Below are positions 1 to 64,000 of a stretch of 64,000 bases of DNA, in pieces. Under the pieces are notes generated by a model. That model was not told the origin of the DNA. It made no database searches and saw nothing but the letters and a program-made list of their open reading frames with translations. Position numbers and translations under genes: made by a program. The stretch spans positions 682,001 to 746,000 of the forward strand of contig NZ_OY762974.1 in NCBI RefSeq assembly GCF_963667135.1, read 5' to 3'. The DNA comes from an uncultured Macellibacteroides sp. GTDB lineage: Bacteria; Bacteroidota; Bacteroidia; Bacteroidales; Tannerellaceae. The first letter of the stretch is position 1. Every line of letters starts with the position of its first letter.

Positions 1-1686
1 ATTTACGAATTACAGTCTGCCGCCTGCAATTATCTCGGAAATTACCATACCCAGATGTACAATTTAGACTCTGCCTTATATTACTACCAGAAATCACTCG
101 ATTATTCGCTCCAAGGCAAGTCGTCCATTAAATGGCCAGACCTCTACGTAAACATTGCCGACAATTATGTCCGCAAGGGCGATTTCGCCATGGGTGCAAC
201 CTATTTTAGAAAAGCCCTGCACGTAAGCGACTCAATACAGAATAGTAGCCAAATGAGATTCCCCATATACTTCGGACTCGGACAAGTATACATGGAATTA
301 CGGGATTTTGATATCTCTGACACCTATTTTCGCCAAGCAGAAAAATTGTACGACGATCGCAACTTGTCAGAGAAATTCACTTTTTGCAACAACCGCGGTA
401 ACTACTATTATTACAAAGAAGACTATACACAGGCTCTGAAATGGTTCAGAAAAGCCCTTGCTCTACTCTCGGGAGGCGACTACAAATTTTATGTAAGCCT
501 GTGCCAGTTAAACCTCGGAGACATCTTTCTTAATCTAAACGAGCCCGACTCCGCGCACTACTACCTCAATAAAAGTTACGACTATTTCAGCACTATTCAA
601 AATCCTACAGCGCTCTATTATATAGCAACAATCAGAGCCGGGCTGGCCCTAAAAGAAAACAACACAGCACTTGCGGCACAATACCTGGATAAAACAAAAG
701 ACAACACAGGCGTGGAAGTCAACATCGTAACCATTCGCAACAAATATCTTCAGGACTACTATTACAGGACAGGCAATTATAAAAAAGCCTACCAATACCA
801 GTCGGAGAACATTGCACTAAACGATTCCATCCGTACAGACAGAGCACTAAAAAGAGCCTTCGAACTAGACATGCGGTACAAACAAGACACCACCCTGATG
901 AAAAAAGAACTCATCATCAGCGAGCAAGCCACACAGGTAAGCAAACTTCAGATAAGCTTCCTCATCTGGGCAGCCGGATTTACCATCCTGCTCCTACTTG
1001 CACTGTTTGTCTACTACCATATGAAGAAACAACGAGACATTCAGAAGCTAACCTTCACGAACGATATAACTAAACTTCGGATGGAAAACATACGGAACAG
1101 AATATCCCCTCACTTCTTGCTCAATATGCTGAATCACGAAATCCAATCAGCCGAACAAGCAAGCCGGAGCAAACTCTACCTATTAGTCGACCTCCTTCGC
1201 AAAAGCCTTGAAATGACAGATCAATCCTGCATAAGCCTCAAAGAAGAAATTGATTTTGTAGAAACCTACATTCAACTGGAAAAAGAAAGTCTGGGTCAGC
1301 ACTTCAGTTATAACCTAAGCATCGACCCTACCCTTCATCCCGAAAAAATTGAACTTCCCCCTATGATGGTTCAGATACCAGTCGAAAATGCCATTAAACA
1401 CGCGCTACGCCCCAAGGAAGGAGAAAAGCAGCTTACAATTACCGTAGAACCGCACGGCAATGGAATCATCATAAAAATAGAAGACAATGGAACCGGTTAC
1501 GCCCCAATGGAAAACAGCACCACCCGAGGAACAGGAACAGGAACAAAAGTACTCTGTCAGACCATCGACCTGTTAAACCGCAAAAACAAAGAAAAGATTG
1601 ATTTTTCGATCAACAGCAAGCAATTACCCGCCGAAAGCGGAACCATTGTAACAATTTACATACCAGATAACTTTGCATTTCAATAA
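1..1686 (+). CDS. TPR sensor histidine kinase, LytS/His_kinase type (5' partial)
   Basis: Reading is open from base 1, so the true start lies upstream. The first two thirds are tetratricopeptide-like helical repeats (roughly bases 55-870, many Tyr/Ala/Asp positions such as YLNKSYDYF). A single membrane segment follows at about 949-1014 (ISFLIWAAGFTILLLLALF). The kinase part carries the His_kinase-family motif RISPHFLLNML (about 1096-1131, phospho-acceptor His in PHF), the N box PVENAIKHAL (about 1379) and the glycine-rich IEDNGTGY (about 1480). Known role of the family: a periplasmic TPR sensor joined to a kinase that phosphorylates a LytTR regulator. The partner follows 20 bases downstream. 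The signal sensed cannot be told. Family assignment is secure. Confidence 0.9.
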   Translation: MYELQSAACNYLGNYHTQMYNLDSALYYYQKSLDYSLQGKSSIKWPDLYVNIADNYVRKGDFAMGATYFRKALHVSDSIQNSSQMRFPIYFGLGQVYMELRDFDISDTYFRQAEKLYDDRNLSEKFTFCNNRGNYYYYKEDYTQALKWFRKALALLSGGDYKFYVSLCQLNLGDIFLNLNEPDSAHYYLNKSYDYFSTIQNPTALYYIATIRAGLALKENNTALAAQYLDKTKDNTGVEVNIVTIRNKYLQDYYYRTGNYKKAYQYQSENIALNDSIRTDRALKRAFELDMRYKQDTTLMKKELIISEQATQVSKLQISFLIWAAGFTILLLLALFVYYHMKKQRDIQKLTFTNDITKLRMENIRNRISPHFLLNMLNHEIQSAEQASRSKLYLLVDLLRKSLEMTDQSCISLKEEIDFVETYIQLEKESLGQHFSYNLSIDPTLHPEKIELPPMMVQIPVENAIKHALRPKEGEKQLTITVEPHGNGIIIKIEDNGTGYAPMENSTTRGTGTGTKVLCQTIDLLNRKNKEKIDFSINSKQLPAESGTIVTIYIPDNFAFQ

Positions 1687-1706
1687 AAATAAAACACTCC
1701 ATAAAT

Positions 1707-2471
1707 ATGAAAACCAATATAACAACAACCATTATAGACGACGATGAAGTCTGCACCCAAAGCCTATGTAAATCCCTGTCCGCCTATACCGAATTCATAA
1801 TAACCGGCGTAGCTAAAGACGCCATAAGTGGCAAACAACTCCTCCTGGAGCAACGCCCCGATCTGCTCTTTCTGGACGTGGAACTACCAGATACCAGCGG
1901 CATTGAAATGCTTCGGCAGCTAAAAGAACACATTTACTGGCCCATGCGCGTAATATTCTATACCGCCTACGAGAAATATCTTCTCGAAGCCCTCAGAGAA
2001 TCAGCATTCGACTACCTGTTAAAACCCTACGAAGAAAATGAATTTCAAAAAGTGATAACCCGCTACCTGGCCACCTCAAATGCCAACCCCGAATTCGGCC
2101 GGCTACTCAATTCGCTATCCAGTCTGCTTCCCCAAAACCGCACCTTTCTGGTAGCCACCATTACCGGATACCAACTTTTCCGTATCGAACAAATCGGATG
2201 TTTCGATTACAGCAAGCATCAAAAACAATGGAACATACTATCCACCAACCCAACCAATCCATCATTAAAGCGCACCACCCGCGCCACCGATATCCTTCAA
2301 TACTCCAATTCATTTATACAAATCAACCAACACCAAATCATAAACATCGAATACCTGTACGCCATCACAGACAAAACCTGCAGGATGCTTCCCCCTTTCG
2401 ACACCCTTACCGACCTCCACATCTCCCGCATCTTCATGAAAGAACTCCAAGATAGTTTCAATAAAATATAA
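1707..2471 (+). CDS. LytTR-family response regulator
   Basis: 254 residues. The N-terminal receiver domain has acidic residues at 11-13, the phospho-acceptor Asp57 in FLDVELPDTSG and Lys106 in LLKPYE. The C-terminal part (about 150-250) fits a LytTR DNA-binding domain, with the typical FIQINQHQIINIEYL strand region. It starts 20 bases after the kinase gene and so forms a two-component pair with it. LytTR regulators activate or repress nearby operons by binding paired direct repeats. The FHA/kinase operon starting at 2654 is a possible but unproven target. Confidence 0.92.
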   Translation: MKTNITTTIIDDDEVCTQSLCKSLSAYTEFIITGVAKDAISGKQLLLEQRPDLLFLDVELPDTSGIEMLRQLKEHIYWPMRVIFYTAYEKYLLEALRESAFDYLLKPYEENEFQKVITRYLATSNANPEFGRLLNSLSSLLPQNRTFLVATITGYQLFRIEQIGCFDYSKHQKQWNILSTNPTNPSLKRTTRATDILQYSNSFIQINQHQIINIEYLYAITDKTCRMLPPFDTLTDLHISRIFMKELQDSFNKI

Positions 2472-2582
2472 ATTCACTTAATTACAACGATTTTTTATAG
2501 ACTAATTACGCCCACATATCTTTCTAAAATACCACATATTCCAATTATCAGCTAAATTACTGATAACCCTTTTACATGTCAA

Positions 2583-2614
2583 ATTGCATAGCAATTAATA
2601 TCACATTAATTTTG
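2583..2614 (+). promoter_or_regulatory. Bacteroidetes-type promoter for the FHA/kinase operon
   Basis: TAATTTTG at 2607-2614 matches the Bacteroidetes -7 box TAnnTTTG. ATTG at 2583-2586 lies where the -33 box is expected. Transcription would begin near 2620, about 35 bases before the 2654 gene. The surrounding 180-base gap is AT-rich and holds no gene. This is a match by eye; no expression evidence. Confidence 0.5.
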
Positions 2615-2653
2615 ATAATTCAAGCAATTTATATAAAATAAATTATATCTGAC

Positions 2654-3169
2654 ATGATTTCGATAAAATGCCCACATTGTCATATTGGATTAAAAATTGA
2701 TGAGACCAAGATCCCCATTTCAGTGAAAGTATTCAAATGCCCCAAATGCAAACAACCAATAATGGTTTCGATTCTCGACCCGTACAGAAACAACCAGTCC
2801 GACCAAATTACAAGCGTAGTATATAAATCCGAAATTACAAATAAAGGAACAATAACAGTCCTTTCCAACGATGAAACGCCTAATCAAACCTACGACCTGC
2901 AAGTAGGAGTTAGCGTAATTGGAAGAAAAAGCAACTTATCCAATGTAACTATAGGAATAATTACTCAAGATAAATTAATGAGCAGAGAACATATAAAAAT
3001 TGAGGTGATTAAAAATAGAATAGGCGGATACGCACATCTTCTTTCCGACATGAATAGTAAAAATAAAACTATGTACAATAATGATTATCTGGAAAAGGAC
3101 GAAATAATTGTACTTCAAAATGGAGACGAAATTACTATTGGCAAAACCAAACTTCGTTTCAACGAGTAA
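2654..3169 (+). CDS. Zinc-ribbon plus FHA domain protein
   Basis: 171 residues, cytoplasmic, no signal or membrane segment. Two CxxC knuckles (Cys6/Cys9 and Cys29/Cys32: CPHC and CPKC) form a zinc ribbon like those of the MJ0042 type. After a linker, residues 80-171 fit a forkhead-associated domain: Gly90-Arg91, then SREH at about 110-113, then a late DEITIG strand. FHA domains bind phosphothreonine peptides. It is the first gene of the run containing two Ser/Thr kinases and a PP2C phosphatase, so it probably reads out their phosphorylation. It has a 170-base gap to the next gene, so it may be expressed separately. Confidence 0.82.
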   Translation: MISIKCPHCHIGLKIDETKIPISVKVFKCPKCKQPIMVSILDPYRNNQSDQITSVVYKSEITNKGTITVLSNDETPNQTYDLQVGVSVIGRKSNLSNVTIGIITQDKLMSREHIKIEVIKNRIGGYAHLLSDMNSKNKTMYNNDYLEKDEIIVLQNGDEITIGKTKLRFNE

Positions 3170-3339
3170 ATCAACGAATATAAACATTAATTGAAAAAAA
3201 AACTACCACATAAGTGTTTATTCCATCCTTTTAACTCTCCACAATACCTGATAATCTATTTGAGTAATTAATGTCATTTTTTAGAAATAAAAATTCATTT
3301 AATTTTATCAAAAAATACTAATATCTAAAAACGAAAGTT

Positions 3340-4107
3340 ATGTCACAGAACAAAACAGTTGTACCTGGAATGTCTCCATTTACTCAGGATAATCCGTCCG
3401 AGAATGTCTACGGAAAAAATACACCAGCAGGAATATCCTCCAAGAAGACATATTGCCCGGAAATGGGAATGAATGCGCCGGGCTACGAATCCACTCAACA
3501 AGGTGCAGGTTCCATCCCAAAAAATGTAAACGAAAAACCGGTTGTAGGTTTTTTGTATTCTATATCCAAAAGAGGGATCGGAGAATTCTGGCCTTTACAT
3601 GTCGGACCAAATAAAATCGGACGGTCCAAAAAGTGCGATATATGTCTAAACGAAGGCTCTGTTTCGGAAGAACATGCAGAAGTTGTAATACGTAATCTGA
3701 AAAACCCGGAAAAACTGGTAGCCTCTATTACCGATTACAGATCTACTTGTGGAACGATGATAAACGGTGTAAGCATTGCTTTCAATGCACAAGAATGCGT
3801 TACTAATGACATAATTACCATTGGAGAAAACTACGAGCTTCTTATCATTTTGATAGATGCAAAGAAAATGAATCTACATGTTGCAGAAAATTATATACAT
3901 GTAGCAGAAGAAAACACTCCTGTAAATCCATATTCTAAAGACAATGAAAATCAGAATCCAATTCCTGATATGAACTATAATTACAACAATAATACACCTT
4001 TAAAACCTACTGAATCTAATTATTACACGGGGCCGGAAACAGGCGGAACTGTTCCTTTAGATGGATCAAAAGCTGTCGTGCGCGGAAATACAATTCTCCT
4101 TAAATAA
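3340..4107 (+). CDS. FHA domain protein
   Basis: 255 residues without membrane segments. The N-terminal 80 residues are polar, rich in Pro/Gly/Asn and probably disordered, with many possible phosphorylation sites. An FHA domain covers about 80-165: KIGRSKKCDICL, then SEEHAEV, then a Thr-Met-Ile-Asn-Gly turn and DIITIGENYEL. The Asn/Pro/Thr-rich tail again looks disordered. Inference: substrate and/or phospho-reader of the kinases encoded 18 bases downstream. No other domain is recognised. Confidence 0.8.
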   Translation: MSQNKTVVPGMSPFTQDNPSENVYGKNTPAGISSKKTYCPEMGMNAPGYESTQQGAGSIPKNVNEKPVVGFLYSISKRGIGEFWPLHVGPNKIGRSKKCDICLNEGSVSEEHAEVVIRNLKNPEKLVASITDYRSTCGTMINGVSIAFNAQECVTNDIITIGENYELLIILIDAKKMNLHVAENYIHVAEENTPVNPYSKDNENQNPIPDMNYNYNNNTPLKPTESNYYTGPETGGTVPLDGSKAVVRGNTILLK

Positions 4108-4124
4108 TCTTATTTATACTACAA

Positions 4125-5699
4125 ATGACGACGATCAAACTTGAAGGTAATACAGAACAATCCAAGGGAATCTATTATGAATACGATCCCTACTCAACAC
4201 CACTTGGCATAGGAGGAATGGGGAAAGTTTTTAAAGGTAGACAAGTCTGTAAATCTACCAATTCTGTCACAGATGTAGCCATCAAATTCATGTTTGAAGT
4301 TTTACCTGTAAGCTTTATAGAGCGCGCGCGCAGAGAAGCATCCATACAAATTGACAACGAAAATCTTCTTAAAATGATGGGATTTGTCCAAACAGAAGAA
4401 ACTTCTGTACTTGGAGAAATCAAATATCGTTATCATGTAGTGAGTGAACTTCTCGACGGAATTGTGTTGTCGGACTTGCTAGATGGTAATATTGACTCTC
4501 AAACAAACGATCACGTTTTCGCCCGCAAACTATATGCAGAACACAAAGAGTCACCTTATCAATTTGCATTAACGGTAATCAAGAGCATATTGTCGGGTAT
4601 TATGGCCTTGCACGACTGCGGTTATATTCACCGAGACATCGACCCCAGCAATATAATGATTACAAAAGACGGAAAAATCAAATTAATTGATTTTGGAATA
4701 GCCAAGCAGTTATCCAGTTTGAACACTACAGACAAAACACTAACTTCCGCAGGCGTATTTATCGGTAAACCCAAATATGCTGCGCCCGAACTGGTTTTAG
4801 GCGACATAAACCATCAGGGAAGAACTACAGACATCTATTCAGTAGGCATATTGCTCTACCAGCTCATCACAGGGCATTTACCGTTCGAAGGTCCCGATCA
4901 TATAATTTTGAATGCCCAGTTACACCGAAATGTCCCGTTAAATGAAATAAAACAGTCAAAATTACGCACGATAATTAAAAAAGCCACCGCCAAAAATCAG
5001 AATGAACGCTATCAATCAGCGGCAGAATTCAGAGTAGCCATCGAACAGATAGAGGAACTTAGCTATCCGGACAGGTACATCAGGTTTCCTTTCGGATTGG
5101 TAGATAATAAGAAAAAAACTGTCCTATCTTTTTCTGCATCTTTTATTCTTATAGCATGTATAGGTTTATACTTGAACGGGAAAGAAATTTCTCCAGATCC
5201 ACGAAATAAAACCGTAGAAAAAAATGTTGCCTCTACTGCTTCAACCCCCTCCGATGCATCCGAATTTAAAGGAGCTGTCGCACTGCTTATGAATAAAGAA
5301 ACTGCCAATGAAGGCTTTGATAAAGTAAAAAACCTATCTGAAAGGAATTATCCAGAAGCAACATATTTATTAAGCCGCATTTATTATGGGGGAAAAAGTA
5401 ATACCGATTCGATAAAAACCATGCAAAAGAACCTGGCAAAACAATATATTCCGGATAACCAATTATCTCACGAACTGATTAAAAAGGTAGTCCGGGCAGA
5501 CAGCTCCAACTACAAGGCACTATACGAATTGGGAAGCAACTATCTCGGAGGCAAAGTCCGCACGAATCTTGATATACGGAATCTAGACTCAGCCAGTTAC
5601 CTTCTGAATAAAGGACTTCAACAGGCAAAAGATAACAACGATTCATATTACATAGAAAAATTTAAGAATCAATTAAATCAAATACCAGGTAAGCAATGA
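4125..5699 (+). CDS. Membrane-anchored Ser/Thr protein kinase, variant catalytic loop
   Basis: 524 residues. A Hanks-type kinase domain covers about 20-305: glycine loop GIGGMGKVFKG (28-38), VAIKFM Lys near 53, catalytic loop beginning His169-Arg170-Asp171, LIDFGIAK (about 187-194) and APE near 220. A single membrane helix (about 329-350, FSASFILIACIGLYLNG) puts a 170-residue Sel1/TPR-like domain outside the cytoplasm. Oddity: the loop reads HRDIDPSN, so the usual Lys two residues after the catalytic Asp is Asp173. The catalytic Asp and Asn176 are kept, so activity is possible but not certain. Its last codons overlap the next kinase gene (ATGA), indicating translational coupling. Confidence 0.9.
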   Translation: MTTIKLEGNTEQSKGIYYEYDPYSTPLGIGGMGKVFKGRQVCKSTNSVTDVAIKFMFEVLPVSFIERARREASIQIDNENLLKMMGFVQTEETSVLGEIKYRYHVVSELLDGIVLSDLLDGNIDSQTNDHVFARKLYAEHKESPYQFALTVIKSILSGIMALHDCGYIHRDIDPSNIMITKDGKIKLIDFGIAKQLSSLNTTDKTLTSAGVFIGKPKYAAPELVLGDINHQGRTTDIYSVGILLYQLITGHLPFEGPDHIILNAQLHRNVPLNEIKQSKLRTIIKKATAKNQNERYQSAAEFRVAIEQIEELSYPDRYIRFPFGLVDNKKKTVLSFSASFILIACIGLYLNGKEISPDPRNKTVEKNVASTASTPSDASEFKGAVALLMNKETANEGFDKVKNLSERNYPEATYLLSRIYYGGKSNTDSIKTMQKNLAKQYIPDNQLSHELIKKVVRADSSNYKALYELGSNYLGGKVRTNLDIRNLDSASYLLNKGLQQAKDNNDSYYIEKFKNQLNQIPGKQ

Positions 5700-6682
5700 A
5701 TCTGCAGTGTGTGGTTCAAAAACCGGACGATCCCAATATTTACTTGTATGTCGTAAACGAATGGTTCTGCTATAACACGCAAAGCGAACCTTTAGGAAAT
5801 GGCTCAATGGGAACAGTTTATCTTGGATACCGTATGCAAAACGGAGAGAGAGTGGCCATAAAAAGAGTAAAAGACTCCTTTTCTAATAATTATTCCATTC
5901 GCGAGCGGGCAAAACAGGAAGCCTCATTAGCATTCAGACATCCCAATTTGGTAGAAATGCTGGGATACTGCGAATATGCCCCGAATTATGGTCCGATTTT
6001 TATCATAAGCAAATTCATTTACGGAATAACATTAGACAAACACGTAAAGACATATCTTAATGACAGAGAAGACCGAGTTTACAAAATCTGCAATTGTATC
6101 CTGTCGGTACTCGACGCATTGGATTACATTCATTCACGCGGAGTTGTTCACCGGGACATAAAGCCTATCAATATCATGGTTGAGAATGGCATGAATATCA
6201 GGTTAATGGATCTGGGAATTGCCCGGATGAATCAGGGCAATAAATTCTCTGCCTATGGATTTGTGGGAACCCCTCAGTATGCGGCACCCGAACAAATCAT
6301 ACGCGATGCCAATTCGTCGGTACAAATCAACGCATCTACAGATGTATATGAGCTAGGCATTACATTTTACGAATTGCTAGCTGGCAAAAATCCTTTCGAT
6401 TGTGAATCGGAAGTAATGACGCTCACTAAACAAATGACTGAAAAGCTACCGTCCAACAGCGAAATTCCGCGCAAGCTAATGCAGGTAATCTGGAAAGCAA
6501 CTGAAAAAACACAAATCAAACGCTACCAATCGGCACGTGAATTCAAAACAGCAATTCAAAATGCTATGCAAGTAAACCAAAGTATCTGGCAATCACTAAC
6601 AGATAAATTTGAAAAATATCCCATACTTATTGGAGGGATACTTGGAATTATCATTACAACAATTATAATACTGATTATGTAG
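5696..6682 (+). CDS. Ser/Thr protein kinase with C-terminal membrane anchor
   Basis: 328 residues. Kinase motifs are complete: LGNGSMGTVYLG (about 33-44), VAIKRVK, catalytic HRDIKPIN (His152, Asp154, Lys156), LMDLGIAR in place of the DFG motif, and GTPQYAAPEQ. DLG instead of DFG is tolerated in many active kinases. The protein ends in one hydrophobic helix (last 21 residues, ILIGGILGIIITTIIILIM), so it is tail-anchored in the inner membrane facing the cytoplasm. It overlaps the previous kinase gene by four bases and is followed 11 bases later by the phosphatase. Unlike the first kinase it has no extracytoplasmic domain, so the two probably have distinct inputs. Confidence 0.92.
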   Translation: MNLQCVVQKPDDPNIYLYVVNEWFCYNTQSEPLGNGSMGTVYLGYRMQNGERVAIKRVKDSFSNNYSIRERAKQEASLAFRHPNLVEMLGYCEYAPNYGPIFIISKFIYGITLDKHVKTYLNDREDRVYKICNCILSVLDALDYIHSRGVVHRDIKPINIMVENGMNIRLMDLGIARMNQGNKFSAYGFVGTPQYAAPEQIIRDANSSVQINASTDVYELGITFYELLAGKNPFDCESEVMTLTKQMTEKLPSNSEIPRKLMQVIWKATEKTQIKRYQSAREFKTAIQNAMQVNQSIWQSLTDKFEKYPILIGGILGIIITTIIILIM

Positions 6683-6693
6683 AAATATACTAT

Positions 6694-7953
6694 ATGGAAT
6701 CAATAAAAACAGCGAAAGATATAATTGGATTTATCGAATCCCGAATAGGAGGCCGATCAGAAAATCAAGACTCATGTGGCTATTCAGATACCGAATTAGG
6801 TTTGTTGATAGTTGTATGTGATGGAATGGGTGGAACCGCCGGAGGAAAAACGGCTTCACTTATCGCCGTCAATGAGATCATTCAGGGAGTTAAGGATTCT
6901 GATCTGCAGGAAGAACCGTCTATGGTTCTCATTAGAGCCATTCGAAGGGCCAATATGGCGATTATTAAACAATCCAATACCGATTCCTCATTGCAGGGAA
7001 TGGGTACCACGGCAACTGTACTACTCCTTAACAATAACTCCGCCGTATTGGCACATGTAGGCGACAGTCGTATCTATCAATTCAGAGGAAAATCAAAAAT
7101 CTTCCGCACATTTGATCACTCCATGGTTTTCGATCTTGTAAAGCAAAAAGTGATAACAGAAGAACAAGCAAGATTATCGGAACAATCCAACATGATTACA
7201 AGAGCGCTGGGGATTAAACCCGATGTAGAAGTAGACGTTTGCGAAAGGGCCTACGAGAAAGGAGATCGGTTCTTACTATGCACCGATGGTATATCCGGAT
7301 GCCTTCCCGAAACTGACCTTATCAAGCTATCCACCTACCGAAAAGGATCTTTAGGAGCGGCACTTGAGTCGCTCACAATTAAAGTCGATTCCATTGGTCG
7401 CGACAACGGTGGCAATCACGATAATCTTACAGCCGCATTAATCGAAACAAATTCAAACTCTATAATAAAGGAAAAAATGAGCAGACAAATAAGAAACATT
7501 CTGGCAACCCTTTTAGCGTTATTTATTTTAAGCATCTCGTTCAATGTGATACTCATTAACAGGGAAAACGCTGAATCCGGACAGTTATTAAAAAGAGATA
7601 GTACCGCAATAACCACCCCATCTGCTAGCCGGCAGCAGTCAGAAGAACTGATCAAGATCAAAGATAGCCTCAAATCGGCCCAGACCAAATACGACAGCTT
7701 GTCATACAGACTTACTAAAATTCAGAAAAAAGAAGGAATAAAATCCGACACGCTTTCTATTTTGTTAAAACAAGTTCAGAAAAACTTAAAGGAATTACAA
7801 AAAGATCAGGCCTCTTTCGAAAAACAGCTTATCGCCGCCAATAAAGAAGGGCTGAACTCTAAAACCAAAGCATCCTTTGGAAAACTAATGAGTAAACTCA
7901 ATGAGCTTATAAAGTTATTGGACAAGCAACTTGTTGCAACAAAAAAGAACTAA
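6694..7953 (+). CDS. PP2C-family Ser/Thr phosphatase with membrane anchor and coiled coil
   Basis: 419 residues. The PP2C (PPM) domain covers about 10-250, with metal-binding motifs ENQDSCG, VVCDGMGGTAGG (about 38-49), GDSRIYQF (about 123), CTDGISGCL (about 194) and NHDNLTAALIE (about 241-251). A membrane helix at about 265-286 is followed by a Lys/Gln/Leu-rich coiled coil to the C-terminus, probably periplasmic. It should dephosphorylate targets of the two kinases just upstream; the kinase/phosphatase pairing with FHA readers is classical. The spacing of 11 bases supports a single transcript. Confidence 0.93.
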   Translation: MESIKTAKDIIGFIESRIGGRSENQDSCGYSDTELGLLIVVCDGMGGTAGGKTASLIAVNEIIQGVKDSDLQEEPSMVLIRAIRRANMAIIKQSNTDSSLQGMGTTATVLLLNNNSAVLAHVGDSRIYQFRGKSKIFRTFDHSMVFDLVKQKVITEEQARLSEQSNMITRALGIKPDVEVDVCERAYEKGDRFLLCTDGISGCLPETDLIKLSTYRKGSLGAALESLTIKVDSIGRDNGGNHDNLTAALIETNSNSIIKEKMSRQIRNILATLLALFILSISFNVILINRENAESGQLLKRDSTAITTPSASRQQSEELIKIKDSLKSAQTKYDSLSYRLTKIQKKEGIKSDTLSILLKQVQKNLKELQKDQASFEKQLIAANKEGLNSKTKASFGKLMSKLNELIKLLDKQLVATKKN

Positions 7954-7975
7954 ATAAAACAATATTCAAAAATCT

Positions 7976-8569
7976 ATGAAAGCACTACTAATTGGAAGAG
8001 GAGACGAATGTGATATCGTTCTATCAGACAACAGCGATCTGATAAGCCGGCAGCATGCAACCCTCAATCTCTATCCATCCGGCAAGATAACAATAGTGGA
8101 TCAGGGAAGGAACGGCACGTATGTTAATGGAATCAAAATTACGTCCAATACACCTTTCCCGGTAACCCGAAATGATGTGATCTCTTTTGCCCATGTCCGT
8201 CAGCTCGACTGGAGTCTGGTTCCACGCAACAATGCATGGATGAAATATCCTATACTTGCATTTGCGGCACTTCTTCTGGTTACAGGTACCTACTTTGCAG
8301 TTAATAATTCTACCCGAACACCAAAACAAGAAACTTCAGTTGCCGTTGCAGATTCCATCGCTGCAAAAGATACCACCGCAAAAGATACGGCAAAAGCTGA
8401 TACAGCTAAAATAGATTCTATATCACAATCTCGACAAAAAGAAAAACCCAATAACAAAAAGAAACCGAACAAGGATTCTCAAAAAGATTCTACTGATAGT
8501 AAGAAAAAAACCGAAGATAAGAAACCAGAGAATGCAAAAGCATCTAATGCAAGTAAACTACCATTATAA
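7976..8569 (+). CDS. FHA domain protein with membrane helix and charged tail
   Basis: 197 residues. The FHA domain is at the very N-terminus (about 1-75: LLIGRGDECDIVLS, SRQHATL, GRNGTYVNG), followed by a membrane helix at about 88-108 and a Lys/Asp/Ser/Thr-rich, low-complexity tail that is probably extracytoplasmic and disordered. The FHA domain faces the cytoplasm and would dock onto phosphorylated kinase or substrate. Gaps to neighbours are 22 and 12 bases. The tail contains short repeats (AKDTTAKDTAKADTAK), as often seen in envelope linkers. Confidence 0.85.
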   Translation: MKALLIGRGDECDIVLSDNSDLISRQHATLNLYPSGKITIVDQGRNGTYVNGIKITSNTPFPVTRNDVISFAHVRQLDWSLVPRNNAWMKYPILAFAALLLVTGTYFAVNNSTRTPKQETSVAVADSIAAKDTTAKDTAKADTAKIDSISQSRQKEKPNNKKKPNKDSQKDSTDSKKKTEDKKPENAKASNASKLPL

Positions 8570-8581
8570 AACAAATAGATT

Positions 8582-10219
8582 ATGAGACTATTAACCATCG
8601 GGAGATCTCCCTCCTCCAATATAGTATATACCAGTCAGGCAGTAAGCGCACTTCACGCCGAACTTATTCTTCTCAATAATGGAGATATTATTTTGATCGA
8701 CAAAAACAGTGTGAACGGGACATTTGTCATGAACAAGCAAGTCAAACCCGAAACAGAAGTAACCGTACGCCGTGGAGATTCTATCCGGTTTGCCGACAAG
8801 GAGCTACAATGGGGCGACATCCCTATAGTGGAAAACAATAGTAAGTACAAATGTTTATATGGAATCGGGAGCAATTATCGCAATGAAATCCAGTTACCCG
8901 GTAATACCATCAGCCGTTTTCATGCTACATTAAAAATAACCAAAGACAATAAAGCATATATAGAAGACCATAGCAAAAACGGCACTACAATTAATGGGGT
9001 AAAGATTCAAAGTGGGGAAAATATACGTTTAAAACGAAAAGACGTGATACTTTGCGGTGGAGAGCCTGTCGACATAAAAAAGTATATATCAACCTCCTTA
9101 TTCGATAAAAGCAGAAATGCAATTATCACCCTGGGAACAGCAGCCGCAATTATAGCAGGAGTATTTCTTATGCAAGGGACTGATTTTCATGACTTATTTC
9201 CATTTACAAAAAATCCTACACCTGCCGAGTTAATTCCGGCTACAGTTTATGTACATGCCAAATACGTCATCGTGGTAACACTGGAAGATGATCCGTTTAT
9301 TTACGGAATAAATGGTTGGCCCAAAGAGTGGATTTATGGCGAATTAAACGATGAATTTGTTTTCGATCCCGATATCCAAAGCCCACTATCTTATTCAGGT
9401 ACCTCATTTTTTATTACTAAAAGCGGGATAATGGGAACAAACCGGCATATAGCACTTCCCTGGGAGTATTTAAGCGACATTAATAAAGAGAAGATTCATC
9501 AGAATATCGAATTGATTCGTCACGAGTTGCTCCCTTCAAATGAGCTAAATATAAATAATCTGGAAAAATTGCTAACGGAAAAGAGCTTTCTAAGTCAGAA
9601 ATTGAGCGACTATATATTTAAACAATACAACCAAAATCCCGAAAATTTAGAATCAGTAATTAAAGAAGTAAATGGATGGATAACAAGATTTAAAAAATCT
9701 CCTGTTAAAATCTCCGGACGGATTATATACATGGCTGTTGGATATCCCAACCGAAATTATGATTCAGAACAGGAATTTGCCCGCTGTACGGTATTAAAGG
9801 CATCAGACGACCCCAAAAAAGATGTTGCCCTTTTACAACTTAACGATAAAAAGACTCCTAAAGATATAAAATATATCTATGATATCCTTCAAGCTAAAAC
9901 TGATCCAAAATCTTTAAAACCCCAGGGAGAAGATTTATACACAACGGGGTATCCAGCAGGACTAAATTTGGGATTAAGAAATGAAGACGGCGGACTGAAG
10001 CCCACAATCCATAAAGTGACCATAAGTAAAGAACCCGGAGAAATTGATTTTGAGTTTCAAGGCGAAGAGCTGGGAGGAGCAAGTGGTTCTCCAATTTTTG
10101 ACAGAAAGGGTCATTTGGTTGGTGTACTATGGGGTGGATATATTGGCACAGCCACTTTTGGGACGGCTTGTCTGGTAAAGCATATCAAGGAGCTATATGA
10201 TAAAACCAATACAAAATAG
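8582..10219 (+). CDS. Double-FHA transmembrane trypsin-fold serine protease
   Basis: 545 residues. Two FHA domains (about 1-80, GRSPSSNIVY; about 95-165, with SRFHATL and HSKNGTTINGVKI) face the cytoplasm. A membrane helix at about 179-198 is followed by a trypsin-like protease domain (about 215-540). The likely triad is His289 (TNRHIAL), Asp414 (KKDVALLQL) and Ser501 (GGASGSPIF). Inference: phosphorylation inside controls a protease outside, or tethers it near its target. This fusion of cytoplasmic phosphopeptide readers to an extracytoplasmic protease is the most distinctive gene of the operon. It ends 4 bases before the preferred start of the next gene. Confidence 0.88.
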   Translation: MRLLTIGRSPSSNIVYTSQAVSALHAELILLNNGDIILIDKNSVNGTFVMNKQVKPETEVTVRRGDSIRFADKELQWGDIPIVENNSKYKCLYGIGSNYRNEIQLPGNTISRFHATLKITKDNKAYIEDHSKNGTTINGVKIQSGENIRLKRKDVILCGGEPVDIKKYISTSLFDKSRNAIITLGTAAAIIAGVFLMQGTDFHDLFPFTKNPTPAELIPATVYVHAKYVIVVTLEDDPFIYGINGWPKEWIYGELNDEFVFDPDIQSPLSYSGTSFFITKSGIMGTNRHIALPWEYLSDINKEKIHQNIELIRHELLPSNELNINNLEKLLTEKSFLSQKLSDYIFKQYNQNPENLESVIKEVNGWITRFKKSPVKISGRIIYMAVGYPNRNYDSEQEFARCTVLKASDDPKKDVALLQLNDKKTPKDIKYIYDILQAKTDPKSLKPQGEDLYTTGYPAGLNLGLRNEDGGLKPTIHKVTISKEPGEIDFEFQGEELGGASGSPIFDRKGHLVGVLWGGYIGTATFGTACLVKHIKELYDKTNTK

Positions 10220-10223
10220 CACT

Positions 10224-11720
10224 ATGCGGAAAACAATTTTCATTCAGATACTATGGATGGCTTTGCCCTGCGTTCTTTTTTCTCAAACCGTTAAGTGGGC
10301 GGTAAAGCCTGCTTATTCGTTCATCGAGACCATTTCCGACGATTTATATAAAATCAAATCCGGGAATAAATGCGGAATAGCTGATAAGCAAGGAAAAATC
10401 ATTGTGAATGCGGAGGTAGATTCCATTACTCCCTTTGTGGAAGACAACGCCCTGTTGTTGGACAGTCAGGGAGGAAAATACAAAATAAGAGGAATTATAA
10501 ACCGTCGGGGTGAAGTAAATATCCTCGCTGAAACATATTATGTAACTTCCTGGCCATATTTCCAGAACGGCTACCTCGTTGTTTCCAATCCAAACGGACT
10601 ATATGGTTTTATGAACAATGCAGGAAAAGAAGCCATCTCATGTAAATATAAAAACGCGCATCCATTTTCAGAAGGATTCGCCTCTGTTACCTTACTAAAC
10701 GACAGAGTCATTTATGTCAACACGTTCGAGCAACCTCTTCAGCTGGAACCCGGCGACGGCGAAATTTATCTGGGTACTACTTTCCGCAACACCGAAGCCC
10801 TGGTGTGTACAGTCGACAAAAAGATGTATCTTATCAAACAGAACGGCAATATCAAAAGCAAAATTAAAAAGAGTGAATTTGCTGTAGACGCCATGTATTG
10901 TTTATGTACAGATGGAATCAGCATGTCGGTACCAACCGTGCAACTACCAGATATACCAAATGGTGGTCCGGTACCATATAAAGAACAGAGTCTGTACGGA
11001 TTCAGAAACGGCGCAACTATTGTACTGCCGCCTCAATTCACGGATGCCTGTCCATTTAAAAACGATGTTGCAAAGGTTATGCAAAACGGCAAATATGGTT
11101 TGCTCAAAATTGTATCTACAGATTCAATTACCGCGAAAGTAAACAAAACTGCGTTGAAGGTCGAAAAGATGATACCAGAAACATTGAACTACACCGCAAC
11201 GGTTCCAAAAGAACTGAGTAATATCCCGTTGGAACTTACCGTTACCAACGAAAACAGCACTCCGTCGGAAATTCTAATTTCTGCTCAAAACGGGAATACA
11301 GAAAGAAACTACTCTTTTACACCTTCGGTTGTGAAAGGAGTAGAAATCTATACAAACAACTATACATTTCAGCTCAGTGGGGATGATCTGATTCTACGCA
11401 AAGAACAACAAAGCATTGCTTTTCGTAAAATCCCGGAATATTTATTGGCTGTAAGTCCCGGATCATCCAAAGCCAACGAAGACAACGTTGCATCGGTCAA
11501 TATCCTTTTAAGCAACTCATCTGATTTTCCGCTTAAGATGAAAGTCTCAGTAGATGGAACAATAAAACCCGTTGAGATAAAAGCGTTGGAAAAAAAGAGT
11601 CTATCCGCTACTTTCAAAGATGTAAACATCAAAGAGTTCCGTAAAGTTAGAGTTACTGTTCCAAACGGAAAAACGCAGGAACGATCAGTCGAAGTTATAC
11701 CATTTTATCAAGAAAATTAA
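10224..11720 (+). CDS. Secreted WG-repeat protein
   Basis: 498 residues from ATG 10224. This start is preferred over 10197 because it directly gives a signal peptide (MRKTIFIQILWMALPCVLFSQ). The N-terminal half has WG/KWG-type beta repeats (CGIADKQGKIIV, YGFMNNAGKEAISC, KYGLLKI). The C-terminal half is a beta-rich region that looks like immunoglobulin-type sandwiches (about residues 300-495). WG repeats occur in envelope proteins of many Bacteroidetes, with poorly known binding roles. Exported to the periplasm or surface. Co-directional with the kinase genes and probably the first envelope output of the operon. Confidence 0.7.
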   Translation: MRKTIFIQILWMALPCVLFSQTVKWAVKPAYSFIETISDDLYKIKSGNKCGIADKQGKIIVNAEVDSITPFVEDNALLLDSQGGKYKIRGIINRRGEVNILAETYYVTSWPYFQNGYLVVSNPNGLYGFMNNAGKEAISCKYKNAHPFSEGFASVTLLNDRVIYVNTFEQPLQLEPGDGEIYLGTTFRNTEALVCTVDKKMYLIKQNGNIKSKIKKSEFAVDAMYCLCTDGISMSVPTVQLPDIPNGGPVPYKEQSLYGFRNGATIVLPPQFTDACPFKNDVAKVMQNGKYGLLKIVSTDSITAKVNKTALKVEKMIPETLNYTATVPKELSNIPLELTVTNENSTPSEILISAQNGNTERNYSFTPSVVKGVEIYTNNYTFQLSGDDLILRKEQQSIAFRKIPEYLLAVSPGSSKANEDNVASVNILLSNSSDFPLKMKVSVDGTIKPVEIKALEKKSLSATFKDVNIKEFRKVRVTVPNGKTQERSVEVIPFYQEN

Positions 11721-11745
11721 TCATTTATAATTTAACAGTTTCATT

Positions 11746-12384
11746 ATGAAAAGAAAATTAGTTTTACTCCTTGTTCTTTTTGCGGCCATCCAGGCAAATG
11801 CGCAAGAAGTAATTGATCTGGATATTAGCAGATCGTACACAATTTCGGTAGGGCCAAAAGCCGGAGCGAATTTCACGACAATGAGTGGTAATCCGGTTGG
11901 AATAAACATGGATGCCAAAATGGGATACGGCTTTCATGCCGGTCTGGCAGCCAACCTGCATATGGGGCGTCATACAGAATCCAGTAAGGGCGGAACCGGG
12001 AATTTCGGGTTACGTCTGGAGGCGTTGTATTCTCAATTGGCCGTAAAAGCAGGCGACAACGATCTGAAAATGGATTACATTTCAGTTCCCTTATTGGCCG
12101 AATATTACCTTACTCCACGACTCAACATCGAGGCAGGTCCCACATTCATGAGTATGATAAAAAGTTCTCCCGATAATATGGTAGTCGATGGAGCATCAAT
12201 TGCAACATCACAACTCAAAGGAAATGATGTATTACTTTCGGTCGGAGCCGGATACGAATTTAAAAACGGATTTACTGCCAATGTACGGTATAACCTCGAC
12301 TTCACAGACCTGGCCGGCAACATGCCTTGTAAAACCAATGTATTGCAGGTATCCATCGGATGGCTGTTCAAGATAGCCCAATAA
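11746..12384 (+). CDS. Outer-membrane beta-barrel protein (porin-family, OMP_b-brl_2-like)
   Basis: 212 residues with a clear signal peptide (MKRKLVLLLVLFAAIQANAQ). The rest shows alternating amphipathic strands and the typical pattern of the small Bacteroidetes beta-barrel family: GPKAGANFTTMSG near the start, YISVPLLAEYYL in the middle, GAGYEFKNGFTANVRYN near the end, and a terminal aromatic/Leu strand (VSIGWLFKIAQ). Likely an eight-stranded barrel in the outer membrane. The 25-base gap from the WG-repeat gene suggests the same transcript. Specific transport function unknown. Confidence 0.85.
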   Translation: MKRKLVLLLVLFAAIQANAQEVIDLDISRSYTISVGPKAGANFTTMSGNPVGINMDAKMGYGFHAGLAANLHMGRHTESSKGGTGNFGLRLEALYSQLAVKAGDNDLKMDYISVPLLAEYYLTPRLNIEAGPTFMSMIKSSPDNMVVDGASIATSQLKGNDVLLSVGAGYEFKNGFTANVRYNLDFTDLAGNMPCKTNVLQVSIGWLFKIAQ

Positions 12385-12416
12385 ATAATAATCAATAATC
12401 AAAAGAAAAAAGTATC

Positions 12417-13397
12417 ATGAAAAAATATCTTTTTGCAATACTAGCCATCATCTGCACCCTCTCTTCGTGTACAAACGAAGATCAGATCGACATCAAATAC
12501 GAAACAACCTTCAAATTAATGCCTTCAAGCGTAATATCGGGGTTTAAAGAATTTGTTACAGGAAGTTTTGACCTTAATGGCGATTTTAAGGTGCGTACCA
12601 GTCTTTTTATATATGATAAAACAGGTACATTAATAGACAAACAGATTTCTTATCTTGATAAATACACAGACGTAATGACTGTCACAACTTCGCTTCCTTT
12701 GGGAGAATATACCTCAGTAGCAACAACAGATATAGTAGAATATGCAAACTCCACAGTTAGTACCGAAATGTGGCAATATAAAAATCCCGAAGTTTTAAAT
12801 ACATTCAATATCATAGATGCAGGTTACATGGGGCAGGACTATAAGATCTTGGGGGTATCAACAAACTCATTTACAGTCAAAAGAAAGGACGAGATTGTCA
12901 TCCCCATCTACCCCGCAGGATGCTTATTCACTATTTACTATATTGGAATACATAATACAAAATTCAGTAATGTTATCAAAATGGGCCTGTATTTTAACAG
13001 AAGTAATGATTATTTATATTTTACGGAAAATGCAACCCCAGAAACAAAAATAACAAGCAGGGGAAGTTATGATTTTAAATGTTCAGAGCTTGATCTTACA
13101 AATAGCTATTATGACAACACAAACAATATCTATGGGTACAGTTTCCATCTCCCCGACCCTGCATTTAACTTTTTATTTAGTTTTACATACACAGATGGTT
13201 CAAAAAGAAATCTAGATCCTGAAACCATAAAAATGGAAGCAGGACAGCAATATCTGATTACGCTCGATCTTGACAAATCCGGTTATGGATACGAACTAAC
13301 AAACGGAACAAAAAGCACTCCTTCAACATACAATAAATCAGGAGGTACAGCTCGTCAGCTACTTCATGTAAAAGATTTGGTAAAAAAAATCAAGTAA
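12417..13397 (+). CDS. Putative lipoprotein, possibly of the FimB/Mfa2-like type
   Basis: 326 residues. The N-terminus MKKYLFAILAIICTLSSC is a lipoprotein signal with the modified Cys at position 18. The mature part is beta-rich (KYETTFKL, SLFIYDKTGTLIDKQ, SLPLGEYTSVATTDIVEY). The pattern of a short lipoprotein with a domain describing a number/text-like beta sandwich recalls FimB/Mfa2 fimbrial anchor proteins, but I cannot confirm that by eye. It sits 32 bases after the barrel gene and 9 bases before the protease lipoprotein, so all three probably act together at the outer membrane. Confidence 0.6.
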   Translation: MKKYLFAILAIICTLSSCTNEDQIDIKYETTFKLMPSSVISGFKEFVTGSFDLNGDFKVRTSLFIYDKTGTLIDKQISYLDKYTDVMTVTTSLPLGEYTSVATTDIVEYANSTVSTEMWQYKNPEVLNTFNIIDAGYMGQDYKILGVSTNSFTVKRKDEIVIPIYPAGCLFTIYYIGIHNTKFSNVIKMGLYFNRSNDYLYFTENATPETKITSRGSYDFKCSELDLTNSYYDNTNNIYGYSFHLPDPAFNFLFSFTYTDGSKRNLDPETIKMEAGQQYLITLDLDKSGYGYELTNGTKSTPSTYNKSGGTARQLLHVKDLVKKIK

Positions 13398-13406
13398 ATT
13401 ATTATT

Positions 13407-14765
13407 ATGAGTAAACTATTCTATTGTGTACTGAGTCTGTTTGTTCTTTGGGGATGCTCTTCAGAAAGTGAGTATCTGGAAACGTTGGTTCAAGTTACAC
13501 CGGACGAAAAAATTCTGGAGGCGAATACTAACCATAACAGATGGATTTACACACAGATGAATGATCACTATTATTGGAGGAAAGACATTCCCGATTCTGC
13601 ATCATTAAATTTCGCAGCAGAGCCGTCTGCATTTTTTAAGAGTCTTTTATCTAAAAATGATCGTTTCTCGTGGTGCGAATTAAACAGTAACTATAGTGGA
13701 AACTCTGAACAGATTTACCTTCCCGATAAGATTGGTTTCGAATACCAATCTTATCGGGACTCCCGGAACCAACTCATCCATCAAGTCCTCTATGTAACCC
13801 GTACAAATGCAAAGGATGCCGGGATTGCAAGAGGAGACTGGGTAAAATTAGCAAAACAGTCAGGCAGCGACTGTATTCTTGAAAAAGGAGATATCAACAA
13901 AGGGTATTTCAGTTCAGTCGGACAAATAGCCGTCTCATTAAACAGCGCTACAAGTGCTACTACTGTAAACAACACGCTCTATATGGACAGCATCTATACC
14001 ATCGGGAATAAAAAAATTGGCTATATGGTCTATCTGCAGTATGAAGACAAAGTCGATCTGTTTCCGGCATTTAGTTATTTCAGACAGAAAGGCATCGACG
14101 AACTCATTCTCGACTTACGCTATAATCCGGGAGGTTATGTTAGCACTGCCGCATTATTATCGGGGCTCATTGTAAAGCAAACTGCTTTAGGCAAAATCTT
14201 TCAATTGCAGGAATATAATAACATTCAGGGAAATATATTGAAAAAAGAAACCGGCGACAGTATTCTGGTAGAGAAAATACCCTCCTCGTCTGTTGTTTTA
14301 CAAAACAACCTCGATCTGGATAAACTGTATGTGATAACCACCTCCCATACCGCATCGGCAAGTGAATCCACCATCATAGGATTACGTCCGTACATGAATG
14401 TTATAACCATTGGCGAAACAAGCTATGGAAAAGGAGTTGGGTCTTATACATTACAGGATCCCCGATATAAGTACCAGCTACAACCAATAACCTTCAGATA
14501 CTACAATGCCCTGCATATAACGGTACCAGACACAGGATTGGTTCCAGACTATTATACAGAAGAAACAACAAGTTCACAAGCCGGATTGGGAGAAACAACA
14601 GAACCATTGCTCCAAACAGCTTTGTCGGTTATTACCGGCGGCACGAATGCCCGGTCTTCCGGTTCCGGAATCCACACAAAAGCAAGTCCGTCAGCTCAGC
14701 TCATCAAAGTTGGAGAAGCATCCTTTGCCCATAAATATAATTTTAAAAATAATAGTTTAAAGTGA
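13407..14765 (+). CDS. S41-family peptidase lipoprotein
   Basis: 452 residues. The lipoprotein signal is MSKLFYCVLSLFVLWGC, and the acylated Cys is followed by Ser-Ser-Glu. Family S41 (C-terminal processing peptidase) is shown by a PDZ-like middle region, ELILDLRYNPGG, the catalytic serine motif HTASASES (near residue 320) and the catalytic Lys of SYGKGVGSY. The Asn-His-Trp-rich N-terminal segment (NRWIYTQMNDHYYWRKDIP) is typical of Bacteroidetes S41 lipoproteins. Probably outer-membrane anchored. It overlaps the next gene or ends just before it. Confidence 0.9.
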   Translation: MSKLFYCVLSLFVLWGCSSESEYLETLVQVTPDEKILEANTNHNRWIYTQMNDHYYWRKDIPDSASLNFAAEPSAFFKSLLSKNDRFSWCELNSNYSGNSEQIYLPDKIGFEYQSYRDSRNQLIHQVLYVTRTNAKDAGIARGDWVKLAKQSGSDCILEKGDINKGYFSSVGQIAVSLNSATSATTVNNTLYMDSIYTIGNKKIGYMVYLQYEDKVDLFPAFSYFRQKGIDELILDLRYNPGGYVSTAALLSGLIVKQTALGKIFQLQEYNNIQGNILKKETGDSILVEKIPSSSVVLQNNLDLDKLYVITTSHTASASESTIIGLRPYMNVITIGETSYGKGVGSYTLQDPRYKYQLQPITFRYYNALHITVPDTGLVPDYYTEETTSSQAGLGETTEPLLQTALSVITGGTNARSSGSGIHTKASPSAQLIKVGEASFAHKYNFKNNSLK

Positions 14766-14770
14766 GAATA

Positions 14771-16012
14771 ATGATACGAAAAACAGCATTGGCAACCCTC
14801 GTTATAATGGGGTTTATTCAGCTCTCGGCGCAAGTTAGCACATTCGAAACCGTCCTATTAAAAAACGGTTCAGTGCTCGAAGGTTACATCTCCAGGCAAC
14901 GTCCGGGCGAAAGCTTTAGCTTTATGGCAGAAAAAGCCATACTCTTTATGCCTATGAAAGAGGTTAAGGACATCATTACCCGCGAAGTACCCGTAAATGA
15001 ATTACCCCCTGTCTGGTACAAATGGGCAGAAAACAATAGCGCAATCAATGAAAGAAAACAGACCTTTACCTTCTCCGACATTACGACCCTCAATCATGTA
15101 ACGTTCAGTGTCAGGTTACTGGAGAAAGGTGAAATCATCAAATACCTGGATCTCTCACCACATACCTTTACACTGAACTGGGACACCATTCAACTCGTAA
15201 AAAAAGAACGCAGAGACAAACTTGCCTTATCCGGAACAAACGATGTTCTTTTGCTTAACAACGGACAAACGCTGGAAGGACAAATTGTAGAACAAATTCC
15301 AGGCAAATCCCTTAAATTAATTAAACAAGACGGTCTGGTCGAAGTGATCGATCTGCTGAATGTCTCTAAGATGAGTATCACAAAAATGAATTCCGATCAA
15401 TCACTTTTTGAACAATATCCAACTATAGACATTCTGCATCTGGACGATAACTCGGATCTCAAAGGGCTAATTGTTGAGAGAAATCTGGGAGAAAAAGAAG
15501 ACGACTGTTACCTTGTTGTCGAAACTGAAAAGGGAACCAGACACACAGTAAAAACAAACAAAGTCAAGGAGTATTATAAAGAAATCAACACCTTGTATAA
15601 ACCGGAAACGGATATACTGATCAAAGAAGGCGATTTTCTGATCAATCGTCAACCCGCAGTAAAAAGTTCCGTGATAGAAGAAAAGAAAATGCTCTCCCTG
15701 TCGACCGACACCACGAATATATTCTTGCACAAAGATTCTCTTCCTAAAGGAATCATTATCGAAACGTACCTTCCGGGTATAACGAGCAAAGATATTACAC
15801 TGGTAAAAATCAATTCATATCGAATAAACAGTAAAACTGTACGGAAAGGATTTACCTACGAAAGTATGGTAAAAAACAGTATCGCAGCTACAGAAATTAA
15901 AACAAGTGCAAATAAAACAACCCGGATCATTTATCCTTCAATTTCCACTCCAGGCTTGTACGCCCTCTATATGCAAGAGAAAAAAGAAGCCTATCTCTTT
16001 TACGTCAGGTAA
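14771..16012 (+). CDS. Exported protein with repeated beta units, unknown function
   Basis: I chose ATG 14771, giving 413 residues and a signal peptide (MIRKTALATLVIMGFIQLSAQ); a GTG at 14762 is also possible and would overlap the previous stop. At least three similar units are visible, each starting with L-x-N/D-G-x-x-L-x-G: LLKNGSVLEGYISRQRPGES, LLNNGQTLEGQIVEQIPGKS and HLDDNSDLKGLIVERNLGEK. They look like small SH3/Sm-like beta barrels. No catalytic motif is seen. It is the last gene before a strong terminator, so it ends the operon. Probably periplasmic. Confidence 0.65.
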   Translation: MIRKTALATLVIMGFIQLSAQVSTFETVLLKNGSVLEGYISRQRPGESFSFMAEKAILFMPMKEVKDIITREVPVNELPPVWYKWAENNSAINERKQTFTFSDITTLNHVTFSVRLLEKGEIIKYLDLSPHTFTLNWDTIQLVKKERRDKLALSGTNDVLLLNNGQTLEGQIVEQIPGKSLKLIKQDGLVEVIDLLNVSKMSITKMNSDQSLFEQYPTIDILHLDDNSDLKGLIVERNLGEKEDDCYLVVETEKGTRHTVKTNKVKEYYKEINTLYKPETDILIKEGDFLINRQPAVKSSVIEEKKMLSLSTDTTNIFLHKDSLPKGIIIETYLPGITSKDITLVKINSYRINSKTVRKGFTYESMVKNSIAATEIKTSANKTTRIIYPSISTPGLYALYMQEKKEAYLFYVR

Positions 16013-16020
16013 AAACAGTA

Positions 16021-16067
16021 ATACCCCTTAGTCTATCCCGTCGCAGGGAAAAATCTAAGGGGTATTT
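16021..16067. terminator. Bidirectional terminator between the convergent operons
   Basis: ATACCCCTTAG (16021-16031) pairs perfectly with CTAAGGGGTAT (16055-16065), followed by TTTT on the plus strand and preceded by A-rich sequence that becomes U-rich on the minus strand. It lies between the convergent ends of the exported repeat protein and the DUF4435 gene, so it can stop both. Confidence 0.85.
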
Positions 16068-16075
16068 TATACCTA

Positions 16076-16918
16076 TCATAATAAAATATCAAAATGTTCA
16101 GTCTCAGCCCAGTCTTTAATCGAATTATATAGATTGGTTTGCTCAAAATCCTCTTTTCGATACGATAATCGAAGGCATTTTTGAAAGTCTTTATAACTAA
16201 TACTCTGCGATAAATCCGTGCGCTTAGTTAAATGCAAAGCAAAAAGAGCAGAAGTATCATGTCCATTACACAATTGAAACAAATCTATTCCGGACTTCCC
16301 TTCAATAAAAGTAGCGATGTCATCGTTAGTAAACACTCTTATTTTATTTGAAGACCTTAAATTCAAATCAGAAACACATTTTACTTTATCGAAATTGCTG
16401 TCCCCATCATAGTAGTTACCAAAACTAATTCCTTCAAAACGAATTTGGAGATGATTCGTATCATTATACCAACGAATATATCCTATAAAAGAGGCTTGGT
16501 TCAGTATTTTAGTTCTTATTTCTAAAATATTATCACTTGTAGGATATTCAGTTGATATATTATCTAAAACCCGATCCGATTTCATCATCATCATCTCAAG
16601 ATCATGTTGATCCGTTATAAAAATTGAATGATGCAAATCAGAACCAGCGTTTAGTCTTATAAAATCGGCATCTTTAATCCCAATAACCTGCCGGGTCTCT
16701 TCTCTTAATTCCGGAACAACAGTATCAATCATTGTGCATGAACCCGGAACCTCTTTTATTTTAACTTTATCATTCCTAAACACTTTGGAGTAAACCTTTT
16801 CATCATCGATTCCTTCCACGAGAATCCAGATTTTATCTCTGCCGGAAGGACTTAGTAAAGAAAGACGAATTTCCGCTACTAAATCCGTGGATTCAATACA
16901 TCTTCTAAGAGAACCCAT
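16076..16918 (-). CDS. DUF4435 TOPRIM-like protein (AriB-like, candidate defence effector)
   Basis: 280 residues. The TOPRIM-like signature is visible: WILVEGIDDEKVY with Glu35, then VIGIKDADFIRL with the acidic pair Asp83/Asp85, then further conserved Asp-His-Asp (ITDQHDLEMMM). This pattern is that of DUF4435, the family of the PARIS effector AriB, a nuclease that in E. coli attacks host tRNA once released from its ATPase. It starts one base after the ATPase gene stop and is the last gene of the three-gene minus-strand operon. Function here is inferred from family and context only. Confidence 0.75.
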   Translation of the reverse strand: MGSLRRCIESTDLVAEIRLSLLSPSGRDKIWILVEGIDDEKVYSKVFRNDKVKIKEVPGSCTMIDTVVPELREETRQVIGIKDADFIRLNAGSDLHHSIFITDQHDLEMMMMKSDRVLDNISTEYPTSDNILEIRTKILNQASFIGYIRWYNDTNHLQIRFEGISFGNYYDGDSNFDKVKCVSDLNLRSSNKIRVFTNDDIATFIEGKSGIDLFQLCNGHDTSALFALHLTKRTDLSQSISYKDFQKCLRLSYRKEDFEQTNLYNSIKDWAETEHFDILL

Positions 16919-16919
16919 A

Positions 16920-18227
16920 TTAACTCAGCAAATTATTCTCATATAAATCATAACTCAAATCCCAGTGATTACCTACAATCTGCGGAGAATGAGTCGCAAT
17001 AATAAGCTGAACATTCTTGATTTTAGTTATTCTAAGTAAATCACCAATAAACTCTTGTTGCCAGGTAACATGCAGCGAAATCTCAGGCTCATCAATCAGC
17101 ACTACAGTGTCCGGTTCAGCCCTAAACAGCAAATCATAAAGCAAGATAAGTTCATGTTGCTCTCCGGATGACAAATCTTCGGGATTCAGATTCCGTTCCT
17201 TTTTGGTTTTGAAGTAAAAACCTTTTTCAGTATCAATAAACAAATCCTTATTGGTAAAGTCTTTGCTCTTAACTATATTTGCAAATAGCTCCAATTTATC
17301 GACAAGCTCTTTATATTCTGCAACCTTATATTCCGCATCTTTTAAATAAACAGATAGCGTCTTTTTACTACTCTCATTGTACTCCGCTTCAAACTGAGAT
17401 GTTGTAGAAAGCCCATACTTTTTTAATACAGCTTGATTGTCCAATAATGCTTTAAATCTATTTCTATATTCCTCCTCTGTAAATGAATCGACACACTCCA
17501 ACAATCTTTTAGGAAACGTACTATCCAAAATCTGAGCTTTTTTTAAAGCACCCAATTGCACTTTTTTAATTTCATCAGCAAGTTCCGAAGCATCTTTAGC
17601 TATTGAATATTCGCTTTTTCTCGTTGAATAAAACGAAGACGAAGATCTGCTGTCTTTCAGAAATGAAAGTCTTTGGTCTTTAATTAAGTATGAATTTAAA
17701 GAGCTTAAAAATAAAGAAAAAGTTCCATCTATCGTACTGTATTTAATTTCTCCCAGGATATCGGTATTTATTCCAATTAATTCATTCGTCGAATAAGAAC
17801 AATCCGTACGCCTGTCGTACCAGGTATCATTTCTATAACGCAGATTTGAATTACTCTCAAGTCCTTTTACAAATTCCGACGGATCAAAATTGAAACGCGC
17901 CTGTTCTGCTTCCTGTTGAAAAAGAATAAATGAAACTTTAGCATCTTGCGAAGTAAAACCATTATCTACAGAAGGATCGGCTTCCGGAAAGTTTTTTGTA
18001 ATAAGAATTGAATACTCCTTTTCCCAATATAATTGAATCGATTTAAAATCAAGTTCCTGAAAATAGTAAAAATTATTCGAATACAGATTATTGATAATCA
18101 ATAATATGGTAGTTTTCCCATATCCATTAGGACCCGTTAATATAGATAAATTACCTTTTTCTTTAAAATCTATATCATAAGAAAATGTATCAAACAAATT
18201 ATCGATTTTTATTCGGGTAATATTCAT
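16920..18227 (-). CDS. ABC/SMC-like ATPase (AriA- or PtuA-like)
   Basis: 435 residues. Walker A is LTGPNGYGKTTI (near 32-43), the ABC signature-like segment LSSGEQHELIL precedes Walker B VVLIDEPEISLH, and the switch His is in IIATHSPQIVG. The middle is helical, forming an SMC/Rad50-like coiled region (many Lys/Glu). This architecture is shared by AAA_15/AAA_21 ATPases of PARIS (AriA), Septu (PtuA) and OLD systems. It overlaps the upstream HNH gene by 4 bases and is 1 base from the downstream DUF4435 gene, so the three are one translational unit. Such ATPases usually sense phage proteins or DNA ends and hold the toxic partner inactive. Confidence 0.87.
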   Translation of the reverse strand: MNITRIKIDNLFDTFSYDIDFKEKGNLSILTGPNGYGKTTILLIINNLYSNNFYYFQELDFKSIQLYWEKEYSILITKNFPEADPSVDNGFTSQDAKVSFILFQQEAEQARFNFDPSEFVKGLESNSNLRYRNDTWYDRRTDCSYSTNELIGINTDILGEIKYSTIDGTFSLFLSSLNSYLIKDQRLSFLKDSRSSSSFYSTRKSEYSIAKDASELADEIKKVQLGALKKAQILDSTFPKRLLECVDSFTEEEYRNRFKALLDNQAVLKKYGLSTTSQFEAEYNESSKKTLSVYLKDAEYKVAEYKELVDKLELFANIVKSKDFTNKDLFIDTEKGFYFKTKKERNLNPEDLSSGEQHELILLYDLLFRAEPDTVVLIDEPEISLHVTWQQEFIGDLLRITKIKNVQLIIATHSPQIVGNHWDLSYDLYENNLLS

Positions 18228-18592
18228 CTCAATTTATATAAATTATTTAAGGTCTCTTGCAAGGCAGCATTTATTGTATACTGCCCTTCTTTATCAATAT
18301 TATTATTCCCCTCAGCTTTTATTACCCCTGTATATATCGGGTAATTATCACCTTTGCTTCTATTATTCTGATGTTGCATCGGGCGCAAATTCTCAATAGT
18401 ATCATCACCACCTTTGGCTACCGGGTAAACATGGTCTATTTGCCATCCCAGGCTACTTTCAGACCCATATTCTGAACGCATCATCCAAGCACCACAAGCA
18501 TCCTTTCGGTACAATTCAGCTTTATAATTAGGAACAACCGTCCCCTTTTGCCACACCCTATTTATCGTATCGTCATCAAACAGGTTAGCCAT
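18224..18592 (-). CDS. Small HNH endonuclease
   Basis: 122 residues, a minimal HNH fold. The motif is WQIDHVYPVAKGG (Asp53-His54), NLRPMQHQNN (Asn68, His73, Asn76) and KGD. No CxxC zinc knuckles are seen, so this is the non-zinc type often found next to ATPases. It is the promoter-proximal gene of the operon with the ATPase and DUF4435 genes. A small HNH nuclease next to an ATPase is the Septu (PtuB) arrangement, although the order is reversed here. It could be the DNA-cutting arm of the system. Confidence 0.85.
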   Translation of the reverse strand: MANLFDDDTINRVWQKGTVVPNYKAELYRKDACGAWMMRSEYGSESSLGWQIDHVYPVAKGGDDTIENLRPMQHQNNRSKGDNYPIYTGVIKAEGNNNIDKEGQYTINAALQETLNNLYKLR

Positions 18593-18640
18593 ATTGTATT
18601 CCTATTTTTATAATATTCAAATAAACTATATAATTAGATA

Positions 18641-18670
18641 CAAATGTACTCATTTTCTTTTACCAGCAAA
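18641..18670 (-). promoter_or_regulatory. Promoter of the HNH-ATPase-DUF4435 operon
   Basis: On the minus strand TACATTTG (18648-18641) matches TAnnTTTG exactly. TTTG (18670-18667) lies 22 bases upstream as a -33 box. Predicted start is near 18633, about 40 bases before the HNH start codon. The primase gene's 3' end is upstream, so this promoter makes the defence operon independent of the replication-like module. Confidence 0.6.
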
Positions 18671-18747
18671 AAGGAATAAGTAATTTATTGTTATGGCTCT
18701 ATTTTTTAGAATTAATATTGATCAAAAAACAAATGAAAAATATTTAG

Positions 18748-20385
18748 TCAGAACACCGCCGGCGGGCGACCCAGTGCGGTAGAAACTGCATCCAGTTTTT
18801 CTTTCAGGCAATTAATCCGGATCAAGACGGCCGTCCTTTCACTGGGTCTCGACACGAAAGGCAGCGTAGCAACCAACCGGTCGATATCCGAAACCACCTC
18901 CCCCTCCTGCTCCGCAGCAGTCGGCAACGTAATCCCAGCAGCAGACGGCAACTCCACACCCTCAAGCGACTCCGATATTTCCTCGCAGGAACAAGTCTGT
19001 AAAGATGCAGCCGGCAGTTCCTGGCAGGAACCGTTAAGGGGAAGGGCAGCCGATTGGGAAACCGGTAACTCCTGGTGGGGGATGGAATTGGGAGGGAGGG
19101 GGGAAGGGAGTACTTCGGGGGGGAGCATGAGGGAGCGGATCAGGGCAGCGAGACCGGGACCGGTAAGGGAACGAAACAAGGAATCGGGATCCTCGCCGGG
19201 GGGCAGCGCGAGAGCGAGCGTGTCGAAACCCGCAGCTTTCAGCACCCCCTCTAACTTAGGCACGGCAGCCTGACCCCGTTCGTCGCCATCGGTAAGCAGC
19301 ACCACGCGGGTACAAAGACCAGCCAACAAATCAACATGACCGGCCGTCAGCTCCAGACCACAAAGCCCCACCGTATTGGTGAAACCCGCCACATGCATAG
19401 CAATCACATCCTTATACCCCTCCACCAGCACCGCGTACCCAAACCGCCTGATCGCCTTTTTAGCCAGATGCAACCCATACAACAACTCCCTTTTACGAAA
19501 CAACACACTCGACGCACTATTCACATACTTCGGACACCCGGCCCCCCACTTACCCGAAGGAGGCACAGCCGACCGATGCCTGGCCGAAAACCCCACCAAC
19601 ACCCCCTCGGCATCCCTCAGCGGAAACACCACCCTATCCAACATCCCCTTAAACATCGCCGGCCCCCTAAAAGAAAAATCCCTCGGCGCAAACCCCACCT
19701 CAAAATTCAGATACCCCACACCCAACCCCGCACACCCCGGATCATACCCATTCAAAAACCTCAAAAACCAAGCATTCCCCTCCAACAACCCCTTCCTCAC
19801 CCCCTCCTCCGAAGCCGAAACCGCCGCTCCCGTCGACGCCGCCCCTTCCCGTTCCCTCATATCCCCAAACAACCCACCACCAGCCAACCCCGCTCCCTCC
19901 AATGATGGAGTTGTTGTTGATGATGCCCCCAACGACGAAGTTATTGGAGATGAAGGCGTTAGTAATGACGAAGTTGTTGGTGATGGTGATGACAGATTTG
20001 GTGATGGTGTTAATGATGGTGTTAGTATTGGAGATAATGTCGCCGCAGGCGCACAGTCTTTCCCAAATGCCGCCGCAGGCGCACCCAAGGAAGAAGGCGG
20101 TAAAATCCCGGCGCGAGCCTCAAGACGCGAAAGCGCTTCAGAAAAAGAGCACCCCTCCTTGCGCATAACAAAAGCAAAAACGTCGCCCCCCTCCCCGCAA
20201 GACCAACACTTAAAAGACTGCTTAATCGAATTCACAGAAAGCGAAGGATGATGATCCCCATGAAACGGACAAAGCCCCGTAGACTTCCCCCCCTTTTCAA
20301 CAGAAAGCGAAACCCACTCCCCCACAACCGAACGAATATCCACCCTATCCTTCACCACAGCAACCCTACTATTTAAATTTCCCAT
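18748..20385 (-). CDS. DnaG-type DNA primase of a mobile/CPS-linked module
   Basis: 545 residues. The CHC2-type zinc finger is near the N-terminus (Cys39, His42, Cys60, Cys63: CPFH and CWSC). The catalytic core follows after a linker: PLRDAEGVLVGFSAR, then TOPRIM motifs AVLVEGYKDV and VVLLTDGDERG. The linker (about residues 105-175) is a low-complexity Ser/Thr/Pro run; its DNA (about 19908-20050) is built of trinucleotide-like repeats and looks like recent expansion. A C-terminal helicase-binding region is not recognisable. A chromosomal dnaG must exist elsewhere; this copy belongs to the mobile-type replication module with the downstream-numbered DnaB. A repeat element separates it from that helicase gene. 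Confidence 0.88.
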   Translation of the reverse strand: MGNLNSRVAVVKDRVDIRSVVGEWVSLSVEKGGKSTGLCPFHGDHHPSLSVNSIKQSFKCWSCGEGGDVFAFVMRKEGCSFSEALSRLEARAGILPPSSLGAPAAAFGKDCAPAATLSPILTPSLTPSPNLSSPSPTTSSLLTPSSPITSSLGASSTTTPSLEGAGLAGGGLFGDMREREGAASTGAAVSASEEGVRKGLLEGNAWFLRFLNGYDPGCAGLGVGYLNFEVGFAPRDFSFRGPAMFKGMLDRVVFPLRDAEGVLVGFSARHRSAVPPSGKWGAGCPKYVNSASSVLFRKRELLYGLHLAKKAIRRFGYAVLVEGYKDVIAMHVAGFTNTVGLCGLELTAGHVDLLAGLCTRVVLLTDGDERGQAAVPKLEGVLKAAGFDTLALALPPGEDPDSLFRSLTGPGLAALIRSLMLPPEVLPSPLPPNSIPHQELPVSQSAALPLNGSCQELPAASLQTCSCEEISESLEGVELPSAAGITLPTAAEQEGEVVSDIDRLVATLPFVSRPSERTAVLIRINCLKEKLDAVSTALGRPPAVF

Positions 20386-20460
20386 AACATTATATTATAT
20401 TGATTTGATTAATGATCTAATTCGATTTGATTTGATATCTATTTATTGATATGATAAAAA

Positions 20461-20706
20461 AAGGAACAGCGCAGCGCATTCCCGAGAAAAAAGGCGATGC
20501 TGAAAGCGAGCCGGAGAAAGTTAGATTGGCCTCGTCGGAGCAAGCGTTAAGAAACACCAGCACGGAGGCGATTAAAACGGAAATCTGTTTGAGCGCAGCG
20601 AGTTCATTTCCGTTCAGCCGGAGAGCAGGTGTTTTAGCTTGCGCAGGCGCACGCCTTGATTTTTCTTTTTGCGAACTTTTTCTTTTCATCAAGGAAAAGA
20701 AAAAGT
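20461..20706 (+). repeat. Structured dispersed repeat, copy A
   Basis: One of four related elements of about 210-245 bases. It begins with AAGGAACAGCGCAGCGC, contains GGCGATGCTGAAAGCGAGCC, then a long imperfect hairpin whose outer stem is AAACACC ... GGTGTTT and inner stem AACGGAAAT ... ATTTCCGTT around the loop CTGTTTGAGCGCAGCGAGTT. It ends in an A/T-rich hairpin CTTTTTCTTTTC-ATCA-aGGAAAAGAAAAAG. It sits between the primase and helicase genes and contains no credible gene. Confidence 0.75.
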
Positions 20707-20738
20707 GGGAGAAAGCCAGAGCAAACAAAGTAAGTTAT

Positions 20739-22103
20739 TTAAGACGAAATTCGAGAAAATGAAACATTAAACCTAAACCTCACTTCACCAGTAGCGCCAT
20801 TCCGGGACTTCAGCAAATGAAGTTCCCCAACCCGTTTCTCGGCAGAAACGGACGTCTTATCGGGCCGGTGGACAAACAGCACGATATCCGCAGCCGCCTC
20901 CAGGTTCCCCGAATCCCGCAAATCCGCCAGCATCGGAGGCGCCCCGGCCCCGCGGCCCTCCACCTTCCGATTCATCTGCACCAGGCACACGATCGGAATC
21001 CCCGCCTGCACCGAAAGGCCCTTCAGACCATTCGCCACCCGGCCCAGCGCCCCGTCCAGCGTCTCCATCTTCTGCTGCTCCATGCGCATCAAGCCGATAT
21101 AATCCACAAACAACACATCACACTGCCCCAGCTTTTGGGCCCGGAACACCTTCGAGCGCAACTGCTCCAGCGTAAGCGGAGGCGTAAAATCCAGCCGCAG
21201 CGGCAACTCCGCAAACACCTCCGAGTTCACCCGCTCCATCTCGGCCAGCTCCTTCAACGTGGGACCATAAATACGCAACCCGTCCGCACTCACGTCGCCC
21301 AACTTCGGGAACAACCGGTTCACCAGCTCCGTATCACTCATCTCCATGCTCACGAACAACACCGACGCCCCGCTCTCGGCACACGCCACCGCCATATTCA
21401 GCGCCATGGCCGTCTTCCCGTAACCCGGTCGGCCCGCCAGCATCACCAGCTCCCGGCTACGGATACCCCCCATCAACTCATCCAGCTCCTTCAGGCCCGA
21501 CGGATACCCCATCGGACTCTTCCCCAACGCCCGCAGCTCCCGGAAATGCTTCAGCGACGCCAACCCCGCCTCCAGCACCGAACACCCATTGTTATCTCCG
21601 GCAAACTCCGTGCGCAACACCATCAACTCACGCTCCGCCTCCCCAATCAAGTCATCCACATCCCCATCCGGATGCGAAGCCAGCAACATCAACCGCTCGA
21701 ACACCACCCGCAAGCGGCGCAAAAGATAAAAACGCTGCACCTCCCGGGCATACACCAACGCATTCTCCACATCGCGCACCATATACAAACTCTCACGGAG
21801 GAAAGCGATGCCACCCAAGCGGGTAGCAAGCACTTCATCCAGGCGGAACAACTCCGTATCCACCGTCTGCAAATCCGGAATCACCCCCCGGTCGTACACC
21901 GCCACGATAGCCCCGTACACAAACCCCAGGTTCGTGTTCTCGAACATCTCCGGCCGCAAGACCGAGCGAAACTCATCCATCACGAAACGCTTCATAAAAA
22001 CCACCGCCACCGCCAGTAACTCATTCCGCTGCGCCGTATTAAGCCCCTCCCACGAAAGCACCCCCTCCGGATTCACCCCACCGGCACCCGTAACCTTAGT
22101 CAT
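20739..22103 (-). CDS. DnaB-type replicative helicase
   Basis: 454 residues from ATG 22103, which overlaps the upstream gene's stop by 8 bases; longer readings from 22256 add a basic, unlike N-terminus. N-terminal DnaB domain (about 20-130) and RecA-type motor: Walker A LAGRPGYGKTAMAL, then FVSMEMSDTEL, Walker B CDVLFVDYIGLM, then LVQMNRKVEGRG and RDSGNLEAAADIVLFVHR. It loads or drives the fork for the module together with the primase. GC-rich codon use (about 60% GC) is unlike the AT-rich polysaccharide genes downstream. Confidence 0.9.
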   Translation of the reverse strand: MTKVTGAGGVNPEGVLSWEGLNTAQRNELLAVAVVFMKRFVMDEFRSVLRPEMFENTNLGFVYGAIVAVYDRGVIPDLQTVDTELFRLDEVLATRLGGIAFLRESLYMVRDVENALVYAREVQRFYLLRRLRVVFERLMLLASHPDGDVDDLIGEAERELMVLRTEFAGDNNGCSVLEAGLASLKHFRELRALGKSPMGYPSGLKELDELMGGIRSRELVMLAGRPGYGKTAMALNMAVACAESGASVLFVSMEMSDTELVNRLFPKLGDVSADGLRIYGPTLKELAEMERVNSEVFAELPLRLDFTPPLTLEQLRSKVFRAQKLGQCDVLFVDYIGLMRMEQQKMETLDGALGRVANGLKGLSVQAGIPIVCLVQMNRKVEGRGAGAPPMLADLRDSGNLEAAADIVLFVHRPDKTSVSAEKRVGELHLLKSRNGATGEVRFRFNVSFSRISS

Positions 22104-22566
22104 TTTCGGTCCTCCTCTCCTCTCTGTCATGATAAACCGGCATAACCTGCTGTTGCGGCGCACGGCTCTTGGCACCCTTCCTCTGCTTATCGGAAACCGG
22201 AGCACCACTGGTAAGCTCCGCGTAGTTACACACCAGAAAATAAGAAAGCTTCCCAATGAAGTAAGTCTCCACCCAGCCCTTCTTCACCAGCTCCGCCACA
22301 CAGTTGCTCACCATCGAACGACTAAGCCCCGTAAAGGCGGCAATCTCCTCGCGGGAAGCAACCAGCTCGCCCGCTTTGTGGGCAAACGAAAGACCGTCGA
22401 GCATATCCCGCTCTTCGGCAAACTTGGCAAAAAAGACCAGGTAGGCATACACTCTGTACAGATTACCCTCCCCTCCGGCAGGCAGGATCAGGTTTTTGAT
22501 GATAAAGCGCGGCAAGCGCAGATACGAAACTTTGGAGAAAAAATCTCCCAATTCTTTTACATCCAT
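22096..22566 (-). CDS. Winged-helix DNA-binding protein of the replication-like module
   Basis: 156 residues from ATG 22566 (a TTG at 22593 is possible). The middle holds a clear helix-turn-helix: VASREEIAAFTGLSRSMVSN followed by a recognition-helix/wing segment VAELVKKGWVETYFIGKLSYFLV. Basic C-terminal tail. It overlaps the helicase gene by 8 bases and lies immediately downstream (in its own direction) of the CCTGACGC repeat array. That is the layout of an initiator or autoregulator gene next to its binding sites. Initiator function is inference; a MarR/GntR-like repressor role is equally possible. Confidence 0.65.
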   Translation of the reverse strand: MDVKELGDFFSKVSYLRLPRFIIKNLILPAGGEGNLYRVYAYLVFFAKFAEERDMLDGLSFAHKAGELVASREEIAAFTGLSRSMVSNCVAELVKKGWVETYFIGKLSYFLVCNYAELTSGAPVSDKQRKGAKSRAPQQQVMPVYHDREERRTEND

Positions 22567-22645
22567 GATAGTAGATTTAAAGTTATTATACAAAAATGGC
22601 TTCCAGAAGATCCGAAAAAAAGACTAACCATAACCTTTGCATACC

Positions 22646-22764
22646 CCTGACGCATTCCTGACGCATTCCTGACGCAAACGTAACGCTCAGAACCCTGTAC
22701 CCGCCAGCCTTTGGAGCCAACCTCCAGCGCAACCCTGACGCAAACGTAACGCAACCCTGACGCT
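22646..22764. repeat. Iteron-like CCTGACGC repeat array on an 11-bp grid
   Basis: CCTGACGC starts at 22646, 22657, 22668, 22734 and 22756. The spacings are 11, 11, 66 and 22 bases, all multiples of 11, so the sites face the same side of the helix. Two copies extend to CCTGACGCAAACGTAACGC. The array lies in a 400-base gap with no gene, directly upstream of the winged-helix gene. It may be an iteron-type origin or an operator. Confidence 0.65.
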
Positions 22765-22970
22765 CTATCATTATATATAATATAAAAATAAAAAAAGCGT
22801 ACATAAAGTACGATCCAAGACCAACACCCCAACCGGACGCTTCCGGAAGCCGCTGCAAACATAAAGGAATAAAATAACCATGCAAGTAATTTCAAAAAAA
22901 AGGACCGGAAGCCTTGTAAAAACAAGACAACCAGTCCAATCCGCCAAAAAATACCCGTTAGCTTACGCCC

Positions 22971-23489
22971 TTACCGTCTACACCCTTTCCGTGAATTCCT
23001 CCACGGCTCGCGCGCCAAAACCGGCTTTAATCCCGGATGCGATTCCAGGTACGCCTGGTGCGCTTCCGACATCCGTTTGTACAACGTACTCCACTTCAAA
23101 CCCGTCTCCACCACCACATAAACCGCCACACTAAGCTCCTTCAGCTTAGGCGATTTAAACATGCCTGCATACATCATGTCGAACAACCTTTCGAACAGTA
23201 ACTCCAAATCATTCACCACGATACGATTCAATGGCGGCACCCCTTTATCCAGAGGAAACGCGGGCGGCGCATTCTCCGTCATCAACACATCCCGGTATTT
23301 CTGCTCCATCTGCACCGCAAAACGCTTCATCCCTTTTACCTCCGCTCCCTCCCTGCTGGTAGCCAGCAAATGATGAAAACGAACACAAACCGGGCGATCC
23401 GGTTGACTGTTGACAAACCCGACAAAACGCTCAAAATCCGGAAAACCGTCGAAGATTTTCAAATTACGCGCCAAATCATCTAAATTCAT
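22971..23489 (-). CDS. Conserved-looking hypothetical protein
   Basis: 172 residues, starting at ATG 23489. Mostly helical and soluble, with a basic C-terminus (REPWRNSRKGCRR). Contains FDGFPDFERFVGFVNSQ, FHHLLATSREGAEVKG and FERLFDMMYAGMF, none of which I recognise. Codon use and GC content match the neighbouring helicase and primase genes, and the strand is the same, so it belongs to that module. The possible role, replication accessory or regulatory, is not shown by sequence. Confidence 0.55.
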   Translation of the reverse strand: MNLDDLARNLKIFDGFPDFERFVGFVNSQPDRPVCVRFHHLLATSREGAEVKGMKRFAVQMEQKYRDVLMTENAPPAFPLDKGVPPLNRIVVNDLELLFERLFDMMYAGMFKSPKLKELSVAVYVVVETGLKWSTLYKRMSEAHQAYLESHPGLKPVLAREPWRNSRKGCRR

Positions 23490-23669
23490 TAATTAACTTT
23501 TTTTAGTTATGCAAAACGCATAGGTTCATACTAAAACACCCCGGCACTACACCGCAAGGCAACGCAAGAATAGACAAAAGAATCGACAAGCCATTTTTTT
23601 TCAAAAACAGCACCCCCACCAGCCAGCATAGTTACACCCCGTCGGATTCGCTCAAATTAATATTACCGG
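23490..23669. other. Intergenic gap with no recognised feature
   Basis: 180 bases between two minus-strand hypothetical genes. It has GC-mixed sequence without an open frame of note, a clear promoter box or a hairpin. Confidence 0.5.
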
Positions 23670-24218
23670 TTATTTACTGATTTGTTTCTTCTCCTTCTCA
23701 AATCGGCTATACACAAAACAAGGAGGCGCGTCCACTATATCTTTATATTTCTTTGCGTTACCCCCCTCGGCAACCCTCACCTCCTCTTTGGCATACTCGT
23801 AAAGCGTGCTCACTTTGGCCCGGCTGTAACAGAGATTAAAAGCCCCGTTGCTAAGATTCGCCACCGTACCCGGCTCAATAATCCCCGTCTGCCATAAATT
23901 CACCATACCCGCCATAAACCCCTTGGGATTATTCACCCAAAAAGGCACAAAAGGGATGGAGGCGCACAAATCCGCGCACACCACCTGTCTGAACTGCGGA
24001 TTCCCGAACTTCAGCATCACCTGCTCCCTGATAACGTCTAAGCCATACCGCTTTACCAACGCCTCGTCACCAAGCACCCCGCCAATATCGGCCAACAACC
24101 CCCTCGGGTCGCGGCTCCTGTTCACACTCCTGAACAAATCATCCACAGTTACCAATTCATCCTTCGACTTTAAAAAAAATGAGACACCCCCATTTTTAAC
24201 ATTATTTGTTTTTTCCAT
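23670..24218 (-). CDS. Hypothetical protein of the replication-like module
   Basis: 182 residues from ATG 24218; a TTG at 24251 would add 11 residues. Soluble, mixed alpha/beta, with a central hydrophobic stretch (CADLCASIPFVPFWVNNPKG) and a Lys-rich C-terminus. No family recognised. Same strand and composition as the genes on either side. It is the first gene after the pyrimidine-rich tandem repeat, which therefore lies in its upstream region. Confidence 0.5.
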   Translation of the reverse strand: MEKTNNVKNGGVSFFLKSKDELVTVDDLFRSVNRSRDPRGLLADIGGVLGDEALVKRYGLDVIREQVMLKFGNPQFRQVVCADLCASIPFVPFWVNNPKGFMAGMVNLWQTGIIEPGTVANLSNGAFNLCYSRAKVSTLYEYAKEEVRVAEGGNAKKYKDIVDAPPCFVYSRFEKEKKQISK

Positions 24219-24339
24219 CTGTTTTACGTTTGCTTTTAACAGCAAATCCAACGGAATTAACCAGTCCGGCGATGGTTAAAGTCGCAATTCTGTCATCTTT
24301 ATCTAAAAATACTATCTTCTTTATTCTTCCATTTTCATT

Positions 24340-24573
24340 TTCATCAAACTATCCCCCCTTTCAATCCTTTTTTTCTTCTTCAATTTATCTTCTATTCATT
24401 CTTTTTTTCTCTCTGTCTCAGCCAAACTATTCCCTCTTTCAATCCTTTTTTTCTTCCTCAAACTTTCTTTTGTATATTCTTTTTTCTCTCTGTCTCATCC
24501 AAACTATTCCCTCTTTCAACTCTTTTTTTCTTCTTCAAACTATCTTTTGTATATTCTTTTTTCTTGATAAAAA
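24340..24573. repeat. Three-copy 77-78 bp pyrimidine-rich tandem repeat
   Basis: The block starting CAAACTAT(C/T)CCC recurs at 24345, 24423 and 24500 (periods 78 and 77), with CTTTCAA, long T runs and CTCTCTGTCTCA shared between copies. The plus strand is almost pure pyrimidine. No gene. The last copy runs into repeat element D. Could form triplex or slipped DNA, or be a by-product of element insertion. Confidence 0.7.
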
Positions 24574-24762
24574 AGAATCAAAAAATCAAGGCTTACGCGG
24601 CGGAGGCTAAAAACACTCCACTCAGCCGCGCGGAAAGAACTCGCTACGCTCAAACAGCTTTCCGCTTCTCCGGCTTCCCTCCGTATTTTTTTAACGCCCC
24701 CTCCGCTGAGGCCAATCCTTTCTGCGGCTCGCTTTCAGCATCGCCTACTCCCCGGCTGTTTG
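24554..24762 (-). repeat. Structured dispersed repeat, copy D (inverted)
   Basis: Read on the minus strand it has the shared GGCGATGCTGAAAGCGAGCC and GGCCTC..CGGAG segments, then the hairpin GCGGAAAG ... CTTTCCGC around the same loop CTGTTTGAGCGTAGCGAGTT, and it ends in the A/T hairpin TTCTTTTTT-ATCA-AGAAAAAAGAA. The inner stem differs from copies A-C on both arms, so pairing is kept. It faces copy B about 100 bases away, forming a large inverted pair. Confidence 0.7.
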
Positions 24763-24861
24763 CTACGCAAAAGCGCCTCACCCCTCCCAACAAGGAAAGG
24801 CGATGCCAACGGCGAGCAGAAGAAAAAAAGAAAGGATGGAAGGAAAGAAAGGAAGAAGAAA

Positions 24862-25088
24862 AAGGAACAGCGAAGCGCGTTCCCGAATGGATAGGCGATG
24901 CCAAAGGCGAGCCGCGAAAAGGAATGACCTCGTCGGAGCGAGCGTTAAGAAACCCCTGCACGAAGGCGATTAAAACGGAAATCTGTTTGAGCGAAGCGAG
25001 TTCATTTCCGTTCAGCCTTTGTACAGGGGTTTTAGCTCGCGCAGGCGCAGTCTTGATTTTTGCTTCTTTTCATCTAAGGAAAAGAAGA
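24862..25088 (+). repeat. Structured dispersed repeat, copy B
   Basis: Same order of blocks as copies A and C: AAGGAACAGCGAAGCGC, GGCGATGCCAAAGGCGAGCC, TCGTCGGAGCGAGCGTTAAG, outer stem ACCCCTGC.CGAAGGC against GCCTTTG.ACAGGGGT, inner stem AACGGAAAT/ATTTCCGTT, and the end hairpin CTTCTTTTC-ATCTA-AGGAAAAGAAG. Lies in the 940-base gene-free gap 24219-25193 along with copy D and the tandem repeat. Confidence 0.75.
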
Positions 25089-25170
25089 TATTAATTTGAA
25101 TTAGAAGAAAAAGAAGCTATTAGTTTAAAGTAAGGAATAGCAAGGAAAACCAAAGTCTCATTTCAAAGAA

Positions 25171-25201
25171 AGCCTTAATTTTAAGAAGTGAAATTAAGGC
25201 T
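25171..25201 (-). terminator. Terminator of the DUF4248 gene
   Basis: AGCCTTAATTT (25171-25181) pairs with AAATTAAGGCT (25191-25201), and the minus-strand sequence past the stem is T-rich (TTTCTTTG). The stem overlaps the stop codon of the minus-strand DUF4248 gene. Confidence 0.6.
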
Positions 25202-25415
25202 CCCCGAGGCACTCATAAAAATAAGACACCATAAGCGGACTAAGCCTCCGTGCCCCTTTATGCCACCCGGCCTCCACCAGTTTATCCTTAAGAGTAGGAT
25301 GCAACATCACCCACCGAACCAACTGCTTAGAAGCAGAATCCGGTTGCAAATCCGGCGAATACAACATAGAAAGCTGTTTAAAAGAATACAAGCAAGCTTT
25401 TTCTTCACGTATCAT
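25194..25415 (-). CDS. DUF4248-family small protein
   Basis: 73 residues from ATG 25415; a longer reading from 25745 would translate repeat copy C and is rejected. The pattern fits DUF4248: YSFKQLSMLYSPDLQPDSASK, then W-V-x-x-x-P-x-L near 39-45, then LSPLMVSYFYECLGEP at the C-terminus (the family usually ends in this LGEP-type motif). DUF4248 genes are typically found in Bacteroidales beside HU-like, lysozyme/amidase and capsule genes, as here. Likely a small helical DNA-binding protein, but function is not established. Confidence 0.8.
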   Translation of the reverse strand: MIREEKACLYSFKQLSMLYSPDLQPDSASKQLVRWVMLHPTLKDKLVEAGWHKGARRLSPLMVSYFYECLGEP

Positions 25416-25528
25416 AGTATCTAAATTTTTAACTAAAGATACTATATTCCCCCCACCCCCACAAACATTCCAACCAAAAAAATGCGCACCAAGCAAAAAA
25501 GGCGATGCTGAAAGCGAGCACGAATGGA

Positions 25529-25755
25529 AAGGAACAGCGCAGCGCATTCCCGAGAAGACAGGCGATGCCGAAGGCGAGCCGCGAAAAGGATTGACATCGT
25601 CGGAGCGAGCGTTAAGAAACCCCTGCACAAAGGCGATTAAAACGGAAATCTGTTTGAGCGTAGCGAGTTCATTTCCGTTCAGCCTTTGAGCAGGGGTTTT
25701 AGCTCGCGCAGGCGCAGTCTTGATTTTTTGATTCTTTTTTATCAAGAAAAAAGAA
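25529..25755 (+). repeat. Structured dispersed repeat, copy C
   Basis: The most regular copy. AAGGAACAGCGCAGCGC, GGCGATGCCGAAGGCGAGCC, TCGTCGGAGCGAGCGTTAAG, outer stem AAACCCCTGC.CAAAGGC against GCCTTTG.GCAGGGGTTT, inner stem AACGGAAAT/ATTTCCGTT around CTGTTTGAGCGTAGCGAGTT, end hairpin TTCTTTTTT-ATCA-AGAAAAAAGAA. A partial extra GGCGATGC block precedes it at 25501. It lies in the 500-base gap between DUF4248 and the HU-like gene. Confidence 0.75.
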
Positions 25756-25836
25756 TATATTAATTTGAATTAAAAGAAAAACGGAATATTAGCGGAAACA
25801 AACCGCCATTAACCGCCAATACCGGATATAACGGAT

Positions 25837-25864
25837 TTTGAAACAAACCCGTGTAGTACCTTTG
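25837..25864 (+). promoter_or_regulatory. Promoter of the HU-like gene
   Basis: TACCTTTG (25857-25864) matches TAnnTTTG and TTTG (25837-25840) begins 20 bases upstream. Predicted start is about 25871, giving a 40-base leader to the gene at 25912. Confidence 0.65.
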
Positions 25865-25911
25865 ATTCATCAGCTGATAAAAAAAATTATTAATTAAAAA
25901 AAACAAACAAA

Positions 25912-26352
25912 ATGTTAAAGTACACATTGGTTCAAAGAAAAAATCTTACAAAAGGAGCTGCAGCCGACAGCAAACTATTCTATGCCGTATCACAAAGTGC
26001 CGGCCGTATGGAACACGAAGCCCTGGTAGACGCCATCAGCACCATGAGTTCCGCCTCCCGCGGAGATATCAGCCTGATCCTCGACTCACTGCTTATTGTG
26101 ATGCAACAGCGATTGAAAGAAGGACATGCCGTGCGCCTTCGGGGAGTGGGACTCTTCCGCATCTTCCTTGGCTCCACAGGTGCCGAGACAGAGAAGGAAT
26201 TTACGGTGGCAAACATGAAACGCCCACGCATTATGTTCCGTCCGGACGTGCTGTTAGACAAGATCCGCGACGACAACCAGTTCGAACGCGTAACGGTGAA
26301 GACCGAAACCGTACCGGTGCCCGTACCTTGCGACAAAGAACACTTAGTGTAA
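25912..26352 (+). CDS. HU/IHF-like DNA-binding protein (HU-HIG type)
   Basis: 146 residues. The HU fold is recognisable: VDAISTMSSASRGDISLILDSLLIVMQQRL (helical body), then GHAVRLRGVGLFRIFLGS (the strand region before the arm), then a basic MKRPRIMFRP arm segment, with an extra C-terminal tail of about 30 residues. It is longer than classical HU (90 residues), as usual for the Bacteroidetes HU-related group found beside DUF4248 and lysozyme genes. Likely nucleoid or element-specific DNA bending. The lysozyme gene follows after 10 bases. Confidence 0.88.
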   Translation: MLKYTLVQRKNLTKGAAADSKLFYAVSQSAGRMEHEALVDAISTMSSASRGDISLILDSLLIVMQQRLKEGHAVRLRGVGLFRIFLGSTGAETEKEFTVANMKRPRIMFRPDVLLDKIRDDNQFERVTVKTETVPVPVPCDKEHLV

Positions 26353-26362
26353 TCTTGGGCGT

Positions 26363-26815
26363 ATGACAAAGCAAGAGTTTATCAACCAATTCTATCCCGC
26401 GGCGAAAGCTGCGGGAATAGCATTCAGCATCAACCCCGTGGTAATCCTTGCCCAGGCAGCCATCGAAAGCGGATGGGGCGAGTCCAGGCTGGCAAGCTAC
26501 CACAACTACTTCGGCATCACGGCCTACGGACGGATCAACAGCTACTGGCACGGAGGCAAGATACAGCTAACGGAAAAGGGACTACCCTTCCGCCGGTACG
26601 ACACAACGGAGAACAGCTTCCTGGACTACTGCCGCCTGTTACGCGGCAGTTACAACACCCAGGCCAACCTCTCCTACTATCCGGCGGCCTTTGCCAAGTC
26701 CATCGCCTACTCCAAATACATCTCCGAGGTAAACGGCGACAACCGCGCCACCTACCAGCGATTGATGGAGAAATTAGCGGTAAGCATCGGCCAGCTCATA
26801 CCTAAACAAAATTAA
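26363..26815 (+). CDS. Glucosaminidase / FlgJ-like peptidoglycan hydrolase
   Basis: 150 residues, glycoside hydrolase family 73 type: residues INPVVILAQAAIESGWGES contain the catalytic Glu35, followed by YHNYFGITAYG and FRRYDTTENSFLDYCRLL. No signal peptide, so export would need a holin-like partner or lysis; the small membrane protein gene 10 bases downstream could supply it. In other Bacteroidales loci an amidase occupies this position. Likely a remnant or domesticated phage-type lysis gene. Confidence 0.85.
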   Translation: MTKQEFINQFYPAAKAAGIAFSINPVVILAQAAIESGWGESRLASYHNYFGITAYGRINSYWHGGKIQLTEKGLPFRRYDTTENSFLDYCRLLRGSYNTQANLSYYPAAFAKSIAYSKYISEVNGDNRATYQRLMEKLAVSIGQLIPKQN

Positions 26816-26825
26816 AATAAAAAAG

Positions 26826-27095
26826 ATGAAACAAGTGCAACAACTCATTGAACTTATCCTGATCGTCGCCCGGTGTTTTTTTCGGAAAAAGCGATCCAAA
26901 GCAGCAGACCCTTCGGGCGCTACTCGCCCTCGCCCTCCTATCCATTGTGATGAAGCAGACCGAAGTGACCCTTGCCCTGTGCGGAGTGATACTGACCCTA
27001 ACGGGCAAACCGCCGGGTCCCGGTCAGCAACCCTGTTAGGCTGGTGCCTTATCGTAACCGCCGCCACCGCCTGGTATTACAACCACCTATTCTAA
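26826..27095 (+). CDS. Small membrane protein, possibly frameshifted holin-like gene
   Basis: As written the frame gives 89 residues: a hydrophobic N-terminal helix (QQLIELILIVA), a polar low-complexity middle, and a hydrophobic end (LLGWCLIVTAATAWYY). The middle is much more convincing in the +1 frame from the seven-T run at 26876-26882: it reads TLRALLALALLSIVMKQTEV and ALCGVILTLTGKP, two membrane helices, then stops near 27036. Either the T run is a one-base error or mutation, or a slippage site makes two products. Neighbour of the lysozyme gene, hence the holin suggestion. No family recognised. Confidence 0.45.
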   Translation: MKQVQQLIELILIVARCFFRKKRSKAADPSGATRPRPPIHCDEADRSDPCPVRSDTDPNGQTAGSRSATLLGWCLIVTAATAWYYNHLF

Positions 27096-27099
27096 TCCA

Positions 27100-27136
27100 A
27101 ATCCCCATCGTACAAGCTACGGTGGGGATTTTTTTT
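27100..27136 (+). terminator. Terminator after the HU/lysozyme operon
   Basis: AATCCCCATCG (27100-27110) pairs with GGTGGGGATT (27121-27130, one G-T pair) and is followed by eight Ts. It separates the HU/lysozyme genes from the polysaccharide operon. Confidence 0.85.
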
Positions 27137-27155
27137 GCGCCTCCCACCCGGATTA

Positions 27156-27232
27156 TGACTTAACTCAAAAAAAAATATGAGTTAAGTCCCCGTAAATTTT
27201 GACTTAACTCAAAAAAAATTTTCACTTAACTC
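27156..27232. repeat. Direct and inverted ACTTAACTC repeats upstream of the polysaccharide operon
   Basis: GACTTAACTC at 27157-27166 and 27201-27210 and CACTTAACTC at 27223-27232, each followed by an A run, with the inverted copy GAGTTAAGTC at 27179-27188. This cluster lies 300 bases upstream of the first polysaccharide gene, in a gene-free gap, and may be a regulator binding region or recombination remnant. Confidence 0.5.
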
Positions 27233-27527
27233 AAAAAGCTAACTCCTTAACACTCTATCATAAAAAGACGGGATAATATATTAAAACAGACAATGTAATA
27301 TAAATTTAACAACAAAAACACGCCAAAATGTTTAGAAATCTAAAAAAAATAGTGCAACTTTGCAAAAATGAAAAAAATACGATAGGTCACCTCCCTGGGA
27401 GTGACGAACCTTTGGCATGGAATATAACTAACAAAAACAAATGCAAACCCAACATAAAACCAAAACTAGTATTGCATGCAAATGAAACGGTCGCTGTTTT
27501 TTTTTATTTACCCTTATAATTTTTGAT
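27233..27527 (+). promoter_or_regulatory. Leader region of the polysaccharide operon
   Basis: 295 bases without a credible gene. It contains a weak promoter-like CAACTTTG (27355-27362), a hairpin GTCACCTCCC/GGGAGTGAC (27387-27405) and the palindrome TTGCATGCAA (about 27471-27480), followed by a T run just before the 27528 start. The layout suits a long 5' leader with an attenuator or antiterminator target, as known for Bacteroides capsule operons, but no UpxY-type antiterminator gene is present in the window. Confidence 0.4.
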
Positions 27528-29486
27528 ATGAAAACAGTCATTTGTGCAAAACTAGCAAAGTTAGCGAGGATTAAGTACTTTAGCCGGTGGATCATCTTAT
27601 CTGCAGATATCGTACTCTCCGTATCTATTTCACTTCTCACAGTTTTATTTATCGAGTTTGCAACCAAGCGAAGCGCGGGTAATACTACCTATGCGCTGGT
27701 CGGAGGTCTGTCTGCGTTAAGCAGTCTGGGCGTCTTTCTACTATTTCAAACCTACAAAGGAGTAATCAGGCATTGTACCCTGCAGGAGTTATGGCGTATA
27801 TGCGTGGCAGTGGTTGCCAAGGTAACCCTTATTTTTATGATGTTGCAGGTACTGCAAACCCCTATGTCGTTCCGGTTGCTTATTATTGGCTTTTCAGTCG
27901 ATTTGCTTGCCACTTGTGCCGTGCTGATTATCTCGCGTATCGCGCTGATCAATATCTACAATATGATACTGAACCTCACGGACAAGAAGAAGAGCGTGGT
28001 GCTGATCTATACCTCCCACGAGAGTCAGATCTCTTCGAGCCGGCAGAACAACGCCTACCTGGGCGAATACCGGGTGGAAGGATACCTGGCCTTCGGACCA
28101 CGGTCTAAGAACCTGACCATCGCCGGGCTGCCCGTTTATTTTATACAGAACCAGGAAGACCTCGAAGCTCTTTGTGCCCGCAACACGGTAAGTAACCTGT
28201 TGTTTACCGACATAAAGGAGGCCCGCGAGGAACAAAACAGACTAATCCGCTATTGCGAGAAGATGGGTATCCGTACACTCATCACGCCTCCCATGGAAGA
28301 CTTAGTGGACGGCAAGATACGTCAGGCTATCCGTCCGGTTCGTATCGAAGACCTGTTAGGGCGCGACGAGATCAGGATCAATATGCAGGAGATAGCCGAA
28401 AGTCTTAACGGCAAAACCGTACTGGTAACCGGAGCAGCCGGCTCCATCGGCAGCGAGATCTGCCGTCAGTTAGCTAAGTTCCATATCAAACAGTTGGTAC
28501 TGTTCGACAACGGCGAAACGCCCATGCACAACCTCCGACTGGAGCTGGAAGAGAAATATCCTACCCTGCCTTTCCATCCCATCATTGGCGACGTGCGCAG
28601 CACCAGCCGGGTGGAATCCATCTTTGCCTGCTTCCAGCCCGACGTGGTATTCCATGCCGCCGCCTACAAGCATGTGCCCCTCATGGAATCCAATCCCTGC
28701 GAAGCCATCCGTGTAAATGTACGCGGCACACGCAATGTGGCCGACATGGCACTTAAGTACGAAGCCGAACGCTTCGTGATGGTGTCTACCGACAAAGCCG
28801 TGAACCCCACCAACGTGATGGGATGCAGCAAACGCCTGGCCGAAATCTACGTGCAAAGTCTCAGCTCCGCCCTTAAGAGCGGCGCCCTGAAAGGGAAAAC
28901 CAAATACATCACCACCCGGTTCGGCAACGTGTTAGGCAGCAACGGATCGGTAATACCCCGCTTCCGCGAGCAGATCGAAAAAGGCGGACCGGTAACCGTA
29001 ACCCATCCCGACATCATCCGCTACTTCATGACCATCCCCGAAGCCTGCCGTCTGGTACTGGAAGCCGGCACCATGGGCAAGGGAGGCGAGATATTCATCT
29101 TCGAGATGGGCGAACCCGTTAAGATAGCCGACCTGGCACGCCGTATGATCGAACTGGCCGGCTTCGACCCCGACACCGACATCCAGATCGAATACACAGG
29201 CCTCCGTCCGGGCGAAAAACTATACGAAGAACTCCTTAGCGACAAGGAAAACACCCTCCCCACCCCCCACGAAAAAATCCGTGTGGCCAAGGTCCGCGAG
29301 TACCAATACAGCGAAGTAGAACCCCGTATCGACGCCCTCACCGAAACCGCCCGTTTCGGCAAGATGATGGAAACCGTAAAGATCATGAAACAAATCGTCC
29401 CCGAATTCATAAGTCAGAACTCCATATTCGAAAAGTTCGATTTGAAAGAAGGGGAAGAAAAGAAAATAAAGAAACTCGTAATATAA
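27528..29486 (+). CDS. Nucleoside-diphosphate-sugar 4,6-dehydratase, membrane type (CapD/WbpM family)
   Basis: 652 residues. About four N-terminal membrane helices (20-140), a CoA-binding-like domain, then an extended SDR domain: NAD site VTGAAGSIGSEI (about 300-311), VFHAAAYKHVPLME, MVSTDKAVNPTNVMG and LRPGEKLYEELL. This family converts UDP-GlcNAc to its 4-keto-6-deoxy form (C6-dehydration). It opens the polysaccharide operon. The aminotransferase at 54737 and PglD-type acyltransferases are the expected next enzymes for a 2-acetamido-4-amino-2,4,6-trideoxyhexose, such as bacillosamine or AATGal. The sequence cannot tell which epimer. Its GC-rich composition differs from the cassette that follows. 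Confidence 0.9.
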   Translation: MKTVICAKLAKLARIKYFSRWIILSADIVLSVSISLLTVLFIEFATKRSAGNTTYALVGGLSALSSLGVFLLFQTYKGVIRHCTLQELWRICVAVVAKVTLIFMMLQVLQTPMSFRLLIIGFSVDLLATCAVLIISRIALINIYNMILNLTDKKKSVVLIYTSHESQISSSRQNNAYLGEYRVEGYLAFGPRSKNLTIAGLPVYFIQNQEDLEALCARNTVSNLLFTDIKEAREEQNRLIRYCEKMGIRTLITPPMEDLVDGKIRQAIRPVRIEDLLGRDEIRINMQEIAESLNGKTVLVTGAAGSIGSEICRQLAKFHIKQLVLFDNGETPMHNLRLELEEKYPTLPFHPIIGDVRSTSRVESIFACFQPDVVFHAAAYKHVPLMESNPCEAIRVNVRGTRNVADMALKYEAERFVMVSTDKAVNPTNVMGCSKRLAEIYVQSLSSALKSGALKGKTKYITTRFGNVLGSNGSVIPRFREQIEKGGPVTVTHPDIIRYFMTIPEACRLVLEAGTMGKGGEIFIFEMGEPVKIADLARRMIELAGFDPDTDIQIEYTGLRPGEKLYEELLSDKENTLPTPHEKIRVAKVREYQYSEVEPRIDALTETARFGKMMETVKIMKQIVPEFISQNSIFEKFDLKEGEEKKIKKLVI

Positions 29487-29523
29487 CCCAATCTTACAAA
29501 GGGTAAAAGGGTGCATATACTAC

Positions 29524-29829
29524 AACAAAGCGAGAGGCGAATGAAACCTCTCGTTTTTGTGAGAAAGAATAAATAGAATTAAGACTCTCATCAAAAAACA
29601 AGTAATGGCGCATATATGTATATGATGGTGGAAAACTGCAAATTAGCGTCGGGGCCTCTGTCGCTTAAATCAAGGACGTACTATGCTCTTTAATCAAGGG
29701 AGAAACCGATTATCTGCAGCTGATACCCTGTAATTGGGTTAATAATAAATAAAATAAAAAACATGCTTTTTAATAATATGGCTTATTTGCCCATTAAATC
29801 AGCGCGACAGCCGAATATTGAACGCTTAC
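29524..29829 (+). mobile_element. IS66-family remnant (3' end of tnpC plus right terminal repeat)
   Basis: Closely matches the 3' end of the IS66 element at 50024-50332: AGAGGCGAATGAA, TAATGGCGC, CTTTAATCAAGGGAGAAACC, TACCCTGTAATTGGGTTAAT and the terminal repeat CAGCCGAATATTGAACGC (29808-29825). Frames are destroyed. It lies exactly at the switch from the conserved dehydratase to the AT-rich cassette 1 and marks its left border. Confidence 0.85.
29530..29558 (+). terminator. Hairpin terminator arising in the IS66 remnant
   Basis: CGAGAGG (29531-29537) pairs with CCTCTCG (29547-29553) and is followed by TTTTT. The matching IS66 copy near 50036 lacks the pairing (CCTGTCG). It would limit readthrough from the dehydratase gene into the flippase cassette. 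Confidence 0.6.
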
Positions 29830-29923
29830 TTTTATTAGGCGTGTGGATTCATGATTCAATGATTACTCCGCACATAACATCTAAACGCTTAACAAAGCAC
29901 GCCTTTCTTAAAAATTAATTCAC

Positions 29924-31450
29924 ATGGCAATAAACCAATTAAAAGCAGGTGCAGCTCTAAACTATGTGGTGATTATACTTAACACATTAGTTGGTCTGCT
30001 CTATACACCATACATGCTTCGTATGATGGGGCAAAGCGAATATGGTCTTTATTCGCTTGTAGCATCCGTAATAGGTTATCTTACAATTCTTGATTTGGGC
30101 TTCGGTAATGCTATAGTTCGCTATTCTGCCAAATATAGAGCAGAGGGAAAAACGGAAGAGCAATACAAGATGTTCGGAATGTTTCTTATACTGTATTTTG
30201 TAATAGGCGTGATTGCGTTCTGTGCGGGACTTAGCTTATATTTCAATGTCGACAACATGTTCGGCGATACGATGACAACTGTCGAACTTGATCATGCTCG
30301 AATAATGATGCTTATACTGATCTTCAACCTAGCATTCACGTTTCCAATGAGCATTTTTGGGTCCATCATAAGTGCTTATGAGAGATTCATATTCCCTAAG
30401 ATTATCAATATTATTAGAATCTGCCTCAATACTGTAATAATGATAGTCTTGCTTAATATGGGCTACAAGGCAATAGCAATGGTGTCTTTGATGACAATTT
30501 TCAATGTTCTGACTCTTGTCATCAACTACATTTATTGTAAGAAGATTCTTCATATAAAGATAAAGTATAGCAAATTCCAATGGGGCTTCTTAGCTGAGGT
30601 TTCAGTCTATTCCCTTTGGATTTTCCTGAATGCAATTATGGATAAGGTATATTGGAGTACTGGTCAATTCGTTTTAGGAGCCGTGGCTGGTACCGTTGCT
30701 GTTTCTGTATTTGCCGTTGCCATTCAATTACAGAGTATGTACCTACAGTTCTCTACAGCCATATCATCTGTATTCCTCCCTAAGGTAACAAGTATGGTGA
30801 CACTTAATGCGAACGATGAGGAACTCTCAGAATTGTTTATCAGAACAGGTCGCATACAGAATCTTATTATGAGCTTCATACTTTTTGGTTTCATAGTTTT
30901 CGGCCAGCAGTTTCTTAATCTATGGGCCGGCGAAGGCTATTCAGACGCTTATTATATGACCCTTGCGTTCTTCATCTCGTTATATATACCATTAATCCAG
31001 AATATGGGCATCACGATACTTCAGGCTCGTAACCAAATGAAGTTCCGTAGCCTATTATATATTGTAATTGCATTTTTGGCATTAATTTTCGAGGTTATAT
31101 TTGCAAAATTGTGGGGCGGTATAGGTTGCGCTATTGCTGTTTCTGTTGCTTTGTTGATAGGACAAGGTCTTATCATGAATATCTACTATCAACGAGTACA
31201 GCGTCTTAATATAATAAAATTCTGGAAGGAAATAATTAAGATTGATTTTATACCATTCATTATAACTGCCGTATCATTCTATATTACAAGATGTGTTATC
31301 ACTATTGATGGATGGAGGATGTTGGCTCTTGGCGTTATCGTTTATGGTGTATTGTATATCTCATTCCTGATTCCTTTTGGAATGAATTCTTATGAGAAAA
31401 ACCTTCTTTTAAAACCTGTTATTAAGAAATTGAAAAATGATAGAGATTAA
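29924..31450 (+). CDS. Wzx-type polysaccharide flippase
   Basis: 508 residues with about 12-14 membrane helices throughout, the MATE/MOP-superfamily pattern. Starts with LKAGAALNYVVIILNTLVGLLYTP, typical of oligosaccharide flippases, and has SAKYRAEGKTEEQYKM in an inner loop. It moves the lipid-linked repeat unit across the inner membrane. First gene of cassette 1; overlaps the FrhB-like gene by 14 bases. Confidence 0.9.
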   Translation: MAINQLKAGAALNYVVIILNTLVGLLYTPYMLRMMGQSEYGLYSLVASVIGYLTILDLGFGNAIVRYSAKYRAEGKTEEQYKMFGMFLILYFVIGVIAFCAGLSLYFNVDNMFGDTMTTVELDHARIMMLILIFNLAFTFPMSIFGSIISAYERFIFPKIINIIRICLNTVIMIVLLNMGYKAIAMVSLMTIFNVLTLVINYIYCKKILHIKIKYSKFQWGFLAEVSVYSLWIFLNAIMDKVYWSTGQFVLGAVAGTVAVSVFAVAIQLQSMYLQFSTAISSVFLPKVTSMVTLNANDEELSELFIRTGRIQNLIMSFILFGFIVFGQQFLNLWAGEGYSDAYYMTLAFFISLYIPLIQNMGITILQARNQMKFRSLLYIVIAFLALIFEVIFAKLWGGIGCAIAVSVALLIGQGLIMNIYYQRVQRLNIIKFWKEIIKIDFIPFIITAVSFYITRCVITIDGWRMLALGVIVYGVLYISFLIPFGMNSYEKNLLLKPVIKKLKNDRD

Positions 31451-32696
31451 AGACAAACATAATTGCTGTGGTTGTTCTTCCTGCGTACAGGCTTGTCCAA
31501 AACTATGCATAAGTTTCGAAGAAGACGAATATGGATTTAGGTATCCTCTCGTAAATAAGGACTTGTGCATTGAATGTGGGCTTTGCGAAAAAGTATGTCC
31601 TTGCCTATCACCAAAAGAATCTAAATATCCCCTCAAGGTATATGCTGCAATAAATCCTAATGAAAAAGTTCGCCTACAATCTTCTTCAGGCGGTGTTTTT
31701 TCAATGCTTGCAGAGAGTGTAATAGATGAAGGCGGAGTTGTCTTTGGGGCTCGTTTTGATGAGAACTGGGAGGTGATACATGACTACACTGAAACAAAAG
31801 AAGGTCTTGAAGCTTTTCGAGGATCTAAATATGTTCAAAGTCGTATTGGTAAAACATATCAGCAAGCAATGCATTTTCTAAAGAAAGGCAGAAAAGTTCT
31901 TTTTACTGGTACCTCATGCCAAATTGCAGGTTTGAAGTTGTTTTTACGTAAGGAATATGACAATCTTATCACAGTTGATGTAGTCTGCCACGGAGTACCA
32001 AGTCCGCTAGTATGGCGAGAGTATCTAAAGGCGTTAACAGAACGTCCGAAGGACGTCGCTGGAAAAAATTCGGTTTTGCCTTCTCTAAAAGACAAACACG
32101 TGATAACGGGAATATCTTTTAGAGATAAGACAACTGGCTGGAAAAAATTCGGTTTTGTCATCCGGGGAAAATCCGCCTCTATGGCGGATCAAAATTCGGT
32201 TTTGTCATCCAATATAAATGAAGATGATATTATCTTACATGAGACTCTTGATAAGAATCTATACATGCAGATCTTTTTGAAGAATTTATGTCTTCGACCT
32301 TCGTGTTGTAATTGCCCTTCAAAAGCGGGTAAATGTATGAGCGATTTAACAATAGCCGATTATTGGGGAGTGGCTAATTTCAATAATAATTGGGATGATG
32401 ATAAGGGGACTTCAGTTGTTTGTCTATATACGAAAACGGGAGTTAGTGCCATAGAGGCTATAAATGTCAGTAAAATTGAAACAAAATATGAACATGTATT
32501 GAAAAACAATCCTTGCTTTGAGCATAGTGTTGTCGAAACAAAATATGTATCTATCTTTTGGGAATTATTTACCAAAAATAGATTACAAGATATAACGTTA
32601 GTATTAGATTGTTTCAAACCGTCTCATTTAAGCAAAATCACTTGTTGTTTGAGAAGATTTTTGTCAAGCATAAAAAGTATCATTGTTAGAAAATGA
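31437..32696 (+). CDS. FrhB-like Fe-S oxidoreductase (coenzyme F420 hydrogenase beta-subunit family) with in-frame repeat insertions
   Basis: 419 residues. Two 4Fe-4S ferredoxin motifs at the N-terminus (CCGCSSCVQACP and CIECGLCEKVCPC), then the FrhB N- and C-terminal domains (SSSGGVFSMLAESVI, CHGVPSPLVWREYL, ISFRDKTTGWKKFGFVI, CLRPSCCNCP). Such proteins are common in Bacteroidetes polysaccharide loci next to pyruvyl transferases. Oddity: the native codons of KFGFV are copied nearby, once before and once after, in another frame, giving GKNSVLPS and DQNSVLSS. These lengthen loops without breaking the frame. The role in polysaccharide synthesis is unknown. Confidence 0.82.
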   Translation: MIEIKDKHNCCGCSSCVQACPKLCISFEEDEYGFRYPLVNKDLCIECGLCEKVCPCLSPKESKYPLKVYAAINPNEKVRLQSSSGGVFSMLAESVIDEGGVVFGARFDENWEVIHDYTETKEGLEAFRGSKYVQSRIGKTYQQAMHFLKKGRKVLFTGTSCQIAGLKLFLRKEYDNLITVDVVCHGVPSPLVWREYLKALTERPKDVAGKNSVLPSLKDKHVITGISFRDKTTGWKKFGFVIRGKSASMADQNSVLSSNINEDDIILHETLDKNLYMQIFLKNLCLRPSCCNCPSKAGKCMSDLTIADYWGVANFNNNWDDDKGTSVVCLYTKTGVSAIEAINVSKIETKYEHVLKNNPCFEHSVVETKYVSIFWELFTKNRLQDITLVLDCFKPSHLSKITCCLRRFLSSIKSIIVRK

Positions 32697-33754
32697 ATAT
32701 AGTTATAATAACACAACCACTAACCACAAACTATGGTGGTATACTGCAAAATTACGCTCTGCAAAAGACACTATCCATATTAGGTCATCATCCGATAACC
32801 GTCGACTATGGAAAGGTTACATGGTTTGAGTATTTTCATAATCTTGCGAGTTACATTAAGGCCGGTGCAAAAGGTTCGAGACCCGAAACTCCTATAACAA
32901 CAACACAAAAAGAGACGGGTTTTCGTTCGTTTGTCAATCGGTATATCAATACCAGCAAAAGAACGACTCGAATTGATTGGAGTATTTTTGATGCAGAAAG
33001 TTTAGATGCAGTTATCGTAGGAAGCGATCAAGTTTGGAGACCTTCTTACAACTACGACATCAACGCTATGTTTTTAGCACCTCTTCAGAATAAGAGTATA
33101 AAAAAAATTACCTATGCAGCTTCATTTGGTACAGCAGAATGGGAATTCAACGAGCATCAAACTGAAACGTGTGCCAATTTGATTAAATCGTTTACAGGAG
33201 TGTCTGTTCGTGAAAAAGATGGCGTTGAACTATGTCGAGCTCACTTATGTGTTGATGCAAAACTGGTTTTGGACCCCACATTGCTTTTGTTAAAAGAAGA
33301 TTATCTTGCGGTTTGTTCTAATGTAATGAAGCATGAACCATTTGTATTTGCGTACATTCTAGATGAAGATGCGTCAAAGCTTAAAGAGATTGTAGAATTT
33401 GCTAAGTCTAAGAATCTTCCATATATCATAAAGAGCGCTGGTCCTAACGTGAAAGAAAATGATACTGTGGAACAGTGGCTATCATATTTTAGAGATGCAA
33501 AATACATCATTGCCGATTCGTTTCATGGGACAGTTTTCTCTATCATTTTTAATAAAGATTTTATGGTATATAGAAATGATTCGAGGGGAAATAGCAGATT
33601 CCAGACATTATTAGAATGTTTTTCTTTGTCAGACCGGTTGGTGAATAGTATTCCAAATGATTGGCATGAAATCAATTGGAAGAAAGTGAACGAGCACCAT
33701 GATTTTGTCAAAGATGAATCTATATATTGGTTAAAAAATCAGTTATCAAAATGA
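32693..33754 (+). CDS. Polysaccharide pyruvyl transferase family protein
   Basis: 353 residues. N-terminal NYGGILQNYALQKTL, then VGSDQVWRPSYN, VSVREKDG and the late DSFHGTVFSIIF are hallmarks of the family (PF04230). It transfers pyruvate from PEP to form a ketal on a sugar of the repeat unit. Overlaps the FrhB-like gene (ATGA) and the next glycosyltransferase gene, so the three are co-translated. The FrhB/pyruvyl-transferase pair is a recurring association in these loci. Confidence 0.9.
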   Translation: MNIVIITQPLTTNYGGILQNYALQKTLSILGHHPITVDYGKVTWFEYFHNLASYIKAGAKGSRPETPITTTQKETGFRSFVNRYINTSKRTTRIDWSIFDAESLDAVIVGSDQVWRPSYNYDINAMFLAPLQNKSIKKITYAASFGTAEWEFNEHQTETCANLIKSFTGVSVREKDGVELCRAHLCVDAKLVLDPTLLLLKEDYLAVCSNVMKHEPFVFAYILDEDASKLKEIVEFAKSKNLPYIIKSAGPNVKENDTVEQWLSYFRDAKYIIADSFHGTVFSIIFNKDFMVYRNDSRGNSRFQTLLECFSLSDRLVNSIPNDWHEINWKKVNEHHDFVKDESIYWLKNQLSK

Positions 33755-34623
33755 CATTTTCAATAATAATTCCTTTGTATAACAAAGAGGCTTATATTAA
33801 GAAAACATTAGAGTCCGTATTAGCTCAAACCTATAAGGAGTTTGAAGTTATTGTCGTTAATGATGGTTCAAAGGATAATAGTTTACAAGAGGCAAAAAAA
33901 GTCTCCGATCCCAGAATACGAGTTATTGATAAACAGAATGGGGGTGTGTCTAGTGCACGTAACCGAGGAATAGCAGAAGCAAAAAATGAATGGATTTGCT
34001 TCTTAGATGCAGATGATATAATGTATCCAAACTGTCTTGATGAATATAGAAAGCTTCATACTGAATTCCCAGAAATAATGGTCCTTTGTGCCTCTATAGA
34101 TGTAAACATCAAGAAGTATCCGAACCAAGAAAAAAGATACATTGTTTCTAATTATTATAAGGCAAATGTATATTCAGAAATGCGTACGGGAATATCCTTG
34201 TTATGCACAGATTGTATTTGTATAAACAAGGAATGTCTTGCAGAAGTTGGTGTATTTAATCCTCAATATACACATGGGGAGGATCTGAACCTTTGGGATA
34301 GACTCCAGGAAAAATACAAATTTGCAAAGTCTGAAGTAGCTGTTGCATATTATGATATGGGAGCCATAAATCGATCTGATGCTGTGAAGATAAATCCAAA
34401 TTCACATTTCCAACCTGACGAGTTTATCAAAAAGCCTAGAATATCTGCCCCTTTATACAAACATATTATATATGGGAGTAAGATGTTCTACAAGGCTTTG
34501 TCTACTTCAACAAATAAACAAGCTTTAAAGACTTGTTTAAGGAATATCTATTTTATCTCAGCATTTGTGTTAGTTAAGAGTTTTGTAAGATTGGGTATTA
34601 TTTCGGATAGAGGTAACGTATGA
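33751..34623 (+). CDS. Family 2 glycosyltransferase
   Basis: 290 residues from ATG 33751, which overlaps the previous stop (ATGA); an earlier start at 33727 would only add residues lying in the other gene. GT-A fold: FSIIIPLYNKEAYIKKTLES, VIVVNDGSKDNS and the metal-binding DADD of ICFLDADDIMYP. Transfers one sugar to the lipid-linked repeat unit on the cytoplasmic face. Next gene overlaps by 4 bases. Confidence 0.9.
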   Translation: MTFSIIIPLYNKEAYIKKTLESVLAQTYKEFEVIVVNDGSKDNSLQEAKKVSDPRIRVIDKQNGGVSSARNRGIAEAKNEWICFLDADDIMYPNCLDEYRKLHTEFPEIMVLCASIDVNIKKYPNQEKRYIVSNYYKANVYSEMRTGISLLCTDCICINKECLAEVGVFNPQYTHGEDLNLWDRLQEKYKFAKSEVAVAYYDMGAINRSDAVKINPNSHFQPDEFIKKPRISAPLYKHIIYGSKMFYKALSTSTNKQALKTCLRNIYFISAFVLVKSFVRLGIISDRGNV

Positions 34624-35825
34624 ATCAAAATAAAAATATATTAAGTGGAATTGTTCCATTCATAGTTGCACCTTTTGCTTCAGCTCTGTATGCCATAACA
34701 AAAAGCGAGGATAAGTGGGCAAAAATTGTTATCGCACTATTTACCGCATTATACGGATTTTGTGCGATCCCGGATGTAACGATGGATTTCTATCGATATC
34801 TTCATTCTTTGGAATCATTTTCTTGGAACGACTTGGCAGAATACGATACTGACTATTACACATACTTTGTCACAGGTATAGTATCTCTAATCACGAAAAA
34901 CGGACATGTTCTAATGGCAATCTTTGGGGTGATATATGGAGGTTTATTTGCTTATTCTTTATCATTATTCAAAAAGACTTCAGAGATATCGTCGTTTATT
35001 TACGTATTATTTGTCTTCACCTTCGCCTCTATATATAGTCTTGTGCAATTTGGAGGCGTGAGATTCGGAACAGCATTTTACACTTTCTATATTTCAGTTT
35101 ATTATTATATAATAATGAACGACAGGAGATATCTACTCGGATTGCTTATAGTTCCTTTCATACATTTTTCTTATACAATATATATAGTTGCTTTTATTAT
35201 ATTCTATATATTCAGGAATAAGCCGTATATTATTATTAGTCTATTTATAGCTTCTTTCTTTTTTAGTGCAGCGGGATTATCGAATCTGCTGACTCAATAT
35301 TCCGTTTATTGGGGAGAGGGAATTGCAGAAAAAAGTCAAATATATACAGAAATCGATTTTGACGAATTTACGCATAATTATCAAGGCGCTTTTTGGACTA
35401 GAATTGGTGATATTCTATATTGGTGTGAGTTAATCGCACTTGTATTGATATTTTTCACAAGGAAACGATTCAGAGAATTTGAAAACGAATCAATGTTAAC
35501 AATTTACAAAATGATTCTTTTTTGCTTGGTGCTTTTTAGTGCCTACAACATCTTTGAAGCCATTCCTCATCTTGGTATCAGAACCAGAGGCATCGCAACA
35601 AGTTTTGTGATTTTACCAATATATCTTTTCTGTAAAGAATACTGGAATTCACATGATTTAAAGGTGCGACTGATTGCATACGTCACCCTATTTGGCGGAG
35701 CATTTCAAATCATCATGTGTTTTAGACAGTTGTCCAATCTTACTCCCATATCCTTAGTTTTCTGTCCACTACCTTTAGTTGAAATTACAGAAACCACCAT
35801 GAACGTTCTATTAGGCTTAAAATAA
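34620..35825 (+). CDS. EpsG/Wzy-like polysaccharide polymerase
   Basis: 401 residues with about ten membrane helices and large periplasmic loops. The motifs GGVRFGTAFYTFYISVYYYI and FIHFSYTIYIVAFIIFY, with His near the membrane, are typical of the EpsG family. It probably polymerises repeat units in the periplasm. Overlaps the GT gene by 4 bases and the next by 1. Strongly AT-rich. Confidence 0.78.
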   Translation: MNQNKNILSGIVPFIVAPFASALYAITKSEDKWAKIVIALFTALYGFCAIPDVTMDFYRYLHSLESFSWNDLAEYDTDYYTYFVTGIVSLITKNGHVLMAIFGVIYGGLFAYSLSLFKKTSEISSFIYVLFVFTFASIYSLVQFGGVRFGTAFYTFYISVYYYIIMNDRRYLLGLLIVPFIHFSYTIYIVAFIIFYIFRNKPYIIISLFIASFFFSAAGLSNLLTQYSVYWGEGIAEKSQIYTEIDFDEFTHNYQGAFWTRIGDILYWCELIALVLIFFTRKRFREFENESMLTIYKMILFCLVLFSAYNIFEAIPHLGIRTRGIATSFVILPIYLFCKEYWNSHDLKVRLIAYVTLFGGAFQIIMCFRQLSNLTPISLVFCPLPLVEITETTMNVLLGLK

Positions 35826-36943
35826 TGATACAAAAGATAAAGCATTCGTTAGGATGTAACCTCATTAATATAAAAGGTTGGCGTACAAATAGAAAGATTG
35901 TAGTTATTGAATCTGATGATTGGGGCACTCTAAGAACTCCCAATAAGGATGTCTATTCACACCTGACTTCTAAGTACGCAGATAGTATGTGGCCTGAAAC
36001 ATACGACAAGGTTGATAATCTGGCTAACAAGGAGGATCTTGAGGCACTTTTCGACACGTTGTCGAGTGTTGAGGATTCTAAAGGTCATCCGGCAGTCCTA
36101 ACAGCAAATACCATAGTAGGTAATCCCGATTTTGAGCGTATCAAGGAATCCGGTTTTAAGGAATACTATTGGGAACCTTTCACTGACACCCTAAAGCGCT
36201 ATCCTACCCATACTGGGACGTACGAATGTTGGAAGGATGGTATTGCAAAGGAAGTTTTCATTCCGCAGTACCATGGTCGAGAGCACCTAAATGTATGCTG
36301 TTGGCTAGATCTGCTGCAAAGGGATTATCCGGGTATGAGAGATGCATTTGGACTGGGAGCATGGCTTGGTAATCCTCAAGGAAGTAAGCGTCTGGACATA
36401 GCCTACAATTATGCAAATGCAGAAGAACTTACTTTTGTGAAGAAATCTATCACAGAGGGTTACGAGCAGTTCACAAAGATGTTCGGAACAAAGTCTATCA
36501 CCACAATCTGCCCGAGCTACACCTGGAATGGCGAGATAGAAAAGCACTTCCACGAGTTGGGTGTAATTGCTATGCAAGGTGGTTACTTACAATTTTATCC
36601 AGAGATCCAGCAGCAGCCAAGGCACGCAAAGCATTTTAATGGCGAGAGGAACCCTTACGGTCAGGTTTACTTTATGCGGAATGTACACTTTGAACCTACT
36701 CTTATAAAGGAAGTTGATCCGGTCGGGAGATTAATGTCTGACATAAACAGAGTGTTCCGTTGGCATAAGCCAGCTATTATTTCATCCCACCGACTGAATT
36801 ATATTGGAAATCTTATCCCTGAGAATAGAGAATATACGCTCAAGGTTTTGAAACAACTGTTACATAAGTTGGTTAAGAAACACCCTGATATAGAATTTAT
36901 GTCTTCCGATCAACTTGCTTTATTAATGAATAACAATGACTAA
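35825..36943 (+). CDS. Polysaccharide (de)acetylase-family protein, copy 1
   Basis: 372 residues, cytoplasmic. Begins with KIVVIESDDWG, where the Asp-Asp pair resembles the first metal site of NodB-type carbohydrate esterases. It also has PQYHGREHLNV (His pair) and KPAIISSHRLNYIG at the C-terminus, matching a family often called polysaccharide (de)acetylase in Bacteroidetes. It is clearly paralogous to the gene at 38080. It starts in a TAATG overlap. Likely removes or adds acyl groups on the growing repeat unit, but biochemical proof is lacking. Confidence 0.7.
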   Translation: MIQKIKHSLGCNLINIKGWRTNRKIVVIESDDWGTLRTPNKDVYSHLTSKYADSMWPETYDKVDNLANKEDLEALFDTLSSVEDSKGHPAVLTANTIVGNPDFERIKESGFKEYYWEPFTDTLKRYPTHTGTYECWKDGIAKEVFIPQYHGREHLNVCCWLDLLQRDYPGMRDAFGLGAWLGNPQGSKRLDIAYNYANAEELTFVKKSITEGYEQFTKMFGTKSITTICPSYTWNGEIEKHFHELGVIAMQGGYLQFYPEIQQQPRHAKHFNGERNPYGQVYFMRNVHFEPTLIKEVDPVGRLMSDINRVFRWHKPAIISSHRLNYIGNLIPENREYTLKVLKQLLHKLVKKHPDIEFMSSDQLALLMNNND

Positions 36944-38078
36944 GAAAAAGATATTGTTTCTTGCTCCTTCGCTTGCAATAGGTGGTGCGGAAAGAGTTAT
37001 GGTCAATCTATTGAAGAAACTGGATTTGGAGAAGTATGATGTTACCGTATGTTTGTTTGCAAATTACGGTAGTTATTACAACGAGTTGCCAAAACAAATA
37101 CATGTCACATATCTGTTCTCCAACGTATTCCTTTCTCGCACAATCACATGGATTGAGACAAAGCTCCATGTCCGTCATCTGATAAATCTTGTATGTAGAC
37201 TAAAAATCAAAGGACACTATGATGCAGGTATATGTTTCTCGGATGGTTTGCTGACTAATACGTTGGTTGCCACTCGAAGTAGCTATGACAAGCTGATTGC
37301 CTGGGTACATTCATGCTATCTTGCTCAATCAGATTTAAGAGCTTTCTATTCTAACAAGCAGAATGCTCAGAAACTCTTGGATACTCGATACAAGTATATT
37401 GACGAAGTGGTTTGTGTGAGTACACAATCACACAATGAATTTAATGAAATATTCAATTGTGAACAGAAATCAAGAGTAATTTATAATCTGTTTGATGCAA
37501 ATACTATAGAGCTGAAAGCGAAAGAGTTTTCACCAAAGTACAATCAGCCGCAAGAAAAGCTTCGTGTAGTGTCAATAGGTCGATTGGTCGGAGTAAAGAA
37601 GTTGTCCCGACTGCTGGAAGCAAAGAAACTATTGCAAGATGAAGGAGTTGATTTTGCACTTGATCTTGTTGGTGATGGTCCTGAAACGATGGTGTTAAAG
37701 GCGTTTGTTGATGAACATCACCTAATGGATGTTACATTCTGGGGCTTTCAAAATAACCCTTATCCTTATTTGGCTAAAGCTGATATTCTGGCATTAACAT
37801 CTGAGTCTGAAGCTTTCCCAACAGTGCTGATTGAAGCTATGCTTCTGAGCAAACCCATTGTCTCAACTAAGTGTAGCGGATGCATAGAAATAACGGATAA
37901 TGGAAAGTCCGGCCTTCTTTGTGAGCATGATCCAAAGGATATTGCGGAGAAGCTGAAGCAAATGCTATCATCGAAAGCGCTAAGGGAGAAAATGGCTTTA
38001 TTAGGCCATGAAAGAGTAAAGTTTTTCAGCGAGGAGAAAACATTAAAAGATTTTGATCAATTAATTAACATTAAATAA
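36936..38078 (+). CDS. Family 4 glycosyltransferase
   Basis: 380 residues, GT-B fold. N-terminal LFLAPSLAIGGAERVMVNLL, C-terminal VSIGRLVGVKKLSRLLEA, LVGDGPE, and ALTSESEAFPTVLIEAMLLSKPIVST with the nucleotide-sugar-binding ESE/E. Retaining enzyme using a nucleotide sugar. Overlaps the stop of copy 1 of the (de)acetylase gene by 8 bases. Confidence 0.92.
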   Translation: MTKKKILFLAPSLAIGGAERVMVNLLKKLDLEKYDVTVCLFANYGSYYNELPKQIHVTYLFSNVFLSRTITWIETKLHVRHLINLVCRLKIKGHYDAGICFSDGLLTNTLVATRSSYDKLIAWVHSCYLAQSDLRAFYSNKQNAQKLLDTRYKYIDEVVCVSTQSHNEFNEIFNCEQKSRVIYNLFDANTIELKAKEFSPKYNQPQEKLRVVSIGRLVGVKKLSRLLEAKKLLQDEGVDFALDLVGDGPETMVLKAFVDEHHLMDVTFWGFQNNPYPYLAKADILALTSESEAFPTVLIEAMLLSKPIVSTKCSGCIEITDNGKSGLLCEHDPKDIAEKLKQMLSSKALREKMALLGHERVKFFSEEKTLKDFDQLINIK

Positions 38079-38079
38079 T

Positions 38080-39213
38080 GTGGAATCAATAAAATCAAGG
38101 ATAATCCGTAATGCAGTTAACATTCCTGGGTGGTCAACACGAAGAAAGATTCTTGTTATTGAATCTGATGATTGGGGCAGCCAGCGTGTGAGGTCAAAAG
38201 AAGATACCAAGGCACTTGCTTCGGGAGGTTTTGATTTTTCCGAGACTTCGTTTTACCAATATGATGGTCTTGAGACAGACAACGATATTTTAGGCCTGCT
38301 CGAAGTCCTCTATAAGTATAGAGACAAGAATGGTTCGCATCCTGTTTTTACGCTGGCTTGTAATGTCGCTAACCCGGATTATGAGAAGATCAAAGCAACG
38401 GACTTCAAGGAGTATAATTATATACCAAGTAAAAAGGCTTGTAGCGAAGATCCTGCTCGCAAGAATGTGTTTGCCATACATGATGAAGGCATTCGCAAAG
38501 GGATGACATATCCAGTATTTCATGGGCGCGAACATCTGAATGTGCAGAGATGGCTTCGAATGCTACAAGCAAAAGACCCTTCAGTAACAATGCTCTTCGA
38601 ACATGGATCTTGCAATTATATCTATGGCATCAACAAGCAATTCTTAGGCGAGCTACCGGCTGCTTTTGATTTGGAATTTGCTTCTGATCTTGACTATCAA
38701 AGAAAGGTGATAGCTGATGGCTTGGAACTGTTCAAGCAAACTTGGGGATACGACTCCAGATACTTCATTATGCCTAATGGTCCCATCAATAATCAGTTGG
38801 AGCAAGATACTTATGCTAAAGGCGTACAGTTTCTGCTGGGAGACAGACGACAGAATGAACCATTGGGTGACGGACAGTATAAGAAGCATCTTAGATGGTT
38901 AGGCGACCGCAATCAGTACGGACAATACTACCTTACACGAAATGGGTTCTTGGAGCCAGGGGTTATGGAGGGCGACTTGTGCGTCAACTCGCTCGAGAAA
39001 GCTCTTTCGGCTGTTGAGAGAGCATTCCGTTGGTATAAACCTGCAATTATCTCATCTCACCGTATCAACTATATTGGCTTCTTGAATCCGGAAATTCGAG
39101 ATAAGGGTCTGAAGACACTTGACCTATTCCTTGCAGAAGTATTGAAGCGTTGGCCAGATGTGGAATTCATGAATTCAGTACAGCTTGGAGATTTAATGGC
39201 AAAGAACAAATAG
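38080..39213 (+). CDS. Polysaccharide (de)acetylase-family protein, copy 2 (GTG start)
   Basis: 377 residues starting at GTG 38080, directly after the previous stop; the nearby ATG at 38078 leads to a stop after four codons, so GTG is needed. Same signature as copy 1: ILVIESDDWGSQR, YPVFHGREHLNV, RNQYGQYYLTRN and FRWYKPAIISSHRINYIGF. Having two diverged copies around a GT4 gene suggests two different substrates or positions. Confidence 0.7.
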   Translation: MESIKSRIIRNAVNIPGWSTRRKILVIESDDWGSQRVRSKEDTKALASGGFDFSETSFYQYDGLETDNDILGLLEVLYKYRDKNGSHPVFTLACNVANPDYEKIKATDFKEYNYIPSKKACSEDPARKNVFAIHDEGIRKGMTYPVFHGREHLNVQRWLRMLQAKDPSVTMLFEHGSCNYIYGINKQFLGELPAAFDLEFASDLDYQRKVIADGLELFKQTWGYDSRYFIMPNGPINNQLEQDTYAKGVQFLLGDRRQNEPLGDGQYKKHLRWLGDRNQYGQYYLTRNGFLEPGVMEGDLCVNSLEKALSAVERAFRWYKPAIISSHRINYIGFLNPEIRDKGLKTLDLFLAEVLKRWPDVEFMNSVQLGDLMAKNK

Positions 39214-39215
39214 GC

Positions 39216-40082
39216 ATGAACAACCCCAAAGTATGCGTCATTATGCCTGTGTATAATGGAGAAAAAACAATAAGATTAGCATTAGATTCTCTGCTTGCGC
39301 AAACATATACCAATTGGGAATGTGTTATCACAAATGACGGTTCTACCGATGACACAGGTGAGATCCTAAGCCGTTTGACAGACCCTCGATTTAAAGTAAT
39401 CCAGCTTGAAAAAAACGTAGGTCGAGGTGCAGCACGTCAGGCATGCTTAGATCATGCAGAAGGTCAATACCTTTGCTATCTGGATGCGGACGATTTCTAC
39501 CACAAGGAAAAAATCCTTGAGCAGGTTAAGGTTATGGAGGCAGACAGTAGTATTGGTATGGTTGCCTGTGGTCTTCTTGCTTTTGATGACAACTATGAAC
39601 CCATCAATATTCGTGGGGTAGTCAATAAAGACATTTCAGGCTTTAGTGATGGCAATCCATTACCGGTAGTTCTGCCAACTGCTATGATTCGCTTGCCAAA
39701 AGCCCTCTCGGTGAAATACAATTCAAATCTTAATGCAGGAGAGGATTTAGACTATTTTTCACAATATCTGAATGGTGGCCGTTTTGTAAATATCGACAAA
39801 GTGCTTCTTTATTACTATACAGGAACCACCACAAAACAGAAAGTGCTCTCCTACACATGGAACGATATAAAAAGAGGGCTCTATCTGATTAAAAGAAAAC
39901 CGTTAAACGGCATTAAGGTGGCGATGATTAATGTTTTCAAGTATCTGGCATACGCTATTTTGATACCTATTTTCGGTTTAGATTACTTCATTCAGCGGAG
40001 AGGTCGCCAGTTTACAGAAGAACAGGCTGCCACATATCGCTTAACCCTAAAGAAACTGCAAGATGAAAAGACTACTTTATAA
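39216..40082 (+). CDS. Family 2 glycosyltransferase
   Basis: 288 residues from ATG 39216, 3 bases after the previous stop; a start at 39150 would lie inside the other gene. GT-A motifs: VCVIMPVYNGEKTIRLALDS, CVITNDGSTDDTGEIL, LCYLDADDFY and GEDLDYFSQYL (the ED catalytic motif). C-terminal amphipathic or membrane-associated helix (VFKYLAYAILIPIFGLDYF). Confidence 0.92.
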   Translation: MNNPKVCVIMPVYNGEKTIRLALDSLLAQTYTNWECVITNDGSTDDTGEILSRLTDPRFKVIQLEKNVGRGAARQACLDHAEGQYLCYLDADDFYHKEKILEQVKVMEADSSIGMVACGLLAFDDNYEPINIRGVVNKDISGFSDGNPLPVVLPTAMIRLPKALSVKYNSNLNAGEDLDYFSQYLNGGRFVNIDKVLLYYYTGTTTKQKVLSYTWNDIKRGLYLIKRKPLNGIKVAMINVFKYLAYAILIPIFGLDYFIQRRGRQFTEEQAATYRLTLKKLQDEKTTL

Positions 40083-40629
40083 TATCATATCGGTTATTTA
40101 TACCTTTCCTAAGTTATGCTTGATAAAGTTGTTTCATTGGAACCAATTGAGCTTTCATCTTATTGAGCGCTTTTCTCCAAATGTAGACATCTTCTATATT
40201 GGCAGAGGTAAAATGGGATTTGGGAAAAAAGTACGTGCTCATTCGGGATGCAAGTTCAGAGTGATTAAAAATGGTGTAATAACCATTGATGATTCAGCCA
40301 CATTCAACTATGGATGTATGCTTACCGCTCGAGATGAGATACATATAGGAGCTGGTGTGGAATTCGGCCCTAATGTCCTAATCTACGATCACGATCATGA
40401 TTTTCGTGCTGATGGAGGACTGAAAGCCAATAAATTCAAAATCGGCAAAATACAAATTGGGGAGAACTCCTGGATAGGTGCCAATACCGTCATCCTTAAG
40501 AACACTATCATTGGAAAGAACTGTGTTATTGGCGCCGGATGTGTACTTACCAACTGTAACATTCCAGACAACTCGATCGTAGTACAGAGAAGAGAAACTG
40601 AAATAAAACCATATCAATTGAACAAATGA
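40063..40629 (+). CDS. Left-handed beta-helix acyltransferase (WcaF/CapG-like)
   Basis: 188 residues. Hexapeptide-repeat pattern from about residue 60 (CKFRVIKNGVITIDDSATFN, IHIGAGVEFGPNVLIYDHDHDF with catalytic His, IGENSWIGANTVILKNTIIGK). Probably O-acetylates a sugar with acetyl-CoA. Overlaps the preceding glycosyltransferase by 20 bases and the next by 4. Confidence 0.88.
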   Translation: MKRLLYNIISVIYTFPKLCLIKLFHWNQLSFHLIERFSPNVDIFYIGRGKMGFGKKVRAHSGCKFRVIKNGVITIDDSATFNYGCMLTARDEIHIGAGVEFGPNVLIYDHDHDFRADGGLKANKFKIGKIQIGENSWIGANTVILKNTIIGKNCVIGAGCVLTNCNIPDNSIVVQRRETEIKPYQLNK

Positions 40630-41750
40630 AAAAGATATTGTTTTTTGCAACAATCCATAAGCATTTCCTTGCATTCCATATTCCTTATATTAAGTGGTTT
40701 AAGGATCATGGTTATGAAGTTCATGTAGCAGCAAACGGTATGGAAGGAGTTCCCGTGCCGTATGCGGATAATCAGTTTGAAATTTGTGTTGAGCGCAATC
40801 CTTTCAAGTTAGCCAACATTACTGCATGTAAACAACTTAAGAAACTCATTGAGGATGAGCACTACGAGATGGTTACATGTCATACTGCCATGGGTGGCGT
40901 AATAGCCCGACTGGCCGGTAAGGACGCACGTAAAAAGTGGGGATTGAAGATGCTCTATACTGCTCACGGATTCCATTTCTTCAAGGGCGCACCAAAGAAG
41001 TATTGGATGATGTATTATCCGATGGAGAAGTTCCTTTCTCGTTATACTGATGCTATCATTACCATCAATCAGGGAGATTATGATATGGTTAATACCCATG
41101 GTTTCAAAAACAAATATACGTTTAAGATTCCTGGAATTGGCATCAATACTGAACGCCTGATTCTTGCGGATGAGGATATGAAGCAAAACTTGCGTAAGGA
41201 GTATGGATATAAGCAGGATGAGTTTCTTATGATATATATTGCCGAATATATTCCGAGAAAGAATCATAAATTCCTCATTGATACCCTTCCTGACCTGATC
41301 AAAATAGCTCCTAAGACAAAATACCTGTTTGCTGGTAAAGGGCGAGACATGGAGTTAACCAAGCAATATGCTATTGATAAAGGTGTTGCAGGCCATATCG
41401 ATTTTCTTGGTTTTCGTAAGGATATCGGACAGTTAATTGCGTTAAGTGACATTGGTGTTTCGGCAAGTAAGCAGGAAGGTCTTGGCCTTAATCTAGCAGA
41501 AGAGATGTTTGCAGGTAAGCCGGTAGTTGCAAGCATGGATAGAGGTCATAAGGAGATGATTATCCATAGCGACAATGGATTCCTATTTGAACAAGGCAAT
41601 AAGGATCAATACTTGGCTTCCGTGGCTTCACTTTATGGTAATAAGGAAAACATCCAGAAGATGGGCGCAAGGGCATACGAGACGATCCAAAAGTTCAAGC
41701 TCGACTCTTCGTTAAAATCTATGGAAGAAATCTATAAACAGTTTCTATAA
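40626..41750 (+). CDS. Family 4 glycosyltransferase
   Basis: 374 residues. GT-B fold with FFATIHKHFLAFHIPYIKW, YTAHGFHFFKG, the C-terminal YIAEYIPRKNHKFLIDTL and EGLGLNLAEEMFAGKPVVAS. The family includes enzymes acting after the initiating sugar-phosphate in Bacteroidetes and Firmicutes (CapM/EpsD-like). Two bases separate it from the PglD-like gene. Specific sugar not deducible. Confidence 0.92.
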   Translation: MKKILFFATIHKHFLAFHIPYIKWFKDHGYEVHVAANGMEGVPVPYADNQFEICVERNPFKLANITACKQLKKLIEDEHYEMVTCHTAMGGVIARLAGKDARKKWGLKMLYTAHGFHFFKGAPKKYWMMYYPMEKFLSRYTDAIITINQGDYDMVNTHGFKNKYTFKIPGIGINTERLILADEDMKQNLRKEYGYKQDEFLMIYIAEYIPRKNHKFLIDTLPDLIKIAPKTKYLFAGKGRDMELTKQYAIDKGVAGHIDFLGFRKDIGQLIALSDIGVSASKQEGLGLNLAEEMFAGKPVVASMDRGHKEMIIHSDNGFLFEQGNKDQYLASVASLYGNKENIQKMGARAYETIQKFKLDSSLKSMEEIYKQFL

Positions 41751-41752
41751 AA

Positions 41753-42400
41753 ATGAAGGATATAATAATATATGGTGCAGGCGGTTTCGGTAAGGAAATA
41801 GCTTGTCTTTTGCGTCATATCAATGAGGCCAAACCTACATGGAATCTTATAGGCTACCTCGACGATAATCAAGCCTGTTGGGGGCAGCAGGTATCGCATT
41901 TCGGCACATGTCTGGGAGGTATAGACTTTCTTAATAATTATCCAAGCGAAATTGCAGTAATCTTGGGTATGGGAAGTTCCAATGCTGTTAGAGCTGTACG
42001 CGAAAAGATAACCAACCCGCACGTCAGTTTCCCTAACATTATACACCCTACCTTTAGAATCAATGACCCAGAAACTTTTAAGATTGGAGAGGGCAACATT
42101 ATTCAGAGTCTCTGTATAGTAACTTGCGATGTTACTATGGGTAATTTCAACGTCCTGAATGGAGCTATTACCTTAGGTCATGATGTTGTGATAGGTGACT
42201 ATAATACAATCATGCCTGGTGTTCGCATCTCTGGCGAGACAAAAGTTGGCGAACACAATTTCTTTGGCGTGGGATCAATTGTATTGCAGCAATTGAAAAT
42301 TGGCAACAGGGTTCGTCTGTCTGCAGGTAGTGTATTGATGACAAAGCCTAAGGATGGTATGCTATACATGGGAAATCCTGCAAAAAAAACTGAACTATAA
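41753..42400 (+). CDS. PglD/NeuD-type sugar N- or O-acyltransferase
   Basis: 215 residues. N-terminal Rossmann-like region IIIYGAGGFGKEIACLL, LIGYLDD, then left-handed beta-helix with LGHDVVIGDYNTIMPGVRISG (catalytic His) and C-terminal YMGNPAKKTEL. The PglD family acylates the 4-amino group of UDP-4-amino sugars with acetyl-CoA. Here it sits directly before an ACP gene and condensing enzymes, so the acyl donor may be an acyl-ACP rather than acetyl-CoA. That is inference from context. Confidence 0.85.
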   Translation: MKDIIIYGAGGFGKEIACLLRHINEAKPTWNLIGYLDDNQACWGQQVSHFGTCLGGIDFLNNYPSEIAVILGMGSSNAVRAVREKITNPHVSFPNIIHPTFRINDPETFKIGEGNIIQSLCIVTCDVTMGNFNVLNGAITLGHDVVIGDYNTIMPGVRISGETKVGEHNFFGVGSIVLQQLKIGNRVRLSAGSVLMTKPKDGMLYMGNPAKKTEL

Positions 42401-42438
42401 GTAAATAATAAATATTAATCATTTAAAATTGTACAATT

Positions 42439-42672
42439 ATGAAATCATTAGATGAATTTGTAGAGCTCTTTGCAGAGCAGTTTGACGACACAGATGCAAG
42501 CGTATTCACAGCAAGTACTGTATTCCATGACATAGAGGAGTGGTCTTCTCTGATCGGTCTGTCTGTCATTGCAATGGTTGACGAAGAGTTCGACGTAACT
42601 CTCAAGGGTGACGATGTTCGCACTTCTGTAACCGTTGAGGATATGTACAACAAAGTAGTAGCAAAGCTGTAA
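42439..42672 (+). CDS. Acyl carrier protein (cassette 1)
   Basis: 77 residues, strongly acidic helical bundle: LDEFVELFAEQFDDTDASVF, EEWSSLIGLSVIAMVDEEFD. The phosphopantetheine Ser is in the Ser-Ser-Leu of EWSSLIGL; standard fatty-acid ACPs have Asp-Ser-Leu, so the usual Asp is replaced. Clearly not the housekeeping acpP. It starts the run KAS III - SDR - SDR - KAS III - FabD and presumably carries their intermediates. Confidence 0.9.
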   Translation: MKSLDEFVELFAEQFDDTDASVFTASTVFHDIEEWSSLIGLSVIAMVDEEFDVTLKGDDVRTSVTVEDMYNKVVAKL

Positions 42673-42676
42673 TAGC

Positions 42677-43735
42677 ATGGCATACTTAGAGATTAAGAAT
42701 GTTAGGATCGCCGGCATTAGTGCCGGTGCTCCTAAACAAACCATTTGCAATCTGAATCTGCAGAACCTCTCTAAAGATTACGATGCTGCAGCTTTTGTTG
42801 AAACCACAGGTGTCTATGAGCGTCATGTTGACGATTTGACAGTCTCAGACCTCTGCATTCCTGCTGCCGAAAAACTGATTGCTGATCTTGGTTGGAGTAA
42901 AGATGAAATTGATGCTGTAGTGTTCGTTTCTCAGCATGCCGATTACATCCTGCCCGCTACATCGTGTATCATTCAGAATAAATTAGGGTTATCAAAAGAG
43001 TGCTTTGCAGAAGATATTGCTTTGGGTTGTTCAGGATGGGTTTATGGTTTGAGTAACGTTTGTTCATTGGTCTCTACCGGCAACATTAAGAAGGCTCTTC
43101 TCATGAATGGTGACGCCAAGAAGCGCATCAAGTGCGAAGATGCTTTGTTTGGATTTGCAGGTACGGTAACTGCTCTTGAATATAAAGAAGGTGCCGAAAG
43201 CTTCAAGTTCCATCTTGGTACTGATGGCAGTGGTTATGACGCTATCATTATTCCTGATGGTGGTGCCCGCAATCAGGTTAGCGCAAAGTCCTTCGATCTG
43301 GAAGAAATAGATGGACGTAAATATACACGCCTTGAGTCTCGTATGAAGGGTATGGATGTATTCTCGTTCGGTATTTCAACAGCTCCAAAGTCAGTAAAGA
43401 AGTTGGCCGAACATTTCCAGTTTGACTATCAGGAGTGCGACTATCTCTTGCTGCATCAGGCTAACATGAAGATGAACAACATGATTGCTAAGAAACTGAA
43501 GTTCGCACCGGAGAAGGTACCTTCAAGTATGTATAACTTTGGCAACACATCATCTGCTTCTATTCCTTTGACTATTGTGACTCAACTCAAAGAGAGGGCA
43601 GCTGTCGAGACCAAGTATGTCTGCTGTGGTTTCGGAGTAGGACTTTCATGGGGTACCGTTACATTCAAGACAGAGTGCATAGTTTTGTCAGACCTTGTGT
43701 TGGTTGAAAAAGACGAGGAGGCTCAGTGGGTATGA
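42677..43735 (+). CDS. 3-oxoacyl-ACP synthase III family (KAS III), cassette 1 copy 1
   Basis: 352 residues, thiolase fold. Active-site Cys in ALGCSGWVYGL, His in LLHQANMKM, Asn in NFGNTSSASIPL, and GFGVGLSWG near the end. KAS III enzymes condense a short acyl-CoA starter with malonyl-ACP. It lies 4 bases after the ACP gene and its stop overlaps the next ketoreductase (ATGA). Being one of two in the module suggests two rounds of extension or different starters. Confidence 0.9.
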   Translation: MAYLEIKNVRIAGISAGAPKQTICNLNLQNLSKDYDAAAFVETTGVYERHVDDLTVSDLCIPAAEKLIADLGWSKDEIDAVVFVSQHADYILPATSCIIQNKLGLSKECFAEDIALGCSGWVYGLSNVCSLVSTGNIKKALLMNGDAKKRIKCEDALFGFAGTVTALEYKEGAESFKFHLGTDGSGYDAIIIPDGGARNQVSAKSFDLEEIDGRKYTRLESRMKGMDVFSFGISTAPKSVKKLAEHFQFDYQECDYLLLHQANMKMNNMIAKKLKFAPEKVPSSMYNFGNTSSASIPLTIVTQLKERAAVETKYVCCGFGVGLSWGTVTFKTECIVLSDLVLVEKDEEAQWV

Positions 43736-44478
43736 TAAGCAATCCTTTCAGCCTTGAAGGCAAAACAATATTGGTGACTGGAGCCTCTTCCGGAATAGGT
43801 CGGGAGACTGCCGTTCAATGTTCCAAGTTGGGAGCTACAGTCGTAATCACTGGACGTGACGTCGAGCGTCTTCAGCAGACCTACGACATGCTCGAAGGTG
43901 AAGGTCATATTCAGATTATTGCAGACATCAGACAGGATGAAGGTATAGACCATATGGTCGCAGAATGTCCTGTATTGGATGGACTTGTTAATAATGCTGG
44001 CAGCAGTAAGGGTGCTCCTGTGAACTTTATTAAGAGAGGTGATATTGAGGCTGTATATAATACCAATCTGTATGGCGTTATGCTGCTAACCAAGTCTCTA
44101 CTCAAGAAAAAGAAACTGGCACGCAACTCTTCAATAGTATTCACATCTTCTATTTCAGCCAGAATGACAGCTGCTGGCATTGCCATTTATGCTTCGTCCA
44201 AAGCTGCTCTTTCTGCATATATGCGAAACTGTGCTATCGAATTGGGGCCTAAGGGTTTCAGAGCAAATGCCGTTCTTCCCGGTATGGTTGAGACAAAACT
44301 GATCAACAGTGGCAAATATACCGAGGAGGACAAGCAGGCCGATCTGAATCTCTACCCTCTTGGTCGATATGGCAAACCTGAAGATGTAGCGTATTTAGTA
44401 ATCTATCTGCTGAGTGATGCAAGTGCCTGGATGACGGGCTCAGAACTTGTTATCGATGGTGGCAGATGCTTAAAATAA
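43732..44478 (+). CDS. Short-chain dehydrogenase (FabG-like ketoreductase), copy 1
   Basis: 248 residues from ATG 43732, which overlaps the KAS III stop. NADP site VTGASSGIGRETA, GLVNNAGSS, catalytic Ser of SSIVFTSSISARM, Tyr-x-x-x-Lys in AIYASSKAALSAYMR, and C-terminal WMTGSELVIDGG. Reduces 3-oxoacyl-ACP to 3-hydroxyacyl-ACP. Confidence 0.9.
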   Translation: MISNPFSLEGKTILVTGASSGIGRETAVQCSKLGATVVITGRDVERLQQTYDMLEGEGHIQIIADIRQDEGIDHMVAECPVLDGLVNNAGSSKGAPVNFIKRGDIEAVYNTNLYGVMLLTKSLLKKKKLARNSSIVFTSSISARMTAAGIAIYASSKAALSAYMRNCAIELGPKGFRANAVLPGMVETKLINSGKYTEEDKQADLNLYPLGRYGKPEDVAYLVIYLLSDASAWMTGSELVIDGGRCLK

Positions 44479-44489
44479 AGAGTACAACA

Positions 44490-45254
44490 ATGGAATATAA
44501 TCCTTTAGCAATATCAGGAAAGACTATCCTGATTTCCGGTGGTGCTTCCGGTATCGGTCGCCAGTGTGCTATCGACTTTTCGAAGACTGGGGCAAATCTG
44601 GTACTGTTGGATCTGAACGAGGAGCAATTGGCTGTTACAAAAGAGCTGTGTGAGCAGGACATCAAATGTTCGTGCTACAAATGCGATTTGACCGATGACG
44701 CTACTGTAGCAGATCTGTTCAAGACCATAGTTGCTGAAAATGGTGCTATCGATGGTTTCCTGCATTGTGCAGGCATTGAGAAGACATTGCCATATAACAA
44801 ATTCTCTTCAGCAGACTTTGCCAAGATCTTTGATGTGAACTTTATTAGTGCAATGAACATTATCAAGCAGTTGTCGAAGAAATCCAACCGTAGCGAGATT
44901 CTCAAGATTGTATTGATAGCATCTATTACAGCTGTTGTTGGACGACCTGGTGTAACCGCTTATGCTGCATCCAAGGGTGCAATCGTTTCTGCTGTCAAGA
45001 CTATGGCGCTCGAGATGGCTTCAAAGGGCATTAATATCAACTGTATTTCTCCGGGTACTATCCTGACACCCCTCATGCAGAATATGCTTGAGACATTGAC
45101 CGAGGAGCAGAATGAAGAACGTAAATCGGGCTTCCCTCTTGGTCTTGGAATGCCAAGCGATATAGCGAATACGGCTATGTTCCTCTTGTCAGATGGTGCA
45201 AGGTGGATAACCGGTCAAAACATTGTGGTTGATGGTGGCTACACGTCACGCTAA
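44490..45254 (+). CDS. Short-chain dehydrogenase (FabG-like ketoreductase), copy 2
   Basis: 254 residues from ATG 44490. ISGGASGIGRQCAI, FLHCAGIEKT, VLIASITAVVGRPGV, YAASKGAIVSAVK (catalytic Tyr and Lys) and WITGQNIVVDGGY. Copies 1 and 2 are clearly diverged from each other, so they may differ in stereochemistry or chain position. The next gene starts 18 bases later. Confidence 0.9.
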   Translation: MEYNPLAISGKTILISGGASGIGRQCAIDFSKTGANLVLLDLNEEQLAVTKELCEQDIKCSCYKCDLTDDATVADLFKTIVAENGAIDGFLHCAGIEKTLPYNKFSSADFAKIFDVNFISAMNIIKQLSKKSNRSEILKIVLIASITAVVGRPGVTAYAASKGAIVSAVKTMALEMASKGININCISPGTILTPLMQNMLETLTEEQNEERKSGFPLGLGMPSDIANTAMFLLSDGARWITGQNIVVDGGYTSR

Positions 45255-45272
45255 TTTTCTAATTCTAAATTT

Positions 45273-46379
45273 ATGGCTTTTTTTAATTTTGAAGGAATAA
45301 AAATTTCCTGTGTTGCAAGTGCAGTTCCATCTACCGTTGTGAAGGTTACTGACTTTGCATTTCAGTTTGGTGAAGAGGCTTGCAGCAAGTTTTCAGAGAG
45401 TACTGGTGTAAAGGAGTTCAGAAAGACTTCTGAGCATCAAACTGCTTCCGACCTGTGTTGTGCAGCTGCAGAGAATATTATTACTACTAAGAATGTAAAT
45501 CGTGACGAGATTGGAGCTTTAGTCTTCATTGCTCACAGTACCGACTACCGCAGACCTGCTACAGCATGTGTGCTTCACAAGCGTCTGGAGCTCGCTAAGG
45601 ATTGCGTATGTTTCGATGTTAGCCTTGGCTGTTCGGCTTTTGTGTATGGACTGAATATCGTAGGTTCGTTGATGCAGAGTTCAAACATCAAGAAGGCACT
45701 CTTGCTTTGTGGTGAGTCTTTGACAAAGATGACCAACCCTAAGGATAAATCCGTTGCAATGCTTTTTGGTGATGGTGGTAGTGCCGTTCTGTTGGAGAAG
45801 ACAGATGAGCCTTCTACGGTCAAGGGTCTTGTTAAGAGCGATGGATCGGGGTACAAGGCGATCATTGCTCCTGCTGGAGGATTCCGAAACATCAATGCAA
45901 CAACCGAGGATTTTGTATGGCCTGATGGCAATACCCGCTCACTTTATAACACAACTATGCAAGGTGAGGATGTATTTGCATTTACCATTTCTGCAGTTCC
46001 TCGTACCGTTAAGGAGTTCCTTGCTGAAACAGGCACAACTGTTGACGATTATGACTGTCTGGCATTCCATCAGGCAAACAAGTTCATTACCCAGATGCTT
46101 TGCAAGAAACTGAAGGTAAGTCAGGAGAAAATGCCTATTTGTCTGGATCGTTATGGGAATACTTCTGCTCCTGCTATCCCCATGATAATCAGTGATACAT
46201 ATGGCAATAACAACGAGGATAAGGAGTTGAACTTCCTGATGTGTGGTTTTGGTGTAGGTCTATCATGGGGTGTATGCTCTGCTAAGATTAATACCAAGGA
46301 TATTCTGCCTATCATAGAAACAGATAATGTATTCGAAGAGGGCATCATTAACTGTCCTGAGGACTTTTTCAAGGAGTAA
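45273..46379 (+). CDS. 3-oxoacyl-ACP synthase III family (KAS III), cassette 1 copy 2
   Basis: 368 residues. Active Cys in DVSLGCSAFVYGL, His in AFHQANKFITQ, Asn in RYGNTSAPAIPM, and CGFGVGLSWGVCS. Shares overall pattern with copy 1 (42677) but is diverged. Having two KAS III plus two ketoreductases and one ACP is the set needed for two condensation/reduction rounds, e.g. a 3,5-dihydroxyhexanoyl chain. Confidence 0.9.
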   Translation: MAFFNFEGIKISCVASAVPSTVVKVTDFAFQFGEEACSKFSESTGVKEFRKTSEHQTASDLCCAAAENIITTKNVNRDEIGALVFIAHSTDYRRPATACVLHKRLELAKDCVCFDVSLGCSAFVYGLNIVGSLMQSSNIKKALLLCGESLTKMTNPKDKSVAMLFGDGGSAVLLEKTDEPSTVKGLVKSDGSGYKAIIAPAGGFRNINATTEDFVWPDGNTRSLYNTTMQGEDVFAFTISAVPRTVKEFLAETGTTVDDYDCLAFHQANKFITQMLCKKLKVSQEKMPICLDRYGNTSAPAIPMIISDTYGNNNEDKELNFLMCGFGVGLSWGVCSAKINTKDILPIIETDNVFEEGIINCPEDFFKE

Positions 46380-46391
46380 AGCTTTTAAACA

Positions 46392-47256
46392 GCATACGTA
46401 TTCCCCGGTCAGGGTGCTCAGTTCGTAGGAATGGGCAAAGACCTCTATGACAACTCGCCCAAGGCAAAAGAGTTGTTCGAAAAGGCCAATGAGATTCTTG
46501 GCTATCGTATAACGGACATCATGTTCAGCGGAACGGATGAGGAGCTGAAGCAGACGAAGGTTACTCAACCTGCCGTAATCCTGCATTCGGTCATTTCGGC
46601 ATTGTGCTCCGATGAGTTCAAACCCGATATGACAGCCGGTCACTCATTGGGTGAGTTCTTTGCATTGGTAGCAGCTGGCGCACTCTCTTTCGAGGATGGT
46701 TTTCGACTGGTATATGTTCGAGCTATGGCAATACAGAAAGCTTGTGATGCAGCTCCATCGACCATGGCAGCTATCATAGCGCAGGACGATGTGACCATCG
46801 AGCGCATCTGTGATGAAGTGAGCACCAAGGGAATGTGGTGGTTCCTGCCAATTACAACTGCCCGGGTCAGGTTGTTATCACCGCAATATCGAAGCCATCA
46901 ATACCGCATGTGTTCGCATGAAGGAGGCTGGTGCAAAGCGTGCTCTTCCGTTGGCAGTAAGTGGTGCGTTCCACTCTCCTTGAATGGAACCTGCTCGTCA
47001 GGAACTGGCAGAGGCTATCGAGAAGACTCAGTTCAATACTCCTGTTTGTCCTGTCTATCAGAATGTGGATGCACTACCTCATACCGATCCGGAAGAGATC
47101 AAAGCCAACCTCCTGAAGCAATTGACCGCTTCTGTCCGTTGGACTCAGAAGGTGAAGAACATGATTGCTGATGGTGCAGAAGAGTTCGTTGAGTGCGGCC
47201 CTGGTACGGTTCTGACAGGCATGATTGTCAAGATCAAGAAAAGTTTGGAAGCATAA
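46392..47256 (+). pseudogene. Malonyl-CoA:ACP transacylase (FabD-like) pseudogene
   Basis: The protein is recognisable from AYVFPGQGAQFVGMG through TAGHSLGEFFALVA (nucleophile Ser) to ECGPGTVLTGMI. There is no start codon: a TAA lies at 46386 and the normal Met-Lys-Ala start is lost. The frame breaks after VSTKG (near 46835, continuing VVPANYNCPGQVVIT in another frame), breaks again near 46890 (continuing IEAINTACVRMKEAGAKR), and has a stop at SP-TGA-ME (near 46981). Malonyl supply for the module would have to come from the chromosomal fabD. Confidence 0.88.
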
Positions 47257-47257
47257 T

Positions 47258-47842
47258 ATGACGATTCTTCCGGTTAATAATACCATTATGAATTCAGCAA
47301 CCTACGTTCTCTATTCGGAGGATGTAGATTCCTGTGTTCTGATAGACTGTGGGGAGTATGAGACTTTGGCTCCTGTATTGGATAAAATCGGCAAAAAGGT
47401 TAAGGCTGTATTGCTAACTCATGGACATTCAGATCATATCTATGGTTTGGTAAAATTGTTAGAGGTAGATCCCACAATAGAAATCTTGACCAATGAATCA
47501 GGTCATGAACAGATTGTTGATGTCAAAAAGAATATGTCCAAATATCACGAAATATCCTTTGTGGTAGTTGGAAATAATCTTCGTACTATTAACGATGGTG
47601 ATGTAATTCAGTATGACGGTTTGTGTGAGATTTCCGTTATGGCAACTCCTGGACACGACCCAAGTTGTCTAACTTATAAGGTAGGTATGGATCTATTTAC
47701 AGGTGATTCGTATATACCTGGTGTTAAAGTGTTTACACAATTTACAAGAGGAAATAAGACGCAAGCGCAACAATCATATCAGATGTTGGCTAATATGGAA
47801 ATAGAAGGCTATACAATTCATTGTGGCCATCATTCATTTTAA
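47258..47842 (+). CDS. MBL-fold metallo-hydrolase
   Basis: 194 residues from ATG 47258. Metal motif LLTHGHSDHIYGL (HxHxDH), then TPGHDPSC, FTGDSYI and a final HCGHHS. Fits the glyoxalase II/thioesterase-like branch of the metallo-beta-lactamase fold. Right after the ACP/KAS/SDR genes, it could hydrolyse acyl thioesters (editing or release). It ends about 90 bases before the IS66 left end. Confidence 0.88.
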   Translation: MTILPVNNTIMNSATYVLYSEDVDSCVLIDCGEYETLAPVLDKIGKKVKAVLLTHGHSDHIYGLVKLLEVDPTIEILTNESGHEQIVDVKKNMSKYHEISFVVVGNNLRTINDGDVIQYDGLCEISVMATPGHDPSCLTYKVGMDLFTGDSYIPGVKVFTQFTRGNKTQAQQSYQMLANMEIEGYTIHCGHHSF

Positions 47843-48015
47843 TTAGAATTGTCCAATGACTCAACAAGTAGGCCGGACATGAATCTGCTGATGGATTGGT
47901 TAGAACAAACTACCTATCAAAAGAAACCTTGTACGGTAAGCGTTCAATACTCGGCTGTTGTATCAAAAATTAATTCCGTTTAGATTTGTGGCATACAAAA
48001 TTAAAAAATACTCTT

Positions 48016-48348
48016 ATGCCTAAAATGACAGATTATGTTGCTTTGTGGGAAAAATACCAAAGAGAGGGCGTTCCTCAAAAAATACCCATTGAACGCTTTT
48101 GTGTAATGAACGGTTATACTTACAAACAATTTGAGCAGTGGTACAAAACCGATCGGAATGTTAGTTTCACGCCTCTTGAACTTAGTGATCCGACCGTTTC
48201 GTCAGAAGCTCCGGTTACAAGTCCGGATCAATCTTCCAATTTTCAAATCAAGTGCCTTCGCCTGGTTTTGAGTGATGGAATTGAGATTCGTCAAAAGAAT
48301 ATCAACCTGGATTCAGCCATCTCGCTGCTCCGCAAATTATCCGTTTGA
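48016..48348 (+). CDS. tnpA: IS66 TnpA-like accessory protein
   Basis: 110 residues from ATG 48016 (an upstream start at 47986 is possible). YVALWEKYQREGVPQ and VMNGYTYKQFEQWYKT are a helix-turn-helix of the TnpA/Orf1 type. The closing LVLSDGIEIRQKNINLD strand region is the usual end of this family. Frame intact. Sits first in the IS66 order tnpA-tnpB-tnpC. Confidence 0.8.
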   Translation: MPKMTDYVALWEKYQREGVPQKIPIERFCVMNGYTYKQFEQWYKTDRNVSFTPLELSDPTVSSEAPVTSPDQSSNFQIKCLRLVLSDGIEIRQKNINLDSAISLLRKLSV

Positions 48349-48349
48349 T

Positions 48350-48604
48350 ATGTTTGGACTTACCGGAACACTCAATTACTATTTATGCGATGGCTTTACC
48401 GATATGCGTTGGGGGGATAATGATTAATCAAATTACTTCGCTACGAAAGTGATGCTTATATTCTCTACGAGAAACGTTTGGACCGTCATCGCTTTATGCG
48501 CCCGGTCTATGATGAACAGAAACGTTGTTACAGAATGAATTGGGAACGCTTTGTTTTACTACTTCAGGGCATTGTCCGGAAAGAGCTTTTGATTGCGAGT
48601 TAAA
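48350..48604 (+). pseudogene. tnpB: IS66 TnpB (Orf2) fragment
   Basis: Begins MFGLTGTLNYYLCDGFTDMRWG, the start of TnpB, then reaches a stop at GGDND; the end continues in another frame as ESDAYILYEKRLDRHRF and NWERFVLLLQGI. The middle (usually about 40 residues) is missing. Not functional. Confidence 0.8.
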
Positions 48605-48683
48605 TTATATTAATACACTATATATCAGTCATTTAAATACATAAATGTTTTAATATTAGCTTAGTTTTACGTATCTTTATGGT

Positions 48684-50255
48684 ATGGAAAACCAGCTTAA
48701 TCAACAGATGAATATGGCACTTTTGCACCAGTCTCAGGATGAAATTCTGAGACTGCGCAAAAACCTGAAGCATCAAGCAAACAACGAAGAAACCGTGAGA
48801 GAGCTGATTGACAAATTAGATAAAGCCTTTGAAGAATTATCTTCCATGAATAGCCGACTGATCCGCTACATGGAAGAGAATCACGGTTTGCAAGACATCG
48901 TGTCTTCCTTACGGGAGGAAAATAGTGCTCAGAAGAAGCTGTTGGAGTCTATGGACCAGCAACTCCGCTTAGCCAATGAAGCAAAACTTCATAAGGGCAA
49001 ACGTTTTGGTTGAAAGTCGGAAACTGCCAAAAGTTTGAAATTCAAAGACGCAAAAGACCGTGAAGAGGATAAGTCTGATTTTGACGGAACGCCTCCTCCC
49101 GCTCAAGAGAACTCTGATGAAACGAATCCTGGTTCCGATAGCACTGTTTCATCGGAACAAAAGAAGGAATATTCCAATCCCCGTACAAGCTACGGCAAGA
49201 AAACCATTGTGGCAGACAAGGTTGTTGTTCACTATTGCTCCCAAGAGGCTATTCCAGCCGGGGCTCATGTTCTGGAAGAACGTGTACACATCGTCTATGA
49301 ATACAAGATGGAGGTTATTGAACATCGCTATATCAGCTATCGGGTGGTTGAGAATGGTGGTACACCCTACGAAGTTCCTTATGTAAGCAATGACCCTTTG
49401 GATACTTTTGGATCTAAAGCTTGTATGATTGAGGGGTGTCCGGCAGATGTTTCCCTGCTTGCTATGATTTTGACTAATAAATATCAGTTTCATTTACCTG
49501 TTCAACGTCAGGTGGAGATGTTGGCCAGCTATGGGTTGAAAATTAGTAAATCGACCCTGAATCATTGGTTGCACAAGGCCATTAAGCAGCTGCGGCCTTT
49601 AGAGGATGCCATAAAAACTCAACTATTAGAGGCTGGAAGTTATTTGTTTTGTGACGAAACCTCCGAATTAGTTTGCGTCAAAGACGCTAAAACCGGCGAG
49701 ATGCATTATCGCAAGAAATATGTCTGGGGTATCGTAAATACCGTAAAGAAACTGGTCTATTACCTTTATGAAGAAGGTAGTCGTGCCCGTAAGGTTATCG
49801 GCAATTTTCTGTCGGGGTCCCGACTTCAGGCCCACCAAGTAAAAGAATTGCGAAAAGAAAAATCGGGTTCTACCCTTGGGGATCTTTATAGCCAGATAGA
49901 AAGTCTTTACCACGATAAACTGACAAGGTATAGTGATCTGCTACGAAAAGCAATAAACTATGCTTATCACGAATGGAAGGCCGTTGTCCGGTATATAGAA
50001 AATGTAAATTGGAGTATAGATAACAACGAAGGAAAGAGGCGAATGAAGCCTGTCGTTTTGGAAAGAAAGAATTATACGAATTACGGCTCTCATCAAGGAG
50101 CCAGTAATGGCGCGTACATGTATACGCTGGTGGAAAGCTGCAAGATGAGTGGCTCGTCACCTGTCGCTTATATCAGGGACGTACTACACTCTTTAATCAA
50201 GGGAGAAACCGATAATCTGCAGCTTATACCCTGTAATTGGGTTAATAATAAATAA
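48684..50255 (+). pseudogene. tnpC: IS66 transposase TnpC, inactivated
   Basis: About 515 residues if the single in-frame stop is read through. The N-terminal leucine-rich coiled coil is followed by KRFG-TGA-KSE (TGA at 49011-49013; CGA Arg is the likely ancestor). The DDE domain has SYLFCDETSELVC (first Asp), but the segment with the second Asp (after IGNFLSG, near 49815) is deleted. The final NNEGKRRMKPVVLERKNY region is kept. Nonsense plus deletion make it inactive. Confidence 0.88.
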
Positions 50256-50332
50256 AATCAAGAACATGTTTTTTAATAATATGGCTTATTTACCCGTTAA
50301 ATCGGGGCGACAGCCGAATATTGAACGCTTAC

Positions 50333-50372
50333 TATTTATGCGATGGTTTTAACGATATACGTTGGGATGCCG
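50333..50372 (+). mobile_element. Short IS66 tnpB scrap beyond the right end
   Basis: ATTTATGCGATGG and ACGATATACGTTGGG match the tnpB start at 48379-48415 (ATTTATGCGATGG, CGATATGCGTTGGG). So a second copy was present or nested here, and recombination joined it to the terminal repeat. Confidence 0.65.
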
Positions 50373-50449
50373 TTCCAAAAATGTACTATTACTAGTCACA
50401 CTCTCACCCAAGAATGGATGATATATTATAATTATTTAAAATAAAAAAA

Positions 50450-51058
50450 ATGTATAAACATATTTCCAAAAGAATCTTTGATTTCTTGTTATCTACTTTG
50501 GCGTTTATTTGCTTGAGTCCAATATTGGGAGTCATTACTATTTGGCTACACTTTTCGAACAAAGGTTCTGGAGCATTCTTCTACCAAGAACGTCCAGGTA
50601 AGGATGGAAAAATATTTAAAGTGGTTAAGTTTAAAACAATGACAGAAGAACGGGATATTTATGGTAATTTATTGCCTGATGAAAAACGATTGACCTCAGT
50701 TGGGAAGTTTGTTCGTTCTACTTCGCTGGATGAATTACCTCAATTGATAAATGTTTTGAAAGGAGATATGTCATTAATCGGACCTCGTCCGTTATTGGTT
50801 CACTATTTGCCATTATATTCAAAAGAACAATCACGCAGGCATGAAGTTCGTCCGGGTATAACGGGATGGGCGCAGGTAAATGGGCGTAATGCTATTTCCT
50901 GGAAGCAAAAATTTGAATATGATGTATGGTATGTGGATAACATGAGCTTCATACTGGATATGAAGATATTGTTTCTTACTATAAAAAAGGTATTTGTACG
51001 GGAAGGTATTTCCTCTTCAACGAGTGTAACCATGGAAGCTTTTAATGGAAATAATTAA
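50450..51058 (+). CDS. Initiating phosphoglycosyltransferase (PglC/WcaJ C-terminal type)
   Basis: 202 residues: a membrane re-entrant helix at the N-terminus ([19 protein letters not shown]), then [21 protein letters not shown] with the conserved [24 protein letters not shown] (catalytic Asp-Glu), IGPRPLL and [15 protein letters not shown]. Transfers a sugar-1-phosphate to undecaprenyl phosphate to start the repeat unit. The small size fits the monotopic class that uses diacetylbacillosamine or AATGal. First gene of cassette 2. Confidence 0.93.
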
Positions 51059-51069
51059 ATAGCACAATA

Positions 51070-51717
51070 ATGAATAAAATTGCAATTTATGGAGCTGGCG
51101 GTTTTGGACTTGAGGTGGCTTACTTAATTCAAAAAGTTAACGAAAGGTTTGCAATTCCCGAATGGGAAGTAATTGGCTTTTTTGACGACGGAAAAAAACA
51201 AGGTGAAATCAATGAATACGGACCAATTTTGGGAGGTATTAATGAACTTAATGCATTTCATAAGCCTCTATACATTGCTTTTGGCATTAGATCTCCTAAA
51301 ATTGTAAAAAAGATTGTTAGTGAGATTAACAACGAAAATATTTATTTCCCAAACATAATTTCGCCTGATTGTAAATATTTAGATCGCAATAGTATTACAT
51401 TGGGAAAAGGGAATATCCTCACATCAGGTTGTTACTTCAATTATAACATTAAAGTTGGTGATTTTAATATTTTAGACAACAATGTTTCGTTAGGACACGA
51501 TGTTATTATCGGAAGTTATAATTCATTTATGCTTGGGGTAAGAATATCGGACTATGTTACTATTGGTAGTAGTAATTTATTCGGCGTTTACTCTGTTGTA
51601 CTTAGGCAGAAAACAATTGGAAATAATACAACTATAGGTGCCGGAAGTATAATAATACGTAACACGAAAGATAACAATACCTATATAGGTAACCCTGCTA
51701 TAAAATTTAAGTTCTAA
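51070..51717 (+). CDS. PglD/NeuD-type acyltransferase, cassette 2 copy 1
   Basis: 215 residues. IAIYGAGGFGLEVAYLI, VIGFFDDGKKQG, left-handed beta helix with SLGHDVIIGSYNSFMLGVRIS (catalytic His), ending in YIGNPAIKFKF. Very similar in layout to the gene at 41753 and to the next gene. Probably N-acylates a UDP-4-amino sugar. Starts 11 bases after the initiating transferase gene, a pairing also seen in pgl loci. Confidence 0.85.
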   Translation: MNKIAIYGAGGFGLEVAYLIQKVNERFAIPEWEVIGFFDDGKKQGEINEYGPILGGINELNAFHKPLYIAFGIRSPKIVKKIVSEINNENIYFPNIISPDCKYLDRNSITLGKGNILTSGCYFNYNIKVGDFNILDNNVSLGHDVIIGSYNSFMLGVRISDYVTIGSSNLFGVYSVVLRQKTIGNNTTIGAGSIIIRNTKDNNTYIGNPAIKFKF

Positions 51718-51721
51718 ATCA

Positions 51722-52363
51722 ATGAAAAATATAGCTATTTATGGAGCATGCGGTTTTGGTCGCGAAATCGCATGTTTGATTCGAATTAAAAATCAGAATG
51801 AACCAACATGGAATTTAATTGGTTATTTTGATGATGCTTTACCTAAAGGTACTGTTAATAAGTATGGTTCCGTATTAGGAAATATAGATATACTTAATAA
51901 TTGGAATAGCGAATTAGCAGTTACTCTGGCTATTGGGAATCCAACAGTACTAAAAAAAATTGTAGAGAAAATATCAAATAAAAATATCTATTACCCAAAT
52001 ATAATTTCGCCGGACATAATTTATTTAGATAAATCTAGTTTAACTATTGGAATAGGGAATATTATTTGTTCACGTTGTATGTTTAGTTGTAACATTTCTA
52101 TAGAGAGCTTCAATATTTTCAATTCTTACATTACTATTGGTCACGACACAAAATTAGGCTCGTATAACGTAGTAATGCCATCGGTTAATATTTCAGGTGA
52201 AGTTTCAGCCGGAGATTCTAATTTTATGGGTGTATCATCTGTTATTTTACAACAAATAAGAATTGGAAATAATGTCCGCGTTGGAGCTGGTAGTGTTATA
52301 ATTAAAAAGACAAAAGATAATACGTTATATGTAGGTAATCCTGCTGTTAAAATGGAATTTTAA
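51722..52363 (+). CDS. PglD/NeuD-type acyltransferase, cassette 2 copy 2
   Basis: 213 residues, directly follows copy 1. IAIYGACGFGREIACLI, LIGYFDD and SYITIGHDTKLGSYNVVMPS, ending in YVGNPAVKMEF. Gly of the usual AGGFG is Cys here. Its closer position to the ACP gene suggests this one may use acyl-ACP. The two tandem copies may acylate different positions or use different donors. Confidence 0.85.
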   Translation: MKNIAIYGACGFGREIACLIRIKNQNEPTWNLIGYFDDALPKGTVNKYGSVLGNIDILNNWNSELAVTLAIGNPTVLKKIVEKISNKNIYYPNIISPDIIYLDKSSLTIGIGNIICSRCMFSCNISIESFNIFNSYITIGHDTKLGSYNVVMPSVNISGEVSAGDSNFMGVSSVILQQIRIGNNVRVGAGSVIIKKTKDNTLYVGNPAVKMEF

Positions 52364-52382
52364 TAATTTAAATTAAATAACT

Positions 52383-52613
52383 ATGGAACTAAAAGACTTT
52401 ATCGAAAACTTCGCTGCTCAATTTGACGATACGGATCCAAATGAATTTAGGACAGAAACAAAGTTTAAAGAATTAGAAGAATGGTCTTCGTTAACGGCTT
52501 TATCTATTATTGCTATGGCTGATGAAGAGTATAATGTTAAGATTAAAGGAGATGATATCAGGGAATCTTCAACAATTAATGATCTTTTTCTAATTGTTAA
52601 ATCGAGGAGTTAA
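52383..52613 (+). CDS. Acyl carrier protein (cassette 2)
   Basis: 76 residues, acidic: LKDFIENFAAQFDDTDPNEF, EEWSSLTALSIIAMADEEYN, GDDIRESSTINDL. The phosphopantetheine Ser is in the same Ser-Ser-Leu variant as in the cassette 1 ACP, so the two are orthologous in type. Followed 6 bases later by the ketoreductase. Confidence 0.9.
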   Translation: MELKDFIENFAAQFDDTDPNEFRTETKFKELEEWSSLTALSIIAMADEEYNVKIKGDDIRESSTINDLFLIVKSRS

Positions 52614-52619
52614 TTGATA

Positions 52620-53366
52620 ATGTACAATCCATTTTCATTAATAGGAAAAACGATTCTTGTAACGGGAGCCTCTTCTGGTATTGGTAGAGCTATTGCAATA
52701 GAATGTTCCCGAATGGGAGCAACTATTGTAATATCAGGACGTAATGAGCAGAGACTTGAAGATACATTTAAACTGCTTGAGGGGACAAATCATCAAAAAG
52801 TGGTTGCCGATTTAAATTCGGAAGTGGGTATTAAAATATTGCATTTGAATCTTCCTGCTTTGAATGGAATGGTCCATTGTGCCGGTTTAACGAAGACTGT
52901 TCCTTTTCAGTTTGCTACCAGAGATGCGTTGGACGAGGTATTGAATGTTAATTTTTATGCTCTTGCAGAGATCACTCGTAGTACCCTTAAGGCAAAAAAA
53001 ATGGAGAAAAATGGTTCAATTGTTTTTATATCTTCTGTTTCGGGGGTTTACTGTTCGGCTGACGCCTCTTCTATTTATTCGGCTTCCAAAGGGGCTGTGA
53101 ATGGTTTGGTTAAAGGAATGGCATTGGATTTGGCTCCAAAAGGAATTCGGGTAAATTGTGTAAATCCAGGAATGATTGATACGCATATTTTTGAAGCGGG
53201 TGCAATTACACCTGAGCAACTTGAAGAAGATAAAAAGCGTTATCCGCTAAAGCGATATGGCAAACCGGAGGAGGTTGCTCATGCGGTTATTTATCTGCTA
53301 TCGGATGCCAGTGGGTGGGTAACGGGCTCTAATTTATTAATTGATGGAGGTTATACATTATTATAG
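52620..53366 (+). CDS. Short-chain dehydrogenase (FabG-like ketoreductase), cassette 2
   Basis: 248 residues from ATG 52620; a TTG at 52614 is possible. VTGASSGIGRAIAI, GMVHCAGLTKT, IVFISSVSGVYCS, SIYSASKGAVNGLVK (Tyr and Lys) and C-terminal WVTGSNLLIDGGY. Closest in style to copy 1 of cassette 1 (NPFSL at the start and WxTGSxLxIDGG at the end). Reduces 3-oxoacyl-ACP. Confidence 0.9.
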   Translation: MYNPFSLIGKTILVTGASSGIGRAIAIECSRMGATIVISGRNEQRLEDTFKLLEGTNHQKVVADLNSEVGIKILHLNLPALNGMVHCAGLTKTVPFQFATRDALDEVLNVNFYALAEITRSTLKAKKMEKNGSIVFISSVSGVYCSADASSIYSASKGAVNGLVKGMALDLAPKGIRVNCVNPGMIDTHIFEAGAITPEQLEEDKKRYPLKRYGKPEEVAHAVIYLLSDASGWVTGSNLLIDGGYTLL

Positions 53367-53369
53367 GAT

Positions 53370-54375
53370 ATGAAACAAGTATATATAAAAGCAATATCAT
53401 CGTTTCTACCTGAAAAGGTCGTAACTAATGAAGATTTAATTTGTGAGTTTCCAGAATGGACGGTGGAAAAAGTGGCAAGCAAGCTTGGAATTAATTCCAG
53501 ACATATAGCGGCCGAAAATGAAACAGCAGGTGATATGGCCGAAAATAGCTGCAGTAAATCTTTTTCAAGAGTGGAACATCGATCCGAAGTCTATTGATTT
53601 TGTAATGTTATGTACTCAGAGCCCGGATTATTTTTTGCCGACAACAGCCTGTATACTTCAAAACAGACTTGGTATCCCTACCTCATCTGGTGCAATTGAT
53701 TACAATCTAGGATGTTCCGGTTATGTATATGGTTTAGCCTTGGCAAAAGGATTGGTTGTTAGTGGTATTGCTAAAAATGTGTTACTTCTTACTTCCGAAA
53801 CTTATTCGAAGCATATACATCCGAAAGATAAAGGTAATAGAACCATATTTGGCGACGCAGCTACAGCAACAGTAATTTCTACAGAAGGATTCGCCCGAAT
53901 CGGCGAATTTAGTTTGGGAACAGACGGTGGCGGTGCGAATAATTTAATTGTTAAAACAGGCGGAATGAAACATCAACGTCCAATAAACGATGTGGTCATT
54001 GATGAAAATGGAACAATTCATTCATCTGATAATTTGTATATGAATGGAACTAAAATATTTTCATTTACTCAAGATAATGTTCCTCCTTTAATTGACGACA
54101 CTTTATTAAAAAACGACTTGTCTAAAACGGATGTGGACCTTTATGTTTTTCACCAGGCTAATAAGCATATGCTTAATTTCCTGAGAAAGAAAATGAAAAT
54201 TGAGGAAGAAAAGTTTTTCTATTGTTTTTCCGAATCTGGAAATACAGTATCATCGACCATTCCAATTGCATTAAAAGAAGCATTGGCTGGTAAGCATATA
54301 AAAGAAGGGAATAAAGTCGTTATTGCCGGATTTGGAGTAGGTTACTCCTGTGGTGGTTGTACGTTATATTATTAA
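53370..54375 (+). pseudogene. KAS III family gene with a one-base frameshift
   Basis: Starts in good order (MKQVYIKAISSFLPEKVVTN, SKLGINSRHIAAENETAGDMAE) and then shifts by one base at the run of four As at 53542-53545, continuing as IAAVNLFQEWNIDPKSIDFV. All active-site residues are in the second part: YNLGCSGYVYGLAL (Cys), YVFHQANKHM (His), SESGNTVSSTIPIA (Asn). Removing one A restores a single frame of about 334 residues. A sequencing or assembly error is possible, as is recent decay. Confidence 0.75.
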
Positions 54376-54501
54376 ACGAATCTTATAATAAAACGCTCTA
54401 CAAAAGGTGGTAGGACCTCAATATAGTGATAATTAAGCTATAAACAAACAATGTACACCTTAAGGACTGGGCCCTATGTCCAGAGATCAAAAAGAAAAAC
54501 C

Positions 54502-54672
54502 ATGTCAAAGTGTCCAATTGGAACAAGCGCATCTACAGGGCAAACTTGTCCTGAGAGCGGAGTTTGGAAAGTTGCAGGGCTATCATCTACGACTGCACCT
54601 ATTGCGAAAGGCAATAGAATGCCACCGTATGATGGTAAAGCGGTTACTTGGATATTAATCCAGTACGCTTAA
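54502..54672 (+). CDS. Small CPESG-containing protein
   Basis: 56 residues. Contains SASTGQTCPESGVWKVAG and a Met-Pro-Pro-Tyr-Asp-Gly / Val-Thr-Trp end, a small beta-type fold also known in bacterial toxin/immunity-associated or exported small proteins. No signal peptide. It is followed within 10 bases by a perfect terminator, which argues that it is expressed. The region before it (54376-54501) holds nothing recognisable. Function unknown. Confidence 0.5.
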   Translation: MSKCPIGTSASTGQTCPESGVWKVAGLSSTTAPIAKGNRMPPYDGKAVTWILIQYA

Positions 54673-54678
54673 AGAACT

Positions 54679-54709
54679 ATAGGACGAGTAAAACAACTCG
54701 TCCTATTTT
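54679..54709 (+). terminator. Terminator at the end of cassette 2
   Basis: ATAGGACGAGT (54679-54689) pairs perfectly with ACTCGTCCTAT (54696-54706) and is followed by TTTTG. It separates the small protein from the aminotransferase gene. Confidence 0.85.
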
Positions 54710-54736
54710 GACATAATTGATAAATTTAAAAATACA

Positions 54737-55888
54737 ATGAATAATTCAAAGATTTGGCTTTCGCTTGCTCACATGTCTGGCCGTGAACAAGACTTTATAA
54801 AAGAGGCTTTTGATACCAACTGGGTGGTTCCGTTGGGTCCAAACGTGGATGGGTTCGAAAAGGATCTGGCAGGTTTTGTTGGCGAAGACCGGCATGTTGT
54901 GGCACTGAGTGCCGGAACAGCTGCGTTGCACCTTGGGTTGATTGAACTTGGTGTAGGTATGGGGGATGAAGTGATTTGTCAGTCTTTTACCTTTTCGGCT
55001 TCGGCTAATCCTATCGTTTACCAGCATGCTGCTCCGGTGTTTATCGACAGCGAAAAGGATACCTGGAATATGGATCCGGCTTTTCTGGAAGAGGCTATCC
55101 TTGACAGATTGGCGCAGAAAGGGAAATTACCCAAGGCTATCATTCCGGTGCATCTGTACGGGATGCCTGCTAAAATGGATGAGATAATGGAGATTGCGAA
55201 TCGGTATGGTATTCCTGTGCTTGAGGATGCGGCGGAAGCGCTGGGTTCGGAGTATAAGGGTCGTAAATGTGGTACCTTCGGCGATTTTGGTGTGCTTTCG
55301 TTTAACGGGAACAAGATGATTACTACTTCGGGTGGTGGGGCGTTGGTTTGTCGTACGGCCGAACAGGCGTCGAAGACTATGTTTTACGCTACGCAGGCCC
55401 GGGATAAGGCTCCTCATTACCAACATACACATATTGGTTACAATTACAGAATGAGTAACATTTGTGCGGGTATTGGCCGGGGGCAGATGACTATCCTTCG
55501 CGAGCATATCGCCCGCAGACGTGCCATTCATCAACTCTATGTTTCCTTGCTTTCGGATATAGAGGGTATTTCGTTTCTTACAAATCCTTCGTCCGATTTT
55601 AAGTCCAATCACTGGCTTACCTGTATTGTAGTTGATCCTACAGTTACAGGCTTTACGCGCGAGGATATTCGTCTGCAATTGGAACACGGTAACATTGAAA
55701 GCCGTCCGCTTTGGAAGCCTATGCACATGCAGCCCATATTTAAAACAGCTCCTTTCTACGGAAATGACACAGCTGAAGTTCTATTTAGAAATGGCCTCTG
55801 CCTGCCTTCGGGTCCTACCCTTACGGACGAGGATATCCATCGGGTAGTTTCTTCCATTAAAGAATTGCAGCTGGTTTGTAAGGTATAA
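54737..55888 (+). CDS. DegT/DnrJ/EryC1-family PLP aminotransferase
   Basis: 383 residues. LSAGTAALHLGLIELGV, the PLP-pocket Asp in VLEDAAEALGS, the Schiff-base Lys in FNGNKMITTSGGG and a C-terminal WLTCIVVDP region. Converts a UDP-4-keto-6-deoxy sugar to the 4-amino sugar, the step between the 27528 dehydratase and PglD-type acylation (PglE- or WcfR-like). Its GC-rich codon use matches the dehydratase, Gmd and ManC genes rather than the cassettes, so it belongs to the conserved frame of the locus. Confidence 0.9.
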   Translation: MNNSKIWLSLAHMSGREQDFIKEAFDTNWVVPLGPNVDGFEKDLAGFVGEDRHVVALSAGTAALHLGLIELGVGMGDEVICQSFTFSASANPIVYQHAAPVFIDSEKDTWNMDPAFLEEAILDRLAQKGKLPKAIIPVHLYGMPAKMDEIMEIANRYGIPVLEDAAEALGSEYKGRKCGTFGDFGVLSFNGNKMITTSGGGALVCRTAEQASKTMFYATQARDKAPHYQHTHIGYNYRMSNICAGIGRGQMTILREHIARRRAIHQLYVSLLSDIEGISFLTNPSSDFKSNHWLTCIVVDPTVTGFTREDIRLQLEHGNIESRPLWKPMHMQPIFKTAPFYGNDTAEVLFRNGLCLPSGPTLTDEDIHRVVSSIKELQLVCKV

Positions 55889-55906
55889 GCCTTATTCCCG
55901 GCTTTT
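55887..55906 (+). terminator. Weak terminator after the aminotransferase gene
   Basis: AAGCC (55887-55891) pairs with GGCTT (55900-55904), followed by TT. Short stem; overlaps the stop codon region. Confidence 0.4.
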
Positions 55907-55932
55907 AAATATTTGCTATCTTAAATCTAATA

Positions 55933-56190
55933 ATAAGCGTTCAATATTTGACTCATGTTTCAAATAGTAAGGCCTTTTAGCTTTGCGGCATATAAAATAA
56001 AAATACGCTGATGCCGAAAATGACAGAGCATTTAGCTTTGTGGGAAAAATACCAAAGAGAGGGTGTTCCTCAAAAAATACCCACAGAAAGTTTTTGGTGT
56101 AATGAACGGCTATACGTACAAACAGCGACAGTTTCATCGGAGGCTCTGGTCTTGTAACCGGAGCTTCCGGTTTTCAATTCAAGTGGACCG
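55933..56190 (+). mobile_element. IS66 5' remnant (left terminal repeat plus tnpA fragment)
   Basis: TAAGCGTTCAATATT at 55934-55948 matches the IS66 left end at 47937. It is followed by GATGCCGAAAATGACAGA, TGTGGGAAAAATACC and AGAGGGTGTTCCTCAAAAAA, which match tnpA (48010-48090), with frameshifts. The remainder (56190-56400) shows no recognisable gene. Marks the right border of the aminotransferase segment and the left border of cassette 3. Confidence 0.8.
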
Positions 56191-56393
56191 TAGCTTACCG
56201 AATAAAAAGAATTCAGGATACACAACAAAAGAGCAGTAAAGAAAATAATGTACAGCCACCTAATCATAGATGGCCGCAACAAATAAGATAAAACCGAACT
56301 AGAAAACCTTGGGTTCTTCCATGCTGGTATAGGGGGTGAAAAATATAAAGGAAAAGTCACATTGAAAGCGTGATTGATAACGTTTGCTGTTAA

Positions 56394-56584
56394 CTAAGAA
56401 TGTCTGCGACATATGGCAGAATAGTTGCAAGTTTCATGTGAACAAGTTATCTCTATTATTTTAACAAGTAATAAAAGCAGCTGTTCCAGAATGCTGGTAA
56501 AGATTTGTGTTAATGCCATTGTTTTCATATTTATGCGTATTATTAATAATAGTATGATGATTATGATTATAGTGTACAAAGATA
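56394..56584 (-). promoter_or_regulatory. Minus-strand promoter-like box and tiny reading frame
   Basis: TATCTTTG on the minus strand (56584-56577) is a perfect -7 box but lacks a clear -33 box. Downstream on the minus strand is a 43-residue frame with a Leu-rich start (ILEQLLLLLVKIIEI; 56525-56394). Either could belong to an antisense RNA. Weak evidence. Confidence 0.25.
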
Positions 56585-56696
56585 CAATAATAGTTTCCTA
56601 AAATGAGGGGTGGTCTCCATTAAGGGGGCCGATACAGCTAGTCGTTTCAATTAAATAAGCCCCGTAAAGTGTGGCTTTTTCCTTTTATTTATTATT
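56585..56696 (+). ncRNA. Candidate structured RNA leader of the reverse transcriptase
   Basis: Two hairpins: GGTCTCC/GGGGGCC at 56612-56630 (with G-U pairs) and AAGCC/GGCTT at 56657-56677, followed by TTTTTCC. No gene. Many defence reverse transcriptases use a non-coding RNA encoded just upstream as template. Whether this is such an RNA is inference. Confidence 0.35.
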
Positions 56697-58241
56697 ATGA
56701 AGAAAAAAAAAGATTGGTTTAAAGTTAGAGGGTATCAACATATTGGCATTTCACTCCTTTATAAAGATAGAAAGTGGGTATATGGCTATGTACGTAACAT
56801 TGATAAAATCGCGGAGCATGCCTTTTTACCGTTAATTTACAAGCCTTTCAAAACGGAGCGTTGTAAAAGGAATTTCGAAAATCCATCAAAGAAACGAATA
56901 CGGGAGCCAAAAATACGCCCCATTTGTTATGCCAACCATCTAGATGCAAGTATTTATTCGTATTACGCATTTATCTTGGTAAAAAAATATGATGATTATG
57001 TAAAATCTATACCTTTTAACAAATCTATTACTGCATATAGACAATTAGAAGTTAACGATGCTGGTAAAATAAGAAATAAATGTAATATTGATTTTGCCAA
57101 AGATGTTTTTGAATATATTAAAGAGAATTGCACAGCAAATGGCTTAGCGGTTCTTACGTTTGATGTAGAAAAGTTCTTTGATAATCTGGATCCTATAATT
57201 TTAAAGAAATGTTGGATTAGAGTACTTGGTTCCGATAAATGCCTGTCAAAAGATCATTATGCTGTATATAAGAACGTGGTTCGTTATAGCTACGTTCATG
57301 AAAATGATTTGTTTAATCTATTTAAAAATGAAATTCCTTGTTCTAAAAAGGATGGAACATTAGTTAAAAGAAAAATAATACATTCGCGCTATATGCACAA
57401 TCATAACGCAATGGGGTATTGTGATAAAACTGGCATTAAAAAAATAAGAGATAGTGGTATTATTATAGAGCATCGAAAAGATAGTAGTATAGATGAAAAA
57501 TTAAGAATGAGGGGGATACCCCAAGGGTTACCTATCAGCTCTGTTCTTGCAAATATTTACATGCTAGACTTTGACTCAGCTATTTACGAAAAAGTAAATC
57601 TAGAAAATGGATTTTACAACAGGTATTGTGATGATGTGATAGTTGTGTGCCCTATTGACAAAGCGGATTCGATAAAGAATTATATATTAGAACAGATTAA
57701 AGATCTAAAGCTAAACATACAAGAAAAAAAGACGAATGTTTATTATTTTAAGCATCAAGCCAACGGCTCTTTATATTGTGAACATGCAGTTTTGGGAAAA
57801 CGTAAAGCATTAGAGTTTCTTGGTTTTCAGTTTGATGGACAACGTATTTTATTAAAATCTTCCAGCGTTTCATCTTTTTATTGTAAAATGATGAGGAGTG
57901 TGCATAGAGGGGGATTTTATGCTATAAATATAAATACGCAAGAGAAATACAAACTATTTACAAGAAAATTTTATAAACGTTTTACAAGATTCGGTATGAA
58001 AAGAAGTCTTAGGTATAAACGGGATCCAAATGACACAAGCAAATTTGTAAGATCGACAAAATACAACTGGGGCAATTACCTTTCATACGCTCATAATGCT
58101 AGTAGAATTATGAAAGATGAAGGTATTAAAAATCAGCTTCGTCATAGTAATTCCATTTTAGTAAAAGTAATAAAACGGAAAATAAGCGTCATAAACAAAG
58201 TGATGTATGCTAGATCTTTGAAAGATCAACAATATAATTAA
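56697..58241 (+). CDS. Reverse transcriptase of the defence-associated (unknown-group) type
   Basis: 514 residues. RT palm motifs: RIREPKIRPICYANHLDASI (motif near the N-terminus), VLTFDVEKFFDNLD (motif 3, catalytic Asp), MRGIPQGLPISSVLANIYM (motif 4), YCDDVIVV (Tyr-x-Asp-Asp, catalytic pair) and LEFLGFQFDG. No maturase or endonuclease domain, so not a typical group II intron RT, and no retron-like short form. The N-terminal RGYQHIGISLLYKDRKWVYG extension and long C-terminus fit the standalone unknown-group/DRT family; the exact subtype (e.g. DRT2- or DRT9-like) cannot be set by eye. It lies next to a DUF4145 gene, between IS66 debris and gmd. Confidence 0.85.
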   Translation: MKKKKDWFKVRGYQHIGISLLYKDRKWVYGYVRNIDKIAEHAFLPLIYKPFKTERCKRNFENPSKKRIREPKIRPICYANHLDASIYSYYAFILVKKYDDYVKSIPFNKSITAYRQLEVNDAGKIRNKCNIDFAKDVFEYIKENCTANGLAVLTFDVEKFFDNLDPIILKKCWIRVLGSDKCLSKDHYAVYKNVVRYSYVHENDLFNLFKNEIPCSKKDGTLVKRKIIHSRYMHNHNAMGYCDKTGIKKIRDSGIIIEHRKDSSIDEKLRMRGIPQGLPISSVLANIYMLDFDSAIYEKVNLENGFYNRYCDDVIVVCPIDKADSIKNYILEQIKDLKLNIQEKKTNVYYFKHQANGSLYCEHAVLGKRKALEFLGFQFDGQRILLKSSSVSSFYCKMMRSVHRGGFYAININTQEKYKLFTRKFYKRFTRFGMKRSLRYKRDPNDTSKFVRSTKYNWGNYLSYAHNASRIMKDEGIKNQLRHSNSILVKVIKRKISVINKVMYARSLKDQQYN

Positions 58242-58314
58242 TAAAAGAACTGATTAAACTCAGGTTGTACAACAAAAAAATCAATGTTATTTATTACAAA
58301 GCCATAAATTCGAT

Positions 58315-59202
58315 ATGAATAGGAATTATAAAGGAATTACAATAAAAAGTGATTGTCCTTCATGCAAGAAAGAGACAAATCATAGAATTGTAGAAATAAT
58401 CAAAGAAAAACATAGTGATGAAGACAGTTGGTTTCAGAATGAATATATGATTATTATGTGTCAGGGTTGTAATACATACTCATTCAGAAAAGAATATGTT
58501 GATGAAACTTGTTTTTATGGCAATGAAGAAGTTACTCTAAATCCGGATATTGAAATATATCCAAAGCCTGAAATACTAAAGAGTAATCCTATTTATAATA
58601 ATGTGCCCAGGAACGTCCGATCTATATATAATGAAGCAATAATTGCAGTTAATAATGACTGTAATATTTTAGCAGCAGCCGGATTTCGTGCAGTTGTTGA
58701 AGCTATTTGTGCTAACAAAAAAATAAGCAGTTCAGATCTAAATTTAGACATAAACAATTTATGTCGCTCTGGCATAATAAATAAAAAGGACAGAGATCGA
58801 TTACATTCGATAAGATTCTTAGGTAATGAATCTATTCATGCGAAGAATAAACCAAAGTTAAATGATCTTCTCTTTGTAAATAAAATAATTGAGAATATTC
58901 TGAATAATATTTATGTACTAGACGCTGATTTGGATAATACGCTCACATGTGTTATTGATTCGTACGAGGAATTTGAGAATTATCTAAATACTTGTATTTC
59001 ATCAAAAGAGATAAATTCAATTCACAATTTAAACTCTATCCTGGGCAATAACAGAAGAATTATTAAAGAAGACATTCCTGATTTCGAAAAACAATTGAAT
59101 ATAAAAATTGAAACGGGAGAATATAATAAATTATCACTTCATTCATCATCTGATAATAAGTCTTCAAGTAATCAAAAATATAAAATTGAATTTAATCAAT
59201 AA
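58315..59202 (+). CDS. Zinc-ribbon DUF4145-domain protein
   Basis: 295 residues. N-terminal CPSC and CQGC knuckles, then a helical domain VRSIYNEAIIAVNNDCNILAAAGFRAVVEAIC and RFLGNESIHAKNK of the DUF4145 type, a family often linked to restriction and other defence genes. Low-complexity end (SSSDNKSSSNQ). 73 bases after the reverse transcriptase, same strand, AT-rich like it. The pair may act together; not shown by sequence. Confidence 0.75.
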   Translation: MNRNYKGITIKSDCPSCKKETNHRIVEIIKEKHSDEDSWFQNEYMIIMCQGCNTYSFRKEYVDETCFYGNEEVTLNPDIEIYPKPEILKSNPIYNNVPRNVRSIYNEAIIAVNNDCNILAAAGFRAVVEAICANKKISSSDLNLDINNLCRSGIINKKDRDRLHSIRFLGNESIHAKNKPKLNDLLFVNKIIENILNNIYVLDADLDNTLTCVIDSYEEFENYLNTCISSKEINSIHNLNSILGNNRRIIKEDIPDFEKQLNIKIETGEYNKLSLHSSSDNKSSSNQKYKIEFNQ

Positions 59203-59227
59203 AACAAAGATTTAACATATATTCTCA

Positions 59228-60379
59228 ATGAAAAAAATAGCATTAATCACAGGTATCACCGGACAAGACGGAGCTTATCTGGCAGAATACTTAATCAAAC
59301 TAGGATATACGGTGCACGGCATTAAACGGCGGTCGTCGCAATTTAATACGGATCGTATTGATCATTTGTATCAGGGGCCGCACATTGAAAACCGTAACTT
59401 AATCTTACATTATGGTGACCTTACGGATTCCATGAATATTACCCGTATCATCCAGGAGGTGCAGCCGGATGAGATTTATAATCTGGCGGCCATGAGTCAC
59501 GTGAAGGTGAGTTTCGATACACCCGAATATACGGCAAATGCCGATGGATTGGGTACCTTGCGTATCCTGGAGGCTGTTCGCTTGCTGGGGCTGACCAACA
59601 AAACTCGCGTTTATCAGGCTTCCACTTCGGAGTTGTACGGGCTGGTGCAGGAAATTCCTCAAAAAGAAACTACGCCGTTTTATCCCCGGTCACCTTATGC
59701 GGTGGCTAAGATGTACGCGTACTGGATTACTGTAAACTACCGGGAAGCTTACAATATGCATGCCAGCAATGGTATCTTGTTTAACCATGAGTCGCCGCTA
59801 CGTGGCGAAACTTTTGTTACCCGCAAGATTACCCGTGCGGTAAGCAAGATCGTTCTGGGAATGCAGCAGGAATTGTTCCTTGGTAACTTGTCGTCTCAGC
59901 GTGACTGGGGCCATGCAAAGGATTATGTGCGTGCCATGCATGCCATTCTGCAACAGGATAAGCCTTCGGATTATGTAATTGCCACAGGTGTTACAACCAC
60001 TGTGCGCGATTTTGTTCGTTTGGCCTTTGGCGAAACGGGTTTGACTGTTACTTTCGAAGGTGAGGGTGCTGCCGAAACGGGTGTGATTACGGCTATCGAC
60101 GAAGCTCGTTTTGTAGCTGCTGTAGGCGAATCGTATCTTGCAGAGGCTAAAACATTGATCGGGAAAACAGTTGTGAGTGTGGATCCGGCCTATTTCCGTC
60201 CTACAGAAGTGGAGTTGCTAATTGGCGATCCTACCAAATCGAAGACTGTATTGGGCTGGGAGCCAAAATATGACCTGAAGGGATTGGTCGAAGATATGAT
60301 GCGTAGCGATATCAAGGGAATGAAAAAGGATTCGTACCTGAAAGAAGGCGGATACCGTACATTAAACTACTTCGAATAA
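59228..60379 (+). CDS. gmd: GDP-mannose 4,6-dehydratase
   Basis: 383 residues. [17 protein letters not shown] (NADP site), [39 protein letters not shown], the catalytic TSELYG-YxxxK (Ser/Tyr/Lys region), [30 protein letters not shown] and [16 protein letters not shown] are fully diagnostic. It makes GDP-4-keto-6-deoxymannose, precursor of GDP-fucose or related 6-deoxyhexoses. It carries an insertion of about 25 residues ([18 protein letters not shown]) compared with shorter homologues. It is GC-rich like the conserved part of the locus. Usually followed by fcl, which is absent here; ManC follows instead. Confidence 0.95.
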
Positions 60380-60398
60380 TAAAATACACCCTTAACCA

Positions 60399-61463
60399 AT
60401 GAAATCGAATACAAACCATCTCGTAATAATGGCCGGGGGCATTGGTAGCCGGTTCTGGCCAATGAGTACGCCCGAAAGGCCTAAGCAGTTTATCGATGTG
60501 ATAGGTTGTGGTCGTACACTGATTCAACTTACTGCCGATCGCTTTAAAGGGATTTGTCCGCCGGAGAATATCTGGGTGGTTACTTCCAAAAAATTTGCCG
60601 GCCTGGTGCGCGATCAGTTACCGGAAATACCCCAGGAGAATATTTTACTGGAGCCTTGTATGCGTAATACCGCTCCTTGCATTGCCTATGTTGCCTGGAA
60701 GATTGCGATGCGCCATCCGGAGGCAAATTTAGTGGTTACTCCTGCCGATCATGTGGTGATGGATACCGTGGAGTTTAGGCGGGTAATTACTTCGGCTCTT
60801 TCGTTTACAAAGGATAGCCGGGCTTTGCTTACCCTGGGTATGAAACCCAACCGTCCCGAAACGGGCTATGGGTATATTGAGGCGGACATGGATGCCGCAT
60901 CTCCCGTAAATAAGGAGGTGTACAAGGTGCGTGCGTTTAGGGAAAAGCCTTCATTGGAGCGTGCTGTTTCGTACATTGCTCAACCTAATTTCTTTTGGAA
61001 CGCGGGGATTTTTGTGTGGAACGTGCAGACTATCGAAGGTGCGATGCGCCTGCAGCAGCCGGAGATTGCCGAAATAATGGATAATGCTGCTCTTTCTTTT
61101 TATTCGCCCATCGAACAGGTGGTGATTGACGAGTTGTTTCCACAATGTCCGAACATTTCCATCGATTACGCGATCATGGAAAAGGCAAAGGATCTATTTG
61201 TTGTTCCTGCAAGCTTTGGTTGGAGCGATCTGGGTACCTGGGGTTCGTTGCATGAACGTTCGGAAAAGGATCCAAACAACAATGCCGCCATCGGAAATAA
61301 CATTAAGCTAATTGAAAGCAGCAACTGCATGGTGCACACCCAGGAAAACAAAAGAGTAGTAATACAAGGCCTGAACGGTTACATAGTTGCCGAAAAAGAC
61401 AACACCCTCCTTATTTGCCAACTAAGCGAGGAACAACGAATTAAGGAGTTTTCGAAAGAATAA
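60399..61463 (+). CDS. manC: Mannose-1-phosphate guanylyltransferase
   Basis: 354 residues. MAGGIGSRFWPMSTPERPKQF is the nucleotide-binding signature; ENILLEPCMRNTAPCIAY, TPADHVVMD, FREKPSLERAV, NAGIFVW, DYAIMEKA and SFGWSDLGTW are all conserved. It makes GDP-mannose, the substrate of Gmd 20 bases upstream. It lacks the C-terminal phosphomannose isomerase domain, so it is the short, monofunctional form. Confidence 0.95.
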   Translation: MKSNTNHLVIMAGGIGSRFWPMSTPERPKQFIDVIGCGRTLIQLTADRFKGICPPENIWVVTSKKFAGLVRDQLPEIPQENILLEPCMRNTAPCIAYVAWKIAMRHPEANLVVTPADHVVMDTVEFRRVITSALSFTKDSRALLTLGMKPNRPETGYGYIEADMDAASPVNKEVYKVRAFREKPSLERAVSYIAQPNFFWNAGIFVWNVQTIEGAMRLQQPEIAEIMDNAALSFYSPIEQVVIDELFPQCPNISIDYAIMEKAKDLFVVPASFGWSDLGTWGSLHERSEKDPNNNAAIGNNIKLIESSNCMVHTQENKRVVIQGLNGYIVAEKDNTLLICQLSEEQRIKEFSKE

Positions 61464-61566
61464 CAGGGCTTCAAAACCTATATAGATTATGTAGTTTTTC
61501 AGACAAAAAACGTTTCCTTTTTTACATACCTATTGGAATAATAAATAAAATGAATATATTTGTTTG

Positions 61567-62370
61567 ATGGGAGCAGCAAGAAACTATACAAAACAGACTA
61601 TAAAAAAATTATTTGGCTTATCCGGAAACATTTGTGCTTTTCCGGGTTGTACAAAAAGGCTTGTTAATCCAAAAAATGCCTTAGATTCTAACATTTGTCA
61701 TATTGAAGCTGCTGAGCCCGGAGGAGAAAGGTATAATAAATCGATGACAGACAAAGAGAGGGCTGATTACAAAAATTTAATTGTCTTATGCCCACAGCAT
61801 CACGATGAGACGAACGATATTTCCACTTATACGGTTGATGTATTAATGGAAATGAAATCGAATCACGAAAGTTCTTGCTTGCAGGAGGTTATTAAAACCA
61901 ATCCTTCCATGTTGAAAAATGCGATTACGGCTATTTCTTCCATAGACATAAGTAAACCCGATGAACCGGAAAGTTTGTATGCATTTGATCCGAATGATAA
62001 GATTACATATAATAGTATAAAAAGAAATTATTCTTTCATTAACGAGTACAAGGTTTATCATACGAAAGTGAACTCTATATATGATGAACTTGAATTACAG
62101 GGGTCGTTAAGAAAAGATAGATTATTGAGTAATATCAGACAAATATATCTTGAGATTAAAGGAAAATACGTCCTTGATTCCAAAAAACCTATGGATATTG
62201 TTCGTACCAACGCCGACAATATAATGGATGAAGTGTACGACTCTTTGATTCAAAAAGTGAATGGATGTTCGTTGTTTGAAGAAGATTTGGTTTGGGGGGT
62301 CCGATTGGTTATGGTTGACGCTTTTATTCGTTGTAAAATTTTAGAAGAACCGGCTAAACATGATAATTAG
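61567..62370 (+). CDS. HNH effector of an ABC-three-component (ABC-3C) system
   Basis: 267 residues from ATG 61567. HNH-type nuclease at the N-terminus with zinc-like knuckle: LSGNICAFPGCTKRLV, NICHIEAAEPGG, NLIVLCPQHHDETND. The C-terminal helical part (about 165-260: LSNIRQIYLEIKGKYV, ADNIMDEVYDSLI, VWGVRLVMVDAFIRCKI) fits the conserved C-terminal domain that docks to the ABC-3C ATPase. It is coupled to the next gene by a 10-base overlap. Confidence 0.8.
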   Translation: MGAARNYTKQTIKKLFGLSGNICAFPGCTKRLVNPKNALDSNICHIEAAEPGGERYNKSMTDKERADYKNLIVLCPQHHDETNDISTYTVDVLMEMKSNHESSCLQEVIKTNPSMLKNAITAISSIDISKPDEPESLYAFDPNDKITYNSIKRNYSFINEYKVYHTKVNSIYDELELQGSLRKDRLLSNIRQIYLEIKGKYVLDSKKPMDIVRTNADNIMDEVYDSLIQKVNGCSLFEEDLVWGVRLVMVDAFIRCKILEEPAKHDN

Positions 62371-62593
62371 TAAAGACACACATCCTGAAAGAGATTTGTA
62401 CTATCTGGGTGCCCGCGTTATTGAGATACTTGCCGGCACAGAAAAGTATGAAATGTCTTTTTGGGAGATTCTGGAGAAGATGAAGCTTACAGAAAGAATT
62501 TCTGTTAATCTTTTTATGCTTACTTTGGATTGGCTATTTATAATTGGCGCTATAACAAAATCAGAAGAAGGAGGTATCAAAAAATGTTTTTAA
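62360..62593 (+). CDS. ABC-3C system middle component
   Basis: 77 residues, helical. RDLYYLGARVIEIL, SFWEILEKMKLTERISVNLF and LDWLFIIGAI match the small middle components (MC6-like) that sit between effector and ATPase. Overlaps both neighbours: the HNH effector by 10 bases and the ATPase by 10 bases. Confidence 0.75.
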   Translation: MIISKDTHPERDLYYLGARVIEILAGTEKYEMSFWEILEKMKLTERISVNLFMLTLDWLFIIGAITKSEEGGIKKCF

Positions 62594-64000
62594 AAAATCT
62601 GTCCATATATAATGATAATACACCGATCCGCGAAATTAACTTCCGCAAGGGAATTAACCTGATTGTGGACGAATCCAGTTCGACAAACAAAACTGATTCG
62701 GGAAATAGCGTTGGTAAAACAACGGTATTAAGGTTGATTGATTTTTGTCTGGATGGTAAAGGTAGAAACATCTTTGTGGATCCGGAGTTTAAAGGAGATA
62801 ACCTCAAAATAAAAAAATTTCTTACCGAAAATAACATAGTTATTTCTCTGACGCTTTGTGACGACATTAATGATGAGCTATCAAACCAGCTGGTTATAAG
62901 GAGAAATTTTCTTAGTTACACGAATAAAATCCAGACCATTGATGGCATTAAATATGCAGACAAGGAGTTTACGGAAAAACTTAAAGAGTTGATTTTTGAG
63001 ACTGAGGTGGAAAAGCCTTCGTTCAGACAGTTGATCTCGAAAAACATTCGGGATGAAAAAAATAAATTAATGAATACTCTTCGGGTTTTGCAACCAAATG
63101 TAACCACGGATGCGACTTATGAAATTCTGCATTTGTTTTGGTTTGGAATTGATATTAGTTCATCTAAAGATAAACTTATCCGGGACCAGAAACTGGAAGT
63201 AAAGCTACAAAGCAGATTAAGAAAAGAAAGTAGCCTGTCTCAGATAAATCAGGCACTGTTGATTATCAATAAGGAAATTGAAGAATTGACACGGTTAAAG
63301 GGTAATTTTAATCTGAATGATAAATTTGAGGAGGATCTTGCGAAACTTAATGATGTAAAAACTCAGATAAATAGGGAAACTACTGTGATTTCGCAGTTAC
63401 AGTTACGAAAAGAACTTATCAATGAAAGCAAGGAAGATCTAGAAAAAAATTATGCGACTATTGATACCGAACAAATAAAAACTTTATATGACCGGGCCAG
63501 GTTATTAATTCCTGGTATCCAACGGACTTTCGAAGAAACACTCGTTTTTCACAATGAGATGATTCAACAAAAAATTAAATTTATTACAGAAGAGCTTCCA
63601 GTCTTGCAAGCTGATATTACTCAAAAAAAGCTTAAAATCAATGCTTTGCTTAAACAAGAAAAGGAGTTGTCTGATTCTTTAAACAAAGCGGGGGCTATCG
63701 AAGGGTTGCAATCTATAATTGACAATCTGACCTCGTTTTACGAAAAGAAAGGAAACTTTGAAGAGCAAAAAAAGTTATGGGAAAGTTCAAATAGAAATTT
63801 GGAAACCATCAAAACTTCTTTAGAAAAAATTAACAGCAACATCGATTCAAGAGATGCAGAAATACAGAATAGAATTTCACAATTCAATACTTATTTCTCT
63901 GATATTTCAAGTAGGCTTGATGGCGTTTATTCTATTCTAAGTGCAGATAATAGTACCGGTGTTTACAAGTTTAAAATTGACAATATTGAGGGTAACCCGG
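62584..64000 (+). CDS. ABC-3C/DUF2326-type SMC-like ATPase (3' partial)
   Basis: At least 472 residues; open to the window end. Walker A region SGNSVGKTTVLRLIDFCLDG (near residue 40-58), preceded by INFRKGINLIVDESSS. A long coiled-coil region follows (from about 215: LRKESSLSQINQALLIINKE, EIEELTRLKG). The signature and Walker B lie beyond the window. The motor of the three-component system, sensing presumably DNA or phage structures. Confidence 0.85.
   Translation, partial: MFLKNLSIYNDNTPIREINFRKGINLIVDESSSTNKTDSGNSVGKTTVLRLIDFCLDGKGRNIFVDPEFKGDNLKIKKFLTENNIVISLTLCDDINDELSNQLVIRRNFLSYTNKIQTIDGIKYADKEFTEKLKELIFETEVEKPSFRQLISKNIRDEKNKLMNTLRVLQPNVTTDATYEILHLFWFGIDISSSKDKLIRDQKLEVKLQSRLRKESSLSQINQALLIINKEIEELTRLKGNFNLNDKFEEDLAKLNDVKTQINRETTVISQLQLRKELINESKEDLEKNYATIDTEQIKTLYDRARLLIPGIQRTFEETLVFHNEMIQQKIKFITEELPVLQADITQKKLKINALLKQEKELSDSLNKAGAIEGLQSIIDNLTSFYEKKGNFEEQKKLWESSNRNLETIKTSLEKINSNIDSRDAEIQNRISQFNTYFSDISSRLDGVYSILSADNSTGVYKFKIDNIEGNP

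Follow-up and report, generated by a model that had tools for sequence, protein, structure and literature searches.

The window, a 64,000-nucleotide stretch of DNA from an uncultured Macellibacteroides, a bacterium of gut type, encodes two gene sets that resemble miniature fatty-acid pathways and most likely build short hydroxy-acids for a surface sugar. Judging from gene content and phylogeny, we consider it moderately probable that one sugar pathway is supplied by two ACP-tethered acyl lines: cassette 2, of a simple and common kind, would follow a 3-hydroxybutanoyl plan but is frameshifted, and the more elaborate cassette 1 would be of the loader-primed type, without its loader. An ACP-dependent hydroxyacyl pathway is of an already known kind, with precedents in Pseudomonas syringae and Flavobacterium psychrophilum. 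A first-pass annotation had proposed that a dedicated ACP-dependent mini-pathway supplies a sugar N-acyltransferase. This is supported by the two structurally backed precedents and by our survey, in which 50 of 68 complete related modules hold an acyltransferase of PglD or GNAT type.

Genes of the polysaccharide locus

All features described here lie on the forward (+) strand. The locus contains a PglF/CapD-like nucleotide-sugar 4,6-dehydratase (27528..29486; Pfam Polysacc_synt_2, 402 bits), which would open a 4-amino-sugar pathway. The neighborhood of both cassettes also takes in a PglC-like initiating sugar-phosphate transferase (50450..51058; Bac_transf, 215 bits) and a PglE/LegC-like sugar aminotransferase (54737..55888; TIGR04181, 367.6 bits, under its cut-off of 420). 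With the PglD-like genes, these favor hydroxyacylation of a 4-amino sugar as the best reading. An IS66-family element or remnant separates the cassettes (47986..50255; DDE_Tnp_IS66, 147.9 bits, for the 49035-50255 part only). No near DNA match to 41753-54400 was found on plasmids, and no relative of the cassette 1 ACP, or of the ACP of related module L148, was found on viral contigs.

Cassette 1 opens with a PglD-type sugar N-acyltransferase (41753..42400) in which PglD_N (39.1 bits) and hexapeptide (Hexapep, 46.2 bits) domains score above the Pfam cut-offs. Its PDB matches are PglB (4m98) and VioB (7txp), and the conserved His of its LGHD motif lines up with theirs. A dedicated ACP (42439..42672; identified by alignment with the cassette 2 ACP) is followed by KAS III KASa (42677..43735), the reductase-like SDR a (3-ketoacyl-ACP reductase-like, 43726..44478; adh_short_C2, 175 bits) and SDR b (44466..45254; adh_short_C2, 199.5 bits), and a second KAS III, KASb (45273..46379). 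Both KAS proteins carry the two ACP_syn_III domains (ACP_syn_III and _C) and a complete catalytic Cys-His-Asn triad. By tree and residues, KASa belongs to clade A1 and is predicted to be of an elongating type, with Thr where FabH has Arg36; KASb has Ser at that position and forms its own lineage near the ligase-associated B2 types (weak support, about 0.43). A FabD (malonyl-CoA:ACP transacylase) called broken by the first-pass annotation (46389..47256; PF00698, 59.6 bits on the first piece) is indeed a pseudogene, its start codon absent and its coding spread over three successive frames. Its two larger pieces share 82% and 76% identity with the FabD of related module L117, versus 77% and 64% with the housekeeping FabD. 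The cassette closes with a metallo-beta-lactamase-fold (MBL) hydrolase (47258..47842; PF00753, scored on the longer ORF from 47225), a recurring accessory present in 10 of 102 related modules. No AMP-binding ligase or other starter loader was found among the scanned cassette genes, and the AMP profile had no match in the window.

Cassette 2 encodes two PglD-type acyltransferases (51070..51717 and 51722..52363), an ACP (52383..52613), SDR c (52614..53366; NF005559, 194.7 bits) and one KAS III, KASc (53370..54375; NCBIfam KAS III profiles). The gene order given by the first-pass annotation for both cassettes stands, with strong enzyme matches, except that KASc had been taken as whole. It is split over two overlapping frames, an N-terminal piece (53370-53597) and the remainder (53518-54375), and could reflect a sequencing error. 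The tree places the larger piece in clade C, a predicted starter type; the Cys-His-Asn triad was found on this 285-residue piece, and in the N-terminal piece the residue corresponding to Arg36 is Lys (read from the ORF, outside the alignment). The genome has five other KAS III matches; four were placed in the tree, the fifth is interrupted by a stop, and none is an intact clade C enzyme.

All three PglD proteins score under the cut-off of 160.8 for NCBIfam NeuD/PglB/VioB (TIGR03570), with 158.7 bits in cassette 1 and 144.0 and 158.5 bits for the cassette 2 pair, which was scanned in NCBIfam only. The two cassettes carry PglDs of different lineages in the tree. The ACPs are 51% identical and share the attachment site EWSSL. 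The cassette 2 ACP matches NF002147 weakly (21.7 bits against a cut-off of 84), and the cassette 1 ACP alone has no family in Pfam or NCBIfam. Their common Ser-Ser-Leu motif, noted earlier as unusual, is in fact the commonest one, present in 60 of 122 ACP-labelled proteins of polysaccharide-type loci (window included), with Asp-Ser-Leu in 22 of 122. With the window's own genome excluded, the ACP profile matched 175 other genomes (76/394 at E 1e-6, 85/392 at E 1e-8 and 14/122 at E 1e-8).

Comparison with known systems

A dedicated ACP beside KAS III, SDR and sugar N-acyltransferase genes is the arrangement of the wfp and vio systems. In the F. psychrophilum O-antigen locus, an ACP, two KAS, one reductase and a PglD homologue are assigned by the authors to a 3,5-dihydroxyhexanoyl group identified by NMR on Qui2NAc4N (PMC6519341). 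By the gene content described in the available part of that report, the R1 genes (wfpC to wfpG, pglE, pglF, wfpB) share with the window PglE and PglF, homologues of PglC and PglD, a ketoacyl-ACP reductase and a dedicated ACP with two different KAS (PMC6519341). A size-limited set of 80 of the loci compared contained no F. psychrophilum record, and the likeness is one of gene content. The established product is assigned one reductase there, whereas cassette 1 has two; FabD (here a pseudogene) and MBL are present in cassette 1 but are not named for the R1 genes in that part of the report (PMC6519341). Neither cassette combines two KAS with a single reductase, since cassette 1 has two SDRs and cassette 2 one KAS.

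The second precedent is the P. syringae viosamine pathway, in which acp, vioS, vioR and vioB provide a 4-N-(3-hydroxybutanoyl) group and vioR deletion leads to loss of the sugar, as described in the accessible text (PMC3927599). Cassette 2 is like the P. syringae pv. tabaci island (vioA, vioB, vioS, vioR, acp) in its described content: a single KAS III, a single reductase and a single ACP, together with an acyltransferase whose substrate is a 4-amino-4,6-dideoxy sugar (PMC3927599). The island serves dTDP-viosamine on flagellin (PMC3927599), while cassette 2 would serve a UDP-sugar of a Bacteroidota polysaccharide, and its KAS III is frameshifted rather than intact.

Survey of related modules

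We took 116 regions of relatives, mainly the stronger ACP-profile matches, and surveyed 102 related modules, of which 68 were complete (those lying less than 3 kb from the end of a locus were left out of this count). Seven duplicate loci (L212, L219, L222, L228, L250, L253, L264) and the window itself were dropped, as were modules in which a KAS piece had fewer than 240 residues (L111, L242), and modules with AB-clade KAS were counted apart. Loci L212 to L291 were picked by similarity to A1-type KAS, so their share of two-KAS modules does not measure prevalence. Genes were labelled by our own profiles with fixed score limits, by which divergent ligases or acyltransferases may be missed; a Pfam scan of ten large unlabelled flanking genes gave no AMP-binding domain. 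Clusters without a sugar acyltransferase, whose regular occurrence would speak against the mini-pathway proposal, were encountered to a degree: 18 of 68 complete modules lack PglD and GNAT by profiles, and among the 16 of these whose flanks were scanned, only L130 has a hexapeptide protein there and only L134 an MBOAT acyltransferase.

The survey bears on the first-pass model of two independent working pathways, with cassette 1 making 3,5-dihydroxyhexanoyl, cassette 2 making 3-hydroxybutanoyl, and chain length set by the copies of KAS and SDR. The precedents with two KAS and with one KAS do give these products, so that KAS number agrees with both as a guide to condensations, and the triads of KASa and KASb are complete. 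SDR number does not follow condensations, however. Of 34 complete two-KAS modules lacking a loader, 31 have a single SDR; none of the eight with a loader does, all of these having two or more. Reductase number tracks whether a starter-loading enzyme is present rather than how many condensing enzymes there are, and the KAS:SDR count is rejected as a predictor of chain length, the more so as F. psychrophilum uses one assigned reductase.

The two-pathway model is further weakened by the alliance of cassette 1 with ligase-primed modules. Four of these from Bacteroidota (L109, L117, L245 and L268 of Bacteroides timonensis) all share the KASa subclade and two SDRs with cassette 1; its PglD lineage also occurs in L109 and L117, and its combination of MBL and FabD in L117. 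The likeness is incomplete: L268 has a PglD from a different lineage, L245 has no PglD in its module, and the ligase-primed modules hold both a second ACP and an AMP-binding ligase, neither of which cassette 1 has. In the tree, the cassette 1 PglD falls in an eight-row clade (100/98) whose other seven rows are six from ligase modules and L283. PglD subtype clusters by module class (18 changes versus a shuffled mean of 25.7, with 0 of 200 shuffles as low), in a test in which near-copies (12 Flavobacterium rows) favor clustering and the three window rows were all labelled two-KAS by proximity. The nearest relatives of KASb, with weak support, are all in modules with an adenylating ligase; the six other B2-type modules each hold an AMP-binding ligase. 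By its two reductases, PglD and KAS types, cassette 1 resembles modules with a ligase-loaded starter. A 3,5-dihydroxyhexanoyl product is not secure for it, and with KASc frameshifted, we regard the two-pathway model as unlikely.

Starter and elongating condensing enzymes

Among 351 alignment columns, only 2 show one residue class in at least 70% of the KAS of clades C and B1 but in at most 10% of those of A1, AF, A2 and B2; the FabH Arg36 position is one of the two. Of 50 complete loader-free modules, 49 have exactly one KAS with a basic residue (K/R) there, and 15 of 18 complete loader modules have no such KAS; these counts include the reassignment of L124 to the loader class (FkbH) after it surfaced as an exception. 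With AMP ligases as the sole loaders, the counts are 49/51 and 14/17; in the ACP-based subset alone they are 18/19 and 6/6 (L124 included). The position was read from alignment columns, as a regular-expression reading yielded, for some rows, either a different motif or none. Cassette 1, with two SDRs and no K/R-type KAS, is as in the ligase-primed two-KAS class, where K/R occurs in two of eight modules and a gap in one; ligase modules L268 and L290 carry Lys in their A1 KAS. Arg151, tested alongside, did not separate the clades, and Trp32 was uninformative, aligning to a gap in nearly all rows. The belt containing Arg36 is said, in the part of the source available, to bind CoA and ACP alike (PMC3734052), which makes this reading of the residue indirect.

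Of the 49 complete modules that hold an A1/AF KAS, 48 also hold a starter-type KAS or a loader: 35 combine it with a KAS of clade C or B1 and lack a loader, 13 have a loader, and the remaining one has neither. Clade C is the commonest partner (23/49). Complete single-KAS modules without a loader have a KAS of clade C (13), B1 (one) or A1 (one). These patterns suggest, tentatively, a readable assembly code in Bacteroidota loci. A chain may be begun either by a CoA-primed starter KAS III (C/B1, basic at Arg36) or by an ACP loader (adenylating ligase or FkbH-like), and a separate A1/AF KAS III without that residue may extend the acyl-ACP; genes would then predict starter and length, and cassette 1 would be a loader-type module minus its loader. 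We found no description of such a KAS-type or loader pattern in the literature on these loci (titles and abstract openings, open-license PMC).

The Arg36 rule is not a general law. In a related chromosomal KAS-ACP-KAS-SDR-GT2-GNAT operon, 50 complete ligase-less modules divide into 24 with one K/R KAS, 25 with none and one not determined. In 14 genomes the AB KAS had no clade C neighbor, and 13 of these had no strong clade C match elsewhere.

Proposed pathway

Gene content, lesions, tree positions and co-occurrence are what we observe; reactions, priming and products are proposed from them as follows. PglF-like and then PglE-like enzymes would make a 4-amino-4,6-dideoxy sugar nucleotide, which PglD-type enzymes would N-acylate, and the PglC-like transferase would load the sugar onto a lipid carrier. 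Each cassette would be a dedicated ACP-tethered assembly line for the acyl group on this sugar. Cassette 2 has a one-condensation plan, a clade C starter KAS III and one reductase, that would yield 3-hydroxybutanoyl. Because KASc is frameshifted, cassette 2 as sequenced is probably not self-sufficient, and the earlier view of it as a working 3-hydroxybutanoyl maker is weakened. In cassette 1, KASa would extend a chain already on the ACP. Lacking a ligase and with FabD a pseudogene, this cassette would be either primed in trans or decaying. Priming in trans may involve the nearest ligase seen, in a third locus of the genome about 60 kb away, another enzyme, or decarboxylated malonyl-ACP.

The same lesions and the IS66 element would suit a relic, in which IS66 activity and rearrangement have left both cassettes in decay and the sugar is now simply N-acetylated. 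The same-species genome G800 and the congener G799 have no ACP of the cassette type at E 1e-8, which is consistent with this. However, the reading frames of the three PglD, two ACP and three SDR genes, and of the two KAS genes in cassette 1, are still open, and we find decay of both cassettes quite unlikely. About as doubtful is a pooled pathway in which interchangeable ACPs let a cassette 2-type KAS start and KASa extend one longer group: the similarity of the ACPs and their attachment site, the frequent pairing of clade C with A1/AF and the absence of a K/R-type KAS from cassette 1 would fit, but the sole clade C KAS is frameshifted and the cassettes differ in PglD lineage.

We retain two acyl lines on one sugar pathway as the preferred reading, and the result for this window corrects a simple copy-number rule. 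Serotype is shaped by the acyl groups that 4-amino sugars carry; in F. psychrophilum, according to the text available, LPS is antigenically different between strains whose loci differ in R-group genes (PMC6519341). Extension of acyl-ACP by a whole KAS III clade would, if true, represent an unusual biochemical role for KAS III. Many surface structures in uncultured Bacteroidota would become predictable if sequence reveals the type of KAS and whether a loader is present.

Locus content and sugar pathway

The gene inventory of the first-pass annotation was borne out by the ORF list and profile scans, which also supplied its context. Cassette 1 (41753-47842) encodes a PglD-type acyltransferase, an ACP, two KAS III enzymes (KASa and KASb), two SDRs, a FabD pseudogene and an MBL hydrolase, and cassette 2 (51070-54375) encodes two PglD-type proteins, an ACP, one SDR and a KAS III. 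A PglF/CapD-like dehydratase is encoded upstream of the cassettes (27528-29486; Polysacc_synt_2, 402 bits), and profile scans located an IS66-family element between them (49035-50255), a PglC-like transferase (50450-51058) and a PglE/LegC-like aminotransferase (54737-55888). By analogy with the Campylobacter pgl genes, the template for this reading as told in PMC6519341, the dehydratase, PglC-like, PglE-like and three PglD-type proteins would together produce an N-acylated UDP-4-amino-4,6-dideoxy sugar and place it on a lipid carrier. Positions 56697-59202, flanked by the aminotransferase gene and one named by eye as GDP-mannose-dehydratase-like, encode a reverse transcriptase (RVT_1, 54.8 bits) and then a DUF4145 protein.

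Both cassettes carry lesions. The KAS III of cassette 2 is split over two overlapping frames (53370-53597 and 53518-54375), and the cassette 1 FabD lacks a start codon and has two frame changes. FabD is present as an open copy in three related modules (L117, L123 and L275). The two larger pieces of the window FabD share 82% and 76% identity with the L117 copy and 78% and 71% with the L275 copy, versus 77% and 64% with the housekeeping FabD; judged by these identities, the gene is probably part of the module's own set and not a recent duplicate of the housekeeping fabD.

The genome is a single 4.46 Mb contig, of which the window covers 682001-746000, and a whole-genome search with KASa returned six KAS III matches: KASa, KASb, the broken cassette 2 gene, a copy at 786 kb, a stop-interrupted copy, and one taken as FabH by distance, which served as the tree outgroup. 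The 786-kb region (G000:C1, about 786000-792000; L091), outside the window, encodes, on the + strand, a further ACP of the cassette family, while the opposite strand carries a second ACP, KAS III, formyltransferase-like, AMP-binding ligase, PglE-like and PglC-like genes. A profile search (E 1e-8) found no ACP of the cassette family in the same-species genome G800 or the congener G799.

Precedents for hydroxyacyl sugars

Both products on which the first-pass annotation relied, 3-hydroxybutanoyl and 3,5-dihydroxyhexanoyl groups, are borne out by published work (PMC6519341, PMC3927599, PMC3210612). In Flavobacterium psychrophilum, NMR placed a 3,5-dihydroxyhexanoyl group on the 4-amino group of Qui2NAc4N; its authors assigned, on the basis of homology, wfpD as ACP, wfpC and wfpE (GenBank MK214915 and MK214917) as different KAS, wfpF as the one reductase and wfpG as a PglD homologue (PMC6519341). 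The viosamine island of Pseudomonas syringae pv. tabaci contains acp, vioS (KAS III), vioR (reductase) and vioB; its sugar bears 3-hydroxybutanoyl, and the modified sugar is lost upon vioR deletion (PMC3927599). Bacillosamine-type sugars of Pseudoalteromonas and Plesiomonas are reported to bear (S)-3-hydroxybutyryl, and Vibrio cholerae O:3 is a further source of 3,5-dihydroxyhexanoyl (PMC3210612). Fatty-acid genes also lie within enterobacterial flagellin islands (PMC4875605). The principle of hydroxyacyl sugar decoration by such pathways is thus already known.

Comparison of related modules

An ACP profile built from both cassettes matched 77 of 395 class, 86 of 393 order and 15 of 123 family genomes, each count including the genome of the window. 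Relatives were compared from 116 fetched regions and 80 loci named by KAS similarity (the best 80 of 578), using gene labels from profiles built on the window and its relatives. These yielded 102 polysaccharide-type modules after removal of duplicate loci, the window itself, fragmentary entries and modules with an AB KAS; 68 are complete (not within 3 kb of a locus end). The same modules occur on contigs binned outside the Bacteroidota, in MAGs of Chlorobiaceae (L213, L214), Treponema (L226), Methylotenera (L237) and Lentisphaeria (L270), reflecting either horizontal transfer or binning error.

A FastTree phylogeny of 315 KAS III proteins and FabH resolved clades C (98 KAS, support 0.99), B1 (23, 0.98), A2 (14, 0.92), A1 (72, including KASa, 0.81), AF (15, mostly Flavobacterium, 0.91) and AB (86, from a widespread chromosomal operon, 0.98), together with a loose group, B2 (7, with KASb included at a support of about 0.43). 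Among the 49 complete modules with an A1 or AF KAS, the partner is clade C in 23 and B1 in 12. Another 13 bear a loader, here an AMP-binding ligase or FkbH-like enzyme loading the ACP starter (7 with A2, 1 with B2, 5 without a KAS of another clade), and a single module, L121, has neither partner nor loader. Complete single-KAS modules without a loader comprise 13 of clade C, one of B1 and one of A1.

It had been proposed that KAS:SDR copy number predicts chain length. SDR number instead tracks loader presence: complete two-KAS modules have one SDR in 31 of 34 cases without a loader (two in the other 3) and two or more in 8/8 with one. The copy-number rule needs to be replaced by one based on KAS type and loader presence.

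FkbH proteins put a glyceryl starter on ACP. L124, initially an exception, has a single B1 KAS without a basic residue at the Arg36 position and no AMP ligase; it was counted as loader-bearing because it encodes a second ACP and a protein with an FkbH domain (289 bits against a cut-off of 146.65). FkbH-domain proteins within ACP/KAS/SDR polysaccharide modules (L124:6615-8189, L111:5025-6617) suggest that some sugar acyl groups start from a glyceryl unit.

Profiles found no PglD or GNAT in 18 of the 68 complete modules. Scanning the flanking genes of 16 of these revealed a hexapeptide protein in L130 and an MBOAT protein in L134, and no acyltransferase in the other 14. The scanned L134 gene (6841-8262), an MBOAT O-acyltransferase, lies beside clade C KAS, SDR and ACP genes; L131 and L133 have genes of similar size.

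Residue at the FabH Arg36 position

Trp32, Arg36 and Arg151 of FabH were chosen as CoA contacts. In the alignment, Lys or Arg occupies the Arg36 position in 82/98 KAS of clade C and 18/23 of B1, compared with 2/72 of A1, 0/15 of AF, 0/14 of A2, 0/7 of B2 and 1/86 of AB. Exactly one such K/R KAS is present in 49/50 complete modules without a loader, whether they contain one, two or three KAS; with a loader, 15/18 have none, two have one, and one is undetermined. Counting ligases as the sole loader type gives 49/51 and 14/17, respectively. The association persisted after grouping of near copies (Fisher tests, p = 1.3e-9 at 80% identity, 8.9e-5 at 60% and 0.0025 at 50%), although these values overstate independence because there are few clades and residue identity depends on clade. 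As a control, 351 alignment columns were compared: 16 separate clade C alone from A1, AF, A2 and B2, and only 2, including the Arg36 position, separate C and B1 together from those four. The residue at this position in FabH is described as helping to place substrate (PMC10054515), and the belt of residues to which it belongs as binding CoA and ACP alike (PMC3734052); we infer a role in CoA priming.

This rule is not general, as it fails in the chromosomal operon present in many Bacteroidota genomes. That operon (e.g., L150:6574-11265, adjoined by a sulfotransferase-like gene) encodes KAS III, ACP, KAS III, SDR, an ArnC/PgfS-like GT2 and a PseH-like GNAT, and resembles a core pathway for hydroxyacyl amino sugars carried by polyprenyl phosphate. 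Among the 50 complete modules of this operon that lack a ligase, 24 have a single K/R KAS, 25 have none and 1 has an undetermined number. An additional clade C search of 14 genomes having an AB KAS without a clade C neighbor (a ligase lies close by in one case, a contig edge in one) gave a strong extra match in one, G424, and none in the other 13, where the next match, presumed FabH, scored 116 to 150 bits. Either the AB enzymes have another function, or the residue at this position is not the determining one.

Predicted products of the two cassettes

Cassette 2 shares the gene layout of L095, L149 and similar single-KAS clade C modules (PglC, PglD, ACP, SDR, KAS, PglE), with one additional PglD. 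By this likeness, the 3-hydroxybutanoyl group previously suggested would be its natural product, although the KAS III gene is disrupted in the available sequence.

For cassette 1, 3,5-dihydroxyhexanoyl had been suggested. The Arg36 position is Thr in KASa and Ser in KASb, and the PglD of cassette 1 falls within an 8-row clade (support 100/98) including six ligase-module rows; B2-type modules apart from cassette 1 have a ligase in 6/6. Together with the two SDRs, these features point to the ligase-primed class; unlike that class, cassette 1 has no ligase. Given these sequence features, 3,5-dihydroxyhexanoyl is possible but not favored.

One locus is common to 12 Flavobacterium genomes (L231, L232, L234, L236, L238, L243, L244, L246, L249, L252, L259 and L260), with ACP, KAS, SDR, a gene of ~362 residues, KAS and PglD, adjoined by a PglE-like gene; it is a good experimental system. 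Among them, L243 is from Flavobacterium johnsoniae CI04 and combines an AF with a C KAS. The general idea of a dedicated mini fatty-acid pathway for a sugar acyl group stands, and we conclude that the window cassettes represent a pathway type already known, here with lesions and in a variant arrangement.
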